In this document: piece by piece, positions 1 through 44,433 of the stretch
Layout: the number at the start of each line of letters is the position of its first letter
Position numbering within the stretch: position 1 is the stretch's first letter
Notes under the pieces: generated by a model
Database searches by the model: none
Told to the model about the DNA's origin: nothing
Seen by the model: the letters and a program-made list of their open reading frames with translations, nothing else
IMG/VR virus record: IMGVR_UViG_3300044949_001893
Span: 1-44,433 of that record
Origin: a virus
Direction: 5' to 3' (one strand)
DNA length: 44,433 bases
Position numbers and translations under genes: made by a program

Positions 1-80
1 ACGTCGACGGCATCCGCAACAAAGCCGCACAGATCCGCGCCGAGAAGCGCAAAGCCCGCGCCGCCAAACGCCGCCGCTGA
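1..80 (+). CDS. 3' end of small early gene (partial copy of the gene at 42939-43184)
   Basis: The first 80 bases encode the last 26 residues of the 81-residue protein encoded in full at 42939-43184, ending in an Arg/Lys/Ala-rich tail (KRKARAAKRRR). The 5' part is cut off by the contig end; base 1 is the second base of a codon. It is a repeated contig end rather than an independent gene. Function unknown. Confidence 0.85.
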   Translation, partial: VDGIRNKAAQIRAEKRKARAAKRRR

Positions 81-90
81 CCGCCCGACA

Positions 91-115
91 CCGGCGCCGC
101 CTCGAGCGGCGCCGG
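91..115 (+). repeat. GC-rich hairpin after the early gene stop codon
   Basis: A perfect 10-bp stem (91-100 with 106-115) closes a 5-nt loop (ctcga), just after the stop codon at 78-80. There is no T-tract behind it, so it is not a classical intrinsic terminator. It may stabilise or process mRNA, or act as a recombination joint. The identical copy is at 43195-43219, and a related hairpin is at 1675-1700. Confidence 0.75.
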
Positions 116-144
116 CACGGACGGCCAAACGGCCAACCAACACA

Positions 145-198
145 ACAACAACCAAACCCGGGAAGATCCGACCCGGCCAAAAACGGGAAAATCAGACA
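145..198 (+). promoter_or_regulatory. Conserved A/C-rich 5' leader
   Basis: The 54 bases before the start at 199 resemble the leaders at 42441-42489 and 43247-43296. All share the order ACAACAA, CCCGG, a GAxCCxACC core, then AAACGG and an A/C-rich run up to the ATG. No Shine-Dalgarno sequence is visible. The leader is probably unstructured and A-rich to load ribosomes, and it marks the entry to a cassette. Confidence 0.6.
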
Positions 199-669
199 AT
201 GAAAGCTAAACTGACCAAGATCATCGTCGGCAACAACTGCCACAGTTACGTGGCCGACGACGCGCCCTGCGGACTGTATGGACAGACTTCCCGGTGCGTC
301 ATGCAATTCACGGACGGCCGGTGGTCCGTCGAGCGCCGCGAGGGTGCTCGCTTCTCCGGCCGCACCATCCACGACACGGCACGCGAGGCCTTGCTCGAGG
401 CCAAGCAGGGCGGGCACACCTACCAGACCCAGCACGCCCGCCGCGGCGCCACTTGGCCGGCCGCCATGGCAGCCAACCTCTACGACTGCCCGAGCGGCGC
501 CCTCGATGCGTTGCAAAACTACATTGACCGCTGCGTCCGCCGCGGCATCCGTCCGAATGTCGACAAATTCATCAACATGGGCAGCGGCGAGACCGTCACC
601 GACGTCCGCGCCGACTTGGACGTCGACCCGTATCTGCACAAACCCCTTAACCTGGCCGCGGCCGCCTGA
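199..669 (+). CDS. Early cassette-B protein, 156 aa, unknown
   Basis: The ATG at 199 directly follows the conserved A/C-rich leader and is the first start in frame. The protein has 156 residues, no membrane segment and no motif I recognise. It has scattered Cys (around residues 15, 24, 33, 98 and 112) and a C-terminal aspartate-rich stretch. It heads a four-gene cassette (199-1664) that is replaced by a different gene set at the other contig end. The position in the early operon suggests a host-takeover or anti-defence accessory protein, which is inference only. Confidence 0.75.
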   Translation: MKAKLTKIIVGNNCHSYVADDAPCGLYGQTSRCVMQFTDGRWSVERREGARFSGRTIHDTAREALLEAKQGGHTYQTQHARRGATWPAAMAANLYDCPSGALDALQNYIDRCVRRGIRPNVDKFINMGSGETVTDVRADLDVDPYLHKPLNLAAAA

Positions 670-673
670 TCCC

Positions 674-925
674 ATGAAGCAATCCGAATTTTTCGAACGT
701 GTCGCAAACATGGCACACTGCGCCACGCAGCTGAACGACCAGCGGCACATTGCCATCTACACGCGGCAACCCAAACAGAACGAGCTCGGCGTGCCTTGCT
801 TCATTCTTTGGATGCCCGCGGCGACCGACCACGACAAGCAGCAGATGCGCAGCGTTCTGCGACTGCTCAAACGTCACAAGCTGGCCGCCCGGGCGGACAT
901 CGACGGCAACATCGCCAACTGGTAA
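674..925 (+). CDS. Early cassette-B protein, 83 aa, unknown
   Basis: The ATG at 674 lies four bases after the previous stop codon (667-669), so the two are probably translated together. The 83-residue product starts MKQSEFFERV and has a basic helix near residues 60-72 (LRLLKRHKLAARAD). No family is recognised. The longer frame opening at 278 is a shadow of the previous gene, so this internal start is preferred. Confidence 0.7.
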   Translation: MKQSEFFERVANMAHCATQLNDQRHIAIYTRQPKQNELGVPCFILWMPAATDHDKQQMRSVLRLLKRHKLAARADIDGNIANW

Positions 926-926
926 C

Positions 927-1421
927 ATGCACGCCGCAACAATGTTCGTCGTCGCGTGCTCCGGCACCAAGTCCCCCGAGTTCATCGCCAACGGCCGCGC
1001 CCTTGCTTGCAACGCCTACGCCGGCCAGCTGTTCCGCATGGCCCGGCGCCAGGTTAGCGAGGCCCGCGCCGCCTGGTGCATCTTGTCCGGCAAATACGGC
1101 TTCGTCTCGCCGCTCGCCGGCATCGACTACTACGAGCAACGCATGCAACCCGTCCGCGGGATCGACGACATGCCGCACGCCTTCGAGCTGCTGCACGACG
1201 ACCCCACCGGCGCCGGCATCCGGTGCGCCTCGAGGATCATTGTCCTGGGCAGCGCACTCTATGCCGAGGCCGCGGCCGCCTTGCTCCGTCGTCACGTAGA
1301 GGCCCCGCTCGCCGGGCTCCCGATCGGCCGCATGCTGCAACGCATGGCCGCCGGGCTCGTCGCCGCCGAGCTGGCCCGCGACATACCGCACCGGCAGCCC
1401 GAGCTCGAGCTCGCCGCTTGA
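927..1421 (+). CDS. DUF6884-like protein
   Basis: The 164-residue product begins MHAATMFVVACSGTKSP. It has the pattern of DUF6884-type phage and plasmid proteins: a first strand ending in ACSGTK, an LYxGxLF-like segment (YAGQLFRMA, about 32-40) and an ILSGKYGFVSPLAGIDYY core (about 52-69). These proteins form a small alpha/beta fold of unknown activity, and a nucleoside- or base-handling role is only suspected. The start at 927 is one base after the previous stop (923-925). It is the best recognisable gene of cassette B and a plausible anti-defence or DNA-modification accessory. The family call is from memory of the motif. Confidence 0.65.
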   Translation: MHAATMFVVACSGTKSPEFIANGRALACNAYAGQLFRMARRQVSEARAAWCILSGKYGFVSPLAGIDYYEQRMQPVRGIDDMPHAFELLHDDPTGAGIRCASRIIVLGSALYAEAAAALLRRHVEAPLAGLPIGRMLQRMAAGLVAAELARDIPHRQPELELAA

Positions 1422-1457
1422 CCAACCAACCACAACCAACCACAACACGAAAACACC
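1422..1457 (+). promoter_or_regulatory. A/C-rich leader (CCAACCAACCAC type)
   Basis: The gap before 1458 consists almost only of A and C in CCAACCAACCA units, ends in ACACC-ATG and has no Shine-Dalgarno sequence. A near-identical leader stands before 44117 in the alternative cassette. The two cassettes thus use the same initiation signal in front of unrelated last genes. Confidence 0.6.
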
Positions 1458-1664
1458 ATGACAACACCGCACACGCTTGACCACTACGCTGCCACCGATC
1501 GCGCCATCGGCCGCCGCATCACCAAATCATTCGGCGCCTGGCTCGAGGAATGCGAGCGCCATGACGCCTGGCACGAGCTGCCCGACGAGCAACGCAAGCC
1601 CACCCTGGCCAACGTCGCCGCATTCCTGGACGACTACGCCGGCTTCGAGAAGGTCGACATTTGA
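1458..1664 (+). CDS. Early cassette-B protein, 68 aa, unknown
   Basis: This small acidic protein (68 residues, MTTPHTLDHYAATDRAIG) is predicted largely helical, with no known motif. It starts right after the A/C-rich leader, and its stop codon touches the start of the shared 86-bp block. It is the last gene of cassette B. It occupies the same slot as the unrelated 77-residue gene at 44117-44350. Confidence 0.65.
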   Translation: MTTPHTLDHYAATDRAIGRRITKSFGAWLEECERHDAWHELPDEQRKPTLANVAAFLDDYAGFEKVDI

Positions 1665-1747
1665 CCGCCGCACCCCGGCGCCGGATAATCCCGGCGCCGG
1701 CAGCGGCCGCCAAACCATGAGCGCACAACAAGCAAAACAAATCGCCC
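1662..1747. repeat. Exact 86-bp direct repeat of 44348-44433 (contig-end overlap)
   Basis: Bases 1662-1747 match the last 86 bases of the window exactly. The block begins at the stop codon of the preceding gene, includes a GC-rich hairpin and runs into the next gene. Together with the 1-127 block it brackets the variable cassette. Confidence 0.95.
1675..1700 (+). repeat. GC-rich hairpin at the right cassette boundary
   Basis: A perfect 10-bp stem (1675-1684 with 1691-1700) closes the loop ataatc. It follows a TGACCGCC stop-codon context also present before the hairpin at 91-115, and the flanks of the two hairpins are alignable. There is no T-tract. The second copy is at 44361-44386. Confidence 0.75.
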
Positions 1748-1908
1748 GCGACACCGTCCGGGATCTTCTCGCCCAACATCCGCCCGGGCTCGTCGTCATG
1801 ATCCTCCGTGAACTAAAGACGATCCTCCGCGCCACCAAAGACATCACCATCTACGCACCAACCGAAGGAAAGCAGACGCATGAAAACCAAAACACCCCGC
1901 ACCCCTAA
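1717..1908 (+). CDS. Small early protein, 63 aa, unknown
   Basis: The ATG at 1717 (MSAQQAKQIARDTVRDLL) follows the boundary hairpin, and the start is duplicated at 44403. The protein has 63 residues: an amphipathic N-terminal helix and a hydrophobic central stretch (PPGLVVMILREL). No family is recognised. It lies outside the variable cassette and appears to be backbone. Confidence 0.6.
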   Translation: MSAQQAKQIARDTVRDLLAQHPPGLVVMILRELKTILRATKDITIYAPTEGKQTHENQNTPHP

Positions 1909-2050
1909 CGCGCCCGACCTCTGCCCCCATTGCGGCGCCTCCATCAACGCCGCCAGCCTCCTCGCCAAACGTCCCAGCCCCGCCCGCGCCGCCGCCGCCC
2001 GCCGCGCCGCCACCTTCCCGCGTCCTAACCGCAGGAAAGCAGCAGCATAA
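1880..2050 (+). CDS. Small CxxC zinc-binding-like basic protein, 56 aa
   Basis: The ATG at 1880 is preceded by a GAAGGAAAG purine tract. The 56-residue frame overlaps the previous gene by 29 bases. It contains one CPHCGAS knuckle (residues 15-21), then a very basic Ala/Arg tail. It ends 23 bases before the convergent gene at 2073 and is the last gene of the rightward early operon. The function may be nucleic-acid binding; this is weak evidence. Confidence 0.5.
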   Translation: MKTKTPRTPNAPDLCPHCGASINAASLLAKRPSPARAAAARRAATFPRPNRRKAAA

Positions 2051-2072
2051 AACTTCCGCCACCCGGCACCCC

Positions 2073-2342
2073 TTACTTCCCCGAGTCCGCCGGCTCATCC
2101 CGCATCATTAGATGCGCCCCCGCAAACGCGCACCCCACGCACGCCACAAACCCCAGCACCCACGGCCAGCCCGCCGCCGCCGCCATTATGACACCGCGGC
2201 CCCACTCCAGCCTCCCCGCGAAATCCCACGTCGCAAACACCGACGGCCCCGCCCACGTTGCACCCAGCACCCCCGACATAAACGCACAAGCCAGCGCACC
2301 GTAGCACCCCACCGCCAGCAAAACCCACGCCAGCGCCCTCAT
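2073..2342 (-). CDS. Small membrane protein, 89 aa (cargo cluster)
   Basis: The start MRALAWVLLAVGC at 2342 overlaps the previous stop by one base (TGATG), so it is translationally coupled. I see about three hydrophobic segments (residues 4-24, 30-45 and 55-78) and a charged C-terminus. An upstream in-frame start would lie inside the neighbour and is not preferred. It is the last gene of a secreted/membrane trio downstream of the integrase, consistent with lysogenic-conversion cargo. Function unknown. Confidence 0.65.
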   Translation of the reverse strand: MRALAWVLLAVGCYGALACAFMSGVLGATWAGPSVFATWDFAGRLEWGRGVIMAAAAGWPWVLGFVACVGCAFAGAHLMMRDEPADSGK

Positions 2343-3298
2343 CAGTTCCACTTCGCCAGGCGAAGCCCCATCCAAGCATTCACCGCCGCCGCCGGCTGCT
2401 CCCCGCGCCGCGTCGCCCGCACCGACAGCTCACCGAGCGTCGCATAAGCACCACCACGGAACCGCCGTTCCGTCCGCCCCACCGTAGCCAGGTCAAAACA
2501 CCACTCCGCCACATTCCCGCTCATATCGTGCAGCCCCAACTCATTCGCCACCTTCGTCCCCACCCGCTGCACCGACCCCGCATTCTGATCATACCAAGCC
2601 ACCGCGCCCGCGTCATTCGACCCCGCATAAATAAACCCCCCGCTCAGCGTCGCACCCCGCGCCGCCCACTCCCACTCCCGCTCCGAAGGCAAACGCCACC
2701 CCGTCCCACCCACCATCGCCACATCATCCCGCACCCCCGACCGATACACCGCCCCATCCACCTGATACGCCGGCGACAGCCCCGACCACTCCGACAGCGC
2801 ATTGCACCACTTCACCGCATCATGCCAAGTAATCCCACCCACCGGAAAATCATCCCCCGCAAACGCCCCCGCGCCAATGTCATAACCATTCGCCACCGCC
2901 CACGCCCGCACCGCCGCCCACTTCGCCCCCGACACCTCATGCCGCGTTATGACAAACCCATTCATCCACCCCGACCCGAACCACCCCGACTGCACCCCAC
3001 CCGGCACCGTCACCCCATCAAACACCGGCAACACCGGCGCCGGCGTCGGCGAAGGCGACGGCGAAGGCGAAGCCACCGGAATCAACTCACCCGCCAACCG
3101 ATAAAACCCCTTCTCATTCGTCACCCGCCCCGCATTCACCCGCCCGCCGTGCAACATCCCCGCCTCGATCGGCACCGCCACCCAAGGCCCGCCCGGCTCC
3201 TCCGCCCGCTCCAGCCCCACCACCACATCCACCTGCCCCCCGAGAACCGCGACCGCCGACCCAACAACCAAGAACCACCCAAGATAGTGCGCTTTCAT
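2342..3298 (-). CDS. Secreted sulfatase-modifying-factor (FGE/SUMF1)-fold protein, probably non-catalytic
   Basis: A 318-residue protein with a signal peptide (about 1-20) is followed by a small domain ending NEKGFYRLAGE and a PSPSPSPTPAP linker (about 77-88). A C-terminal FGE-sulfatase/C-type-lectin-like domain follows, with marks WHDAVKWCNALSEWSG, WRLPSEREWEWAARG, GLHDMSGNVAEWC and a final GLRLAKW. In true FGE the copper-binding cysteines lie near the C-terminus. Here that part (RRFRGGAYATLGELSVRATRR) has none, so catalysis is unlikely and a binding role is more plausible. It is ATGA-coupled to the lipoprotein gene. Next to the integrase, it looks like a lysogenic-conversion factor. Confidence 0.85.
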   Translation of the reverse strand: MKAHYLGWFLVVGSAVAVLGGQVDVVVGLERAEEPGGPWVAVPIEAGMLHGGRVNAGRVTNEKGFYRLAGELIPVASPSPSPSPTPAPVLPVFDGVTVPGGVQSGWFGSGWMNGFVITRHEVSGAKWAAVRAWAVANGYDIGAGAFAGDDFPVGGITWHDAVKWCNALSEWSGLSPAYQVDGAVYRSGVRDDVAMVGGTGWRLPSEREWEWAARGATLSGGFIYAGSNDAGAVAWYDQNAGSVQRVGTKVANELGLHDMSGNVAEWCFDLATVGRTERRFRGGAYATLGELSVRATRRGEQPAAAVNAWMGLRLAKWN

Positions 3299-3666
3299 GG
3301 TCCAAAACTAAGCGCCGGCCGCGCCTCCAGCCAAGGCCGAATATCCAGCAGCAACCGCTCCGGCACCGCTTCCCCTCGTTGAATCCGCCGCCACACATGC
3401 GCCCCCGACGGCGTATCCGTCGCCCGGATCACCACCGACGGCCCCACCGGCAGCCCCTCCGCCGACGTCCGCACCCGCACCGCGATCGGCGCCACCCCGA
3501 TATACTCATTATTCCGCTCCACATACGCCCCCCGCGGAATCGTCTGCACCAAGATCTCCCGGAAATGCTCCACCTCCGGCGCCGCCACCGGCACCGGCCT
3601 CGAAGCACACCCCGTCCCGATTACAACGGCGACAACGGCTGCAACTGCGCGTGATAATTGTCCCAT
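3295..3666 (-). CDS. Lipoprotein with PEGA-like domain
   Basis: This 123-residue protein starts MGQLSRAVAAVVAVVIGTGC. It has a basic-hydrophobic signal and a GTGC-A lipobox with the lipidated Cys near residue 20. The segment IPRGAYVERNNEYIGVAPIA resembles PEGA surface domains. The start at 3666 lies inside the end of the integrase gene (46-bp overlap), and the end overlaps the next gene by ATGA. It is probably envelope-anchored cargo expressed from the prophage; a spanin role is less likely given its position. Confidence 0.75.
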   Translation of the reverse strand: MGQLSRAVAAVVAVVIGTGCASRPVPVAAPEVEHFREILVQTIPRGAYVERNNEYIGVAPIAVRVRTSAEGLPVGPSVVIRATDTPSGAHVWRRIQRGEAVPERLLLDIRPWLEARPALSFGP

Positions 3667-4772
3667 GCTGTCTTGATTCCCTTCTGCCTTAGAAACGTCG
3701 CCATCGCCGTCAGTCCATACTTCTGCGCCACCTCCGAGCCCGACTGCTTCCGCAACAAATACGCCTTCTTCTCCTTCGGTCCCGCCTCCGGAAAGAACGG
3801 CCGCATAAAACCATTGATCGTCCGACTCGTCAGAATCTTCGCCTCCGTCGGATTCCCCCGCGGTATGACAAACTCCCCATCCCTCCCCAGCGCCCGCAAC
3901 AACTGCCCCAGCACCCGCCGGCGGATCGGCACCACCCCCGCCGACTTCTTCGGCGCAAACTTCGTCCCATCCGCATACGAGTATTCCAGCACCCGGATCT
4001 CCCAATGCTTCGCCCCCCGCTTGATCCAACTCCACCGCAGCGCCGCCACCTCGATATTCCGCAGCCCGCACCACCGCATCAGCGCCCACACCGCCCACAA
4101 CTTCCGCTCCTCCAGATCCGCCGACATCCGCAGCTGCTCCGCCGCCGCCTCCATCCGCGCCAGCGTCCCCGCCTCGATCCCCTGGAACTTCTGCCTCGCC
4201 TCACCCTTCACATTCTCCGCCATCACCTCGCAAAACTCCGACATATCCGGCAACACCAACCCCTCATGCCGATACCACCGCATCGGCTTCTTCCCAAACA
4301 TCACCCGGATCTGCCGCGCCGTCGACTTCCGCCCCTCATGCGCCCCCGGCCACGCCCGAAGATACTTCTCAAACGCCCCCGCCGAGCACCGCGTCATCGA
4401 CACCCCATCCGGGTCCCCGCCGGCAAACGACCGCACAAACTTCCGAAACGCCGACGCATTATTCTTCCGCGTCATCGCCTCCGACATCTCCAGCCAAACG
4501 CGACAAACATCCCCCACCGTTGCATACCCCGGCCGCGCCATAGTTTCCCGCGCATCGCCCCCCGTCAGCAACGACTTGGCAATAATCTTCGCTTGCATCA
4601 GCGCCAGCTTCTTGTCAGTGTGGTGCGTCGTCCGATTGCGCCGCTTCCCATGAATCAGCACCCGGTAATACCAATGCTTTTCACCCTTCGGTTTATACAC
4701 CGTCACCTCGCCATGCTTACGCTGGCGCCGAGCCACTTTACAGTCCACTTCCATACGCGCATCATTGCCCAA
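3621..4772 (-). CDS. int: Tyrosine recombinase / phage integrase (divergent)
   Basis: This 383-residue integrase has a basic N-terminal arm-binding part (YRVLIHGKRRNRTTHHTDKK), a core-binding helical domain (about 90-190) and a catalytic domain. Box I Arg is visible in MRWCGLRNIEVAALRW. The C-terminal box reads AYLLRKQSGSEVAQKYG and ends TAWDNYHA with the likely nucleophile Tyr. The usual His of HxxR is Tyr here, and the LGH position reads LRQ, so two catalytic positions are changed. The first start (4772) is used; an ATG six codons in is possible. It sits directly beside a tRNA-Arg half, the expected attP setting. Confidence 0.85.
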   Translation of the reverse strand: MGNDARMEVDCKVARRQRKHGEVTVYKPKGEKHWYYRVLIHGKRRNRTTHHTDKKLALMQAKIIAKSLLTGGDARETMARPGYATVGDVCRVWLEMSEAMTRKNNASAFRKFVRSFAGGDPDGVSMTRCSAGAFEKYLRAWPGAHEGRKSTARQIRVMFGKKPMRWYRHEGLVLPDMSEFCEVMAENVKGEARQKFQGIEAGTLARMEAAAEQLRMSADLEERKLWAVWALMRWCGLRNIEVAALRWSWIKRGAKHWEIRVLEYSYADGTKFAPKKSAGVVPIRRRVLGQLLRALGRDGEFVIPRGNPTEAKILTSRTINGFMRPFFPEAGPKEKKAYLLRKQSGSEVAQKYGLTAMATFLRQKGIKTAWDNYHAQLQPLSPL

Positions 4773-4791
4773 GCATGCGCATCTTGCAAGA

Positions 4792-4801
4792 ACTATTTCG
4801 T
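4792..4801. promoter_or_regulatory. Palindrome upstream of the integrase
   Basis: A perfect 10-bp palindrome (TCTTGCAAGA) lies about 20 bases upstream of the integrase start. The half-site TTCTTGC also occurs in the inverted repeats at 41946-41961 between the two RHH regulator genes. It may be an operator controlling the integrase; this is suggestive only. Confidence 0.35.
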
Positions 4802-4862
4802 CACGAGATCAGAACCCGCATCAGAAGCCACTGGCGCGGAAGTAAGATCTTACAAGAGAAAA

Positions 4863-4901
4863 GCAGCCATAGCTCAATTGGATAGAGCATCTGACTACGG
4901 A
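4863..4901 (+). other. attP: 5' half of a tRNA-Arg(ACG): candidate attP core
   Basis: Thirty-nine bases fold exactly as the 5' half of a tRNA: a 7-nt acceptor strand GCAGCCA, TA, D-stem GCTC/GAGC with loop AATTGGATA, A26, anticodon 5' strand TCTGA and loop CTACGGA (anticodon ACG). Similarity stops at the last loop base; the 3' anticodon strand and T-arm are absent. This is what a phage carries when integration crosses over at the anticodon loop of a host tRNA-Arg and restores its 5' half. The adjacent integrase supports this. Confidence 0.7.
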
Positions 4902-4951
4902 CCGCTGGTTTCTCTCTGTCGGATTGGCACTCAGGCCAGATAGCATACCAC

Positions 4952-7900
4952 TTAGCGGATTCTTTGCTCGTAGTCCCAGGCCCTTTGTTCCGGCGTGCCC
5001 TCGGGGATCTGGTCGAGCAGCTTGAGCACGGATTCCATTTGCTCCACGCCGTCCGCGTTCCAGCTGAGGATGGCTTGGGCGTAGCGCGTCAGCGCCACCT
5101 GCATATTCTTCTCCTCGATGTAGCGTTCGCTGATGCCGTAGACCTTGGCGTCCTGGCGTAGCTTGTCCATGCCGCCCAGGCTCGGCCAATTCTGCACGAT
5201 CTGGTGCCCGCGCCGCAGGAACTCCAGGTATTGCAATTGCGTATGCAAGGCCCGCAGCTCGTTCGTCGGCAGCTGGTCCACCGGGAACTCCGGATTCCGC
5301 AGGATCGTGCTCCAGCCCTTCGCCGCCAGGCGCGTGTCGATTTGCCGCAGCGTCGCGTCGATCTCCTCCACCTTGCGCATGCTCATCGAGCCGAAGCCCA
5401 TCGGGTCCCGGGCAAACAGGCGCCCGACAAATGGCAGCTCCGCCGCCTCCAGGTTCACCGGCTTGCCCCCGCCGACCGACTCCAGCAGCTTCACCGTCTC
5501 GTCCGCCTGGCGGCCGATTGCTTGGCGCATGATGTATTCGATCTTCGCCGGCGAGTAGTCGATCCATTTGCCGACCTTCCGGTAGAAGTCCGGCGTGCTC
5601 ATGTAATATTGCTCGCTGGCCGGCAGCGCCGACATCCACGGCGACACGATATGCTTCTGCTTGAAGTAAGAAAAATTCGCCTGCGCCTCGAACAGCGCCG
5701 TCATTTGCGGACCGAACACCGCCAACGGCGACCCCACATCGAACACCCGGTTCACCAACAGCATCGCCTCCTTGCGCCCCAGCTCCTTCGGACGCTCGAG
5801 CAAGTGATCCATCATCGCATTCCAGGCCACCGACTGCACCACGCCCTCCGGACCGTAGGCAAAGGCCAGGCGAAATCCGCCCACATTGGCATACCCCATC
5901 CGCTCCTCGATCGGCCGTTCGCGTTCGCGTTCCTTGTCCTCATCCGACATCCACATATACGTCGCGCCCGCGCCCACGCTCGACATCGCCGCCACCTGGA
6001 TGAGTCGCGCCGCCATGCGTCCCCGCACCGCCGGGTCCGGATCGGTCAGCACCTGGGCGAAGTTGCGCATGCCCTGCACCATCGGGTTGAAAAACATCAT
6101 CGGCCGTATCATCCCCCGCAGATTCGCCGACAGCGGATGCTCGTTGAACTGCCCGCTCGACGTCCAATACTTCATCGCCGCCTCTTCATCCTTCGCGCCC
6201 ATCTTCAGCGCATAAGCCGCCGCGCCCTCCCGGGCCCCGGTCTCCACCAGCGGCGACAAGAAACGCCCGCCCGTCACCAGGTTCACAATATCCTGCGACT
6301 TGAATCCGATCAGCGGCGTGTAAAGCAGGTAGTTACTCGGCTGCAACCAAGTCTGGAGCGCCCGCGCCGTCGGGTCCTTCGACGTCCCCACGTAGAAACC
6401 TTCCGTCAGGAACTGCATCACCGAACTCCGCCGCAGATGATCCATCAGCTCCGTGCTCGAAGGCTCCACCCGGCTGAGTAGCAGCCCGTCTTGTGCCAGT
6501 TGCGGATACTTGCCCGACAACTTATTCCACAATCCCTGCACCAGCGAACCTCCCGGCACCCACCCGATTGCGTCCGGGTTGAGTAGCATTTGCGAGATCA
6601 TGTCACGTTGCAATCCGGCCACCGCGAACGGCGTGCTTTGCGTGATCGTCCGCTTGTAATTCTCCGACAGCGGCCCCGCCATCCAGTTGAGCGCCTTCAG
6701 CACCCCATCCATCGCCTGCTTGTTGGCAAAGAAATTGAACATCGCCGGGTCATTGACCAGCAAGTAACGCCGCTCGCCGCCCCGCAGGTAGCTTATGACA
6801 TTGGCATCATTCGGACGCGCCGGTCGCCAGATCCCGTCGAACTCCAGCGCATCCAGCAACTTCAGATCCTCGTCCCGCAGTTGCGGTTGGAATCCCATCT
6901 GCTGCTTCATGTGCTTTTCCACGGCCGCCTTCACCTGCTCGCGGATCTGCGCCGGCGTCGCCGCCGCTTCCGTCGGAATGTTCAGTCGCACCACCTGCTG
7001 CCCGGCCATGGTCCGCGTCAGCACCGGCACCTTCGGATCATTGGCGATCTTCGCCGTGACGTCCTCGAGGAGCCACATCAGTCGGTTATTCGCGTGAGCA
7101 TCCAGCGCCTGCTTCGTCTTGTTGATCGCCACCGCATTGAGATCCTCGATCGCTTCCTGGCTGCCCTTGATCGTCATGTCGCCGGATTGCACATCGCCCT
7201 TCGAGCTCGTGCCCGCCCGGTTGCCATCGCCGTAGACTTGTTTGACCAGCGGCCAATAATCCTCCTGCTCCGTCATCCGCTCCACCTCGTCCTTCGACTT
7301 CAGCCCGCCCCGCAGCTTGAGGTGCAGCAGCGTATCGAAATACTTCTGGATCTTCGCGTAGCCCAGCTGAGCATTCGGGATTTCCCGCTCCGCCGCCGTC
7401 ACGATTTCCTTCAGCTTGTCCGGACCGAACCCCTCGTTCAGTAGCGGGTATTGCGCCTTCGCCAGATTCGCCTGCACCGCCTCCTCATCGCCCGCCGCCC
7501 GCGCCGTCCGCGCCCGATCGACAAAGAAATTGTAACGATACAACGCCGTCCGCGCCCACCCATACTCCATGAACCTCTGAAAATGTTTCGGCGAGACCGT
7601 CCGCGTCGCGTCCCGCCAGGAATAATCCAGCAGATTCACGAAGTTGCCGTCCATGTCCAGCATCCGCAGCCCCTTGCCCTTGATCGCCCGCGTCGTCTCG
7701 CCGCCCACCATCAGCTTGTAGTTGTGGGCGAACTGCACGCGATCCGTCAACTTCCGCACCTGGCGCATCTTATCCACCGCCTTCACCTCGAGCCCCATCG
7801 ACTCATCCCATTCCTTCAAGATCGACCGCAGAATCCGCCGCCCCATCCGGCTGAACGGCGCCCCGCTCGCCACCGCATCCGCCACCGCATTGCCCTGGGC

Positions 7901-10900
7901 GATCGCCAGCTGCATCACCTTGCTCGTCGAGATCGTCTCATCCGGCTGGGCATTCGCCATACTCCACTGGTCGATCGCCGGCTTGTTCTGGAAACGATGC
8001 ACCGCCCGCGCCGCGTCCCGCAGTTGCGCCGCCATCTTCGGGTAAAATTGATCCGCCGCCGCACTGATCGCCGCCGTGACTTTGAGATTCTGCACCGCCG
8101 GCGGGTCCACCATGAGGAGTCGCGTCCACTCCGCCACGCCCTCGCCGATTAAATACTCCCGCTTCGTCGCCTCGCTCGCATTGCCCGGCGGCTGGCTCGC
8201 CATGCTCCCCGGCAGTTGCGTCAGCGCCAGAAGTTCATCCGCGTGCTGATTCCAAAACCCCGGCGCCTTCGCATCCAGGAGAAACTCCAGCCCGTGCCCC
8301 GCCTCGTGGAAATTGATCTGGCTCTGCGTTGCCCGCGTGAACGCCGTATGATTCCCCGGGCGGTAGACCGCCGGATGCGAACGCGTTGTCTGCGACGTCG
8401 ACCGCTTCATCTCCAGGTTCACCGCCCGGTTCACATGATCCACGATCGACCGGTAGCCCCAATGTTGCCCCGGCTTATAGTTCTCGATCCCCTTGATGAG
8501 TCGTCGTCCCTCGCCCGTTTCGCCCTGGCGCAGCACCCAATCCGGCCGCGGCGTTGACGTATCCGCCGGCCGCGCCACCCCAGGCGGCACCCAAGCCGGC
8601 CCCGAGGCCGCCGGCGGCGTCGCCCCCCGCCGCGCTCCAGTCCCCCCGGTAGGGACCGCTGGCCCAGCGGTCCGTGTTGCCTTGGTTTTTGATGTTGGAA
8701 ACGCCTCAGAGTCAGCGGTCGCACCCTGCCCCGTAGCCATTGGTGAATCAAACGATTCCACCGGCATTGCCCATCCGCGATTCGGCGGGTTTGGACGCAC
8801 GGCTTCAAGCGATCCGCCGCCGCTGTATTTCCATTCGCCTTGCCCTGCCACGCGCACATAGCTGGCATGCGTCTCGTCGGGATGCTTGGCTTGATAATCT
8901 GCCAGCGTGTCAGCGTATCCGCTTCTAATCCTTGGCTTAATCTCTTGTTGAAAAATCTCTTCGGTCAGCGGGACCGTAATTTGTTGGTTGCCGTAGGCTT
9001 GTCCACCCTCCTTGTTGCGCATCCATTGGAATCGCTCGACGGCCGTTTGCTCAAGCGGACTTAGCGCAGCATCCTCCGGCAACTCCTGTCGCGGCGCCGT
9101 CCCCCGCCGCGCCAGCCCCGCCATCGGCTCATCCGCCGCACCGACCCGCCCGTCCCCGTAGGCAAACATCGGTTTGCCACTCCGCAACCGTTGCTCCAGC
9201 AGCTCGAAGAGATCCGCCTCCGTCTCGACCTTGAAACCCTCCGCTTGCAGCGCCATCACCACGCGGTCCACATCATTCGCATCCTTGCGGAAGAGATCGC
9301 GGGCCTGCTTGATCCCCAGGTCCCGGGCGCCCCGCGCCATCTCCTGCAACCTCCGCAGCTCGCCCGACCATCCCGCCTTATTCTTCCCCTTCGCCGCCGT
9401 CGGCAGCCCGCCCGCCATGCGAATCGCCTCGAGCAGATCCACCCCACCCTGCCGCATATTCTCGCCCGCCTCACGTTCCTGCCCCTGCACGTATTTGCCC
9501 CAAGCATCGAACGCCGCCTGGTCAAACACCGCCAGCCCCGTCGCCTCATCGCGCACATAATACGGCACCCGCATCTCGTAGAGATCCAGCGCCGCCGCCG
9601 ACACCGGTTGGTTGGCATTGATCGCATCGCGCACGATCCGGAAATGCTCATTGAAAAGTTCCGTCGTCGCCTCCGGGTTGAAATCCATGTCAATCCCCCG
9701 CTCCGTCCCCAGCGTCACGGCAAAATCATCCGGCGTCATCATCGCCGGCGTCATCGGCGGAGGCGTCACGATCGTCTCGCGTCCCGCCGGCATCACATTC
9801 ACCGGCGCCTGCCGCGGCGCCACCGGCGCGGACCCCGTCCGTGCCGCCGACACCGCCGCCGCCCGGGCCGCCGCCGCATCCGGCAACCGCGGCGGCACAT
9901 AGTAAGTCATCTCCGGCCGAGCGCCCGTCACCTGACGGAATCCCGGCACCCCGGCCTGCGCTGCATTGAAAGTCACCTGCGGCTCGCGTCCCCCCGCCGC
10001 CTGCATCCCCGCGGTCAACCGCCGCATCGGCACCTCGAGCGCCCGGAAAATCTCCGCCTCCTCCCGGCTCAGCCCCTGCCCCGTCGCCTGCTTGTTCAGG
10101 ATGAGATTCACCTTCTCATCCGGAATCCGCCGGTTCCCGATAAAGAATCCACTCAAAAGCAAACCCGCGCCCGCACCCGTCGCCACATCCCCCGCCGTGA
10201 AAGGCTCGCCCGTCATCGCCGCCGTGATCGGCACCGCCGCCGCACCCGCCACCGTGCCCGCGCCCGCCGCTTGGCCGGCAACACGAGCCACCTCCCGGGC
10301 GCCACCCGCCGCCGCCGCCGTCTGGAGTCCACGCACCGCCTGCACGCCCGACACCGGGAGCGACAACGCCGCCACGCCCAGCTCGCCGCCCATCTTCCAT
10401 TCCGGCTTCAGCTTCGCCGCCGCCAGCACCGCATCATACTCCTCCATGTGCCGGCCCAGCTGCTCGTAGACCGCATCGTAAGCCATCCCCGCACCCACGC
10501 CGCCCACGATCGCCGCCCCCGTCCCGGCCACCAGGCCAACGACCGGAGCCAAAGGCGCCGCCGGAGTCATCGCCGTCACCCCCGCCGCCGCCGGACCCAC
10601 CAGCTTCGCCGCCCCGATCGCGCCCGCTGTCATCGCACCGCCGCGGCCCGCGCCGTAGAGGAGCGCCATCAATTCCGGATTATCCCCCGCCCGCCGCTCG
10701 AGCGCAGCACGCAGCTTCTCATCCTCTTGGGCCTTCTTGATGAGCGCCTCGCGGTCCTTCGTCACCCGTTCCACTTCCGGCGCCGCCGCCATGCCCGTCT
10801 GGTAATCCTCCTCCGAGATCAGCCCCGCATCGAACGCCCCCTGCAAACCCTGCGACAAACGCGCCGGGTCAAAATTCACCATGCCCCCCACCGGCACCTG

Positions 10901-11452
10901 CTGACCATTAACCGCCACCGTCCCCATCGCCCCCGTAAATTCAAACGCCTGTTTAGGTTGCTCCGGCTCCGCATCGAGGAACGCATCCACCTCCTCCGGC
11001 GAAGAGAACGCTCCCCCGGTAGGGACCGCTGGCCCAGCGGTCCGCTCCTCCGGCGCATCAAGAAACGCATCCACATCCTCCGGCGTAGCAAACGTCGGCG
11101 CCGGTCCCGTTACCGGCGGCAGATCCTCATCCGCTTGTGGTAGGGCGGGACCTCCGGGCCCGCCGTCCTTCGTCGGCAACGGCGGCTCGCCATTCTCATC
11201 CAGCACCGCCTGCACATTCGGTTCGATCGCGCCATCCAGCGGACGCTCCAGCTGCAATAGCGGCGTCGGGTCCTCCGGCGCTATGTCCACCGCGGACGGC
11301 CCCGCCGGTTCCGGCAGCATGTTGGGATTCCGCACCGCCGCATTCGATTCCTCGAGGATGCGACGCTGTTCCTCCTCGGCCGACAGCAGATCCACCGGCG
11401 CGTCGAGAAACGCGTCGGCCTCCTCCACCGAGTTAAACGCCGGGACTGCCAT
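4952..11452 (-). CDS. Giant polyvalent / internal virion protein with HExxH motif (2166 aa)
   Basis: The start MAVPAFNSVEEADAFLDA at 11452 (AAAGGG upstream) is preferred over an upstream frame extension. The N-terminus repeats a DAFLDA motif three times between about residue 12 and 160. A long Ala/Gly-rich hydrophobic region (about 260-450) may cross membranes. A putative zinc-peptidase motif HEAGH lies near 1049-1053. The C-terminal third (RRTITQSTPF-like segment, GLQRDMISQML around 1610, then NFAQVLTDPDPAVRGRMAAR) resembles the LPD38 domain of polyvalent proteins ejected with phage DNA. It is the largest late gene and lies beyond the fibre and nozzle genes, as expected for an ejected protein. 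Two copies of a 30-nt palindrome and one 27-nt palindrome are translated in frame within it. Confidence 0.8.
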   Translation of the reverse strand: MAVPAFNSVEEADAFLDAPVDLLSAEEEQRRILEESNAAVRNPNMLPEPAGPSAVDIAPEDPTPLLQLERPLDGAIEPNVQAVLDENGEPPLPTKDGGPGGPALPQADEDLPPVTGPAPTFATPEDVDAFLDAPEERTAGPAVPTGGAFSSPEEVDAFLDAEPEQPKQAFEFTGAMGTVAVNGQQVPVGGMVNFDPARLSQGLQGAFDAGLISEEDYQTGMAAAPEVERVTKDREALIKKAQEDEKLRAALERRAGDNPELMALLYGAGRGGAMTAGAIGAAKLVGPAAAGVTAMTPAAPLAPVVGLVAGTGAAIVGGVGAGMAYDAVYEQLGRHMEEYDAVLAAAKLKPEWKMGGELGVAALSLPVSGVQAVRGLQTAAAAGGAREVARVAGQAAGAGTVAGAAAVPITAAMTGEPFTAGDVATGAGAGLLLSGFFIGNRRIPDEKVNLILNKQATGQGLSREEAEIFRALEVPMRRLTAGMQAAGGREPQVTFNAAQAGVPGFRQVTGARPEMTYYVPPRLPDAAAARAAAVSAARTGSAPVAPRQAPVNVMPAGRETIVTPPPMTPAMMTPDDFAVTLGTERGIDMDFNPEATTELFNEHFRIVRDAINANQPVSAAALDLYEMRVPYYVRDEATGLAVFDQAAFDAWGKYVQGQEREAGENMRQGGVDLLEAIRMAGGLPTAAKGKNKAGWSGELRRLQEMARGARDLGIKQARDLFRKDANDVDRVVMALQAEGFKVETEADLFELLEQRLRSGKPMFAYGDGRVGAADEPMAGLARRGTAPRQELPEDAALSPLEQTAVERFQWMRNKEGGQAYGNQQITVPLTEEIFQQEIKPRIRSGYADTLADYQAKHPDETHASYVRVAGQGEWKYSGGGSLEAVRPNPPNRGWAMPVESFDSPMATGQGATADSEAFPTSKTKATRTAGPAVPTGGTGARRGATPPAASGPAWVPPGVARPADTSTPRPDWVLRQGETGEGRRLIKGIENYKPGQHWGYRSIVDHVNRAVNLEMKRSTSQTTRSHPAVYRPGNHTAFTRATQSQINFHEAGHGLEFLLDAKAPGFWNQHADELLALTQLPGSMASQPPGNASEATKREYLIGEGVAEWTRLLMVDPPAVQNLKVTAAISAAADQFYPKMAAQLRDAARAVHRFQNKPAIDQWSMANAQPDETISTSKVMQLAIAQGNAVADAVASGAPFSRMGRRILRSILKEWDESMGLEVKAVDKMRQVRKLTDRVQFAHNYKLMVGGETTRAIKGKGLRMLDMDGNFVNLLDYSWRDATRTVSPKHFQRFMEYGWARTALYRYNFFVDRARTARAAGDEEAVQANLAKAQYPLLNEGFGPDKLKEIVTAAEREIPNAQLGYAKIQKYFDTLLHLKLRGGLKSKDEVERMTEQEDYWPLVKQVYGDGNRAGTSSKGDVQSGDMTIKGSQEAIEDLNAVAINKTKQALDAHANNRLMWLLEDVTAKIANDPKVPVLTRTMAGQQVVRLNIPTEAAATPAQIREQVKAAVEKHMKQQMGFQPQLRDEDLKLLDALEFDGIWRPARPNDANVISYLRGGERRYLLVNDPAMFNFFANKQAMDGVLKALNWMAGPLSENYKRTITQSTPFAVAGLQRDMISQMLLNPDAIGWVPGGSLVQGLWNKLSGKYPQLAQDGLLLSRVEPSSTELMDHLRRSSVMQFLTEGFYVGTSKDPTARALQTWLQPSNYLLYTPLIGFKSQDIVNLVTGGRFLSPLVETGAREGAAAYALKMGAKDEEAAMKYWTSSGQFNEHPLSANLRGMIRPMMFFNPMVQGMRNFAQVLTDPDPAVRGRMAARLIQVAAMSSVGAGATYMWMSDEDKERERERPIEERMGYANVGGFRLAFAYGPEGVVQSVAWNAMMDHLLERPKELGRKEAMLLVNRVFDVGSPLAVFGPQMTALFEAQANFSYFKQKHIVSPWMSALPASEQYYMSTPDFYRKVGKWIDYSPAKIEYIMRQAIGRQADETVKLLESVGGGKPVNLEAAELPFVGRLFARDPMGFGSMSMRKVEEIDATLRQIDTRLAAKGWSTILRNPEFPVDQLPTNELRALHTQLQYLEFLRRGHQIVQNWPSLGGMDKLRQDAKVYGISERYIEEKNMQVALTRYAQAILSWNADGVEQMESVLKLLDQIPEGTPEQRAWDYEQRIR
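8645..8674. repeat. 30-nt palindromic element, in-frame copy 1
   Basis: This block is identical over 30 bases to 11015-11044 and, inverted, to 26274-26303. Its core GGACCGCTGGCCCAGCGGTCC is an almost perfect palindrome. It encodes TAGPAVPTG near residues 927-936 of the polyvalent protein. Confidence 0.9.
11015..11044. repeat. 30-nt palindromic element, in-frame copy 2
   Basis: This is the second copy inside the same gene (residues about 137-146), in the same reading frame and orientation as 8645-8674. It encodes the same TAGPAVPTG peptide between two DAFLDA repeats. Confidence 0.9.
11139..11165. repeat. 27-nt GC palindrome (family 2), in-frame copy
   Basis: The reverse complement is identical to 35207-35233 and differs by two compensating bases from 29345-29371 and 35683-35709. 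Here it encodes GGPGGPALP within the polyvalent protein N-terminus. The CGGCGGGxCCGGAGGxCCCGCC core forms a stem. Confidence 0.85.
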
Positions 11453-11459
11453 AGTCCCT

Positions 11460-12140
11460 TTATCGCACGCCCAACAACTGCCGTGCTTGCTCCCTGGTAA
11501 TCTGCCCCGCCTTGAAAGCCGCCCGCACCTGGTCCGCGGACATCGCACCCGCTGCCGCGGCCGGAGCTGGCGCGGCCGCCGGCGCCATGCTCATCGCATT
11601 CGTCGGAGCCATCCCCATCCCCATCGCCGCCGAGCTGGTCGGCGCCGACATCGGCACCGGCATATTCGTCTCGAACGCCCCCGCGCCCGCGGGCGCCACG
11701 GACGCCGTCGGCGTCGGCACATTCGTCGGCGTCGGCATCACATCCTCCGCCCCCGGGAGCAGCATCATCTTGCCATCCGGACCGAACGCGATCGGCATCG
11801 GTCCGCCCTTAGAAGCCTTTGGTTTGACCACCGATTGCGTAGCGCGATTGGTGCCCGGGAAGTAGGTCCCCGTCATCGGATCAAAGACCAGCTGTTGCCC
11901 GTCCTTATCCACCGGTCCCTCCTTGAATCGTTCTTGCGGAAACGGCTGCACCGAATTCGGCGACGTCGTGACAAACGGCACCACCTGGTTCGTGTTCACC
12001 GGATTCGTGATCGCCACCGCGGACGGCTGGAAGTTGCCGCTGCCCGACTCATTGCGCCATTCGTCATGGAGCTTGCGTGCCACCGCATCGGGGATGAACC
12101 CCGTGTGACCCTTCTTCACCAACCAGGTATCGAAGTCCAT
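11460..12140 (-). CDS. Putative internal virion protein, 226 aa
   Basis: The ATG at 12140 (MDFDTWLVKKGHTGFIPD) starts 4 bases after the upstream stop; the frame upstream is non-conserved low-complexity sequence. There is a charged N-terminus, a Pro/Thr/Val and Met/Ala-rich middle (MPTPTNVPTPTASVAP, AAMGMGMAPTN) and a C-terminal helix QVRAAFKAGQITREQARQLL reminiscent of SHOCT-like short domains. It lies between two internal-virion candidates and 7 bases from the giant gene, so a virion or ejection accessory is likely. No family is recognised. Confidence 0.7.
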   Translation of the reverse strand: MDFDTWLVKKGHTGFIPDAVARKLHDEWRNESGSGNFQPSAVAITNPVNTNQVVPFVTTSPNSVQPFPQERFKEGPVDKDGQQLVFDPMTGTYFPGTNRATQSVVKPKASKGGPMPIAFGPDGKMMLLPGAEDVMPTPTNVPTPTASVAPAGAGAFETNMPVPMSAPTSSAAMGMGMAPTNAMSMAPAAAPAPAAAAGAMSADQVRAAFKAGQITREQARQLLGVR

Positions 12141-12144
12141 GGCG

Positions 12145-12726
12145 TCAGTTTCCGTAGCCGACCCAGCCTTGCCCGGGGACGTAACCCTTCTGCTGCTTGC
12201 CGCCAGCACCGCCGCCGCCGCCGGCACCCGGCGAGCCTCCGCGGTTCATTTGCATGTCGACGATCTGCTGGCTCATGATCGAGCGGCCGGTGTTGTTCAT
12301 GCCGATGATGCTGTCGCCGATCATGGCTTGTTGGCGGGGGGATTCGCTGAGGAAGCCTTTGATCCATTCCGGATCAAAGCCCAGCTGGTCGCCGTGCCGC
12401 TTCATGAAATCGCCATAGGCCGAGCCTTTGGCCTCGAGGGCTTTGTTGTCGGCATAGGCTGCGACGAAGCTACCCAGCACGCTATCCGCCGAGCTGCCGC
12501 CGCCACCGCGGCCGCCGCGTTCGCCGCCGCCTTGCATGGCCATGGCCGCGCCGGCCGGTCCGCCCATGGCAAAACCGGCGACCGCTTGGCCCGCCTTGCG
12601 GATCGTGCCGCCGACGTCCTCGCCGATCTGCTCATACATTTGTTGGTTGGCTTGGGCGGCGCCGAGCGCCCCCTTGGCGAGAAACTCGCCGCTTTGGTCA
12701 TAAACTCCGGGGTTGTAGGCAAACAT
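12145..12726 (-). CDS. Putative internal virion protein, Gly-rich, 193 aa
   Basis: AAGGAGAG seven bases before the ATG at 12726 is a good Shine-Dalgarno sequence. The protein has an amphipathic helix (EFLAKGALGAAQANQQMYEQ), a Gly/Ala hydrophobic patch (KAGQAVAGFAMGGPAG), a poly-Gly linker (GGGERGGRGGGGSS) and a Gly-rich C-terminus. This is typical of small podoviral internal or ejection proteins encoded beside the tail genes. Function is inferred from position. Confidence 0.7.
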   Translation of the reverse strand: MFAYNPGVYDQSGEFLAKGALGAAQANQQMYEQIGEDVGGTIRKAGQAVAGFAMGGPAGAAMAMQGGGERGGRGGGGSSADSVLGSFVAAYADNKALEAKGSAYGDFMKRHGDQLGFDPEWIKGFLSESPRQQAMIGDSIIGMNNTGRSIMSQQIVDMQMNRGGSPGAGGGGGAGGKQQKGYVPGQGWVGYGN

Positions 12727-12744
12727 AGTTATTCTCTCCTTCGA

Positions 12745-13830
12745 TTAAGCCGCTTTGGCTTGGGTTAATTCTTGCGCCAGGGCCGCGCCGATCACGGCCG
12801 GCTTGATCGCCAGGCGTTTCTTGCCGCGGTAGTTCACTTCTTCGACGGCTTCGGGCAGCACCTTCTTGACGTCTTGGGCGAGGAATCCGACATGCTTGGC
12901 TCCGGGCTCCCCGCTCCCTGCTCCCTGCTCCTTGTATTTGAATTCGTAGGCCGTGAGCCCGAGCACCTTGCCGGCCGAGCCGAGAGGTTTGATGTCCTTC
13001 TTCTCCCGCTTGTCCGAGAGGATCGACGAGCCAATGTTGCCGATCATATTCATCATGCCGGCTTGGCGCATGGCGCCCGCCTGCATGTTGGCACCTTGGA
13101 TGGCGGCCTGGTTGTTCATCGCCGAGTTATACATCGAGCCCTGGAGATTCCGGTTGAAGGATTCGACATTGCCCGCCTGGTTCACGGCATTGTTGAACGT
13201 GTTACCGATCAGCGCCGTGCCTTGTCCCATGGTCGCTTGGCCCAGGCCGAAGGCCGGGTTGAGTCCGCGGGCGAAAGGGTCGAGGGCGCCGTAGCCTTCG
13301 GCCAGGGTGATCCGGCGGCCGCGGCGGGCCAGGTCGAGCTGGTTGGCACCGAGGGCGAATTGCCGGCGCTGGTCGAGACGCTGCTGCGACATGGCATCCC
13401 GGTTAAGGATCTCCGCAGCCGCCGATCCGGCGCTGGTGCCGAGACCGCGGGCGGCAAAGGCGCCGCGGGCGGATTGCTGCGCCGCACGTTCCTGCTCCGG
13501 CGAGAGGGATCGGCCCAGCATCAGCTCCTCTTGAGCCTGACGCTGGATCTCCGCCTCGATGGCGCTGGGGGCGCTGGCCGCTTGTAGCTCCTGGTCCATC
13601 ACGCCACGGGTCCGGGCGAGGTATTGATTATCCAACTCCCCGGCCACCTGACGGGCCGTGCCCAGCTGCATGGCCGTCATCTTCGGATACAGACGCTCGA
13701 GCGAACGCTCCTGCTCCTGCATCTGTTGAATGGCCGACCGCGTCGCCGCGGCATACATCTTGTCGTAGTCGATTGGTGTCGGCGCCGGCGGTGCCGGCGG
13801 CGGTGCTGGCATTGATGGTCCTGATCCCAT
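12745..13830 (-). CDS. Virion protein with C-terminal S74 intramolecular chaperone
   Basis: The 361-residue product starts MGSGPSMPAPPPAPPAPTP, with AGGAGG-type ribosome binding upstream. The middle is a long Gln/Ala/Arg-rich helical region. The C-terminus (from about residue 270) is a peptidase S74 / tailspike chaperone domain: SDKREKKDIKPL, GLTAYEFKYKE, HVGFLAQDVKKVLPEAVEE, then a KPAVIGAALAQELTQ helix. Such domains trimerise fibres and cleave themselves off. Odd point: a heptamer array at 12899-12933 is translated as EQGAGSGEPGA inside the domain, between FKYK and HVGFLAQD. Confidence 0.85.
   Translation of the reverse strand: MGSGPSMPAPPPAPPAPTPIDYDKMYAAATRSAIQQMQEQERSLERLYPKMTAMQLGTARQVAGELDNQYLARTRGVMDQELQAASAPSAIEAEIQRQAQEELMLGRSLSPEQERAAQQSARGAFAARGLGTSAGSAAAEILNRDAMSQQRLDQRRQFALGANQLDLARRGRRITLAEGYGALDPFARGLNPAFGLGQATMGQGTALIGNTFNNAVNQAGNVESFNRNLQGSMYNSAMNNQAAIQGANMQAGAMRQAGMMNMIGNIGSSILSDKREKKDIKPLGSAGKVLGLTAYEFKYKEQGAGSGEPGAKHVGFLAQDVKKVLPEAVEEVNYRGKKRLAIKPAVIGAALAQELTQAKAA
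12899..12933. repeat. Heptamer array (GGAGCAG type) inside the S74 domain gene
   Basis: Five imperfect 7-nt units of GCTCCCT (gene strand AGGGAGC) lie head to tail inside the coding sequence. They total 35 bases, a length that keeps frame only with one extra flanking base. Confidence 0.8.
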
Positions 13831-13831
13831 T

Positions 13832-14179
13832 TTATTTTCCTCCTGTTTTGCTAATTAGTTTCTCCCAATAGTATACTCGCGGCTCCAAGCTCCCTCTGCG
13901 GCACCAAGCCACATAGTTCTGCGGATGCGGCGCCACGCGCAGACACTCCCGCACAGGGTTTGTGCCAAGAGCGCCAGCAGCCAAAGTGACGAACCAGCAG
14001 TTAGCTTCACCGAGTTCAAATTGTTGCTCCTCCGCGTTCCAGCGGCAGGCTTTGGCCAGCATGAAGCAGCTTGGGCTGTTCCACACATAGCCCGCCGACA
14101 GATGCTCGCCGACGACCTCCCAGAAGTCTTGCGTGCTGTGGTTGTCCCACCATGCTTTTGCGCGTTGCCATGGCAGCAT
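13832..14179 (-). CDS. Conserved-looking phage protein, 115 aa, unknown
   Basis: The start MLPWQRAKAWWDNHSTQD at 14179 lies 3 bases after the fibre gene stop. The protein is Trp/Cys-rich (several Trp in 4-50, Cys at about 38, 45, 61, 79 and 93). The pattern DFWEVVGEHLSAGYVWNSPSCFMLAKAC followed by a compact alpha/beta region recalls small acetyltransferase-like phage proteins placed near tail genes, but no catalytic motif is certain. It is probably virion-associated or assembly-associated, judging only by position. Confidence 0.65.
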   Translation of the reverse strand: MLPWQRAKAWWDNHSTQDFWEVVGEHLSAGYVWNSPSCFMLAKACRWNAEEQQFELGEANCWFVTLAAGALGTNPVRECLRVAPHPQNYVAWCRRGSLEPRVYYWEKLISKTGGK

Positions 14180-14181
14180 CC

Positions 14182-14910
14182 TTAGCCCTCATACATAATG
14201 TTGACCGAACCAGCGTCGAAGGTGTCGGTGCCGTTGACGGTGGTTAGGCGGACGCGGTCGAGGTTGCCGGAAAGTGCTGGCGAATTACCGGCGCAGCTTG
14301 TCGCTGCGCCCATTGCGGCTTCAGCATTGGTTCCGCTTCCCACCCACACATTTGATCCAATTAATACAAACGTGTATATGCCACTTCTGGCCGTGCTTGC
14401 AGCCGCTTGGCCGGATGGCTCAATAATAAATCCAGATGTGGCCGTTGCATATTGAATGGCGGCGGATGAGCCGTAACTCGCGTTGCTTTTATATCCACTT
14501 GTAGAAAACGAAGACGCTCCAAGTTGTATTTGGACGATTGACGTTCCATTTGTGCTTACCCCATTAAACATCACTGTAATCCGCTTTACCCAAGACGGAA
14601 TGCCGGTGAAGTCGATGCTGGTTCCGCTGGTGGTGTTTTGCGCGGTGGCAAGGGTGAGAGGCTGCGAGAGCTTCGCCGGAGTCACGGCAGCATCAGCAAT
14701 CCGCGCAATCGGCAGCGTGCCAGTCGTGAGCTTGCTGGCGTCGATGTCGCTGGCGAGCTTGGCGTTGGTCACGTTTGCGTCCAAAATCTTCGCGGTCGTG
14801 ACTTCGTCATTGCTCAACGTGATCGTCGCACTATTGACCATCTGGTTGAGCAAGCCCGGTAAGACCGTGTTGCCAGAGGCCCATGTATATCCTGTAGTTG
14901 CTGTTGCCAT
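14182..14910 (-). CDS. Tail fibre / receptor-binding protein, 242 aa
   Basis: AAGGAG lies upstream of the ATG at 14910. The N-terminal half has repeats typical of fibre shafts (TTAKILDANVTNAKLASDID, ASKLTTGTLPIARIADAAVT). The C-terminal half is a beta-rich Ser/Thr/Gly domain, probably the receptor-binding tip. The middle resembles the 16934-17605 protein in style, suggesting two fibre or spike components. It lies immediately downstream of the nozzle-like gene. Confidence 0.75.
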   Translation of the reverse strand: MATATTGYTWASGNTVLPGLLNQMVNSATITLSNDEVTTAKILDANVTNAKLASDIDASKLTTGTLPIARIADAAVTPAKLSQPLTLATAQNTTSGTSIDFTGIPSWVKRITVMFNGVSTNGTSIVQIQLGASSFSTSGYKSNASYGSSAAIQYATATSGFIIEPSGQAAASTARSGIYTFVLIGSNVWVGSGTNAEAAMGAATSCAGNSPALSGNLDRVRLTTVNGTDTFDAGSVNIMYEG

Positions 14911-14927
14911 ATTGTTCTCCTTAATTG

Positions 14928-16934
14928 TTAAGCTGCATTCCTTGTCTCAGTCGGCGGATTGCTCGGTCCTGCCGCCTCGATGCTGACGTTGCGGATTTCC
15001 GGCCGGTTGGCCGTGGTGAGAAATTCAAGTTCGGCGTAGTGTGCCTTGGCGCGGATCGGCTGCTTGAGCGTGTAGTCTTCCGCAAGGCCGGACGTGTTGG
15101 TCTGCCCCGGCACCAGCGTGATCGTGGCGTCGGGGTTGATCGTGATGGCTTTGACAGTCACCGATCCGGTGTTGGGCAAGACGACATCGGCGAGCGAGCG
15201 GACGAAGCGTTTCGTGCTCATGCTGCCCATGCCGTAGCGGCGTGTGACGATGCGTCCGGGGACCGGCGTGATGACATCGGCCTGCACATCCGGCGACTGG
15301 TCGCCTTCCTCGATCTCGTCGAGGAGCATGAGGCGTCCGGCCTTGTTGCTGACGAACAGGCGGCGCTCGTTGGCGCGGGTGGCGACAACGAAGTCATCCA
15401 CTCCGAAGCCGAAAACGTCCCTCGTCTCCCATGCTTCGTTTAAGGCATTGTATAAAAACACGCCGTTGTTGTTGTCGGCACCGGCGAGCGGGACCGCCAG
15501 ATAGTAGCGGTTGCTATACCAGAGGCCGACCGAGTTCTTGAGGAGTGTCGCGTTGAGGTCGTCGAGCTGGTTGGCAATGGGATCGCTGAGAGGCTTGGTG
15601 TCGCCGCGCAGCTTCAAGTCGAGGCGGCTGTCGAGGCGGTAGACACCGGAGTCACTGAGGAAATAGACAAACTGCCCCGCCGTGGCGATGGAGCGGCGGG
15701 CCGCGCAGCCGACCTCGTCGGTGAGGAGCGTGAGCTTACTGAGCGCCGTGTCGATGGCCGTAGAGGCGCCGTCCACGCTGGCGAATTGGTTGACCTCGGC
15801 CAACCAGATCGACTTTCTACAAAAGACGAGGAAGCTGTTCTCCACCCACGGATGCACGGCGACGACGAAGTCATTGCTGCCCGCACCGGCGCGGAAGGAC
15901 TGCCAGTAGGGATCGTAGGTGTTGGCGTCGAGGATGTCCGAGATGAGCACGTTGTTCTTGCCGTCAGGAAGCACCAGCCGGTTGTTGACGTAGGTGCCCC
16001 AAGGTGTGCTCCGCATGGTCTTGTAGGTGGCCGAGAGTCCGGTGGGCACGCCTGCGGGACTGCGGACAAAAGCGGTCGTGACGCCGTCCCAGTAAAGCGG
16101 TGCCTTCACGCGGCGGATGGTGCGTCCGCTGGTCGTGGCGTCGGTCGCGGTGCCGCTTGGCACGGTGATCGTGAAAGAGTTCGTTGAGACCGTGGCGATG
16201 TCGTATTCCACGCCGTCGAAGGCCGCGACATTGCTCCCCTCGATGCGCACGCGGGCGCCGGCGGGAAATCCGTGGCCGGTCAGATTGACGGTCGCCGTAG
16301 TGGACGCGACCGTGATGCCGCCGGTGGTCACGTTCTTGATGACCCAGCCGGGACGCGAGGCGTCGGCTTCGCGGAAGAGGTAGAGGCGGTCGTTCGCCTG
16401 CGTCATGGAAATCGTGTCAGTCGGCTCGATCACCTCATCCGGCGATGTCGGGTAGCCCAGCTCCTGCGGGAGCACGCTGATGACGATGGTGTCGCCGTTC
16501 TCGTCTACGATCTCCTCTCCGGTGTCAGTGACCAGAAAGCCGCCCGCCCAGACACCGGCAAAAGATTGGTTGTCGTCCAAGAGAATGGTGTAAGCGCGGT
16601 CGCCGCCCGCCAGCACAACGATCTCCGCGCTCTGCACCTGATCCGGCGAGCGGTAGACGCTGGCCGCAAAGATGCCGCCGGAATAGACGCTCTGCACCAC
16701 CGGCGCGTTGGGCGCAGGGTTCAGCACAAAGGGCACGGTGAGCGGCGAGCTGGCCACGCTGATGGCATCTGCCATGCGCTTGGCACCCTTGCGCGTCACC
16801 GCCACTCCACGATCCAGCCGCATGTTCTCCGACAACTGGAGCATGCCGGCAGGCAGCGCAACCGGATTGATGCGCGAGGCATAGCCTGCGAATCCGGCGT
16901 CACCGTCGCGGAGGATGGGGCTTTCGAGGGGCAT
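14928..16934 (-). CDS. Tail nozzle / tail-tubular-B-like protein, 668 aa
   Basis: The product begins MPLESPILRDGDAGFAGYAS. Its early segment (LSENMRLDRGVAVTRKGAKR) is typical of podoviral nozzle or hub proteins that open with an ordered list of beta-propeller repeats. Features include LYLFREADASRPGWVIKN, a YVNNRLVLPDGKNNVLISD segment and LWYSNRYYLAVPLAG. Length fits T7 gp12/SU10 nozzle relatives. The start at 16934 overlaps the previous stop by one base (TAATG). Assignment is by pattern and position. Confidence 0.75.
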   Translation of the reverse strand: MPLESPILRDGDAGFAGYASRINPVALPAGMLQLSENMRLDRGVAVTRKGAKRMADAISVASSPLTVPFVLNPAPNAPVVQSVYSGGIFAASVYRSPDQVQSAEIVVLAGGDRAYTILLDDNQSFAGVWAGGFLVTDTGEEIVDENGDTIVISVLPQELGYPTSPDEVIEPTDTISMTQANDRLYLFREADASRPGWVIKNVTTGGITVASTTATVNLTGHGFPAGARVRIEGSNVAAFDGVEYDIATVSTNSFTITVPSGTATDATTSGRTIRRVKAPLYWDGVTTAFVRSPAGVPTGLSATYKTMRSTPWGTYVNNRLVLPDGKNNVLISDILDANTYDPYWQSFRAGAGSNDFVVAVHPWVENSFLVFCRKSIWLAEVNQFASVDGASTAIDTALSKLTLLTDEVGCAARRSIATAGQFVYFLSDSGVYRLDSRLDLKLRGDTKPLSDPIANQLDDLNATLLKNSVGLWYSNRYYLAVPLAGADNNNGVFLYNALNEAWETRDVFGFGVDDFVVATRANERRLFVSNKAGRLMLLDEIEEGDQSPDVQADVITPVPGRIVTRRYGMGSMSTKRFVRSLADVVLPNTGSVTVKAITINPDATITLVPGQTNTSGLAEDYTLKQPIRAKAHYAELEFLTTANRPEIRNVSIEAAGPSNPPTETRNAA

Positions 16935-17605
16935 TAGCGGAAGATGGCCACGCTATTGGACACTCGATTGGCGACCGTGCCAGCTTGGTTTGTTACTTGA
17001 ATAATTACGGAGCTAGAAGTTGCTGTATCGCGGGCGGTAGTTGTATTTGCTTCATACGCAAAAGATGCGTCCACGCCATCTCCGGATGTCACTGCTTGCA
17101 CGCAATAATTTGCGTCTGGCATGGCAGTTGTGAATGTTACTGTGTAATTGCCGGTTCCATTACGAACGACTTTTGACACATTTCCGCTGGCCCTAATGGT
17201 GCAGCGGTCTTCGCCGCCAACATTAGTCACAGTCGTCCCGTCAAAATTAACCCAAGCACGGCAGCCATAGATCGGCGCCGATCCGGTTTGCGCTCCGGTA
17301 AGCATTGGCGCTGTCACCTTCGCGCTCCCAATCGCCGTCACACCAGCATTGCTGATCGTCACATCGCCAGTCACAGCAACCTTAGTCGCCACGTTGCTGC
17401 CGTTGCCGACAAGGATGTTGGCGCTGTCGAGGGCGGCGAGCTTGCTGAAGGCAATCGCCGCCGCCGCATCAATGTCCGAATTGATCAGCCCGCCGCGCAC
17501 TACAGAGGCTGCGATGCGCTTGGTCAGTCCGGATTGCTCGATGACAAACTCGTCGCCGGATGCGAGGGTGGTGGCTTGTGTTAGTTGTCCGATTGTTTTG
17601 GCCAT
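16934..17605 (-). CDS. Tail fibre/spike protein, 223 aa
   Basis: The N-terminal 100 residues (MAKTIGQLTQATTLASGDEF, then SDIDAAAAIAFSKLAALDSA) are a classic phage fibre shaft pattern. The C-terminal part (YGCRAWVNFDGTTVTNVGGED onward) is a beta-rich domain frequent in small fibre tips. No Shine-Dalgarno sequence is seen; the upstream bases are a heptamer array. It is coupled by TAATG to the nozzle gene. Confidence 0.75.
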   Translation of the reverse strand: MAKTIGQLTQATTLASGDEFVIEQSGLTKRIAASVVRGGLINSDIDAAAAIAFSKLAALDSANILVGNGSNVATKVAVTGDVTISNAGVTAIGSAKVTAPMLTGAQTGSAPIYGCRAWVNFDGTTVTNVGGEDRCTIRASGNVSKVVRNGTGNYTVTFTTAMPDANYCVQAVTSGDGVDASFAYEANTTTARDTATSSSVIIQVTNQAGTVANRVSNSVAIFR

Positions 17606-17609
17606 GATT

Positions 17610-17641
17610 AGTTGAGAGTTGAGGGTTTAGAGTTGAGAGAG
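17610..17641. repeat. Heptamer array (GAGTTGA type)
   Basis: Four to five imperfect 7-nt units, AGTTGAG AGTTGAG GGTTTAG AGTTGAG, lie between the amidase end and the fibre start. The array overlaps the last codons of the amidase gene. Confidence 0.85.
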
Positions 17642-18217
17642 GGAGGCTTTGAGGCGGGTCTTGAATCTTGCCGCGTCACCCGGGGAGATGTCGGTTTTGC
17701 GGGTTGGGGCGACTTGTTGGTGGGTGAGGACGAGGTTTAGCGGGATACCCCACTTCTTCATGCGGGGGACCAGGTATTCGAGGGCGCTGTCCATCGCCGC
17801 TTCGCCGAGCGGGTCTTCGTATGTATTGCCGTCCCACGCCACACCGAGGGAACAGCTGTTGCAGTCTGGCACGCCTTGCCATGAGCTGATGCCTGCATGC
17901 CAGCAGCGGGCCGTATCGTCGGCGAGGACGGTGCGGTTGCCGTTTCTGGCGATGATGACGTGGTAACTCACTTTGCTGGCAGGGTTCATGCACCAGCTCA
18001 CGCTGCCGTTATAGCTGCCGCTCGTATGGTGCAATACGATCATGGTCGGCGTGATGGGTCTGCCGCTTTTGTTCGGGGTGTTCAGCCTGCGTTCGTCGTA
18101 GGCTTTGCTCGCGGCGGGTGTGGAGACGGTTGTGGATACGGATGGCAAGCTCGGCGAGGCTGGCGCTGGGCCAGTCGCGGACGGCTTTCCAAATAGTCTC
18201 TTGATCCACTTCCACAT
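17627..18217 (-). CDS. Endolysin: N-acetylmuramoyl-L-alanine amidase (Amidase_2)
   Basis: This 196-residue endolysin cleaves the bond between muramic acid and the peptide stem. The zinc and active-site pattern is clear: IVLHHTSG (about 61-68), VSYHVIIARNG, ARCWHAGISSWQG, SCSLGVAWDGN and LVLTHQQVAPTRKTDISPG, with the third zinc ligand and catalytic Lys region. The first 50 residues are a basic, Pro/Ser-rich lead (MWKWIKRLFGK) rather than a clean signal peptide, so a holin is needed. It starts 2 bases after the lipoprotein gene. Its C-terminal codons (KASLSQL) run into a heptamer array. Confidence 0.92.
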   Translation of the reverse strand: MWKWIKRLFGKPSATGPAPASPSLPSVSTTVSTPAASKAYDERRLNTPNKSGRPITPTMIVLHHTSGSYNGSVSWCMNPASKVSYHVIIARNGNRTVLADDTARCWHAGISSWQGVPDCNSCSLGVAWDGNTYEDPLGEAAMDSALEYLVPRMKKWGIPLNLVLTHQQVAPTRKTDISPGDAARFKTRLKASLSQL

Positions 18218-18219
18218 GG

Positions 18220-18375
18220 TTACTTCGCGTGGCCTTTGGGCGGCGGATTGACGGTGACGGTGGCTTGCTGCTTCACGAAGTCATAGCCGAGCGTGACGCA
18301 GCCAGCCGCAGCGACAGCCCAGCTCACGGCGAGGATCGCAACTGCAATGAGTTTTGTGACGCGGGCGTGGCTCAT
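18220..18375 (-). CDS. Small lipoprotein, possible outer-membrane spanin, 51 aa
   Basis: This frame, ATG at 18375, encodes 51 residues with a signal (KLIAVAILAVSWAVAAAG), lipobox AAGC (Cys 26), then a short VTLGYDFVKQQATVTVNPPP tail. Position between holin-like genes and the amidase strongly suggests a lysis role, either o-spanin or an envelope lipoprotein. No matching inner-membrane spanin is obvious, unless the 71-residue gene at 18550 serves. Confidence 0.7.
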   Translation of the reverse strand: MSHARVTKLIAVAILAVSWAVAAAGCVTLGYDFVKQQATVTVNPPPKGHAK

Positions 18376-18379
18376 GGAT

Positions 18380-18553
18380 TCAGAGGCGGGCGTTGTGGTC
18401 TTTCGCCATCAGCAAGCCCCATCCGGCGAGTAGACTTGCGCTAACGAGGCCGAGGTCAGGGATTGTGCCGCTGGCCAGAAATTCGCGTCCGGCCGTGGAC
18501 AAGCTGGCGATGATAGTGAGTGCTCCGAGCAGGTTCGTTTTCCAGTTTCTCAT
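18380..18553 (-). CDS. Holin-like membrane protein, 57 aa
   Basis: The ATG at 18553 overlaps the previous stop (ATGA). MRNWKTNLLGALTIIASLST and GLVSASLLAGWGLLMAK give two hydrophobic segments separated by a short polar turn, ending in KDHNARL. This is the usual form of a small class II holin-like protein. Position in the lysis cassette supports it. Confidence 0.7.
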   Translation of the reverse strand: MRNWKTNLLGALTIIASLSTAGREFLASGTIPDLGLVSASLLAGWGLLMAKDHNARL

Positions 18554-18765
18554 TTCTTTAGTTCTTTCTGTTTTTTCCGAATGTCGTGCAGGACGCTCAC
18601 AAGAGTCGCCAAGCCGACCAAAATACCGATGCAAAGACCTGCAACACGCAGGGTTGTTTCAAGGTGGGGCAGCATAGAAAACACCGAGGAGCCGATAGAC
18701 GTGGCCGTTCCGATGACGCCTTTTTCCGTCGTTGTGAAATGGTGATGGAAGTGCGTGATACTCAT
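18550..18765 (-). CDS. Holin / inner-membrane lysis protein, 71 aa
   Basis: The start MSITHFHHHFTTTEKGVIGT at 18765 is ATGA-coupled to the preceding gene. There is a soluble His-rich N-terminus, then one or two transmembrane stretches (TSIGSSVFSMLPHLE and LRVAGLCIGILVGLATLVSVL) and a strongly basic end (RKKQKELKK). It is likely the holin or an i-spanin-like partner. Confidence 0.7.
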   Translation of the reverse strand: MSITHFHHHFTTTEKGVIGTATSIGSSVFSMLPHLETTLRVAGLCIGILVGLATLVSVLHDIRKKQKELKK

Positions 18766-19037
18766 AGCCACACCCTCCGTTGCTGGGTCGGCGTCACGCT
18801 GTAGGTCGGTGCCGGATCGGGCCGGTCGTCGGTCACCCGCAGATTGAGATGCCAGCCGTCGAGGAGCGTGCTCACCGGATTCTCGGGGTCGGTCATGTCC
18901 ACGTCTGCCAGCACGCCGACAGGATCGAGGGCATAGCCGGTGCCGCTTGTTTGCCATCCGGTCTCGGCATCATAGTAATCGGCCAGAACGGTTTGCGCCG
19001 TGGCCTCGTCGGGGAACTTGTAGAGAAAGTCTTGCAT
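18762..19037 (-). CDS. Small tail-associated protein, 91 aa
   Basis: MQDFLYKFPDEATAQTVLAD with VDMTDPENPVSTLLDGWHLN and RVTDDRPDPAPTYSVTPTQQ matches the style of short phage proteins encoded after fibre genes, sometimes called fibre-assembly proteins. There are no membrane segments. It is coupled to the holin gene by ATGA. Function is inferred from position only. Confidence 0.65.
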   Translation of the reverse strand: MQDFLYKFPDEATAQTVLADYYDAETGWQTSGTGYALDPVGVLADVDMTDPENPVSTLLDGWHLNLRVTDDRPDPAPTYSVTPTQQRRVWL

Positions 19038-19038
19038 G

Positions 19039-20349
19039 TTACGTCGTGAGTTGTTGCAGCAGCGTGTCGCTCAAGCGGCGGGGCCAGTAGGCGATCTTGG
19101 CGATGTGTCCGCTGTAGACGCCCGTTGCTGCAAGCCTTCTTCCAATGCGAAGGCGTGTTACCGTAGGCATGGTGCCGCTGGTGTCGGCGGTTCCGAGCGT
19201 CCCGTTCAGCGCCGCTTGAAAATCGTTCTCCTTAATTGCCCCTGCCATTTTATAGGTGAATGGCTCAGTAATCGCAGAGCCGATGCCAATGGCCGCTTGA
19301 GATACACCGCCGTCCACAACCACAAGAGATGGTATTCCGCTGCTCAAGACAGAAATTCTGGCCACTTCGTTTTCCGTCGTGTCGTCGAAAAGCAACGGCG
19401 TTCCGTCCGTGTTTTTGCGGATCACGCCTTCAGCAAATAGCGTGCCTTCGGCTTGGTTGTAGAAAGACGAAATTGAGGTGATGTCGGCGACATCCGTGGC
19501 GCGGGTGGCGGCGGCGGATGTCGTCGGGATGTAGGACGTGGGGAAGGCGCCTTGCTCAAGCTGCGGGGCGGCTATGCGGAGGGTTAGGTCGATGGGGTTG
19601 CCGGAGGTGTAGACGATGTTGACAAAGCCGTTAACGCGCTCAACGGTTGCGTCTGTGAACGCAAATGCTGCCGATGAACGCTGCGTCGAAAGCGCGGCGG
19701 ATGTTGGGGTGATGGTGGGTTGGGACGCTTGCCCTGCAACGCTTGTTCCGCCAGCAACGCGACCCGAAATAGTGTGCCGCACAGTGGCATTCGATAGCGA
19801 GCCAGCGACCAGTTTGTAATACGCTGAAGCTGCCCATGTCTGTCCATTGGCGGCAACAACTTGTGTGTTGGCTTCAAAAAATATAGTGACCGAAGAAGAA
19901 GCGGAAGGCGTTCCGCTAAATTTGATGTCGATGTAGGACAATCCTGCTTCAGTCCCAGTGCCGATGATTTCAGTAGAAACGCCATTTGCAGCAGCATTTG
20001 CAGATGCCCAATGCGTCGGAACCGCTCCGCCACTCCCAATCGCCCCATTGGTCGAACCACCAGCCTGCGAGTTGCGGATGCTGTTGGTTCTGGCCTCCTC
20101 GATGAGAAGCCCAAGCGAATTTCCGTTGGCCGAATCGTGGTCAAATCGCGGGACGTTATTGCTGGCCGTTTGCAGCACACCATCAGCATCAAAGAAAGTC
20201 GCGTTGCTTGCCCGCGTGAACGTGATGGCGGGGCCGGTGGCATGATCTAGCGTCTTGAACTGCGCGAAGTCACGCTGGAACGTGGGCAAATCAAGGAGGT
20301 AGAACAGCTCCGTGTTGCGCAGCAGGCCTCCTGAGAATCCTTGGATCAT
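19039..20349 (-). CDS. Tail fibre / LamG-like carbohydrate-binding structural protein, 436 aa
   Basis: The start MIQGFSGGLLRNTELFYLLD at 20349 overlaps the previous stop (ATGA). The segment FTRASNATFFDADGVLQTAS followed by GLLIEEARTNSI is a common signature of phage proteins with concanavalin/LamG-like modules. The C-terminus (RLRIGRRLA...GHIAKIAYWPRRLSDTLLQQL) is the closing strand of such a domain. It probably binds host surface glycans. Identity of the exact fibre component is uncertain. Confidence 0.75.
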   Translation of the reverse strand: MIQGFSGGLLRNTELFYLLDLPTFQRDFAQFKTLDHATGPAITFTRASNATFFDADGVLQTASNNVPRFDHDSANGNSLGLLIEEARTNSIRNSQAGGSTNGAIGSGGAVPTHWASANAAANGVSTEIIGTGTEAGLSYIDIKFSGTPSASSSVTIFFEANTQVVAANGQTWAASAYYKLVAGSLSNATVRHTISGRVAGGTSVAGQASQPTITPTSAALSTQRSSAAFAFTDATVERVNGFVNIVYTSGNPIDLTLRIAAPQLEQGAFPTSYIPTTSAAATRATDVADITSISSFYNQAEGTLFAEGVIRKNTDGTPLLFDDTTENEVARISVLSSGIPSLVVVDGGVSQAAIGIGSAITEPFTYKMAGAIKENDFQAALNGTLGTADTSGTMPTVTRLRIGRRLAATGVYSGHIAKIAYWPRRLSDTLLQQLTT

Positions 20350-20600
20350 TTGTTGTAGGCGATGATTGACCCACTGTGCAGGTCGATGGCGGTGAAGAGA
20401 CCGAAGATGGTCAGGCCGGCGGGCACCTCGATGGCGCTGCCGAGGGACGTGTTGGCGAGGCCGGTGACGTTGCCGGTCAAGGTGTGAAACTTGGTGTCGG
20501 TCACGGCTTGGATCGCGGCCCACTCGCCGGTGTAGAGGGCGGTGTCGCCGATGTATTGAGCGCCGGAGAGGCTGTTGGTGATGCGTGCGTTAGGGTTCAT
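20346..20600 (-). CDS. Small beta-rich structural protein, 84 aa
   Basis: MNPNARITNSLSGAQYIGDT... is a compact Thr/Gly-rich sequence resembling other small late proteins here (23330-23539 also starts MNPN). It is likely a virion decoration or fibre-adapter protein. It is coupled to the fibre gene by ATGA. Confidence 0.65.
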   Translation of the reverse strand: MNPNARITNSLSGAQYIGDTALYTGEWAAIQAVTDTKFHTLTGNVTGLANTSLGSAIEVPAGLTIFGLFTAIDLHSGSIIAYNK

Positions 20601-20610
20601 GATTTTAGGA

Positions 20611-20710
20611 GTGTGAAGGTTGGAAGGTGGGAAGGTGTGAAAGTTGGCGGTTGGCAGTATCGGTTGGCTTCGCTTTGCTCAGCCTGTCTCGCGGACTCGG
20701 CTGTCAGTCG
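20611..20710. repeat. Intergenic repeats: heptamers plus dispersed element
   Basis: This gap holds 7-nt units (GAAGGTT, GGAAGGT, GTTGGCG, GTTGGCA) at 20617-20657. It then holds a 37-nt element at 20666-20702 that recurs inverted at 26218-26255 and partly at 29186-29207. No gene or promoter is seen. Confidence 0.75.
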
Positions 20711-21331
20711 TCAGTAATGTCCGATTCTGGCGGACCAGGCTTGGGGTTGGTTTTGTTGGAAGTAAAATTTATCTCTTTCGGTCACTAGTTCGTTCATGGC
20801 TTTTTCTTCCATGAGGGTTGATTTCGTGAGCTGGCCGTCTTCTTCGAGGAGGCTGGCCGTGAGGTAGTAGCCGACGGCTTTGCTTAGGACGGCGGGGACC
20901 GTCGCCGAGAGATTTGATGTGGTGTAGGTGTCGGGGCGGAGGCGGTATCTCACCCAGGCGGTCGTGGGGATGTCGGTGTCGTCCGGAAAGCGGATGCTGT
21001 CGCCGAGGAGGCTGTATTGGAGTTCGCGGGGTGAGGCTGTTTTGTTCGGATTGTCCCTGGTGATCTGGAAGACTTCGCCCATCGGGGTCTCGCCGCCGCC
21101 TTGGACGTAGTCGATGTAGTAGCCGGTGGTTGCGTTGCCTTGGATGGTGCGCTCCTCGATGCGGCACAATTCGGGCCAATCGGCCCAGGTCCAGCAGGCC
21201 TCGATGGCGTCGTTCGCCGCGGCGACGAGCATGGTCTGCGCACCGCTCGGGATGTTGGAGATGGATGAGGCGTCGTTGCCGACTCTCTGCCAGGCGCGGA
21301 GGAGGATCGATTGGAGTTGAACGGTTCTCAC
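20711..21331 (-). CDS. Head-tail adaptor / tail-tubular-A-like protein, 206 aa
   Basis: The GTG at 21331 forms a GTGA overlap with the previous stop and fits the N-terminus RTVQLQSILLRAWQRVGNDA. The longer open frame upstream is Arg/Pro-rich shadow. The pattern NDAIEACWTWADWPELCRIEERTI and a C-terminal helical EEKAMNELVTERDKFYFQQNQ is typical of podoviral adaptor proteins (P22 gp4/T7 gp11 type) that bind under the portal. Confidence 0.75.
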   Translation of the reverse strand: MRTVQLQSILLRAWQRVGNDASSISNIPSGAQTMLVAAANDAIEACWTWADWPELCRIEERTIQGNATTGYYIDYVQGGGETPMGEVFQITRDNPNKTASPRELQYSLLGDSIRFPDDTDIPTTAWVRYRLRPDTYTTSNLSATVPAVLSKAVGYYLTASLLEEDGQLTKSTLMEEKAMNELVTERDKFYFQQNQPQAWSARIGHY

Positions 21332-21642
21332 GGCTCGGTGTCTTTGGGTAGAAGCGGGTCGATGTCTTGCATGGAGATGACTTCGACTTGGGCGAAAAGT
21401 TGCGGGTCGAGGGCGGCGAAGCCTTGTGCGTAGAGGCCGCCGTCGATTTCGGTGAGCAGAGCGGCGCGGATCATCCAGCGGCCGTCGGTGAGCGCAGCGG
21501 GGGCAACGCGGTTTTGCGAAGGAGGCAGCGATGATTGAGTGGCCAAGAGGGCGTCTTTGAGAGCGGCGTCCATAACGAGGCCGTATTGCGCGGCGTCTTG
21601 GTAGGTGGGCAGACCGTTGGCTATGTATTGGTCGAGCGTCAT
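21328..21642 (-). CDS. Small structural protein, 104 aa
   Basis: MTLDQYIANGLPTYQDAAQY... is a soluble alpha/beta protein between the adaptor gene and a larger surface protein, coupled at both ends. No motif is recognised. It is likely a tail-completion or fibre-related component. Confidence 0.65.
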   Translation of the reverse strand: MTLDQYIANGLPTYQDAAQYGLVMDAALKDALLATQSSLPPSQNRVAPAALTDGRWMIRAALLTEIDGGLYAQGFAALDPQLFAQVEVISMQDIDPLLPKDTEP

Positions 21643-22484
21643 AGCAGGGCGGATTGGATGGAACCGACGAGGCGTTGGACGTTTTTGGCCAAGAGTTCAA
21701 GGTCGAGTGCCGTGCCAACGGAGTAGAAGGCAATGCGGTGCGCGCCAGCGCCGCTACCAGCTACGCGACGGTAAACAAGCACGTTTTGGTTAAATGGCGT
21801 CTGCGACGTTGAGCTTAATGTCTCCATCGGCGCGGAACCGGAGATGGCGGTATAGGTGGTGCTGGCGGCGCGGCTCAGACCGATAAGGCCAATAACTGAA
21901 GATCCGTTGGCAAGGTTGACTGCCGTGGTGTTGCGGCTGCGTGTTGTTGGGTTGTTAAAGATGTGCGTTGTTCCAGTGTCTGATGCGCCGCCTGCGCCCA
22001 TGATGGGGTTTCCTAATGACACTGTGCGCGTGCCATAGCATGCGATGTGCTGATCGTTTTGTCCGTCCGCGTTATTGTTGCGGTTGGTATCAATCCATTG
22101 CGTGCCGGTGCCATAGAGGCCGTAGGCGCGGGAGTAGTCGCCGCTGACGAAGTTGTTGTTGGTCGGCGCGGTGCCGACCAAGGGCTTGAGGGCGCCGGTA
22201 AGCGTGCGGGCGCCGCACAAAATGGCGCTGGCCTTGATGGCGGTCCAGATGCCGTCGTCCTTGCAGCCTTTGACAAAGGTGTGGATAGCCTCGCGCACGG
22301 CGGGTTCAAGGGCTTGGGCATCACTGATTTCGACTTCAGCAATGTAAGCGGCGGCGTCGGCATCCATGCCGCCCCAGCGGTTCTCGCGGCGGGCGATGGC
22401 TTGTGGACGGAGCGCCCAAACTCCTCCGACACGCGAGATGCGCGGGGAGTTGTCAACGCCGAGGATGGAACCGTTGAACCGCAT
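21639..22484 (-). CDS. Structural protein with LamG-like pattern, 281 aa
   Basis: The start MRFNGSILGVDNSPRISRVG at 22484 overlaps the upstream stop by one base (TAATG). The upstream open frame is Arg-rich noise. The middle (YGLYGTGTQWIDTNRNNNAD, HIACYGTRTVSLGNPIMGAG) and Ser/Thr-rich C-terminus suggest a beta-sandwich, perhaps a concanavalin-like surface domain. It lies among head-tail genes. The exact virion role is unknown. Confidence 0.65.
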   Translation of the reverse strand: MRFNGSILGVDNSPRISRVGGVWALRPQAIARRENRWGGMDADAAAYIAEVEISDAQALEPAVREAIHTFVKGCKDDGIWTAIKASAILCGARTLTGALKPLVGTAPTNNNFVSGDYSRAYGLYGTGTQWIDTNRNNNADGQNDQHIACYGTRTVSLGNPIMGAGGASDTGTTHIFNNPTTRSRNTTAVNLANGSSVIGLIGLSRAASTTYTAISGSAPMETLSSTSQTPFNQNVLVYRRVAGSGAGAHRIAFYSVGTALDLELLAKNVQRLVGSIQSALL

Positions 22485-22858
22485 TAGCTGATTTCTTCGT
22501 AGCTGACGACGACTTCGAGGTCGCTGGCGGTTCCGGCCGTGGCGCCGAGCGAAGAGTCCTCGCGGAGATAAAGCGGGGCGTCTTTGCTGACGACGACGAC
22601 AGTGGCATCGGCGGGGACGCTGACGGTGCTGGCGATTTTGAAGGCGGTGCCGCCGATGTCGTCTTGGGTGTAATACGCCACGGTCACGTCGCAAGCGGCG
22701 CTGCCGTCCACGTTGGCGACATAGACGGAGTTGACCTTGAGCAGCTTGCCGGACGAGGCGGCGTTGTTGAGGATGGCCGTGGCGTTGGTGGTAGAAAGTG
22801 CCGTGCCGGCGGTGTAGCCGGTGATGGCGGTAGCTGAGTTGATATTGGGAGTTGCCAT
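22484..22858 (-). CDS. Small virion protein, 124 aa
   Basis: MATPNINSATAITGYTAGTA... is a Thr/Ala/Val-rich beta protein (KVNSVYVANVDGSAACDVTV, SVPADATVVVVSKDAPLYL). It is typical of capsid decoration or neck-surface proteins that sit between portal and adaptor genes. The start at 22858 is the first ATG. Confidence 0.7.
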   Translation of the reverse strand: MATPNINSATAITGYTAGTALSTTNATAILNNAASSGKLLKVNSVYVANVDGSAACDVTVAYYTQDDIGGTAFKIASTVSVPADATVVVVSKDAPLYLREDSSLGATAGTASDLEVVVSYEEIS

Positions 22859-22867
22859 AGTGGTCGG

Positions 22868-23308
22868 TTAGTTAAGGACGGTATTGATGGCGATGGCCCG
22901 CATGGTGAGGGAGATTTCGCCGGAGGCGTCGGGGACGGTGAGCGTGCGGGTGGTGCCGGAGGTGATGCCGGAGAGTTGGAAGGCTAGATTTTTGGAGCTG
23001 TCCGCGTTGTCATAGAGGAGGAAGTTGGCGTCGTTGAAGACGTCGGGGAGGATGCCGGCGTAGGTGTAGTCGGCGTCGCGGCTGACTCCTGCCGTGGCCG
23101 TGCGGATGTAGATGCCGGCGGGTTTGCGGGCGATCAGCCAGGTGCCGCTGGCTTCGCGGACGAGCCAGGCGGTGTTCAGGGCGGCCGAGCCGTCCAAGGG
23201 GAGGTCGGTGTAGGTGGCGACTTCTCCGTCGATGTAGGACGCGCCTCCGCCGCCGCCGGACCCCTTGAGGTCGAAGTTGCCGGTCAGCGGATTGAAAGCG
23301 AAGCCCAT
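22868..23308 (-). CDS. Structural protein, 146 aa
   Basis: MGFAFNPLTGNFDLKGSGGGGGAS is a common start of small phage structural or fibre-like proteins, followed by a beta-rich domain ending TVPDASGEISLTMRAIAINT. The N-terminal FNPLTGNFDL unit is frequent in fibre anchors. A heptamer array lies just upstream. Confidence 0.7.
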   Translation of the reverse strand: MGFAFNPLTGNFDLKGSGGGGGASYIDGEVATYTDLPLDGSAALNTAWLVREASGTWLIARKPAGIYIRTATAGVSRDADYTYAGILPDVFNDANFLLYDNADSSKNLAFQLSGITSGTTRTLTVPDASGEISLTMRAIAINTVLN

Positions 23309-23335
23309 TGGAAATTAGAAATTTGAGATTTAAGA
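23309..23335. repeat. Heptamer array (GAAATTA/GAGATTT type)
   Basis: Imperfect 7-nt units (GAAATTA, GAAATTT, GAGATTT) fill the gap between 23308 and 23330 and reach into the end of the next coding region. Confidence 0.7.
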
Positions 23336-23539
23336 GCGGACGACGGTGGCGATGCGGGCGTCGTCCGAGGACGGCGTGCCGCCGACATACGTGAAGGTCA
23401 GCGTGGCGACGGTGTTGGTCCCCTCTTTGTAGACGACGCTGGAAAGATTGTTGGTGGTCGAGACGTAGCTCAGCTCAACGGTCGTATGCTGCGGGATGTT
23501 CAGTCCGGGAATGTTTCTGACTTGGACGTTGGGGTTCAT
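23330..23539 (-). CDS. Small structural protein, 69 aa
   Basis: MNPNVQVRNIPGLNIPQHTTVELSY... contains short beta strands and ends at the heptamer array. A similar MNPN start occurs at 20600. It is probably a small virion or neck protein; no family is recognised. Confidence 0.6.
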   Translation of the reverse strand: MNPNVQVRNIPGLNIPQHTTVELSYVSTTNNLSSVVYKEGTNTVATLTFTYVGGTPSSDDARIATVVRS

Positions 23540-23612
23540 TGGAAAGTTAGAAGGAAAAAGGAAGAAGGATGAATGGTTCGGACTTTTGCATTTTGCATTC
23601 TGCGTTCTTCAT
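23540..23612. repeat. Gap with AT-rich heptamer units
   Basis: The gap after the portal gene contains TTTGCAT TTTGCAT TCTGCGT TCTTCAT units (23583-23610) and a purine-rich stretch. No hairpin or gene is seen. Confidence 0.6.
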
Positions 23613-25769
23613 TTATGCGGCGGCGGGGGTTGCTGTTGACCCACGCGCCGCAAAGGCTCCGCCCATGCTTTGGGGCTGGGACGCCAGGGCGGGGACGGCG
23701 CCGGTTCTCCCGATTTGGGCGTTTTGGATTTGGGTCATTTGGAAGTTCAGGGCTTGGGCTCTTGCATCGACCATGCCTTTGTAGATTTCGTCGCCGGCGT
23801 ATCTCTGCTGGAGTTGCGGATTTGCCTGGATCGCGCTTTGGAGGACTTGCAATCTCAGCTGGGGATTGACGCCTTGTTCGGGCAATGGGGGCTCGATGCC
23901 GGCGCTGATCTTGGTCAGGGCGAGTTGTTCGTCTTCGGCTTCTTGGGCGGTGGCGACGTCTTGGCTTCTCACGATCATGGACGCGAGGCTTGGGTCTACG
24001 GCCCCGACGATGAAGTTGACCAACCCGGCGCGATCAATAACGCCGGCGACGTCGAGGGGGACGGCGACTTTGGCGATATATTCGAGCTTTTTGCCGAGGA
24101 CTTCGGCGTCGAGGTCGCGGACGTCGAATTCGGCGACCAGGTCGTAGCGGCCTTGGATCTGCTCGCGGCTCACCTGGAAGGGGGCGGGCATGGCGCCGGC
24201 GACTCGGGCGATCTCGGTGTCGCTGACGTATTGCTGCATGAGGGCGAAGGCTTGGGCGATGACGGCTTTGCTGCTGCGGAGCCAGCGGTCGACCATGGTT
24301 TGCTGGGTCAACATGGTGAGCGGCTGCGGGACCGACTGGCTGAAGCGGCCGAAGTATTCGTCGACGTCGCGGCGGGTGGCGGCTTCGATCTCGATGGTGC
24401 CGCTGTCGAAACGCGGGGGGTCCATCCAACCGAATTCGTTGGGGCGTCTTTCCGGGATCTGGGCGCCGGGGCCGAAGATGAGGTTTAGCTTGCCGCGGTT
24501 CGCGGGGACGCGCACGGGCGGGAGGACGGCGACGGCGGCGCGGTCGCTGCGGAAATCGCGCTGCGTTTTGATCTCATACTGTTGGCTCTCGAGGAGCTCG
24601 GGGACGCCGCGGGATTCGAGGAGGTTGCGGGAGATGCGTTCGCGGGCGAATTCGACGAAGGGGTAGTCGCCGTGCGCGTAGGGCAAGAGTTCGCTGACGG
24701 CGACTTCTTCGGCGACGGATTCGTGGAGGACGGTGTAGTGGACGCGGGTGGTTTGGTCCTTGTTGAATTGCTTCTGGTAGTAGTGCCAGAGCTCGATCAT
24801 CTCGCGCTCGGTCTCGAGGTTGATGATTTCTTGCCGGTAGTAATTCCTGATCGGGCGGCGGTAGGCGCCTTTGTGGCGGAGGGCTTGTTCGACGAAGTCT
24901 TCGCTGTAGCCGTCGGTGACGATGCGTTCGCGCAGTTCGGTCTCGGTGACCATTTCGCGCCAGGTGACGTAGCGGGCGCGTTGGAGGTCGGAGGTTTGAG
25001 GGGGAAAGTAGATGTCTTCCCACGGCTCGAGGGCGACGAATTCGGGGCGGTTCTCGAAGAGGTAGGGATTTTCGTAGGTGCAGGCGCCGGTGTTGCGGAG
25101 GTCGCGGACGCAGCTGAGCTTGCCGGCGGCGGGGCCGATGAGGTCGGCAAGCATTTGCTTGGCGTCTTCTTCCTGGAGCGGGTCCATGATGCTCTCGAGG
25201 AGGATCTGGATCATGGGGTCCCCGGTCTCGGCGAGCATGGCGGCGAGCTGGTCGAGGGTGATGGTCTTGGATTCGGTGCGGGTGGTGCGGCGCCAGAAGA
25301 CTCCCATCACGGCGAGGCCGTATTGTTCCTGCATTTGGGCGAGGAGTTCGACTTCGCGGCGTAGGTCGTCGGCGCAGTGCTGGAAGAGCATCCATTTCAG
25401 CGCGGTCTCGGCGCTGACTTTGGCGGCGTAGTCGCTGGACTCGATGGGTTGGAGTTGGATTTTGCTGCGGAAGAAGGCGTTGGTGAGGAGGGCGACGTTC
25501 TCGTTGCAGATTTGGTCGGCAAGGCGGACGCGGGCGTCGCTGGCGCCTTCCCAGGGGAAGGCTTGCTTGGCCAGGGCGGAGGAATGTTTGCGTCCGTCGG
25601 GGGATTGTCCGGACCAGATGGCGTGCCTTACCTCGTAGTTGCGTTGCTTTTTGTCGAGGTAGCCGCCGACGTCGGACTCGGCTTCCTGGATGTTGAGGAG
25701 GAAGCCGCGGATGTCTTCGGGGGTCGGGCGGCCGAGGGTGGCTTCGTAGTTGTAGCCGTCCGACGTCAT
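23613..25769 (-). CDS. Portal protein, 718 aa
   Basis: The start MTSDGYNYEATLGRPTPEDI at 25769 is ATGA-coupled to the previous gene. Length and pattern fit podoviral portals: an early WSGQSPDGRKHSSALAKQAF and PWEGASDARVRLADQICNEN segment, the ALEPWEDIYFPPQTSDLQRA clip/wing region, a long central stem with TTRVHYTVLHESV, and a Gln/Ala-rich C-terminal barrel (LQVLQSAIQANPQLQQRY). It forms the dodecameric DNA channel of the head. It is encoded before the capsid genes in map order and transcribed after them. Confidence 0.88.
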   Translation of the reverse strand: MTSDGYNYEATLGRPTPEDIRGFLLNIQEAESDVGGYLDKKQRNYEVRHAIWSGQSPDGRKHSSALAKQAFPWEGASDARVRLADQICNENVALLTNAFFRSKIQLQPIESSDYAAKVSAETALKWMLFQHCADDLRREVELLAQMQEQYGLAVMGVFWRRTTRTESKTITLDQLAAMLAETGDPMIQILLESIMDPLQEEDAKQMLADLIGPAAGKLSCVRDLRNTGACTYENPYLFENRPEFVALEPWEDIYFPPQTSDLQRARYVTWREMVTETELRERIVTDGYSEDFVEQALRHKGAYRRPIRNYYRQEIINLETEREMIELWHYYQKQFNKDQTTRVHYTVLHESVAEEVAVSELLPYAHGDYPFVEFARERISRNLLESRGVPELLESQQYEIKTQRDFRSDRAAVAVLPPVRVPANRGKLNLIFGPGAQIPERRPNEFGWMDPPRFDSGTIEIEAATRRDVDEYFGRFSQSVPQPLTMLTQQTMVDRWLRSSKAVIAQAFALMQQYVSDTEIARVAGAMPAPFQVSREQIQGRYDLVAEFDVRDLDAEVLGKKLEYIAKVAVPLDVAGVIDRAGLVNFIVGAVDPSLASMIVRSQDVATAQEAEDEQLALTKISAGIEPPLPEQGVNPQLRLQVLQSAIQANPQLQQRYAGDEIYKGMVDARAQALNFQMTQIQNAQIGRTGAVPALASQPQSMGGAFAARGSTATPAAA

Positions 25770-26206
25770 AGGGATGAGACTTGAGTTTGAGACTTGAGTG
25801 ACGGGGTGTTGACCGGTTGGTTCGGCGCCGGGGACGGCGCCGCTACAGTGCACTCAGGTTTCAAGTTTCCGGTTTCAGCCTTCGCGGGTGCTTCGAGTCC
25901 GGCAAAACTTACTTGAGTTTTGCTGGACGATGACTGCACCCGGCACTCGGGGTTGTCGCGGAGCAATGATTTGAGCCAGTCTTTGTCTCTTGTGATTCCG
26001 GGGTTGCGGCGTTCCCAATCGATGAAGGCGAAGGCGTCGATGCTGGCTACGTGTTGCCCTACCCCCTCAATGTGGGCGTGCTCGAGGCGGGCGTTGGCCT
26101 CGGCGATGCGGAGCTGCCGGGCCCGGGCGTTGACGGCTTGGGCGTAGAAGCCGCGCTGTAACTCCTCTTTGACGAGGGAGCCGAGTTCGGTATCTAGATC
26201 AAGCAT
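25766..26206 (-). CDS. Head-associated protein with repeat-derived C-terminus, 146 aa
   Basis: The N-terminal 85 residues (MLDLDTELGSLVKEELQRGF, then FIDWERRNPGITRDKDWLKS) look like a conserved phage module. The last 60 residues are low-complexity. They arise from a GGCGCCG-type hairpin repeat (around 25827-25850) and a heptamer array (25772-25800, encoding LKSQTQVSSL). The overlap with the portal gene is ATGA. The repeat tail looks like an expansion that erased an earlier stop codon. Confidence 0.65.
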   Translation of the reverse strand: MLDLDTELGSLVKEELQRGFYAQAVNARARQLRIAEANARLEHAHIEGVGQHVASIDAFAFIDWERRNPGITRDKDWLKSLLRDNPECRVQSSSSKTQVSFAGLEAPAKAETGNLKPECTVAAPSPAPNQPVNTPSLKSQTQVSSL

Positions 26207-26217
26207 AAGAGACTAAG

Positions 26218-26303
26218 AGCCGAGCGGAGCGAGACAGGCTGAGCGCAGCGAAGCCAAACGAGTTGAAAGGCAGCGGACCGCTGGGCCAGCGGTCCCTACC
26301 GGG
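26218..26303. repeat. Dispersed 38-nt element and third 30-nt palindrome
   Basis: 26218-26255 is the inverse of the element at 20666-20702 (central bases differ). 26274-26303 is an inverted perfect copy of the 30-nt palindrome found twice inside the polyvalent gene. Both are non-coding here. Confidence 0.85.
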
Positions 26304-26323
26304 AGAAGATGTGAGTGAAGGAA

Positions 26324-26413
26324 CACGCTTTTGCTCCCCTGGGAATTTTCCCTGAATCCCACCATGAGTTGTTGCCGAGTTGGCGACATGAACCCAGGGG
26401 AGCAAAGTGCGTG
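26324..26413 (-). repeat. Long inverted repeat / structured RNA candidate
   Basis: A 20-nt arm (26324-26343) pairs with 26393-26413 with one bulge. Two smaller hairpins sit inside: GGGAATTTTCCC, and GTTGCC-gagtt-GGCGAC. It lies in a 215-bp gap between the 149-residue capsid-associated gene and the next late gene. There is no poly-T, so attenuation, RNA processing or a mobile palindromic element are possible. A related structure is at 38321-38399. Confidence 0.65.
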
Positions 26414-26421
26414 CTACCTCA

Positions 26422-26871
26422 TCAGCTGAGGCTGTCGAGCTGGGCGACTTCGAGGAAGATGTGGATCTCCCCTTTGTCGAGCTCGAGCAGGTCGTAGCTC
26501 GCCATGGAGGCGAACTTGGCGACCACCGCGGTCGAGGCAACGTAGGCGTGAGGCGTGGTCGAGGCGTGGGCCTTGGCCAACACTTCGGTGCCGTTCACGT
26601 TGATTTGCTGCGACGTGATGAAGCGGTCGTCGTCGGTGGCGTCGCCAACGATGACGGTGTTGCTGTTGTAGGCCGAGGTGCCGACCAGCTCGAAGGGGGT
26701 CTTCAAGTAGGTGGCGGCGGACTTCACGACGCTGTTGGCCGGCAGGGTGATCAAGGTGATGTCCTGCGCGGTGTTGTCGGTGCCCTGCGTCAGATCGGTG
26801 TGATCAATGACGAAGCGGTAGTTGAATCCACGAGGACTCTCGTGGAGGCTGCGGAATGCGTTAGTTGTCAT
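26422..26871 (-). CDS. Capsid-associated / decoration-like protein, 149 aa
   Basis: GGAGG lies upstream of the ATG at 26871. MTTNAFRSLHESPRGFNYRF, then a beta-rich body (LITLPANSVVKSAATYLKTP, YVASTAVVAKFASM) ending in DLLELDKGEIHIFLEVAQLD. Encoded directly after the major capsid gene, it is probably a head decoration or capsid-completion protein. Family unrecognised. Confidence 0.75.
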   Translation of the reverse strand: MTTNAFRSLHESPRGFNYRFVIDHTDLTQGTDNTAQDITLITLPANSVVKSAATYLKTPFELVGTSAYNSNTVIVGDATDDDRFITSQQINVNGTEVLAKAHASTTPHAYVASTAVVAKFASMASYDLLELDKGEIHIFLEVAQLDSLS

Positions 26872-26889
26872 AGTGATGATTTCCTCCGA

Positions 26890-27903
26890 TTAGTCCGCGG
26901 TGCTGGCGATCTTGCCGTGCACGAGGGGGTTATCGACCTGGAGCGCAGCGATCGTGTCCACGATGCCACGGGGGCCTCCGCCGGCGTCGTCGAGCGGCAT
27001 GTAGCGCGGGCGACGGTTGTAGCGGATCGAAACGCCATCCATATCCAGGAGGTAACCGCGACGCAGCTGGGAAGCTGTGACTTGGTCTTTAGCCAGGAAC
27101 AAGGACGGTGTGAGGGCCAAGTCGCCGAAGTCTCCAACGAACAGATCGACCTTCGCGTAGTAGCTCATGTCTTCGCTGTTCTGGTTGAAGGTGCGAACGA
27201 CGGCGCCGGTGTTGGTGCTGCCGAACTGAACCTGCTGGAAGCCAGTAAAGCGGCGTTTGAGGGTCGGCCCGCACAAAAGCGTGTAGCTCTTGTTTTTGCC
27301 GCACTGCTCATACAACGACTGGAGCAGCGCCTGGATGGTGCCATCCGTGATGCTGTTGGTCGCGGTCGTGGTGATGGACGCGGCGGGTGTGCGGTAGGCA
27401 GCGGGAACGGCGGTGGCGCTGTCGGATTGAGCCGAGTTGGAAATCCAACTACCCAGGCCCCTAGTTTTGAAGGGGGTGGTGCCGGATTGTTCGGTGCTGT
27501 CCTGGTCGGAGCAGAACACGGATTCGAGATCGCGTGCGAGCTCCTGGAGGGAGCGGGTCACGCTACGAGCCATCTCCCGTTTGCGGCCGATGCCGGCGAC
27601 ATCCGAGACGGACTCGGCGAGGTCGTCGACCTTGGGCAAACGCCACATCTTTTGGATGCGGCCGTAGAGGCGGGCGCGGTTGGCAGCCTGGTTGGAGAAC
27701 GTGGTTGCGTCCTGGTTGGAGAGCACGCCGGTGAGGACGGGCTCGTTCATTGCGTCGACAAGCCAGCTGAAAAGCGGGTTGGTCGGGTCTTTGGATTTTT
27801 TCGCCATCGAGAGCAGCGGTGTGCTCTTTTGGTCCGCAACCGCGATGAGGTCCGCGAGATCCTCGCGTGCGCCCACCTGGTTGGTAATGAGAAGTTCAGC
27901 CAT
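26890..27903 (-). CDS. Major capsid protein, DUF5309/SU10 type, 337 aa
   Basis: The protein has the DUF5309 (SU10-like major capsid) layout: MAELLITNQVGAREDLADLI, ADQKSTPLLSMAKKSK, then PLFSWLVDAMNEPVLTGVLS, WRLPKVDDLAESVSDVAGIG and the late GDLALTPSLFLAKDQV and LDMDGVSIRYNRRPRYMPL segments. It builds the HK97-fold head shell. The gene is flanked by the scaffold gene and the capsid-associated gene. The upstream ribosome-binding site is weak (AAAACC), unlike the neighbour. Confidence 0.88.
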   Translation of the reverse strand: MAELLITNQVGAREDLADLIAVADQKSTPLLSMAKKSKDPTNPLFSWLVDAMNEPVLTGVLSNQDATTFSNQAANRARLYGRIQKMWRLPKVDDLAESVSDVAGIGRKREMARSVTRSLQELARDLESVFCSDQDSTEQSGTTPFKTRGLGSWISNSAQSDSATAVPAAYRTPAASITTTATNSITDGTIQALLQSLYEQCGKNKSYTLLCGPTLKRRFTGFQQVQFGSTNTGAVVRTFNQNSEDMSYYAKVDLFVGDFGDLALTPSLFLAKDQVTASQLRRGYLLDMDGVSIRYNRRPRYMPLDDAGGGPRGIVDTIAALQVDNPLVHGKIASTAD

Positions 27904-27951
27904 TGTAGTTGGTTTTCTAAATGTTGGTTTGGAATCTTGGTTGGAGTTCGA

Positions 27952-29001
27952 TCACACGATCGACTCCATGAATGCTTCGAGGGCGTTGCGATCGCCTCGG
28001 GCCTTGAGCGCGGTGTCGGCCTTTTGCCGCAGGGCCGCGCTCGAATTTGCAGATACTTTGGGACTGGCGCTCGGAGTCGGGGTTTTCGGCACCTTGTCGG
28101 TGGCCGCCGCTTTCGTCGCCGGTGCTTTCTTGGTCTTGTCGGCGGATGCTCGCTTTTGCATCTGCTCGACACGTGCCATGCGCAGTTGTTGACCCGCAAA
28201 CGCGTCGCCTACGATGAGTTCCCAATTCGGAAAACTCACGATGGTCGGATATTGCTTGAGCGTGGCCTGGAGGAATTGATGGGCGCTGGTCCCGTTCTGG
28301 AAGAATTCGGGATAGAACGCTTTGGCTTCCGGGAGCGTTTGCTCGCGGACGCGGATGTATTCCTGCTGGCGTGGGCCGGCTTTGACCAGGGCTCGGGCGT
28401 TGGCGCGGATTTGTTTGACGGCGTCGGAGTCGTAATACTTCTCCTCGCCGGCAACCGTTACCGTGCCGCCGTCGCGGTGGTCGTCGGTCCAATCAAGGAC
28501 CGCTTGGGCCTTTGCAATCTCCGCCTCGAGGGCGGCTGCGTCTGTGAAAGAACTGAGCGGGTTTGCGGGGTCCTGGATGATGACCGGTGGCTTGGCGTCG
28601 GCGGCGGCTTTCGCGTCGGCGAGCTGGGCCTTGAGATCGTCGAGCTGCTCGAGGGCTTCGCGTTTTTGGGCGGTGAGCTTGTCGATGCGTTGCTGGACTT
28701 TGGTGGGAGCTTCGGGCTCTTCGGCCTTGGCTTCCTCGTCGGTCCCCTCGCCTTCCTCGTCGGATGGCTCGGCGTCGGTCTCGTCGGTTTTTTCTTCGGT
28801 GTCCCCGGATTCTTCGGCGGCTGGCTCGGAGTCTGGCTCTTCGTCGGCTGCGTCGGTTCCGCTGGTTTCTGCGTCTGGCTCGGTTGTCGCGGCGGTCGGC
28901 TTGGCGAACTGGACGCCGAGATGTTCGGCGATGTCTGCGAAGTCGATGTCGGTGACGTCCGGACCGTTAGTTTGCACCTTGTCGGTGGTGTCTGTTGCCA
29001 T
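27952..29001 (-). CDS. Scaffolding protein, 349 aa
   Basis: Start MATDTTDKVQTNGPDVTDID at 29001; an upstream start at 29016 (MDPLT) is possible. It has an extremely acidic first half (PDAETSGTDAADEEPDSEPA, EEKTDETDAEPSDEEG), a coiled-coil (APTKVQQRIDKLTAQKREAL), then a basic tail, the usual charge layout of podoviral scaffolds that are expelled from the procapsid. Directly upstream of the capsid gene. Confidence 0.85.
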   Translation of the reverse strand: MATDTTDKVQTNGPDVTDIDFADIAEHLGVQFAKPTAATTEPDAETSGTDAADEEPDSEPAAEESGDTEEKTDETDAEPSDEEGEGTDEEAKAEEPEAPTKVQQRIDKLTAQKREALEQLDDLKAQLADAKAAADAKPPVIIQDPANPLSSFTDAAALEAEIAKAQAVLDWTDDHRDGGTVTVAGEEKYYDSDAVKQIRANARALVKAGPRQQEYIRVREQTLPEAKAFYPEFFQNGTSAHQFLQATLKQYPTIVSFPNWELIVGDAFAGQQLRMARVEQMQKRASADKTKKAPATKAAATDKVPKTPTPSASPKVSANSSAALRQKADTALKARGDRNALEAFMESIV

Positions 29002-29016
29002 GGTTAGTGGGTCCAA

Positions 29017-29366
29017 GTCCCGGCAGGATTCGGGTTGCCCGGCGTGTGGGCCGTGCGTGCGGGGTGAATCAAGAAGTCCCTGCGCATGCAGGGGGAATTA
29101 CGGCGCCGGTGGGCGGATGGCAAAGGGGTGCGGTCACAAAGCACCGCAATGCACTGCAAAGCACTGCAAATTGGTCGCTGGGCGACCTGTCTCGCAGACT
29201 CGGCTGTGCGGAATTACCGGAGAGGTTTGCAGTGGGCAGTTTTCAGTGAGAGGCAAGAATGATGGGGATTGGAGATTGGAAATTTGAGATTTGAAAAATG
29301 CGGCGTAGTTCAAACGTGGCTTGGACTATTGCGCGGTTTGTATGCGGCGGGTCCGGAGGCCCCGCC
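29017..29366. repeat. 350-bp intergenic region made of repeats
   Basis: It contains a 34-nt array of GCACTGCAA units (29137-29170; near copy at 31097-31130), part of a dispersed CTGTCTCGC element (29186-29207) and a heptamer array (29265-29297). A 27-nt palindrome (29345-29371) runs into the end of the next gene. No credible gene or promoter is seen. Confidence 0.7.
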
Positions 29367-29510
29367 CTACCTGCTTACTTGCCAGAGGCCGATTTGAGCC
29401 AGGGCGTAGCCCCACCAGACGAGCATGAGAGCGTAGCGGCCGGTCCATGCCATCTCGGCGCCTATGACAAAGTAGACAATGCCTACGCTGGCAATGAGCC
29501 AGGTGCTCAT
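29367..29510 (-). CDS. Small two-helix membrane protein, 47 aa
   Basis: The ATG at 29510 is ATGA-coupled to the previous gene. MSTWLIASVGIVYFVIGAEM and RYALMLVWWGYALAQIGLW give two transmembrane segments. Similar tiny membrane proteins occur near phage terminase and head genes. Its last codons overlap a 27-nt palindromic repeat. A holin role is possible but it is far from the lysis cassette. Confidence 0.65.
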   Translation of the reverse strand: MSTWLIASVGIVYFVIGAEMAWTGRYALMLVWWGYALAQIGLWQVSR

Positions 29511-29785
29511 TTGCGCTTGTAGCCGAGGGCGGTGAGGATGGTTGTCAGCTCGCGGCTGCGTTGGTCGATGACTTCTTCGGCGGCGTCGGGGAACGCGGCG
29601 TGGAGGAATTCGTGCAGCTCGATGCGCAGGCGTTTGCGGCCGACTAGGCGGGAGTCGATGAGAATTTTGTGCCCGGGGGTTTTGTCGCCGGGCTCGGGAG
29701 TGAAGGCGTAGCCGTCGTTGCCGCCTTTGAGCCGGACGTATTTCCACGGCCAGGTGCGCGATGCGATCTGGAACCTGTGGGTCAT
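29507..29785 (-). CDS. Putative zinc metallopeptidase-like small protein, 92 aa
   Basis: The motif IELHEFLHAAFPDAAEE carries HExxH, the usual zinc-binding pair. It follows a short alpha/beta start (RTWPWKYVRLKGGNDGYAFT). The rest is helical (QRSRELTTILTALGYK). Such small HExxH proteins recur in podoviruses between packaging and head genes; activity is unproven. A further glutamate downstream could be the third ligand. Confidence 0.65.
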   Translation of the reverse strand: MTHRFQIASRTWPWKYVRLKGGNDGYAFTPEPGDKTPGHKILIDSRLVGRKRLRIELHEFLHAAFPDAAEEVIDQRSRELTTILTALGYKRK

Positions 29786-29791
29786 GGCGGA

Positions 29792-30067
29792 CTAGCTCTT
29801 GATGAGCCGGTAGTGAGGGACGGCGCGGGCGCGTTGTTCGAGTTGGATGATGTAGTCCTTGCGCTCGGCGGCGCCGTCTTTGACCAGTTTGCGGACGCGT
29901 TCGCTGGTGATGCAGATGGATTTGCCGGTTTCTTGGGCGAGCTGGGCGACGGTGAACCATCCGGCAGGGACATGATCGAGCTTCACGGAGCTTTTCTTGA
30001 GCTCGGTGATGAATTGGGCGAGCGAGGATTCGATTTGCTCGGCGGTGATCTTGGACTTTTTGCTCAT
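29792..30067 (-). CDS. Small HTH-like DNA-binding protein, 91 aa
   Basis: MSKKSKITAEQIESSLAQFI is followed by AGWFTVAQLAQETGKSICIT and SERVRKLVKDGAAERKDY, a winged-helix pattern. The start at 30067 overlaps the phosphoesterase stop (ATGA). It may be a small terminase-like or regulatory DNA-binding protein near packaging genes; unproven. Confidence 0.65.
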   Translation of the reverse strand: MSKKSKITAEQIESSLAQFITELKKSSVKLDHVPAGWFTVAQLAQETGKSICITSERVRKLVKDGAAERKDYIIQLEQRARAVPHYRLIKS

Positions 30068-30885
30068 AGATGGGTCACTTTGGGCGCCGGGGGGTTGTAG
30101 AAGATGTGATGCGGGCTTGGGAGGGCGCCTTGGGGTTTGCCGCGCCAGTCGAGGATGAGCAGGCTGGGACGCGGGATGCTGTCGGGGACGACTTTGTGTC
30201 CGTGGCGGGTCAAGAATTGCCATCCGCCGGTGACGCCGATCATGCCGCTGCCGTCGCTGTAGACGCCGCCGCAATGGCGATGGCCGCGGAGATAGACTTG
30301 GGCGACGGGGTGGCCGGCGCGGACGGAGTTGAGGCGGGCGTTGCCGAGGGTGATCGAAAGGGCGCTGGCTTCGAGGTAGGCGCGGGAGGTCGCGCCGATG
30401 TGGTGGGTGGCGTCGATGGCGCAGCCGTGGATGTTGATGAGCCATTTCTCGCGGGCGACTTCGTCGCGGGCGCCGATGAGCCTGGCGAGGTAGCTCTCGA
30501 CGTCGTGGGTATGACATTCGGTGCCTTTGACGACAAAGGTGGCGGCGGCTTTCGAGGTGAGCGGCTTGAGGGCTTCGGCGGCCATGGCGCAGTGGTTTTC
30601 GATTAAGCTGGCGACGACTTCGGGGCTGCGGTGGTGGATGCCTTCGGTGGCGTCGCCGTTGACCAGGACGGCGTAGGGGTCGGGGCCGGCGATGGTGGCG
30701 ACTTGGCTGAGGGCGTTTTGCCAGCATTCCCACAACCAACGCTGGTGATAGTTCTTGCCGAAATTGATGGTGTTTCCAGCGAGGTTCTCGCTGTCGGGCG
30801 GCATGAGGCCGACGGTGCTGCCGCAGTGCAGATCGGAGCAGACGACGAGGATCGACGGCTTTTTGTCGGCTTTCTTCTTGGGCAT
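30064..30885 (-). CDS. Calcineurin-like metallophosphoesterase, 273 aa
   Basis: The metal-binding motifs of the family are in order: SDLHCGSTVG, VLVNGDATEGI, VKGTECHTHD, DATHHIGATS and LRGHRHCGGVYSD. The start MPKKKADKKPSILVV at 30885 is preferred because it is the natural beginning of the first strand; an in-frame start at 30918 is also available. Phages often carry such enzymes near packaging and DNA-processing genes; a 5'-phosphatase or nuclease function cannot be told from sequence. Confidence 0.85.
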   Translation of the reverse strand: MPKKKADKKPSILVVCSDLHCGSTVGLMPPDSENLAGNTINFGKNYHQRWLWECWQNALSQVATIAGPDPYAVLVNGDATEGIHHRSPEVVASLIENHCAMAAEALKPLTSKAAATFVVKGTECHTHDVESYLARLIGARDEVAREKWLINIHGCAIDATHHIGATSRAYLEASALSITLGNARLNSVRAGHPVAQVYLRGHRHCGGVYSDGSGMIGVTGGWQFLTRHGHKVVPDSIPRPSLLILDWRGKPQGALPSPHHIFYNPPAPKVTHL

Positions 30886-31129
30886 GCGGTTAGTTTGGAG
30901 AAGGCGGAGCGGGCTCAAGGGGGCCTCTTACCTCCGCAAAACCTTCCCGGTGCACAGAGAAAGGAGCGGGGCCGTCCGTGGAATAGATCCGGAGAGCAGT
31001 GGCGACGCCATGCTTTGACTTGTTTTTGACGCGTTGCCTTTCCATGCGGGGGGAGCAATGCGGGGGCGACGGGGGAATTGCCAGTCGTTGCGGCAGCAAA
31101 GCACCGCAATCCACTGCAAAGCACCGCAA
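30886..31129. repeat. Non-coding gap with 34-nt array
   Basis: A GGGGGAATTGC stretch precedes a 34-nt array of GCACTGCAA-type units (31097-31130), matching the 29137-29170 array in 31 of 34 positions. No gene is seen. Confidence 0.7.
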
Positions 31130-31414
31130 TTAAAGCCCCTGCGGGCTGGCTATGGCGTCGGCGCGGCGGGCGGCGAGGTCTTCCTTGAGGGAGAGGATGG
31201 CGTCCATGCCGCCGGCGGTGTGGGCGAGAAGGCTCGGTTGCTGCGCGGTTTGCGGGGCGCGGACGATTGCCTGGGCATCACCGATATGCTCGTCGATCAC
31301 GGCCATGATGGCCGCCCAAAGAGGCGTGCTCTCCGGGACGGCCAAGGCGCCGCGTTTCTCTTGGTCGGTCAACGTGGGGACGTCGATGCGGATTTTGCGG
31401 GTGAACCAGTTCAT
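31130..31414 (-). CDS. Conserved phage protein near terminase, 94 aa
   Basis: MNWFTRKIRIDVPTLTDQEK is followed by TPLWAAIMAVIDEHIGDAQA, a helical domain that recurs in phages beside the packaging genes. Function unknown. Coupled to the 44-residue gene. Confidence 0.65.
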   Translation of the reverse strand: MNWFTRKIRIDVPTLTDQEKRGALAVPESTPLWAAIMAVIDEHIGDAQAIVRAPQTAQQPSLLAHTAGGMDAILSLKEDLAARRADAIASPQGL

Positions 31415-31545
31415 TTGGCTTTGAAGCCTCCGCGTTTGTTCTTCATCGCCGAGTAGACCTTCGGGGCGATCGTGCTCTTGGATTTCGGCCGGCTGGTGCC
31501 GGCGGCCTTGCGGCGGTTGATGTTGGCATACAGTCCTTGTTTCAT
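31411..31545 (-). CDS. Tiny basic head/packaging-region protein, 44 aa
   Basis: MKQGLYANINRRKAAGTSRP continues KSKSTIAPKVYSAMKNKRGG. This GLYANINxRKxAGTSRPKSKST signature recurs in short phage proteins next to terminase genes. Very basic, so probably DNA-binding or head-internal. AAAGG precedes the start. Confidence 0.7.
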   Translation of the reverse strand: MKQGLYANINRRKAAGTSRPKSKSTIAPKVYSAMKNKRGGFKAK

Positions 31546-31556
31546 GTTTTTCCTTT

Positions 31557-31799
31557 CTACCATTTGACTTTGTCGGCCCAATACGCGGCGGACATCTTGC
31601 CTTTGGCGATGTTCTTGGCGTGGCGGGCTTTGAATGATTTGTTCCGGGCGGTCCCGGCCGGTGATCCCTTCACGCCTTGTTGGCCGAAGCGGATGATTTT
31701 CTCGACGCCGCCGGAGCAGGCCTTGACCACGTGCGACTTGGTCGCGTGGCCGGGCGTGCGCTTGGGCGCGTTGCATTTCATGGCTGATTTTCCGATCAT
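31557..31799 (-). CDS. Conserved phage protein (KSHVVKAC...ARHAKNIAKGKMSAAYWA), 80 aa
   Basis: The core KSHVVKACSGGVEKIIRFGQ then NKSFKARHAKNIAKGKMSAA with YWADKVKW is a widespread phage signature near the terminase gene. It is basic and likely DNA-binding or a small packaging accessory. MIGKSAMKC start; a second Met is six codons in. Confidence 0.7.
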   Translation of the reverse strand: MIGKSAMKCNAPKRTPGHATKSHVVKACSGGVEKIIRFGQQGVKGSPAGTARNKSFKARHAKNIAKGKMSAAYWADKVKW

Positions 31800-31987
31800 A
31801 GAGTTGGCTCCGGTAGGCCGAACGCTTGCAGGACGTCGATGCGTCGAAAGCGGCGGTATTTGATGCCTTTGAGCCGGACGGGTTTGAGCAGTCCGGTTTT
31901 GAGGTATTTGCGGTAGGTGTTGACGTCGTCTGGATCGAGCCCGAGCAGATCCATGACGTCGCGGCGTTTGAGGATTTGTTTGCGCAT
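31796..31987 (-). CDS. MerR/excisionase-like HTH protein, 63 aa
   Basis: MRKQILKRRDVMDLLGLDPD, then YRKYLKTGLLKPVRLKGIKY and RRFRRIDVLQAF, has the helix-turn-helix plus wing pattern of MerR-like small DNA-binding proteins. It sits before the terminase gene in the genome, so it could be a small-terminase-like factor rather than an excisionase. Confidence 0.65.
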   Translation of the reverse strand: MRKQILKRRDVMDLLGLDPDDVNTYRKYLKTGLLKPVRLKGIKYRRFRRIDVLQAFGLPEPTL

Positions 31988-32046
31988 AAGCGAGTTGAGT
32001 GTTGAGGGTTGAGAGATGAGGGATTGGAGATTGGAAATTTGAGATT
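31988..32046. repeat. Heptamer array between terminase and upstream gene
   Basis: Units GTTGAGT GTTGAGG GTTGAGA GATGAGG GATTGGA GATTGGA AATTTGA GATTTCA follow one another with 7-nt periodicity from about 31991 to 32047. The array ends at the terminase stop codon. A clear example of the heptamer family. Confidence 0.85.
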
Positions 32047-33744
32047 TCAGTAGCTGCCTAGGGGTTGGAAGCTGAGGTCGGTGTTGTCGTGGTAGCTGGC
32101 GCCGCTGAGGACTAGGTATCTCAGGACGTCGATGGCATCTTTTGTTCCGGAGGTTTTGGGGCCCGTCCCCGTGTATTGGCTCAAGGCGAAGATGACGTTT
32201 TTGCAGTTGCTGGTGACGTAGAGGGTCGGCTGGTTGAGGGCGCCGATGGGCTGGCTGTCGTCGTAAGACAGCCAGTTAATAATCATCGTCACGCCTTCGG
32301 CGATGCCGTCGCCGGGGGCGGCGGTGAAGTGGAGGCCGATCTCGCTGCATTCTTCGATCAAGGTTGTCGCCCCTTCCCTGGCGACGGTGGCGGCGTTGCC
32401 ATAGCGGCTGTCCATGATCCGCTCGAAGATGACGAAGTCTTCGGCGTCGCGGGCGTGGCGGGTTTCGATGTTTTCGATCTCGAGTTTGTAGTGGCTTAAC
32501 CCGAAGCCGAAGCTGCGCTGGGCGTCGCCGGCGATGCCGTCGGGGTTGTTGCCGCCGGGGACGGCCCAGGGGCCGGGGAGGCCGACGCCGGGGACTTCGC
32601 GGACTTGGCTGGGCCATTCGTCATAAACGAAGCAACGGCCGGCGGCGTCGAAGCGGGCCCAAATCATGAACCAGTTGCGGCCGGAGCACGGGTCGACGAC
32701 TTGGTAGTTGACGCCGCGTTTCGGCACGCGGTCGGGGGGGATGACGTGGATGTTGGTGTTGAAGTTGACGAACATGTTGGCGGCCTTTTTCGTGGGGACG
32801 CCGTAGGCTCGCATGAGGATGCGGTCTTTGGGGGACTTGATGAGTTCGGTCTTCATGGCTTCGTAGTTGCCGAAGGGGTTGTCGGCAGTGTGGAAGTAGA
32901 CGACGCGGGCGGTGGGCTTGGCGCATTGCTGGACGCGGGGGACGCGGATGGGGCGGGCTTTATTATCGAGGACGAGCTCGGCTTCCGTGTCCTCGAGGGT
33001 GATGGCGCCGGCGAGGTATTCGGCAACGGTGTCGGTGTAGCCGAGGACGGGCGTGAAGCCGACGGCGAGTTCGCCGTTGCGGGTGATGAGGCGGAAGCGG
33101 AGGGCTTCGATCCACTCGGGACTCACGAGTTCGTCGGCCCAGCAGTAGGTTAATTCGGCGCCTTCTACGGCTTTGACGTCCATGGAATAAAATTTGAACC
33201 AGCACTGACTGCCGTTCGGCAGGACAAATGAGTTTTCTGTAAAACCCCCTTTCTGTGAGTAGGTGATGTTCGTGACGACCCCCTTGCGGAGCTTGCCGGA
33301 GGCGGCGGGTTTCCATTCGGCGGGCAGGTATTCCCAGATGTAGGGTTGCTGGTTCTGGATGCTGGAGGCTTCGGTGGATTGCAGGCACCAGACTTTGGCG
33401 CCGGGGGTATTGACCAGGATCTGCACGGCGCGGCGGGCGAGGTAGCGGGATTTGCTGGCGCGGTTGCCGCCGAGGATGAGGAGCTCGGTGACGCCTTTGG
33501 GGAATTGCTCGCGGAGCTCGGCGAATTGGCGGTCGGCCGTGGACCAAACGGGCAGGACGGCGCCGTAGCGGTAAGGATCTTCGATCTCGAGGCGGATGCG
33601 CTCTTCGAAAAGTTTGTGGAATTCGACGAGCTGATCCGGGGTCATGCGGCGGACGCCGTCGTCGAAGCGGACAAGGACGTTGCCGGCGGGGTCGCGGCCG
33701 AGGATGGTCGGCGCGGCGTGGATCGGATGCTGGGTGAAGATCAC
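32047..33744 (-). CDS. terL: Terminase large subunit, 565 aa
   Basis: It packages DNA: an ATPase motor and nuclease. Walker A is GGNRASKS (about 92-99), Walker B the WADE of LTYCWADELVSPEW, and a first nuclease Asp lies in NYQVVDPCSGRNWFMIWARF. The end has DAIDVLRYLVLSG. The start is probably GTG at 33744 (VIFTQHPIHAA); the frame upstream is repeat and shadow sequence. The gene is preceded by a heptamer array, so the ribosome-binding site is unusual. No clear small terminase is adjacent. Confidence 0.9.
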   Translation of the reverse strand: MIFTQHPIHAAPTILGRDPAGNVLVRFDDGVRRMTPDQLVEFHKLFEERIRLEIEDPYRYGAVLPVWSTADRQFAELREQFPKGVTELLILGGNRASKSRYLARRAVQILVNTPGAKVWCLQSTEASSIQNQQPYIWEYLPAEWKPAASGKLRKGVVTNITYSQKGGFTENSFVLPNGSQCWFKFYSMDVKAVEGAELTYCWADELVSPEWIEALRFRLITRNGELAVGFTPVLGYTDTVAEYLAGAITLEDTEAELVLDNKARPIRVPRVQQCAKPTARVVYFHTADNPFGNYEAMKTELIKSPKDRILMRAYGVPTKKAANMFVNFNTNIHVIPPDRVPKRGVNYQVVDPCSGRNWFMIWARFDAAGRCFVYDEWPSQVREVPGVGLPGPWAVPGGNNPDGIAGDAQRSFGFGLSHYKLEIENIETRHARDAEDFVIFERIMDSRYGNAATVAREGATTLIEECSEIGLHFTAAPGDGIAEGVTMIINWLSYDDSQPIGALNQPTLYVTSNCKNVIFALSQYTGTGPKTSGTKDAIDVLRYLVLSGASYHDNTDLSFQPLGSY

Positions 33745-33767
33745 AGATTGGAGATTTGAGATTTCAG
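33745..33767. repeat. Heptamer array before the terminase start
   Basis: GATTGGA GATTTGA GATTTCA fills the 20-bp gap between the terminase GTG and the upstream gene stop. No Shine-Dalgarno sequence is present. Confidence 0.8.
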
Positions 33768-33949
33768 AGGGCTGAGGCGGCCGTGACGATTTGCTCTTCG
33801 ATATCTTCCCAGTTTTCGGGCGCTTCGGGTTGATCCCACTCGATGCGGGTGGGGCCGCGTTCGTGGGCAGCAAACGTGATCGTGCCGGTGTATTCGCCAT
33901 GCTGCCACGCGTAGCGCGACGGGCTTTCGGTTTGTTCGATGGTTGTCAT
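33764..33949 (-). CDS. Small acidic phage protein, 61 aa
   Basis: MTTIEQTESPSRYAWQHGEY... starts at 33949 with ATGA overlap to the methyltransferase stop; a longer start at 33973 would overlap more. Acidic end (PENWEDIEEQIVTAASAL). Function unknown. Confidence 0.6.
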   Translation of the reverse strand: MTTIEQTESPSRYAWQHGEYTGTITFAAHERGPTRIEWDQPEAPENWEDIEEQIVTAASAL

Positions 33950-34776
33950 TTCTCTACGTGTAAAATTTGCCATGCGAGAGCAGCCACTGCTGGAACTTGT
34001 CCGTTTCCAACGGACTTAATGCGGTCCAACCAACTGGCCATCCCATGACCCATTCCGGCAACTCGGGGCAGTAGTCCGGTCCGGAAATCGTGACATTCAC
34101 CAGGCCCTTCATATTCACAGTTTGGGCAGCCGTATTTGCCCAGTTGGTCGTCGAAGATATGCCCACATTTCTCACAAGATCGAAAAGCAACATCGGCAAC
34201 CGATCCAATCGTGTCTTGCCGTCCTTGCGTTCCGTCCCCATGCCCAAGGTGTCCTTCCAATCGCGGGCGGTAGGAGTTGGAAGCGTAGAACCATAACCGC
34301 TTGCGTTTATGACCAAGTCCGACAGCGTCAGCTCCCAAAGTGATCCATCGGCATGCATACCCGAGGCGGGCAAGCTGGAAGACAATTTGCTCAAGTCCGC
34401 TTGTTCGGAGAGCAGGTGAGTTTTCACCGAAAACATAGGCAGGGCGAACCTCGCCAATAATTCGCAGCATCTCGCGCCATAAACCGGACCTGTCACCCCC
34501 AAGGCCCTCGCGACCCCACATTGCTCGCGCAACGCTGATGTCTTGGCAAGGAAAGCCCCCCGATACCACATCAACAAATCCGGCCCAGGGTCGCCCATCG
34601 AAGGATCGGACGTCATCCCAAATTGGAAAAGGCTCAAGGATTCGGTCGTTCTGTCGTGCCAGCAATACGCTTCGGGGATATCGCTCGATTTCAACGGCGC
34701 AAACCGTTCGCCATCCGTGGAGGACGCTTCCAAGTATTCCTCCACCAGCGCCTGTGAAAAGTGCCAGCTCATTCAC
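33946..34776 (-). CDS. dcm: DNA cytosine-5 methyltransferase with zinc-ribbon insert, 276 aa
   Basis: The motifs of a C5 DNA methyltransferase are in order: FTGAGGG (6-13, SAM binding), GGFPCQDIS with catalytic Cys77, GENS at the ENV position, HKRKRLWF at the QxRxR position and GNGQVPAV near the end. A zinc-ribbon-like CEKCG...CPNCE insert sits around 204-224. It methylates cytosine in DNA, probably protecting phage DNA from host restriction. The only start in this frame near the N-terminus is GTG at 34776, two codons before an out-of-frame ATG used by the overlapping frame. Confidence 0.9.
   Translation of the reverse strand: MNELALFTGAGGGILGSVLHGWRTVCAVEIERYPRSVLLARQNDRILEPFPIWDDVRSFDGRPWAGFVDVVSGGFPCQDISVARAMWGREGLGGDRSGLWREMLRIIGEVRPAYVFGENSPALRTSGLEQIVFQLARLGYACRWITLGADAVGLGHKRKRLWFYASNSYRPRLEGHLGHGDGTQGRQDTIGSVADVAFRSCEKCGHIFDDQLGKYGCPNCEYEGPGECHDFRTGLLPRVAGMGHGMASWLDRIKSVGNGQVPAVAALAWQILHVEK
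33954..34772 (-). CDS. Overlapping gene in a second frame inside dcm (MSWHFS family), 272 aa
   Basis: The same DNA is open for 272 codons in another frame on the same strand. The product starts MSWHFSQALVEEYLEASSTD and contains FSVKTHLLSEQADLSKL, STLPTPTARDWKDTLG and ends EWVMGWPVGWTALSPLETDK. From memory this N-terminus, PTPTARD and WxMGWP pattern is a recurrent phage protein family. Its ATG at 34772 is ATGA-coupled to the upstream gene, a better signal than the GTG of dcm. Both frames look constrained. A role in methylation control or counter-defence is speculation. Confidence 0.6.
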   Translation of the reverse strand: MSWHFSQALVEEYLEASSTDGERFAPLKSSDIPEAYCWHDRTTESLSLFQFGMTSDPSMGDPGPDLLMWYRGAFLAKTSALREQCGVARALGVTGPVYGARCCELLARFALPMFSVKTHLLSEQADLSKLSSSLPASGMHADGSLWELTLSDLVINASGYGSTLPTPTARDWKDTLGMGTERKDGKTRLDRLPMLLFDLVRNVGISSTTNWANTAAQTVNMKGLVNVTISGPDYCPELPEWVMGWPVGWTALSPLETDKFQQWLLSHGKFYT

Positions 34777-34996
34777 TTTGTTTCCATTCTTTCGGGAGGT
34801 CGAGGTCGAGGCCGTTGCCGTCCATGGGGTTGCCGATCAAGCGGACGTCGGGTTGCCAATAGAATCGGAAGTGGCCGCCAGGACAGCGGACGCCGAATTC
34901 GCAGTTGTGGTCGGTGCCGTAGGTAATCATGACTTTGGCGGTGCCTTCGCCGTGCTCGGTCATGACGGGCCAGGGTGGGCGGAGTTCGAGGATCAT
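34769..34996 (-). CDS. Small phage protein, 75 aa
   Basis: MILELRPPWPVMTEHGEGTA... contains CEFGVRCPGGHFRFYW, a short Cys-based beta unit, and a DGNGLDLDLPKEWKQ end. It is coupled by ATGA at both ends. Function unknown. Confidence 0.65.
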   Translation of the reverse strand: MILELRPPWPVMTEHGEGTAKVMITYGTDHNCEFGVRCPGGHFRFYWQPDVRLIGNPMDGNGLDLDLPKEWKQSE

Positions 34997-35310
34997 AGGA
35001 GAGTTGGCAGTTGGCAGTTGGCAGTTGGCAGTGGCCAGGCTCGGAGGTGGCCGTAGTCGCGGGGTTCGCTGACGCTGGCGGATTGGCCGCAGATGTCGCA
35101 GGTGCCGGCGTGGAAGGTGGCGACGTGGCCTTCGGGCCAGCCGCGGCCGTGCTTGCGTCCGCATTCGTGGCATATCCAGTCGGGATATGCGGCGTCGTAG
35201 GCGGTGCGGCGGGCCCGGAGGTCCCGCCCTACCTGGAAGATGGCGTCGTAGTTGGCGCGATAGGTCTCGCCGTCGACGGGTCTTGGTTTGCTGCCTTTGC
35301 CGGCGCTCAT
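34993..35310 (-). CDS. Zinc-ribbon-like phage protein invaded by repeats, 105 aa
   Basis: MSAGKGSKPRPVDGETYRAN... is a common phage N-terminus. A Cys/His cluster (WICHECGRKHG then TFHAGTCDICG) suggests one zinc ribbon. The peptide VGRDLRARRTA just before it is the translation of the 27-nt palindrome at 35207-35233. The last residues LPTANCQLPTLL are the translation of GTTGGCA heptamers (35002-35030). So two repeat families have entered this gene in frame. Confidence 0.75.
   Translation of the reverse strand: MSAGKGSKPRPVDGETYRANYDAIFQVGRDLRARRTAYDAAYPDWICHECGRKHGRGWPEGHVATFHAGTCDICGQSASVSEPRDYGHLRAWPLPTANCQLPTLL
35002..35030. repeat. GTTGGCA heptamer array
   Basis: About four perfect 7-nt units at the 3' end of the zinc-ribbon gene; translated as LPTANCQLPT. 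Confidence 0.9.
35207..35233. repeat. 27-nt palindrome (family 2), in-frame copy
   Basis: Identical to the reverse complement of 11139-11165. It lies inside a coding gene in the opposite orientation relative to the 11139 copy. Confidence 0.9.
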
Positions 35311-35312
35311 GA

Positions 35313-35567
35313 TTACCAGGGTTGCTCCCCTGCCCCGGCTTCGGTTTCGGGGAGGAGTTCTTTTTGGGGTTCTTTGATTTTGATGAAGCCGCCGATGAAT
35401 TTGACGTCGGTCTTCGTGACGCGCTTCCAGGCGGTGAGTTTGTATTCGGCTTGGGTGCCGTCGGGTAAGGTCAACAACGCGGTGCCGCTGAAGTCGGGAT
35501 GGTTGCCGTCTTTTTTGAATTTGTTGGGGAATAGGGTCCAGGTGTCGGGTTTGGGTTGGTATGACAT
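35313..35567 (-). CDS. Small OB-like phage protein, 84 aa
   Basis: MSYQPKPDTWTLFPNKFKKD continues NHPDFSGTALLTLPDGTQAE. The PDxWxLFxNxxK...GxxxL...W pattern is a recurring phage protein that may bind single-stranded DNA or be part of recombination; this is family-pattern recall only. ATG at 35567; the longer open frame upstream is shadow. Confidence 0.65.
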   Translation of the reverse strand: MSYQPKPDTWTLFPNKFKKDGNHPDFSGTALLTLPDGTQAEYKLTAWKRVTKTDVKFIGGFIKIKEPQKELLPETEAGAGEQPW

Positions 35568-35713
35568 AAGAGTAGAGTTGGCAGTTTTCAGTTGGCAGTT
35601 GGCAGTTGGCAGAGTCGGAGGGATTGGAGATTGGAGATTTGAGATTGGAGATTTGCCTAAGGGCTGTCTTCGGCTGAGAGGGCGGCGGGTCCGGAGGCCC
35701 CGCCCTACCCCGG
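35568..35713. repeat. 146-bp gap: heptamers and a 27-nt palindrome
   Basis: GTTGGCA-type units (35577-35611) are followed by GATTGGA/GATTTGA units (35624-35657), then a family-2 palindrome at 35683-35709. No gene. Confidence 0.85.
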
Positions 35714-36034
35714 TTAGTCGATGTGTTCGATTTGGTCGAAGAGTTGGAGGACGTCGTCTAGGGCGCGGACCATGCCGGATTGGACGACGCACATGCGTTC
35801 GTAGACGTCGGCGCGCTTGGGGTCGTCCGCGGTGCGGAGGTCGGCGGCGTAGCGTTGGTTGTGACTGTAGCGTTCGATGGCGCGGGCGCGGAGTTGCTGG
35901 ATGCCTTCGCGGGCGAGACTGGCTTGTTTGCAGAGGCGTTCGTTGTGCTCGCGCTCGACTTGCCAGCGTCTGGCCCAGGTCTCGCTGGTGTTGAGTTGGG
36001 CGTTGATTCTTTCGATCTTTTCTTGGTGGCTCAT
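35714..36034 (-). CDS. Helical phage protein, 106 aa
   Basis: MSHQEKIERINAQLNTSETW... is a strongly helical, charged protein with likely coiled coil (REHNERLCKQASLAREGIQQ). No family is recognised. It lies in the replication region. Confidence 0.65.
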   Translation of the reverse strand: MSHQEKIERINAQLNTSETWARRWQVEREHNERLCKQASLAREGIQQLRARAIERYSHNQRYAADLRTADDPKRADVYERMCVVQSGMVRALDDVLQLFDQIEHID

Positions 36035-36036
36035 GG

Positions 36037-36333
36037 CTAGTTGCGGGTTTTAAGTTCGAGCCATTTGCAGATGACCAGAATGCGGCGGGCCAGTTCCACG
36101 GGGTTGGCGCAGTCGGAGTTCTCGATGATGAACTTGGCGAGCTGAACGCGGTGGCAGCGGATGAAGCGCTCAAGGGTGAAGAGCACGGCTTTTTCGGTGG
36201 CCATGCCGCAGGCGATTTGGGCGATGCAGTAGTCGGCTTTGTCGAGGGCGGCGTTGACTTGCTTGGGATGGGCCGGATCAACAGGCCGCTTGGCCTTGCG
36301 TTTGACTTTGGGTTTCTTCTTGGTGGTTTTCAT
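36037..36333 (-). CDS. Small basic protein, 98 aa
   Basis: The N-terminus is a run of Lys/Arg (MKTTKKKPKVKRKAKRPVDP) and could be a DNA-binding tail; the rest is helical with Cys residues (QIACGMATEKAVLFTLERF). It is directly downstream of the helicase gene, so a replication accessory is possible. Function unknown. Confidence 0.6.
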   Translation of the reverse strand: MKTTKKKPKVKRKAKRPVDPAHPKQVNAALDKADYCIAQIACGMATEKAVLFTLERFIRCHRVQLAKFIIENSDCANPVELARRILVICKWLELKTRN

Positions 36334-36338
36334 GGTGG

Positions 36339-37736
36339 TTAATTCCCGTCGGGGTCGTTGAAGTTTTTGGGTTGGTAGGTTTGGCGTTCGGCTTTGTTGT
36401 TGCTGTAGAGCTTTTCGGTTGAGCTGCGGAATTGGGTGATCTCGGCGTCGAAGTGCATTTCGATTCTGCCGACGGGGCCGTTGCGTTGCTTGGCCAGGAT
36501 CAGGACGGCTTTGCCTTTGTCTTCTTCTTTATGACTTACGCGTTCGGGGCGGTGGAGCAATGCGACGACGTCGGCGTCTTGTTCGATGCTGCCGCTCTCG
36601 CGGAGGTGGCTGAGCTTGGGCTCGGCTCTTTCTTCGGCGTCGCGGTTGAGTTGGCTCAATGCGATGACGGGGACGCCTAGTTCTTTGGCGGTGGCTTTGA
36701 GGCCGGAGCTGATTTCGTCGATCTCTAGGCGGCGGTCCTGGGCGGCGCGTTTGGTGCTGCCTTTCATCAACTGGAGGTAGTCGATGATGAGGAGTTTGAC
36801 GCCGTGTTTGGCGACGGCGCGTCTCGCTCGGGCGCGGAAGGCGGCGATGCTCAAGGCGGGGGTCTCGTCGAGATACAGGGGGGCGTCGACGATCTCGCCT
36901 ACTTTGCGGCCGAGCTTGGCCATTTCGTCCTTTGACATAAAGCCGTCGCGGACGCGTTGGAGTTTGACGCCGGATTGGGTGCAGAGGACGCGCTCCATGA
37001 GTTCTTCGCCGGTCATCTCGAGGCTGAAGAGGGCCGTTGGCACTTTGTCGGTGAGGCAGGCGTGTTCGGCGATATTGGTGGCGAAGGCGGATTTGCCCAT
37101 GGACGGGCGGGCGGCGATGATGATGAGTTGGCCGGGCTTGAGGCCGCCGGTCATGCGGTCGAGGTCGCTGAAGCCGGTGGCGATGCCGATGGGTTTGCCG
37201 CGCTTTTTGTGGGCGAGTTCGATGCGCTGGGCGGCGGCGTCGACGGCGTCGGCACAATGGACGAGGCCGGATTGCTTAGTCTCGAGGCGGAGGTCGAGGA
37301 GCATTTTTTCCGAGGTGTCGAGGATGTCGTCGGTGACTTTCTGGAAGTTGCGACTCTCAAGGACGAGTTCGAGGCCGATGCGGTGGATCTCGCGGCGGCG
37401 CCAGTAGTCGCGGAGTTGGTCGGCCCAATGGGTGAGATTCCCGGCGATGCGGGTGTATTCGCTGGTGATGTAGCCGGGGCCGCCTTCGATCTTGGCGAGC
37501 TCGCCGGATTGGCGCCAGGCTTCGGTGTAGGTGAGGAGGTCGAGGGGTTGGCGTTTGTGGGCGATGTCTTTGAGAAGGAGCCAGGCGGTTTTATTCACCG
37601 GGGCGAAGAACCAGTCGTCCTGGACGAGCTCGAGGGCGGCGTCGAGGGTGGGCTGGCCGCCGTTGAGGACACTGCTGATGAGGGAGGCTTCGGCTTCGTG
37701 GGACCAGAGGGGGATTTGGGTGTTGTCAGGGGTCAT
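36339..37736 (-). CDS. dnaB: Replicative DNA helicase, DnaB type, 465 aa
   Basis: The hexameric helicase unwinds DNA at the fork. The N-terminal helical domain (AEASLISSVLNGGQPTLDAA) leads to the RecA-like core with GFSDLDRMTGGLKPGQL, Walker A ARPSMGKSA (about 212-220), LFSLEMTGEELMER, Walker B VKLLIIDYLQL and a VIALSQLNRDAEERAEPKLS segment. Length is normal for the family. It follows the initiator-like protein (38497-39426) in the same operon, so a self-contained replication module is present. Confidence 0.93.
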   Translation of the reverse strand: MTPDNTQIPLWSHEAEASLISSVLNGGQPTLDAALELVQDDWFFAPVNKTAWLLLKDIAHKRQPLDLLTYTEAWRQSGELAKIEGGPGYITSEYTRIAGNLTHWADQLRDYWRRREIHRIGLELVLESRNFQKVTDDILDTSEKMLLDLRLETKQSGLVHCADAVDAAAQRIELAHKKRGKPIGIATGFSDLDRMTGGLKPGQLIIIAARPSMGKSAFATNIAEHACLTDKVPTALFSLEMTGEELMERVLCTQSGVKLQRVRDGFMSKDEMAKLGRKVGEIVDAPLYLDETPALSIAAFRARARRAVAKHGVKLLIIDYLQLMKGSTKRAAQDRRLEIDEISSGLKATAKELGVPVIALSQLNRDAEERAEPKLSHLRESGSIEQDADVVALLHRPERVSHKEEDKGKAVLILAKQRNGPVGRIEMHFDAEITQFRSSTEKLYSNNKAERQTYQPKNFNDPDGN

Positions 37737-37747
37737 GGCGGAAGAAG

Positions 37748-37806
37748 GGAAAGTTGGCAGTTGGCAGTTGGCAGGGATTGGAGATTGGAGATTTGAGATT
37801 TGAGAG
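37748..37806. repeat. Heptamer arrays (GTTGGCA, then GATTGGA/GATTTGA)
   Basis: GTTGGCA units (37752-37773) run directly into GATTGGA GATTGGA GATTTGA GATTTGA units (37776-37803) in the gap before the helicase gene. Two heptamer classes are joined as at 35577-35657. Confidence 0.9.
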
Positions 37807-37808
37807 GG

Positions 37809-37994
37809 TCAGAGTTCGGAGGGGGTGGCGGTGGTTTTCAAACGGGCGTATGATTCGAGGGCGGTGCCGCGGCTGTGCCAGGCGTGGCTGTCGATGGTGC
37901 CGCAATCGCGGAGGCAGGCGGCGAGGAAGGCGGCGACTTCTTGCCAGCGTTCGAGCTGGGATTGGAGAACGGCGATTTGTTCGTCGGGGCTCAT
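37809..37994 (-). CDS. Short coiled-coil protein, 61 aa
   Basis: MSPDEQIAVLQSQLERWQEV... predicts a helix and leucine-zipper-like start, then RDCGTIDSHAWHSRGTALES. The function is unknown. The ATG at 37994 overlaps the previous stop (ATGA). Confidence 0.6.
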   Translation of the reverse strand: MSPDEQIAVLQSQLERWQEVAAFLAACLRDCGTIDSHAWHSRGTALESYARLKTTATPSEL

Positions 37995-38218
37995 TGCAAG
38001 TCGGGGTCGAGGGCTTCGCTGCGGGCGTCGATGGCTCTTTGGGTTAGTGGGGCGCAGAGTTTTAGGGCGCGTTCGAGTCGTTCGATGCGCTTCGCGGCTT
38101 TGTCATAGAGTTCGGCGAGTTGGATGCTGGTGGGGGCGGTGGGGAAGTCGGGGGGAAATTTCCGGTAGGGCGTGAAGCTGGCGCGGCCGACGGTGTAGGT
38201 GTGGCTGGTGGTTTTCAT
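37991..38218 (-). CDS. Small helical protein, 75 aa
   Basis: MKTTSHTYTVGRASFTPYRK with a C-terminal helix AAKRIERLERALKLCAPLTQ. ATGA-coupled at both ends. No family is recognised. Confidence 0.6.
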   Translation of the reverse strand: MKTTSHTYTVGRASFTPYRKFPPDFPTAPTSIQLAELYDKAAKRIERLERALKLCAPLTQRAIDARSEALDPDLQ

Positions 38219-38313
38219 GACATGAGGAGGGCGAGGCCGAGGGCGGTGTAGATGGCAAGGGCGGCCAACAGGAGGAGGCCGGTGCGGAGTTGGGTGCGGG
38301 TTTTGTTTGTCAT
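38215..38313 (-). CDS. Tiny membrane protein, 32 aa
   Basis: ATG at 38313 to TGA at 38215-38217: MTNKTRTQLRTGLLLLAALAI and continues with LALLMS. One hydrophobic helix with a basic start. ATGA-coupled downstream, so likely real. Function unknown. Confidence 0.5.
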   Translation of the reverse strand: MTNKTRTQLRTGLLLLAALAIYTALGLALLMS

Positions 38314-38320
38314 AGGGGGG

Positions 38321-38399
38321 TTGCTCCTGCCTGTTTCATGAGGTGTGAACATGCACGTCCCGTCCGCGGATCTCCCGCGGCACCATGGGTCAGGAGCAA
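38321..38399 (-). repeat. Second inverted-repeat structure
   Basis: Nine-bp arms TTGCTCCTG (38321-38329) and CAGGAGCAA (38391-38399) enclose a CCGCGG/CCGCGG hairpin around 38363-38380. It shares GGAGCAAAGTG after the right arm with the structure at 26324-26413, suggesting one element family. No T-tract. Confidence 0.65.
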
Positions 38400-38404
38400 A
38401 GTGT

Positions 38405-38500
38405 TCATGGGAAGCGGGGGCCGTCGTCGTCGAAGATGGTGGCGAGGATGATGGCGAGGAGGCCGAAGAGCAGGATGTAGGCGAGCACAGGGGCGATCAT
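38405..38500 (-). CDS. Tiny membrane protein, 31 aa
   Basis: ATG at 38500 (MIAPVLAYILLFGLLAIILA) to TGA at 38405; overlaps the previous stop by ATGA. One transmembrane segment followed by DDDGPRFP. Function unknown. Confidence 0.5.
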   Translation of the reverse strand: MIAPVLAYILLFGLLAIILATIFDDDGPRFP

Positions 38501-39426
38501 GCGGCCTCCTTTTCGGCGAGCTGTATGGCGGACAGGATCTCGGCGCGGAGGCTGTCGGGGACTTGGGACCAGGTGCTGTAGACGGACGGGTCGCTATCGG
38601 GATAAAGGGCGTGGAGAACCTCGCGCCAGAGGTCGTCGGGCGGGGCGCCCCCGTCTTTTTCTTTTTTTGCGGAATCGGGATGCAGGCCTTGGCGTTCGCA
38701 GTAGCGGGCGGCTTTGGTGAGTTCGCCGGACCAGTTATTCAGCAGGGTGCTGAGGTCTTGGCGGCGGTAGTCGTCTTTGTCAGGGATGTCGGCGGCGTAG
38801 TAGGCTTCGAGGCGGGACCATTCGGCGGCGGATGTCGCGGCGACGGCGGCCTTGGCAATTTTCCATGCGCGGGCGGACGATCGGTCGAGCGGGGTGGCCG
38901 GGCGCATGCGGAAGAGGGCCATGGCGCGGAGGAGATGAGCTGGCTTTTCCTCGAGCTTTTCGTCCCCGCTTGCGGGGACTATAGGGGTGTTACTCTTCTC
39001 TTCTCTTCTCTGGTCAGGCTCGGGTCGCGTTTTGTCAGAATGGGATTCTGACATGGTTCGATTTATGTCAGTGTGGGTTTCGCGTTTGCGGCGCTGGGCT
39101 TCACTGTCGAGGCAGCGTTTCTTGGCGCTGCGGCCGTTGTGGCGGTCCCACATGGGAATGATGACGCCGGGCTCTTCGCCGCGGTGCTCGAGCCAGCCGA
39201 CGCGGAGCATTTGCTGGGCGAAGCCGCGTTTTTTCACCACGTCGTCGATGTCGGCGAGGACGGTGTAGGGCAGATCGCCGTCGTCGGTGTGCTGGTCGGC
39301 CCAGGCCCACAACGCATGGAGGCGGCCGACGATGGTGAAGGCGTCTTCGCGGAGGGCGCGGGCCATGGCGATGACGGCGGGATCGCCGGGGAGGTTCGTG
39401 CGGAGTTTGATCCAGTCACCGGCCAT
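38497..39426 (-). CDS. Replication initiation-like protein (winged helix), 309 aa
   Basis: MAGDWIKLRTNLPGDPAVIA, then GRLHALWAWADQHTDDGDLP and RVGWLEHRGEEPGVIIP, is a replication-protein-like N-terminal domain that probably binds origin DNA. The C-terminal part (DDYRRQDLSTLLNNWSGELT) is helical and resembles loader or DnaD-like tails. Paired with the DnaB helicase it is likely the loader or initiator. A perfect 18-nt palindrome (38962-38979) is translated as VPASGD in the linker, and a CTTCT pentamer run follows it. Confidence 0.75.
   Translation of the reverse strand: MAGDWIKLRTNLPGDPAVIAMARALREDAFTIVGRLHALWAWADQHTDDGDLPYTVLADIDDVVKKRGFAQQMLRVGWLEHRGEEPGVIIPMWDRHNGRSAKKRCLDSEAQRRKRETHTDINRTMSESHSDKTRPEPDQRREEKSNTPIVPASGDEKLEEKPAHLLRAMALFRMRPATPLDRSSARAWKIAKAAVAATSAAEWSRLEAYYAADIPDKDDYRRQDLSTLLNNWSGELTKAARYCERQGLHPDSAKKEKDGGAPPDDLWREVLHALYPDSDPSVYSTWSQVPDSLRAEILSAIQLAEKEAA
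38962..38979. repeat. Palindrome translated inside the initiator linker
   Basis: GTCCCCGC-tt-GCGGGGAC encodes VPASGD in a disordered linker. An 18-nt stem-loop with 8-bp arms. Together with TCTTC pentamers just downstream it marks another repeat-expanded linker. Confidence 0.7.
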
Positions 39427-39607
39427 GGGAGGGGGTTCCTTTCTTTTTGCGGCCGAATTGGAGGGGCTTGCGGAAGGGGCTCTCCCAGGTGATGCCGCGG
39501 CGTTTGGCCCAGGCGTTGAGGGCGCGGTTGAAGGCGGCGCAGTCGAGCTGCTCGTAGCCGATGGTGCCGGGTTCTATTTCGATGGTGCGGCCGTTCATTT
39601 TTTTCAC
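39416..39607 (-). CDS. Small basic phage protein, 63 aa
   Basis: The GTG at 39607 gives a GTGA overlap; an ATG three codons in is possible. Product NGRTIEIEPGTIGYEQLDCA then AWAKRRGITWESPFRKPLQF and a Lys-rich end. Function unknown. Confidence 0.6.
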   Translation of the reverse strand: MKKMNGRTIEIEPGTIGYEQLDCAAFNRALNAWAKRRGITWESPFRKPLQFGRKKKGTPSHGR

Positions 39608-39756
39608 GGGCGGGGGTTGGCGAGGCGGGTGAGGATGGTTTTCCAGCCGAAATAGCCGACGAGCTGGCGGCGGCCGTCGGTCTCGCGGAGGATGACGGGG
39701 GCTTTCGTGGCGCGGTGGGGCTTGGGCTGAAGGGGGTCAGGCTGTTTTGTGGTCAT
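39604..39756 (-). CDS. Small basic protein, 50 aa
   Basis: ATG at 39756: MTTKQPDPLQPKPHRATKAP, ends NPRP. It overlaps both neighbours by 20 and 4 bases. Start and coupling suggest it is real; function unknown. Confidence 0.5.
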   Translation of the reverse strand: MTTKQPDPLQPKPHRATKAPVILRETDGRRQLVGYFGWKTILTRLANPRP

Positions 39757-39928
39757 GTTCGTGGCGTTCGTGTTTGTCCATGGGGCGCCAGCCGAGATTG
39801 GTCAGGAGCCAGGTCATGATTTTTTGGGTTTCGTAGAAGCAGCCGGAGCAAAGGAAGCCGACGTCGGTGTGGAAACCGGCGCGGCGGGGGCACAGGCAGC
39901 ACCATTGGGGGTGGTCGAGGTCGTTCAT
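39737..39928 (-). CDS. Zinc-binding-like small protein, 63 aa
   Basis: MNDLDHPQWCCLCPRRAGFH, then FLCSGCFYETQ, gives two CxxC-like pairs (CCLC and CSGC), a small zinc knuckle. It is basic-acidic mixed with a HERHEHDHK C-terminus. Function unknown. Confidence 0.6.
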   Translation of the reverse strand: MNDLDHPQWCCLCPRRAGFHTDVGFLCSGCFYETQKIMTWLLTNLGWRPMDKHERHEHDHKTA

Positions 39929-40359
39929 CGGAAGCGGGGCTGAGTGCGGTGCACGGTGGCTTCGTATTGGCCGTAGTCGTTGAGGTGGACTTCAAAGGAC
40001 TCGCCCTGCCGGTAGTAGCCGGTGTCGCGGACCAGGACGGCGTGCTCTTGGCCGTTGATCGTGCAGCTGAGGCGCTTGCGGTTCGGCAGGTTGCGCGAGC
40101 GCAGAGCCGTCGCCATGGTGGGCGCCGGTGCGGTCCCGATCCCCTCGCCCGGCCGCCACTCTTCTTTTTTTTCGGGTTCCGCTATGGAAGCATTGTCTGG
40201 CTCCAAAGGCTGCTGCTGGGCCTGCTGCCGGCGCTGGCGCAGCATCTCAGCGACTTTCGTGACTCCCGTGCGCGTCAACACTCGGAGCCCCCCTTCTTTT
40301 TTGCTGTAGTCCGCCCCTTCGGTGAGGAGCCCTTCTTTTTCGGTGGTGTGCGTTTGCAT
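39925..40359 (-). CDS. Unknown phage protein, 144 aa
   Basis: MQTHTTEKEGLLTEGADYSK with a Gln/Arg-rich centre (AEMLRQRRQQAQQQPLEPDN) and a C-terminal domain (CTINGQEHAVLVRDTGYYRQ). The start at 40359 overlaps the preceding coding region by 85 bp. Function unknown. Confidence 0.6.
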   Translation of the reverse strand: MQTHTTEKEGLLTEGADYSKKEGGLRVLTRTGVTKVAEMLRQRRQQAQQQPLEPDNASIAEPEKKEEWRPGEGIGTAPAPTMATALRSRNLPNRKRLSCTINGQEHAVLVRDTGYYRQGESFEVHLNDYGQYEATVHRTQPRFR

Positions 40360-41177
40360 AGAGATTCATTGGCCCTTTGCCCAAAATTCTGTTTTTCGGG
40401 ATCAATCACCCCTGGGGCACAGACATCAGAAGCGGCACCCCCTCCCCCCCTACTACCGGCACCGGGGGCATGATCGGCCTCGGCCGTGGCCTGAGTGGCA
40501 TGGCAAGTGGCCTGACCCGTGGCCTCGTCACTGTTGTGCATGGCGCGAACCTCTGATCTCGAATCAGAGGACGGGGCCGGAGCCGGCAGCGCCAGGCTAT
40601 CCGCCTTTTGTCCGGATGTTTCCCCGGCAACACCGGTTGCAATCTCATCCTCGACCAGCTCCGCCTCGATAACCGGCAACGAATCGACGAAGGCCTTCAC
40701 TTGATCCGGCCGCACCTCGACCCGCTCGACCCGGGCTGTAGCTTCGCCGGATAGCAGCTGCATCTTATCGAGCATGACCGCGGCAACGATCGCCGCGTCC
40801 TTCGCCGCTTTGGTTTCCGGCAATAGCTCGATGACCTTCTCCACCCCGAGCCGCGACGCCCGGCGAAGATCCTTGAGAAGCTCCTTTTTATCCTGCTCTA
40901 CAGAATAGCCCTCACGGTCACGAACCGCGCAAACCGTATTCCGAGACACTCCGAGCGCCCGCGCCGTGGCGCTGATGCTCTGACCCTCGGCCGCCATCCT
41001 GACCACCGCCGCATAAATGCCGGGCCGATCCCGGTGCAATCGCTCGCCGGTAAACTCCCCAGCGTCAGCAAGTCTCTTCTCTGCTTCCTCTATCTCCGAA
41101 AAAAAAGAAAGGACGGGGGCGGCAACCTGGGCGGCCGCCGCTTCCTGAATCAGACTCGCGCCGCGCTTTGCCATCAT
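40275..41177 (-). CDS. Large HTH protein with low-complexity tail, 300 aa
   Basis: Residues about 50-85 (GIYAAVVRMAAEGQSISATA, then RALGVSRNTVCAVRDRE) form a clear helix-turn-helix. A helical middle follows (LLKDLRRASRLGVEKVIELL), then acidic, Ser/Ala/Gly-rich and finally Lys-rich tails. It could be a terminase-small-like or regulatory DNA-binding protein; its location at the head of the replication operon suggests regulation. ATGA-coupled to the excisionase-like gene. Confidence 0.7.
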   Translation of the reverse strand: MMAKRGASLIQEAAAAQVAAPVLSFFSEIEEAEKRLADAGEFTGERLHRDRPGIYAAVVRMAAEGQSISATARALGVSRNTVCAVRDREGYSVEQDKKELLKDLRRASRLGVEKVIELLPETKAAKDAAIVAAVMLDKMQLLSGEATARVERVEVRPDQVKAFVDSLPVIEAELVEDEIATGVAGETSGQKADSLALPAPAPSSDSRSEVRAMHNSDEATGQATCHATQATAEADHAPGAGSRGGGGAASDVCAPGVIDPEKQNFGQRANESLCKRTPPKKKGSSPKGRTTAKKKGGSEC

Positions 41178-41404
41178 GCCACGCGCAGACGCGGCCGGCG
41201 GCCGATGCGCCGAGCCTCGAGCCAGGCCACCGCGGACGGTTCCGGGATCAATGCTCGGGAGCCGACTCGATAATGTTCCAGCTCGCCCGATGACAGCGCC
41301 GCCGTGATCGTCCGCCGGCTGAGCCCCAACCGGGCCCCGAGATCCGCAATGGAGAACACCACCGGCAACCCCGGCACCGCTTTGTTTGTCTCTTGGTTAG
41401 CCAT
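41174..41404 (-). CDS. Excisionase-like HTH protein, 76 aa
   Basis: PVVFSIADLGARLGLSRRTI, then AALSSGELEHYRVGSRALIP and AVAWLEARRIG, is the HTH_17 (MerR/excisionase-type) layout. Near the regulatory switch, it may be an excisionase or operator-binding factor. An upstream T-rich stretch serves as leader (41405-41420). Confidence 0.75.
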   Translation of the reverse strand: MANQETNKAVPGLPVVFSIADLGARLGLSRRTITAALSSGELEHYRVGSRALIPEPSAVAWLEARRIGRRPRLRVA

Positions 41405-41431
41405 AAAAAAAAGAAAAAGGGCCCGGTGCCA

Positions 41432-41641
41432 TCAATGCGGCCGCACGTGGCACGCCTCCGGGCTCATGTCATGTTCTGCGCAATAGCGCACCAGGGCGCC
41501 CGCGGCCGTGGCCGCCCGGACGATTTCCCGCCAGGGCCCGGTGAGCGGGCAAAACCCGTAGACCATCCACCGCGCCGGCGCCCGGCGCCCATCCGCGGCC
41601 GGCTTCGCCCGGCGACAACGCAACGCGGCCGCCGCGGTCAT
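41432..41641 (-). CDS. Small basic phage protein, 69 aa
   Basis: The ATG at 41641 has GGAGGGG upstream; the open frame before it is extension. MTAAAALRCRRAKPAADGRR... includes Cys residues (CPLTGPWREI, RYCAEHDMSPEACHV). Function unknown. Confidence 0.6.
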   Translation of the reverse strand: MTAAAALRCRRAKPAADGRRAPARWMVYGFCPLTGPWREIVRAATAAGALVRYCAEHDMSPEACHVRPH

Positions 41642-41742
41642 CGCTGGCCCCTCCGCATCAACTTTCCCAGCTCGTGAAACACCCCGGCCAACGCGACCAG
41701 CAACGAGCACAGCAAAAATAAAATTACGGCCGAATCATTCAC
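41638..41742 (-). CDS. Tiny membrane protein, 34 aa
   Basis: GTG at 41742 overlapping the previous stop (GTGA) and stopping with ATGA over the next start. The product contains SAVILFLLCSLLVALAGVF, one transmembrane helix, then a basic tail KLMRRGQR. Coupling at both ends supports translation. Confidence 0.5.
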   Translation of the reverse strand: MNDSAVILFLLCSLLVALAGVFHELGKLMRRGQR

Positions 41743-41912
41743 GCGGCGGCCTCCGGTTGAGCGTCGCCAGCCTCGAGCCGACGGCGCTGAATTTCATTGA
41801 TGAGGATAAGCCGGACGGCCGCGGAGCGGCTTAAACACTGGCTCCGCGAGAGATCATCAATCTTCTCGAGGATGTCCGCCGGCACGTGCAGGGCGAGCAC
41901 TTTGGTGGGCAT
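41739..41912 (-). CDS. Ribbon-helix-helix (CopG/Arc-type) regulator, 57 aa
   Basis: MPTKVLALHVPADILEKIDD, then LSRSQCLSRSAAVRLILINE, is a short RHH DNA-binding protein. ATG at 41912; a GTG three codons upstream (41921) is an alternative. It is transcribed leftward, facing the rightward RHH gene at 41991. The two starts are separated by palindromic operators (41922-41961). It is likely the repressor or regulator of the leftward replication and late operon. Confidence 0.75.
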   Translation of the reverse strand: MPTKVLALHVPADILEKIDDLSRSQCLSRSAAVRLILINEIQRRRLEAGDAQPEAAA

Positions 41913-41921
41913 GAGGAACAC

Positions 41922-41961
41922 TTCTAGGTAGTTCTACCTAGAACGCAAGATAATTCTTGCT
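41922..41961. promoter_or_regulatory. Divergent operator region with inverted repeats
   Basis: TTCTAGGTA-gttc-TACCTAGAA (41922-41943) is a perfect 9-bp inverted repeat. A second, GCAAGA-taat-TCTTGC (41946-41961), follows. They lie between two opposed RHH genes. ACCTAG recurs in the downstream inverted repeat at 42412-42437. Likely binding sites for the RHH proteins controlling the genetic switch. Confidence 0.7.
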
Positions 41962-41990
41962 AGAATTTTCAACCGTGCGACATTCACCCC

Positions 41991-42269
41991 ATGAAACGCA
42001 CACCCCGGCGCAAGTCGGACCAATCCGCCGGCAAGGGCCGCACCCGCATCAGCACCACCATTACCGAAGCCACGGACGCCGAGCTCTGCCGCCTCGCCGA
42101 AGCCTCGAGCCTCACCCGCGCCGCCATGGCCCGGGAATGCATCACCGACGCAGTAGCCCGCGGCCTGACCATCACCGCCCACAAAAGCCACGCGGGCAAA
42201 GTCATTGATTATCCCCTGGCCCACCCCGGAAACCCCACCGCCCGCGCTGCCGACGATGCGGGAGCGTGA
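41991..42269 (+). CDS. Second ribbon-helix-helix regulator, 92 aa
   Basis: MKRTPRRKSDQSAGKGRTRI, then TITEATDAELCRLAEASSLT and RAAMARECITDAVARGL, is a CopG-type RHH protein with a basic N-terminal arm. It is oriented rightward, opposite to the RHH gene ending at 41739. The pair resembles a two-regulator decision switch. It stands before the strong early promoter. Confidence 0.75.
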   Translation: MKRTPRRKSDQSAGKGRTRISTTITEATDAELCRLAEASSLTRAAMARECITDAVARGLTITAHKSHAGKVIDYPLAHPGNPTARAADDAGA

Positions 42270-42376
42270 TATTGACTCCCGAATACTCGGAAGACAATAT
42301 CATTCGCGGGCCCTGGCCCGGCAGCTGGTTTTGACCTGGGCAAAACACCCCCCAAAAAAAAACTTTCAAAAAGCCG

Positions 42377-42404
42377 TTGACACTTAGCGAGCGCACGCTA
42401 TATT
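42377..42404 (+). promoter_or_regulatory. Strong sigma70-like early promoter
   Basis: TTGACA (42377-42382), 16-nt spacer, TATATT (42399-42404). The spacer contains an inverted TAGCG/CGCTA that could be an operator. It would drive the rightward early operon from 42490 on. Confidence 0.8.
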
Positions 42405-42411
42405 TCACCAC

Positions 42412-42437
42412 GTAGCAAGGCAAATTTACCTAGCTAC
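42412..42437. promoter_or_regulatory. Operator-like inverted repeat downstream of the promoter
   Basis: GTAGCAAGG (42412-42420) pairs with CCTAGCTAC (42429-42437), one mismatch, 8-nt gap. It begins 8 bases after the -10 box, so it covers the start site. Shares ACCTAG with the 41922-41943 operator; a likely repressor target. Confidence 0.65.
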
Positions 42438-42440
42438 AGA

Positions 42441-42489
42441 ACAACAAACCCGGACGAGCCGACCGGATAAAAAACGGGCAAATCAAACA
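42441..42489 (+). promoter_or_regulatory. Conserved A/C-rich leader, copy 1
   Basis: The 49 bases end with AATCAAACA before the ATG at 42490. They share ACAACAAACCCGGA, GAGCCGACCGG and AAAACGGGCAAA with the leaders at 43247-43296 and 145-198. There is no Shine-Dalgarno sequence. Confidence 0.65.
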
Positions 42490-42942
42490 ATGCAAAGCAA
42501 AATCCAAAACGCACTGCACCAACTCGGCATCGGGTTGTTCACGTGCAAGTCGTCATATGACAAACCGAACGCGCAGCAAAACCTCGCCGGCCGCACGCAT
42601 TACGCGGACGCCGACACCCTGCGTTATTTCAAGTCGCGTATCCTCCGCGGCTACGACCGGCACAACGGGCTCTTGTTCGTTGTTATCGAGAGCGTAGGCA
42701 GCAAACCCTACGACACCAACCGCAACAAACGCGCCGTCGTGTTCGACGTGTTCGGCACCGTGGTCAACGATCGCGACGAGTGGTTTGCCACCTCCGCCCA
42801 GGCGATTAAGGCCGCGTCCGAGTTCATCGAGACGTTTAACGCCGAAGCCTGGACCGTGACCGAGCTCGAGCTCCGCGCCGCCGCTATGGTCCGCGACGCC
42901 GGCCGCATCATCGACGCTCTCGAAGGACAGGAGGCCGCATGA
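42490..42942 (+). CDS. First early protein, 150 aa, unknown
   Basis: MQSKIQNALHQLGIGLFTCK starts right after the conserved leader. Features: GRTHYADADTLRYFKSRILR, a beta unit LLFVVIESVGSK, and a C-terminal helix (LRAAAMVRDAGRIIDALEGQ). No family is recognised. As first gene after the early promoter it may act in host takeover; inference. Its stop overlaps the next start by 4 bases. Confidence 0.7.
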   Translation: MQSKIQNALHQLGIGLFTCKSSYDKPNAQQNLAGRTHYADADTLRYFKSRILRGYDRHNGLLFVVIESVGSKPYDTNRNKRAVVFDVFGTVVNDRDEWFATSAQAIKAASEFIETFNAEAWTVTELELRAAAMVRDAGRIIDALEGQEAA

Positions 42943-43184
42943 CCACGCTGAACAAACCCATCACCCGCAAAGCGCACACCCAGCCGGCCGCCCATGGCGT
43001 CCGGCCGGACCTCGTCATATCGCTGCACCCCGGCGGCATCATCGGCATCCGCGAAGCCGGCCGCCGCGACGCCTCCGGCATCATGTTTGAGGCCGCCCGG
43101 CTTTACGTCGACGGCATCCGCAACAAAGCCGCACAGATCCGCGCCGAGAAGCGCAAAGCCCGCGCCGCCAAACGCCGCCGCTGA
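42939..43184 (+). CDS. Small early protein, 81 aa
   Basis: MTTLNKPITRKAHTQPAAHG... with a basic end (RKARAAKRRR). ATGA-coupled. Its 3' part is duplicated at 1-80. Possibly DNA- or RNA-binding by charge; unknown. Confidence 0.7.
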   Translation: MTTLNKPITRKAHTQPAAHGVRPDLVISLHPGGIIGIREAGRRDASGIMFEAARLYVDGIRNKAAQIRAEKRKARAAKRRR

Positions 43185-43231
43185 CCGCCCGACACCGGCG
43201 CCGCCTCGAGCGGCGCCGGCACGGACGGCCA
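43105..43231. repeat. Second copy of the 127-bp block, with hairpin
   Basis: Identical to 1-127, including the hairpin at 43195-43219. After 43231 the sequences part into cassette A (here) and cassette B (128 on). Confidence 0.95.
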
Positions 43232-43246
43232 CCAGGCCAACCAAAC

Positions 43247-43296
43247 AACCACAACAAACCCGGAAGAGCCAACCGACCAAACGGGCAAACAACCAC
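43247..43296 (+). promoter_or_regulatory. Conserved A/C-rich leader, copy 2
   Basis: It shares ACAACAAACCCGGA, GAGCC, ACC and AACGGGCAAA with the other two leaders and ends CAACCAC-ATG. It stands at the entry of cassette A. Confidence 0.6.
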
Positions 43297-43521
43297 ATGA
43301 CAATCCAACAACAACAAACCGCCCGCGACCTAGATCGCGCCGTCGAGATTGCCTATCAAATGCGCTTCAGCGCCGAGCATGAACACTGCCCATCCGTCCG
43401 CGACTTCTACGAGCTTCGCGGACTCCACCAACGCGGCCGCATCGGCGACTGCATGCTGGCCGCCGCATTGCGCAGGGCCGCCGCAGGCGCAGCGCAAAAC
43501 CTCGGAGGCGCCGACCAATGA
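43297..43521 (+). CDS. Cassette-A protein, 74 aa, unknown
   Basis: MTIQQQQTARDLDRAVEIAY... is a helical small protein; a shadow frame runs upstream. The ATG at 43297 directly follows the leader. Unrelated to the cassette-B first gene. Stop overlaps the next start (ATGA). Confidence 0.65.
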   Translation: MTIQQQQTARDLDRAVEIAYQMRFSAEHEHCPSVRDFYELRGLHQRGRIGDCMLAAALRRAAAGAAQNLGGADQ

Positions 43522-43688
43522 CCGCGATCACCTTCGAACACCCCGACACCGGGAAAATATTCACCGACGTCTTCCACGATCACGACGTCCCCGAGCAGCT
43601 GCAAAAAGCCAAGGCGGCCGGCTGGCTTGTCCTGCAACGCTGCTGGTCTAACTACGCCACCGGCAACCTCGGAGGAACCCCGGAATGA
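43518..43688 (+). CDS. Cassette-A protein, 56 aa, unknown
   Basis: ATG at 43518, coupled both sides. MTAITFEHPDTGKIFTDVFH continues DHDVPEQLQKAKAAGWLVLQ. Small, acidic-neutral. Function unknown. Confidence 0.6.
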   Translation: MTAITFEHPDTGKIFTDVFHDHDVPEQLQKAKAAGWLVLQRCWSNYATGNLGGTPE

Positions 43689-44080
43689 CCGCCGCCACCA
43701 TCACCCCGGCCGCCGAGCTCGAGCTTATGCGCCAGGCCTACGACATCGGCACCCGCGACGGCACCGACGCCGGCGAACGCACCGCGGAAGAGCTCTTCAC
43801 CGGACCGGACGCCGAGACCGTTGCCAGGCAATGCCTGGCCGACATCGCCGACGGCAGCCCGGATCTATGGCAGCTTATGCCGCCACCGGCCACCGATGAG
43901 GACGCCTGGAGCCTCATGTTTGACGCCGGCTACGACGTCACCGAAACCCCCGCCGAGCTCGCCGACGCCATCGCCGGCAGCTATGACGACGGCTACGGCG
44001 CCGGCTGGGCCGAACGCATGAAACGGCACGCCGAGCTACACCTCGCGCTGTTCGCCGACTTCGAGACAGTTCCCCATTGA
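43685..44080 (+). CDS. Cassette-A acidic protein, 131 aa
   Basis: MTAATITPAAELELMRQAYD, then DGTDAGERTAEELFTGPDAE and GSYDDGYGAGWAERMKRHAE, is strongly acidic and helical. Its charge could mimic DNA, as for phage anti-restriction factors; this is inference only. ATGA-coupled to the preceding gene. Confidence 0.65.
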   Translation: MTAATITPAAELELMRQAYDIGTRDGTDAGERTAEELFTGPDAETVARQCLADIADGSPDLWQLMPPPATDEDAWSLMFDAGYDVTETPAELADAIAGSYDDGYGAGWAERMKRHAELHLALFADFETVPH

Positions 44081-44116
44081 CCAACCAACCACCAACAACC
44101 AAAACACAACAACACC
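44081..44116 (+). promoter_or_regulatory. A/C-rich leader matching 1422-1457
   Basis: CCAACCAACCACCAACAACC, then AAAACACAACAACACC-ATG; the same type as the leader of the last gene in cassette B. Confidence 0.6.
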
Positions 44117-44350
44117 ATGAACAACACACAACGCAAAGAATTCGCCGACTTGTTGCGCAAATGGAAGGCCACTGACCTGGCCTCCGTTATCAGCGAGGAA
44201 GCGAACGACGAAGTCACCACCCTCGAAGTCTACGAGCGCCGGCCGGATCTTGGCGGCGCACTCGTTCACCGCTTCAACATCCACCCCGATCTCATCGAGA
44301 TGTTCGAAGCCGCCGACGTCGACGGCCTCGCGTTCAAAGTTATACCCTGA
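44117..44350 (+). CDS. Cassette-A protein, 77 aa, unknown
   Basis: MNNTQRKEFADLLRKWKATD then NIHPDLIEMFEAADVDGLAF. Acidic helical. It fills the slot of the 68-residue gene of cassette B but shows no similarity to it. Its stop codon lies in the shared 86-bp block. Confidence 0.65.
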   Translation: MNNTQRKEFADLLRKWKATDLASVISEEANDEVTTLEVYERRPDLGGALVHRFNIHPDLIEMFEAADVDGLAFKVIP

Positions 44351-44433
44351 CCGCCGCACCCCGGCGCCGGATAATCCCGGCGCCGGCAGCGGCCGCCAAA
44401 CCATGAGCGCACAACAAGCAAAACAAATCGCCC
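44348..44433. repeat. Second copy of the 86-bp block
   Basis: Identical to 1662-1747, including the hairpin (44361-44386). The window ends here. Confidence 0.95.
44403..44433 (+). CDS. 5' end of the early gene at 1717 (partial)
   Basis: The first ten codons (MSAQQAKQIA) duplicate those of the 1717-1908 gene, then the window ends. This shows the backbone continues at 1717 after either cassette. Confidence 0.85.
   Translation, partial: MSAQQAKQIA

Follow-up and report, generated by a model that had tools for sequence, protein, structure and literature searches.

Contig ends that probably carry two alternative versions of an early gene module in a temperate phage

Gene shuffling by promoter-early stem-loops (PeSLs) in T4-like phages is reportedly the subject of two original papers, Arbiol 2010 and Comeau 2014. 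PeSL cassettes are composite promoter–terminator motifs, according to the available parts of two sources (PMC4503421, PMC4177764). In Cluster K mycobacteriophages, the SAS/ESAS elements lie just upstream of many non-structural starts, and half contain an inverted repeat; the available part of that paper suggests roles in translation initiation and in recombination (PMC3203893). A third point of comparison is the anti-defence islands in the leading regions of plasmids, which resemble the present locus in being early-expressed, variable sets of protective genes, anti-restriction genes among them (PMC11541004).

This article examines a locus that spans the two ends of the window, i.e. the whole stretch of viral DNA that was analysed (44,433 nucleotides; IMG/VR record IMGVR_UViG_3300044949_001893). 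The explanation advanced here, which as a whole we consider probable, is that the contig ends are alternative versions, A and B, of a single module of early genes in a temperate phage, both present in the same sample. Evidence from related contigs suggests how such versions may arise.

Locus organisation and the contig ends

The order of the locus is operator/promoter, leader, gene slots, and a constant last gene (Table 1), with promoter and palindrome preceding the first leader. The small regulators that adjoin the operator may act as repressors; a family search with the second of them gave no match. In three relatives (L075, L081, L082), the sequence upstream of the leader is without the TAGCGAGCGCACGCTA palindrome. 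The promoter scan found no promoter-like site in the window's two V linkers. A promoter match of 9–10 of 12 positions overlaps the W linker, its −10-like part being the hairpin loop.

Table 1. Features of the locus and its surroundings, in window coordinates.
Feature	Coordinates	Strand	Remarks
Candidate repressor, RHH-type regulator	41739..41921	−	weak RHH_1 match, E 0.0009, 19.5 bits; just misses Pfam cut-off of 20.5
Second small conserved protein beside operator	41991..42269	+	conserved in relatives; CopG-like by eye only
Early promoter, TTGACA-16-TATATT	42377..42404	+	promoter scan; sigma-70-like
Palindromic operator-like TAGCGAGCGCACGCTA	42385-42400	+	inside promoter; once only in window; kept in close relatives
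First leader, ahead of gene P	42442..42492	+	covariance model match, E 5e-18
Gene P, first slot, 150 aa	42490..42942	+	relatives have ArdA, ArdC or RadC-JAB in this slot
Gene X, 81 aa	42939..43184	+	basic, pI 11.8; in L006, L007, L015, L017, L073, L076, L078
V block, backbone-side copy	43105..43231	+	exact repeat
V linker, path B	43182..43296	+	TGA, GC hairpin 43195-43219, leader with conserved element 43252-43299
B1, 74 aa	43297..43521	+	also in L006, L010
B2, 56 aa	43518..43688	+	identical protein in L007
B3, 131 aa	43685..44080	+	pI 4.1, acidic; model all-helical; most frequent slot gene among relatives
B4, 77 aa, last slot	44117..44350	+	behind A/C leader (44078-44116); unrelated ORF instead in L010
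W block, right contig end	44348..44433	+	exact repeat; path B dies there
V block, left contig end	1..127	+	gene X 3' end and hairpin; equals 43105-43231; as long as a relative's 127-bp end overlap
V linker, path A	78..198	+	TGA, GC hairpin 91-115, A/C-rich leader, conserved element 150-201
A1, 156 aa	199..669	+	relative in L006 (50%)
A2, 83 aa	674..925	+	no family match
A3, DUF6884 protein	927..1421	+	Pfam 2.1e-13
A4, 68 aa, last slot	1458..1664	+	behind A/C leader (1419-1457); also in L009, L037, L078
W linker	1662..1716	+	TGA, hairpin 1675-1700, ends at ATG of constant gene
W block	1662..1747	+	W linker and first 31 nt of constant last gene; equals 44348-44433
Constant last gene, 63 aa	1717..1908	+	array end; kept in relatives
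56-aa gene after constant gene	1880..2050	+	in relatives
Integrase	3621..4772	−	PHROG 1, E 1.3e-16

The contig ends are tied together by the exact repeats already reported in the initial annotation, of 127 bp (V block) and 86 bp (W block). Among the window's exact repeats of 25 bp or more, these two rank first by length (the third longest has 32 bp), and both pairs are direct, not inverted. The DNA between the blocks is indeed unrelated, leader stretches excepted (cassette A, 128–1661, 1534 bp; cassette B, 43232–44347, 1116 bp). The two cassettes share the leader start (43105–43289 versus 1–191, 93% match) and the A/C-rich leader ahead of the last gene (44077–44127 versus 1418–1467, 88%). It was also correct that both open with the same leader type, here a linker composed of TGA, hairpin and leader, that both finish with an A/C leader and a last small gene (A4 or B4), and that both are closed by a second hairpin linker (1662–1716; 44348–44402).

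The left edge of the 127-bp block is not a biological boundary, because the block begins inside the end of gene X; the final 86 bp end 31 nt inside the next gene. Biologically, the cassettes are bounded by the TGA and ATG codons. Among relatives with long records, the closest (L006; 42190 bp, its backbone 93% identical to the window in the part compared) has an identical 127 bp at both ends, and this end repeat maps mid-gene, within 40236–40362 of the window. Because this circular closure measures exactly 127 bp, the V block is most plausibly a single k-mer overlap of an assembler, which we take to be of the SPAdes type with k = 127; a literature search gave no usable source on assembler k-mer overlaps. 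Two more distant records (G008, G009; ends L095–L098) have end overlaps of exactly 123 bp, and six other records have none; the 123-bp overlaps look like assembler overlaps, not biological terminal repeats. Recurring lengths of this kind are characteristic of k-mer overlaps.

The same closure of L006 makes a circular assembly that forks at one locus, with two versions in the sample, the simplest reading of the window. The contig would start with the 127-mer at the fork of the assembly graph, follow one branch into cassette A, and run round the genome to the same 127-mer; there the path would leave via cassette B and die 86 bp into the shared block. The circles would measure about 43.1 kb (path A) and 42.7 kb (path B).

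Related phages, many of them represented by short contigs, show single paths. Four (L006, L010, L015, L017) cross the region unbroken in one contig, with one path each. L010 has the order ArdA, V linker, B1, B3, a different last gene and W, and thus joins cassette B genes directly to the 86-bp block and beyond; in L009, A3-A4-W (98%) is joined to the same 86-bp block, and the upstream slots differ. No relative among those examined has the W hairpin twice. Given these single paths and the 127-bp closure of L006, the initial annotation's picture of a circular phage with an early module in at least two versions is supported and was largely right. Its layout of alternative cassettes holds, but it missed several slots, as well as the coming and going of single ORFs and of the whole island. 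The search of related phages for further cassettes that it proposed found slots with other genes.

Each link between cassette and backbone depends on one shared 127-mer, and cassette B (or A) might belong to another co-occurring phage species, attached through that 127-mer. Such a chimeric join would suit the block lengths of 127 and 86 bp, about one k-mer per link, and the death of path B in the second block. We nevertheless regard it as unlikely, given L010, where the B genes are 94–97% identical on a backbone that is itself 81–95% identical nearby (window 37.3–42.5 kb); even a chimera would leave two versions of the locus coexisting in the sample. An arrangement with both cassettes in tandem on one molecule is very improbable. 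The ends would fuse in frame, and relatives do have several V linkers in tandem, yet a second W block would be required, with the first 10 codons of the constant gene fused to the end of X, and neither a double W nor such a fusion is seen in any relative.

We give least credence, amounting to hardly any, to programmed switching, in which a recombinase would exchange cassettes within one clone in the manner of phase variation. The slots do have short repeated linkers on either side, and the alternative versions apparently occur together, but the blocks are direct, not inverted, the alternative cassette is stored nowhere else in the window, and the integrase is the only recombinase recognised among the genes tested. 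The reading as two alternative versions, in which A and B would coexist on the same backbone, is the one followed below.

Linkers, exchange and RNA structure

All V linkers counted start with TGA (17/17) and end with ATG (17/17), and hairpins are present in every V and W linker. There are up to three V linkers per genome, with different genes between them. The W hairpin sequence is found exactly in five other viral contigs. Optional last genes sit between the A/C leader (TGACCAACCAACC...ATG) and the W linker, and L010 swaps exactly this ORF. When linkers with different neighbours are paired, identity is 0.58 just before the TGA, equal to the random value of 0.58, and 0.89 from the TGA on; at the 3' edge it is 0.80 before the ATG and 0.64 after. 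These alignments demonstrate, at the level of sequence, that genes are swapped singly between stop codon and start codon, homology starting and stopping at those codons. A hairpin-pattern match in L046, with neither linker nor leader, was set aside as chance.

Identity to the window is also uneven along L007: 74.6% for the backbone, 97% for V plus leader (201 bp), 86% for B2–B3 and 89% for W. In several pairs, shared segments are more identical than the backbone. We read this as exchange of locus parts between diverged phages; for the coding segments, stronger constraint is the weaker alternative.

A mechanism can be proposed on this basis. The locus would be an operator-controlled early operon with its slots divided by a stereotyped linker, in which the upstream stop codon is followed by the GC hairpin and then, at the following start codon, by the structured A/C-rich leader. 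Since every linker supplies a translation start of its own and is common to these phages, ORFs could be replaced, added or removed by homologous recombination in the linkers and the constant flanks, and the operon would be left undisturbed. Linker recombination is thus the presumed exchange route; the genes tested included one recognisable recombinase, the integrase.

The leader, of about 50 nt, occurs in 51 copies in 23 contigs, which are not all independent (the L073 and L077 loci are near-identical). Its covariance model covers 29 copies in the window plus 11 relatives; a further 11 contigs contribute 22 copies, most of which were fetched by a pattern that fixes GCC/GGC and lend little independent support to the pairing. 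Within the window, the model matches only the three leaders of this locus. Leader and constant gene persist in L075, L080, L081 and L082, whose shared non-slot proteins are 23–67% identical.

In a hand alignment of nine stem variants, the V hairpin changes pair type at 7/8 outer positions, and two of the 72 cells are mismatched. In the leader, 93.5% of cells conform to the helix CCGG/CCGG and a loop-to-downstream pairing KCC/GGM. Two-sided changes in the leader comprise C-G/G-C (5/25) and G-C/U-A (6/25); no shuffle or slide matched the covariation score, a type of score that kinship among the sequences inflates. The aligned copies show that the predicted hairpin and a short, pseudoknot-like leader pairing are conserved via compensatory changes. 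This leader pairing is kept in 18/18 linkers and may form a nested helix or an H-type pseudoknot. A closing helix between the 5' end of the linker and the leader, present in the predicted fold, was not adopted, one of its pairs being broken in 7/18 linkers. Folding is far better for complete linkers than for shuffled sequences (z −4.6 and −5.6); for the isolated leader it is not. The GC hairpin is strong but not followed by a T run, and the linkers drew no terminator call. Rfam 15 gave no gathering match in the window; within 42330–43330, matches were at chance level only. The idea that the leader is a small riboswitch-like pseudoknot likewise found no Rfam match.

Covariation supports the leader as a candidate for a new RNA element. 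More tentatively, and with a role for the RNA fold that we infer, the entire linker might be an undescribed RNA element, made up of a post-stop GC hairpin and an H-type pseudoknot before the start. Each slot would then be a self-contained translation unit, and the linker a standard gene socket, spread by recombination among phages with differing operators. If this rather doubtful extension is true, unrelated early counter-defence ORFs could be inserted codon-exactly.

Cargo, island and host

In relatives, the first slot contains ArdA (L007, where it is cut by the contig end, L010, L015, L017), RadC-JAB (L006, L008, L009, L037) or ArdC (L029, L036; in L037 ArdC is in the second slot). The Pfam families of all three were confirmed on one member each, and ArdA and ArdC exceed the Pfam cut-offs; known anti-defence genes are hence present at the locus in relatives. 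Because the slots hold ArdA and ArdC, known anti-restriction families, and RadC-JAB, the locus is most likely an exchangeable store of early counter-defence genes.

A counter-defence role may extend to the genes of A and B. P, A1, A2, A4 and B1–B4 gave no informative family match, and no known anti-defence family was found among P, A1–A4 and B3–B4, A3 being assigned to DUF6884 only. In L073, L076 and L078, A3 directly follows X instead. Gene P has distant relatives, annotated without function, in Manatee Spring phage and Rheinheimera phages; its single-sequence fold was unusable (pLDDT 47). The confident, all-helical fold of B3 matched no solved structure, and gave three weak matches to uncharacterised phage proteins only. 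Its acidity resembles that of ArdA (pI 4.1 and 4.2, respectively), which is suggestive only.

The island can also be absent altogether. L011, 97.6–97.7% identical on both flanks, is without all of it (42356–2066, across the contig ends), including the promoter, 42355 being joined to 2067; it is also missing in more distant relatives, e.g. L012–L014, L016 and L018. Adjoining the island is a second spot of precise gene presence/absence: an FGE-sulfatase-like gene (PF03781; 2342–3298) is absent almost ORF-exactly in L006 and L007, with 2342 joined to about 3289.

The phage is temperate, since it carries an integrase gene. Its HTH protein has relatives, 64–66% identical, in two Verrucomicrobiota MAGs. 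In the Chthoniobacter flavus MAG, the HTH relative, dnaB, terminase-like and replication genes lie in one stretch; in the other, the HTH relative is accompanied by an integrase and a xis-like gene. The leader element was not found in these two stretches. The integrase search of bacterial genomes gave no match, nor did a distant-similarity DNA search of phage records with the locus. Judging by these gene relationships, Verrucomicrobiota is the probable host phylum.

Several observations concern the remainder of the genome. The window regions 32047–33900 and 36339–41404 have relatives in the MAG contigs L059 and L060. A C5-cytosine methyltransferase gene (33954–34772) is located near the terminase-like gene, and the Manatee Spring phage with the gene P relative also has a methyltransferase beside its terminase. 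In the structural region (18550–22694), ORFs have odd third-position GC and overlapping frames, possibly due to frameshifts or misassembly.

Linker and leader together provide a sequence handle for new early phage genes that are counter-defence candidates, in little-known phages whose hosts are probably Verrucomicrobiota. They also pose a testable general question, namely how single early genes are exchanged between phages without breaking the operon.

Comparison with described systems

Like the plasmid leading-region islands, the locus has variable cargo; it differs from them in being an early operon of a phage, under a sigma-70-like dsDNA promoter, and in having as its unit a single ORF or a small ORF group between linkers (PMC11541004).

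SAS/ESAS repeats share with the leader a position just ahead of start codons, but are of other sequence and spread along half the genome, whereas here alternative cargo is confined to one locus; a linker exact from stop to start is not described in the available part of that source (PMC3203893). Compared directly, the 13-bp SAS/ESAS sequence GGGATAGGAGCCC differs from the leader consensus and does not count as a match.

The likeness to PeSLs lies in short, repeated stem-loop regulatory elements between small early genes, in variable regions, and in the shuffling attributed to these elements, so far as the available parts of the sources go (PMC4503421, PMC4177764). In contrast to PeSLs, the scan gave no promoter-like site in the window's V linkers, the operon has a single promoter at its head, and a structured translation leader closes the linker. 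As far as we could find, there is no earlier description of this type of linker, of its place in this phage group or of the RNA element; the principle of exchange is known from the PeSLs of T4.
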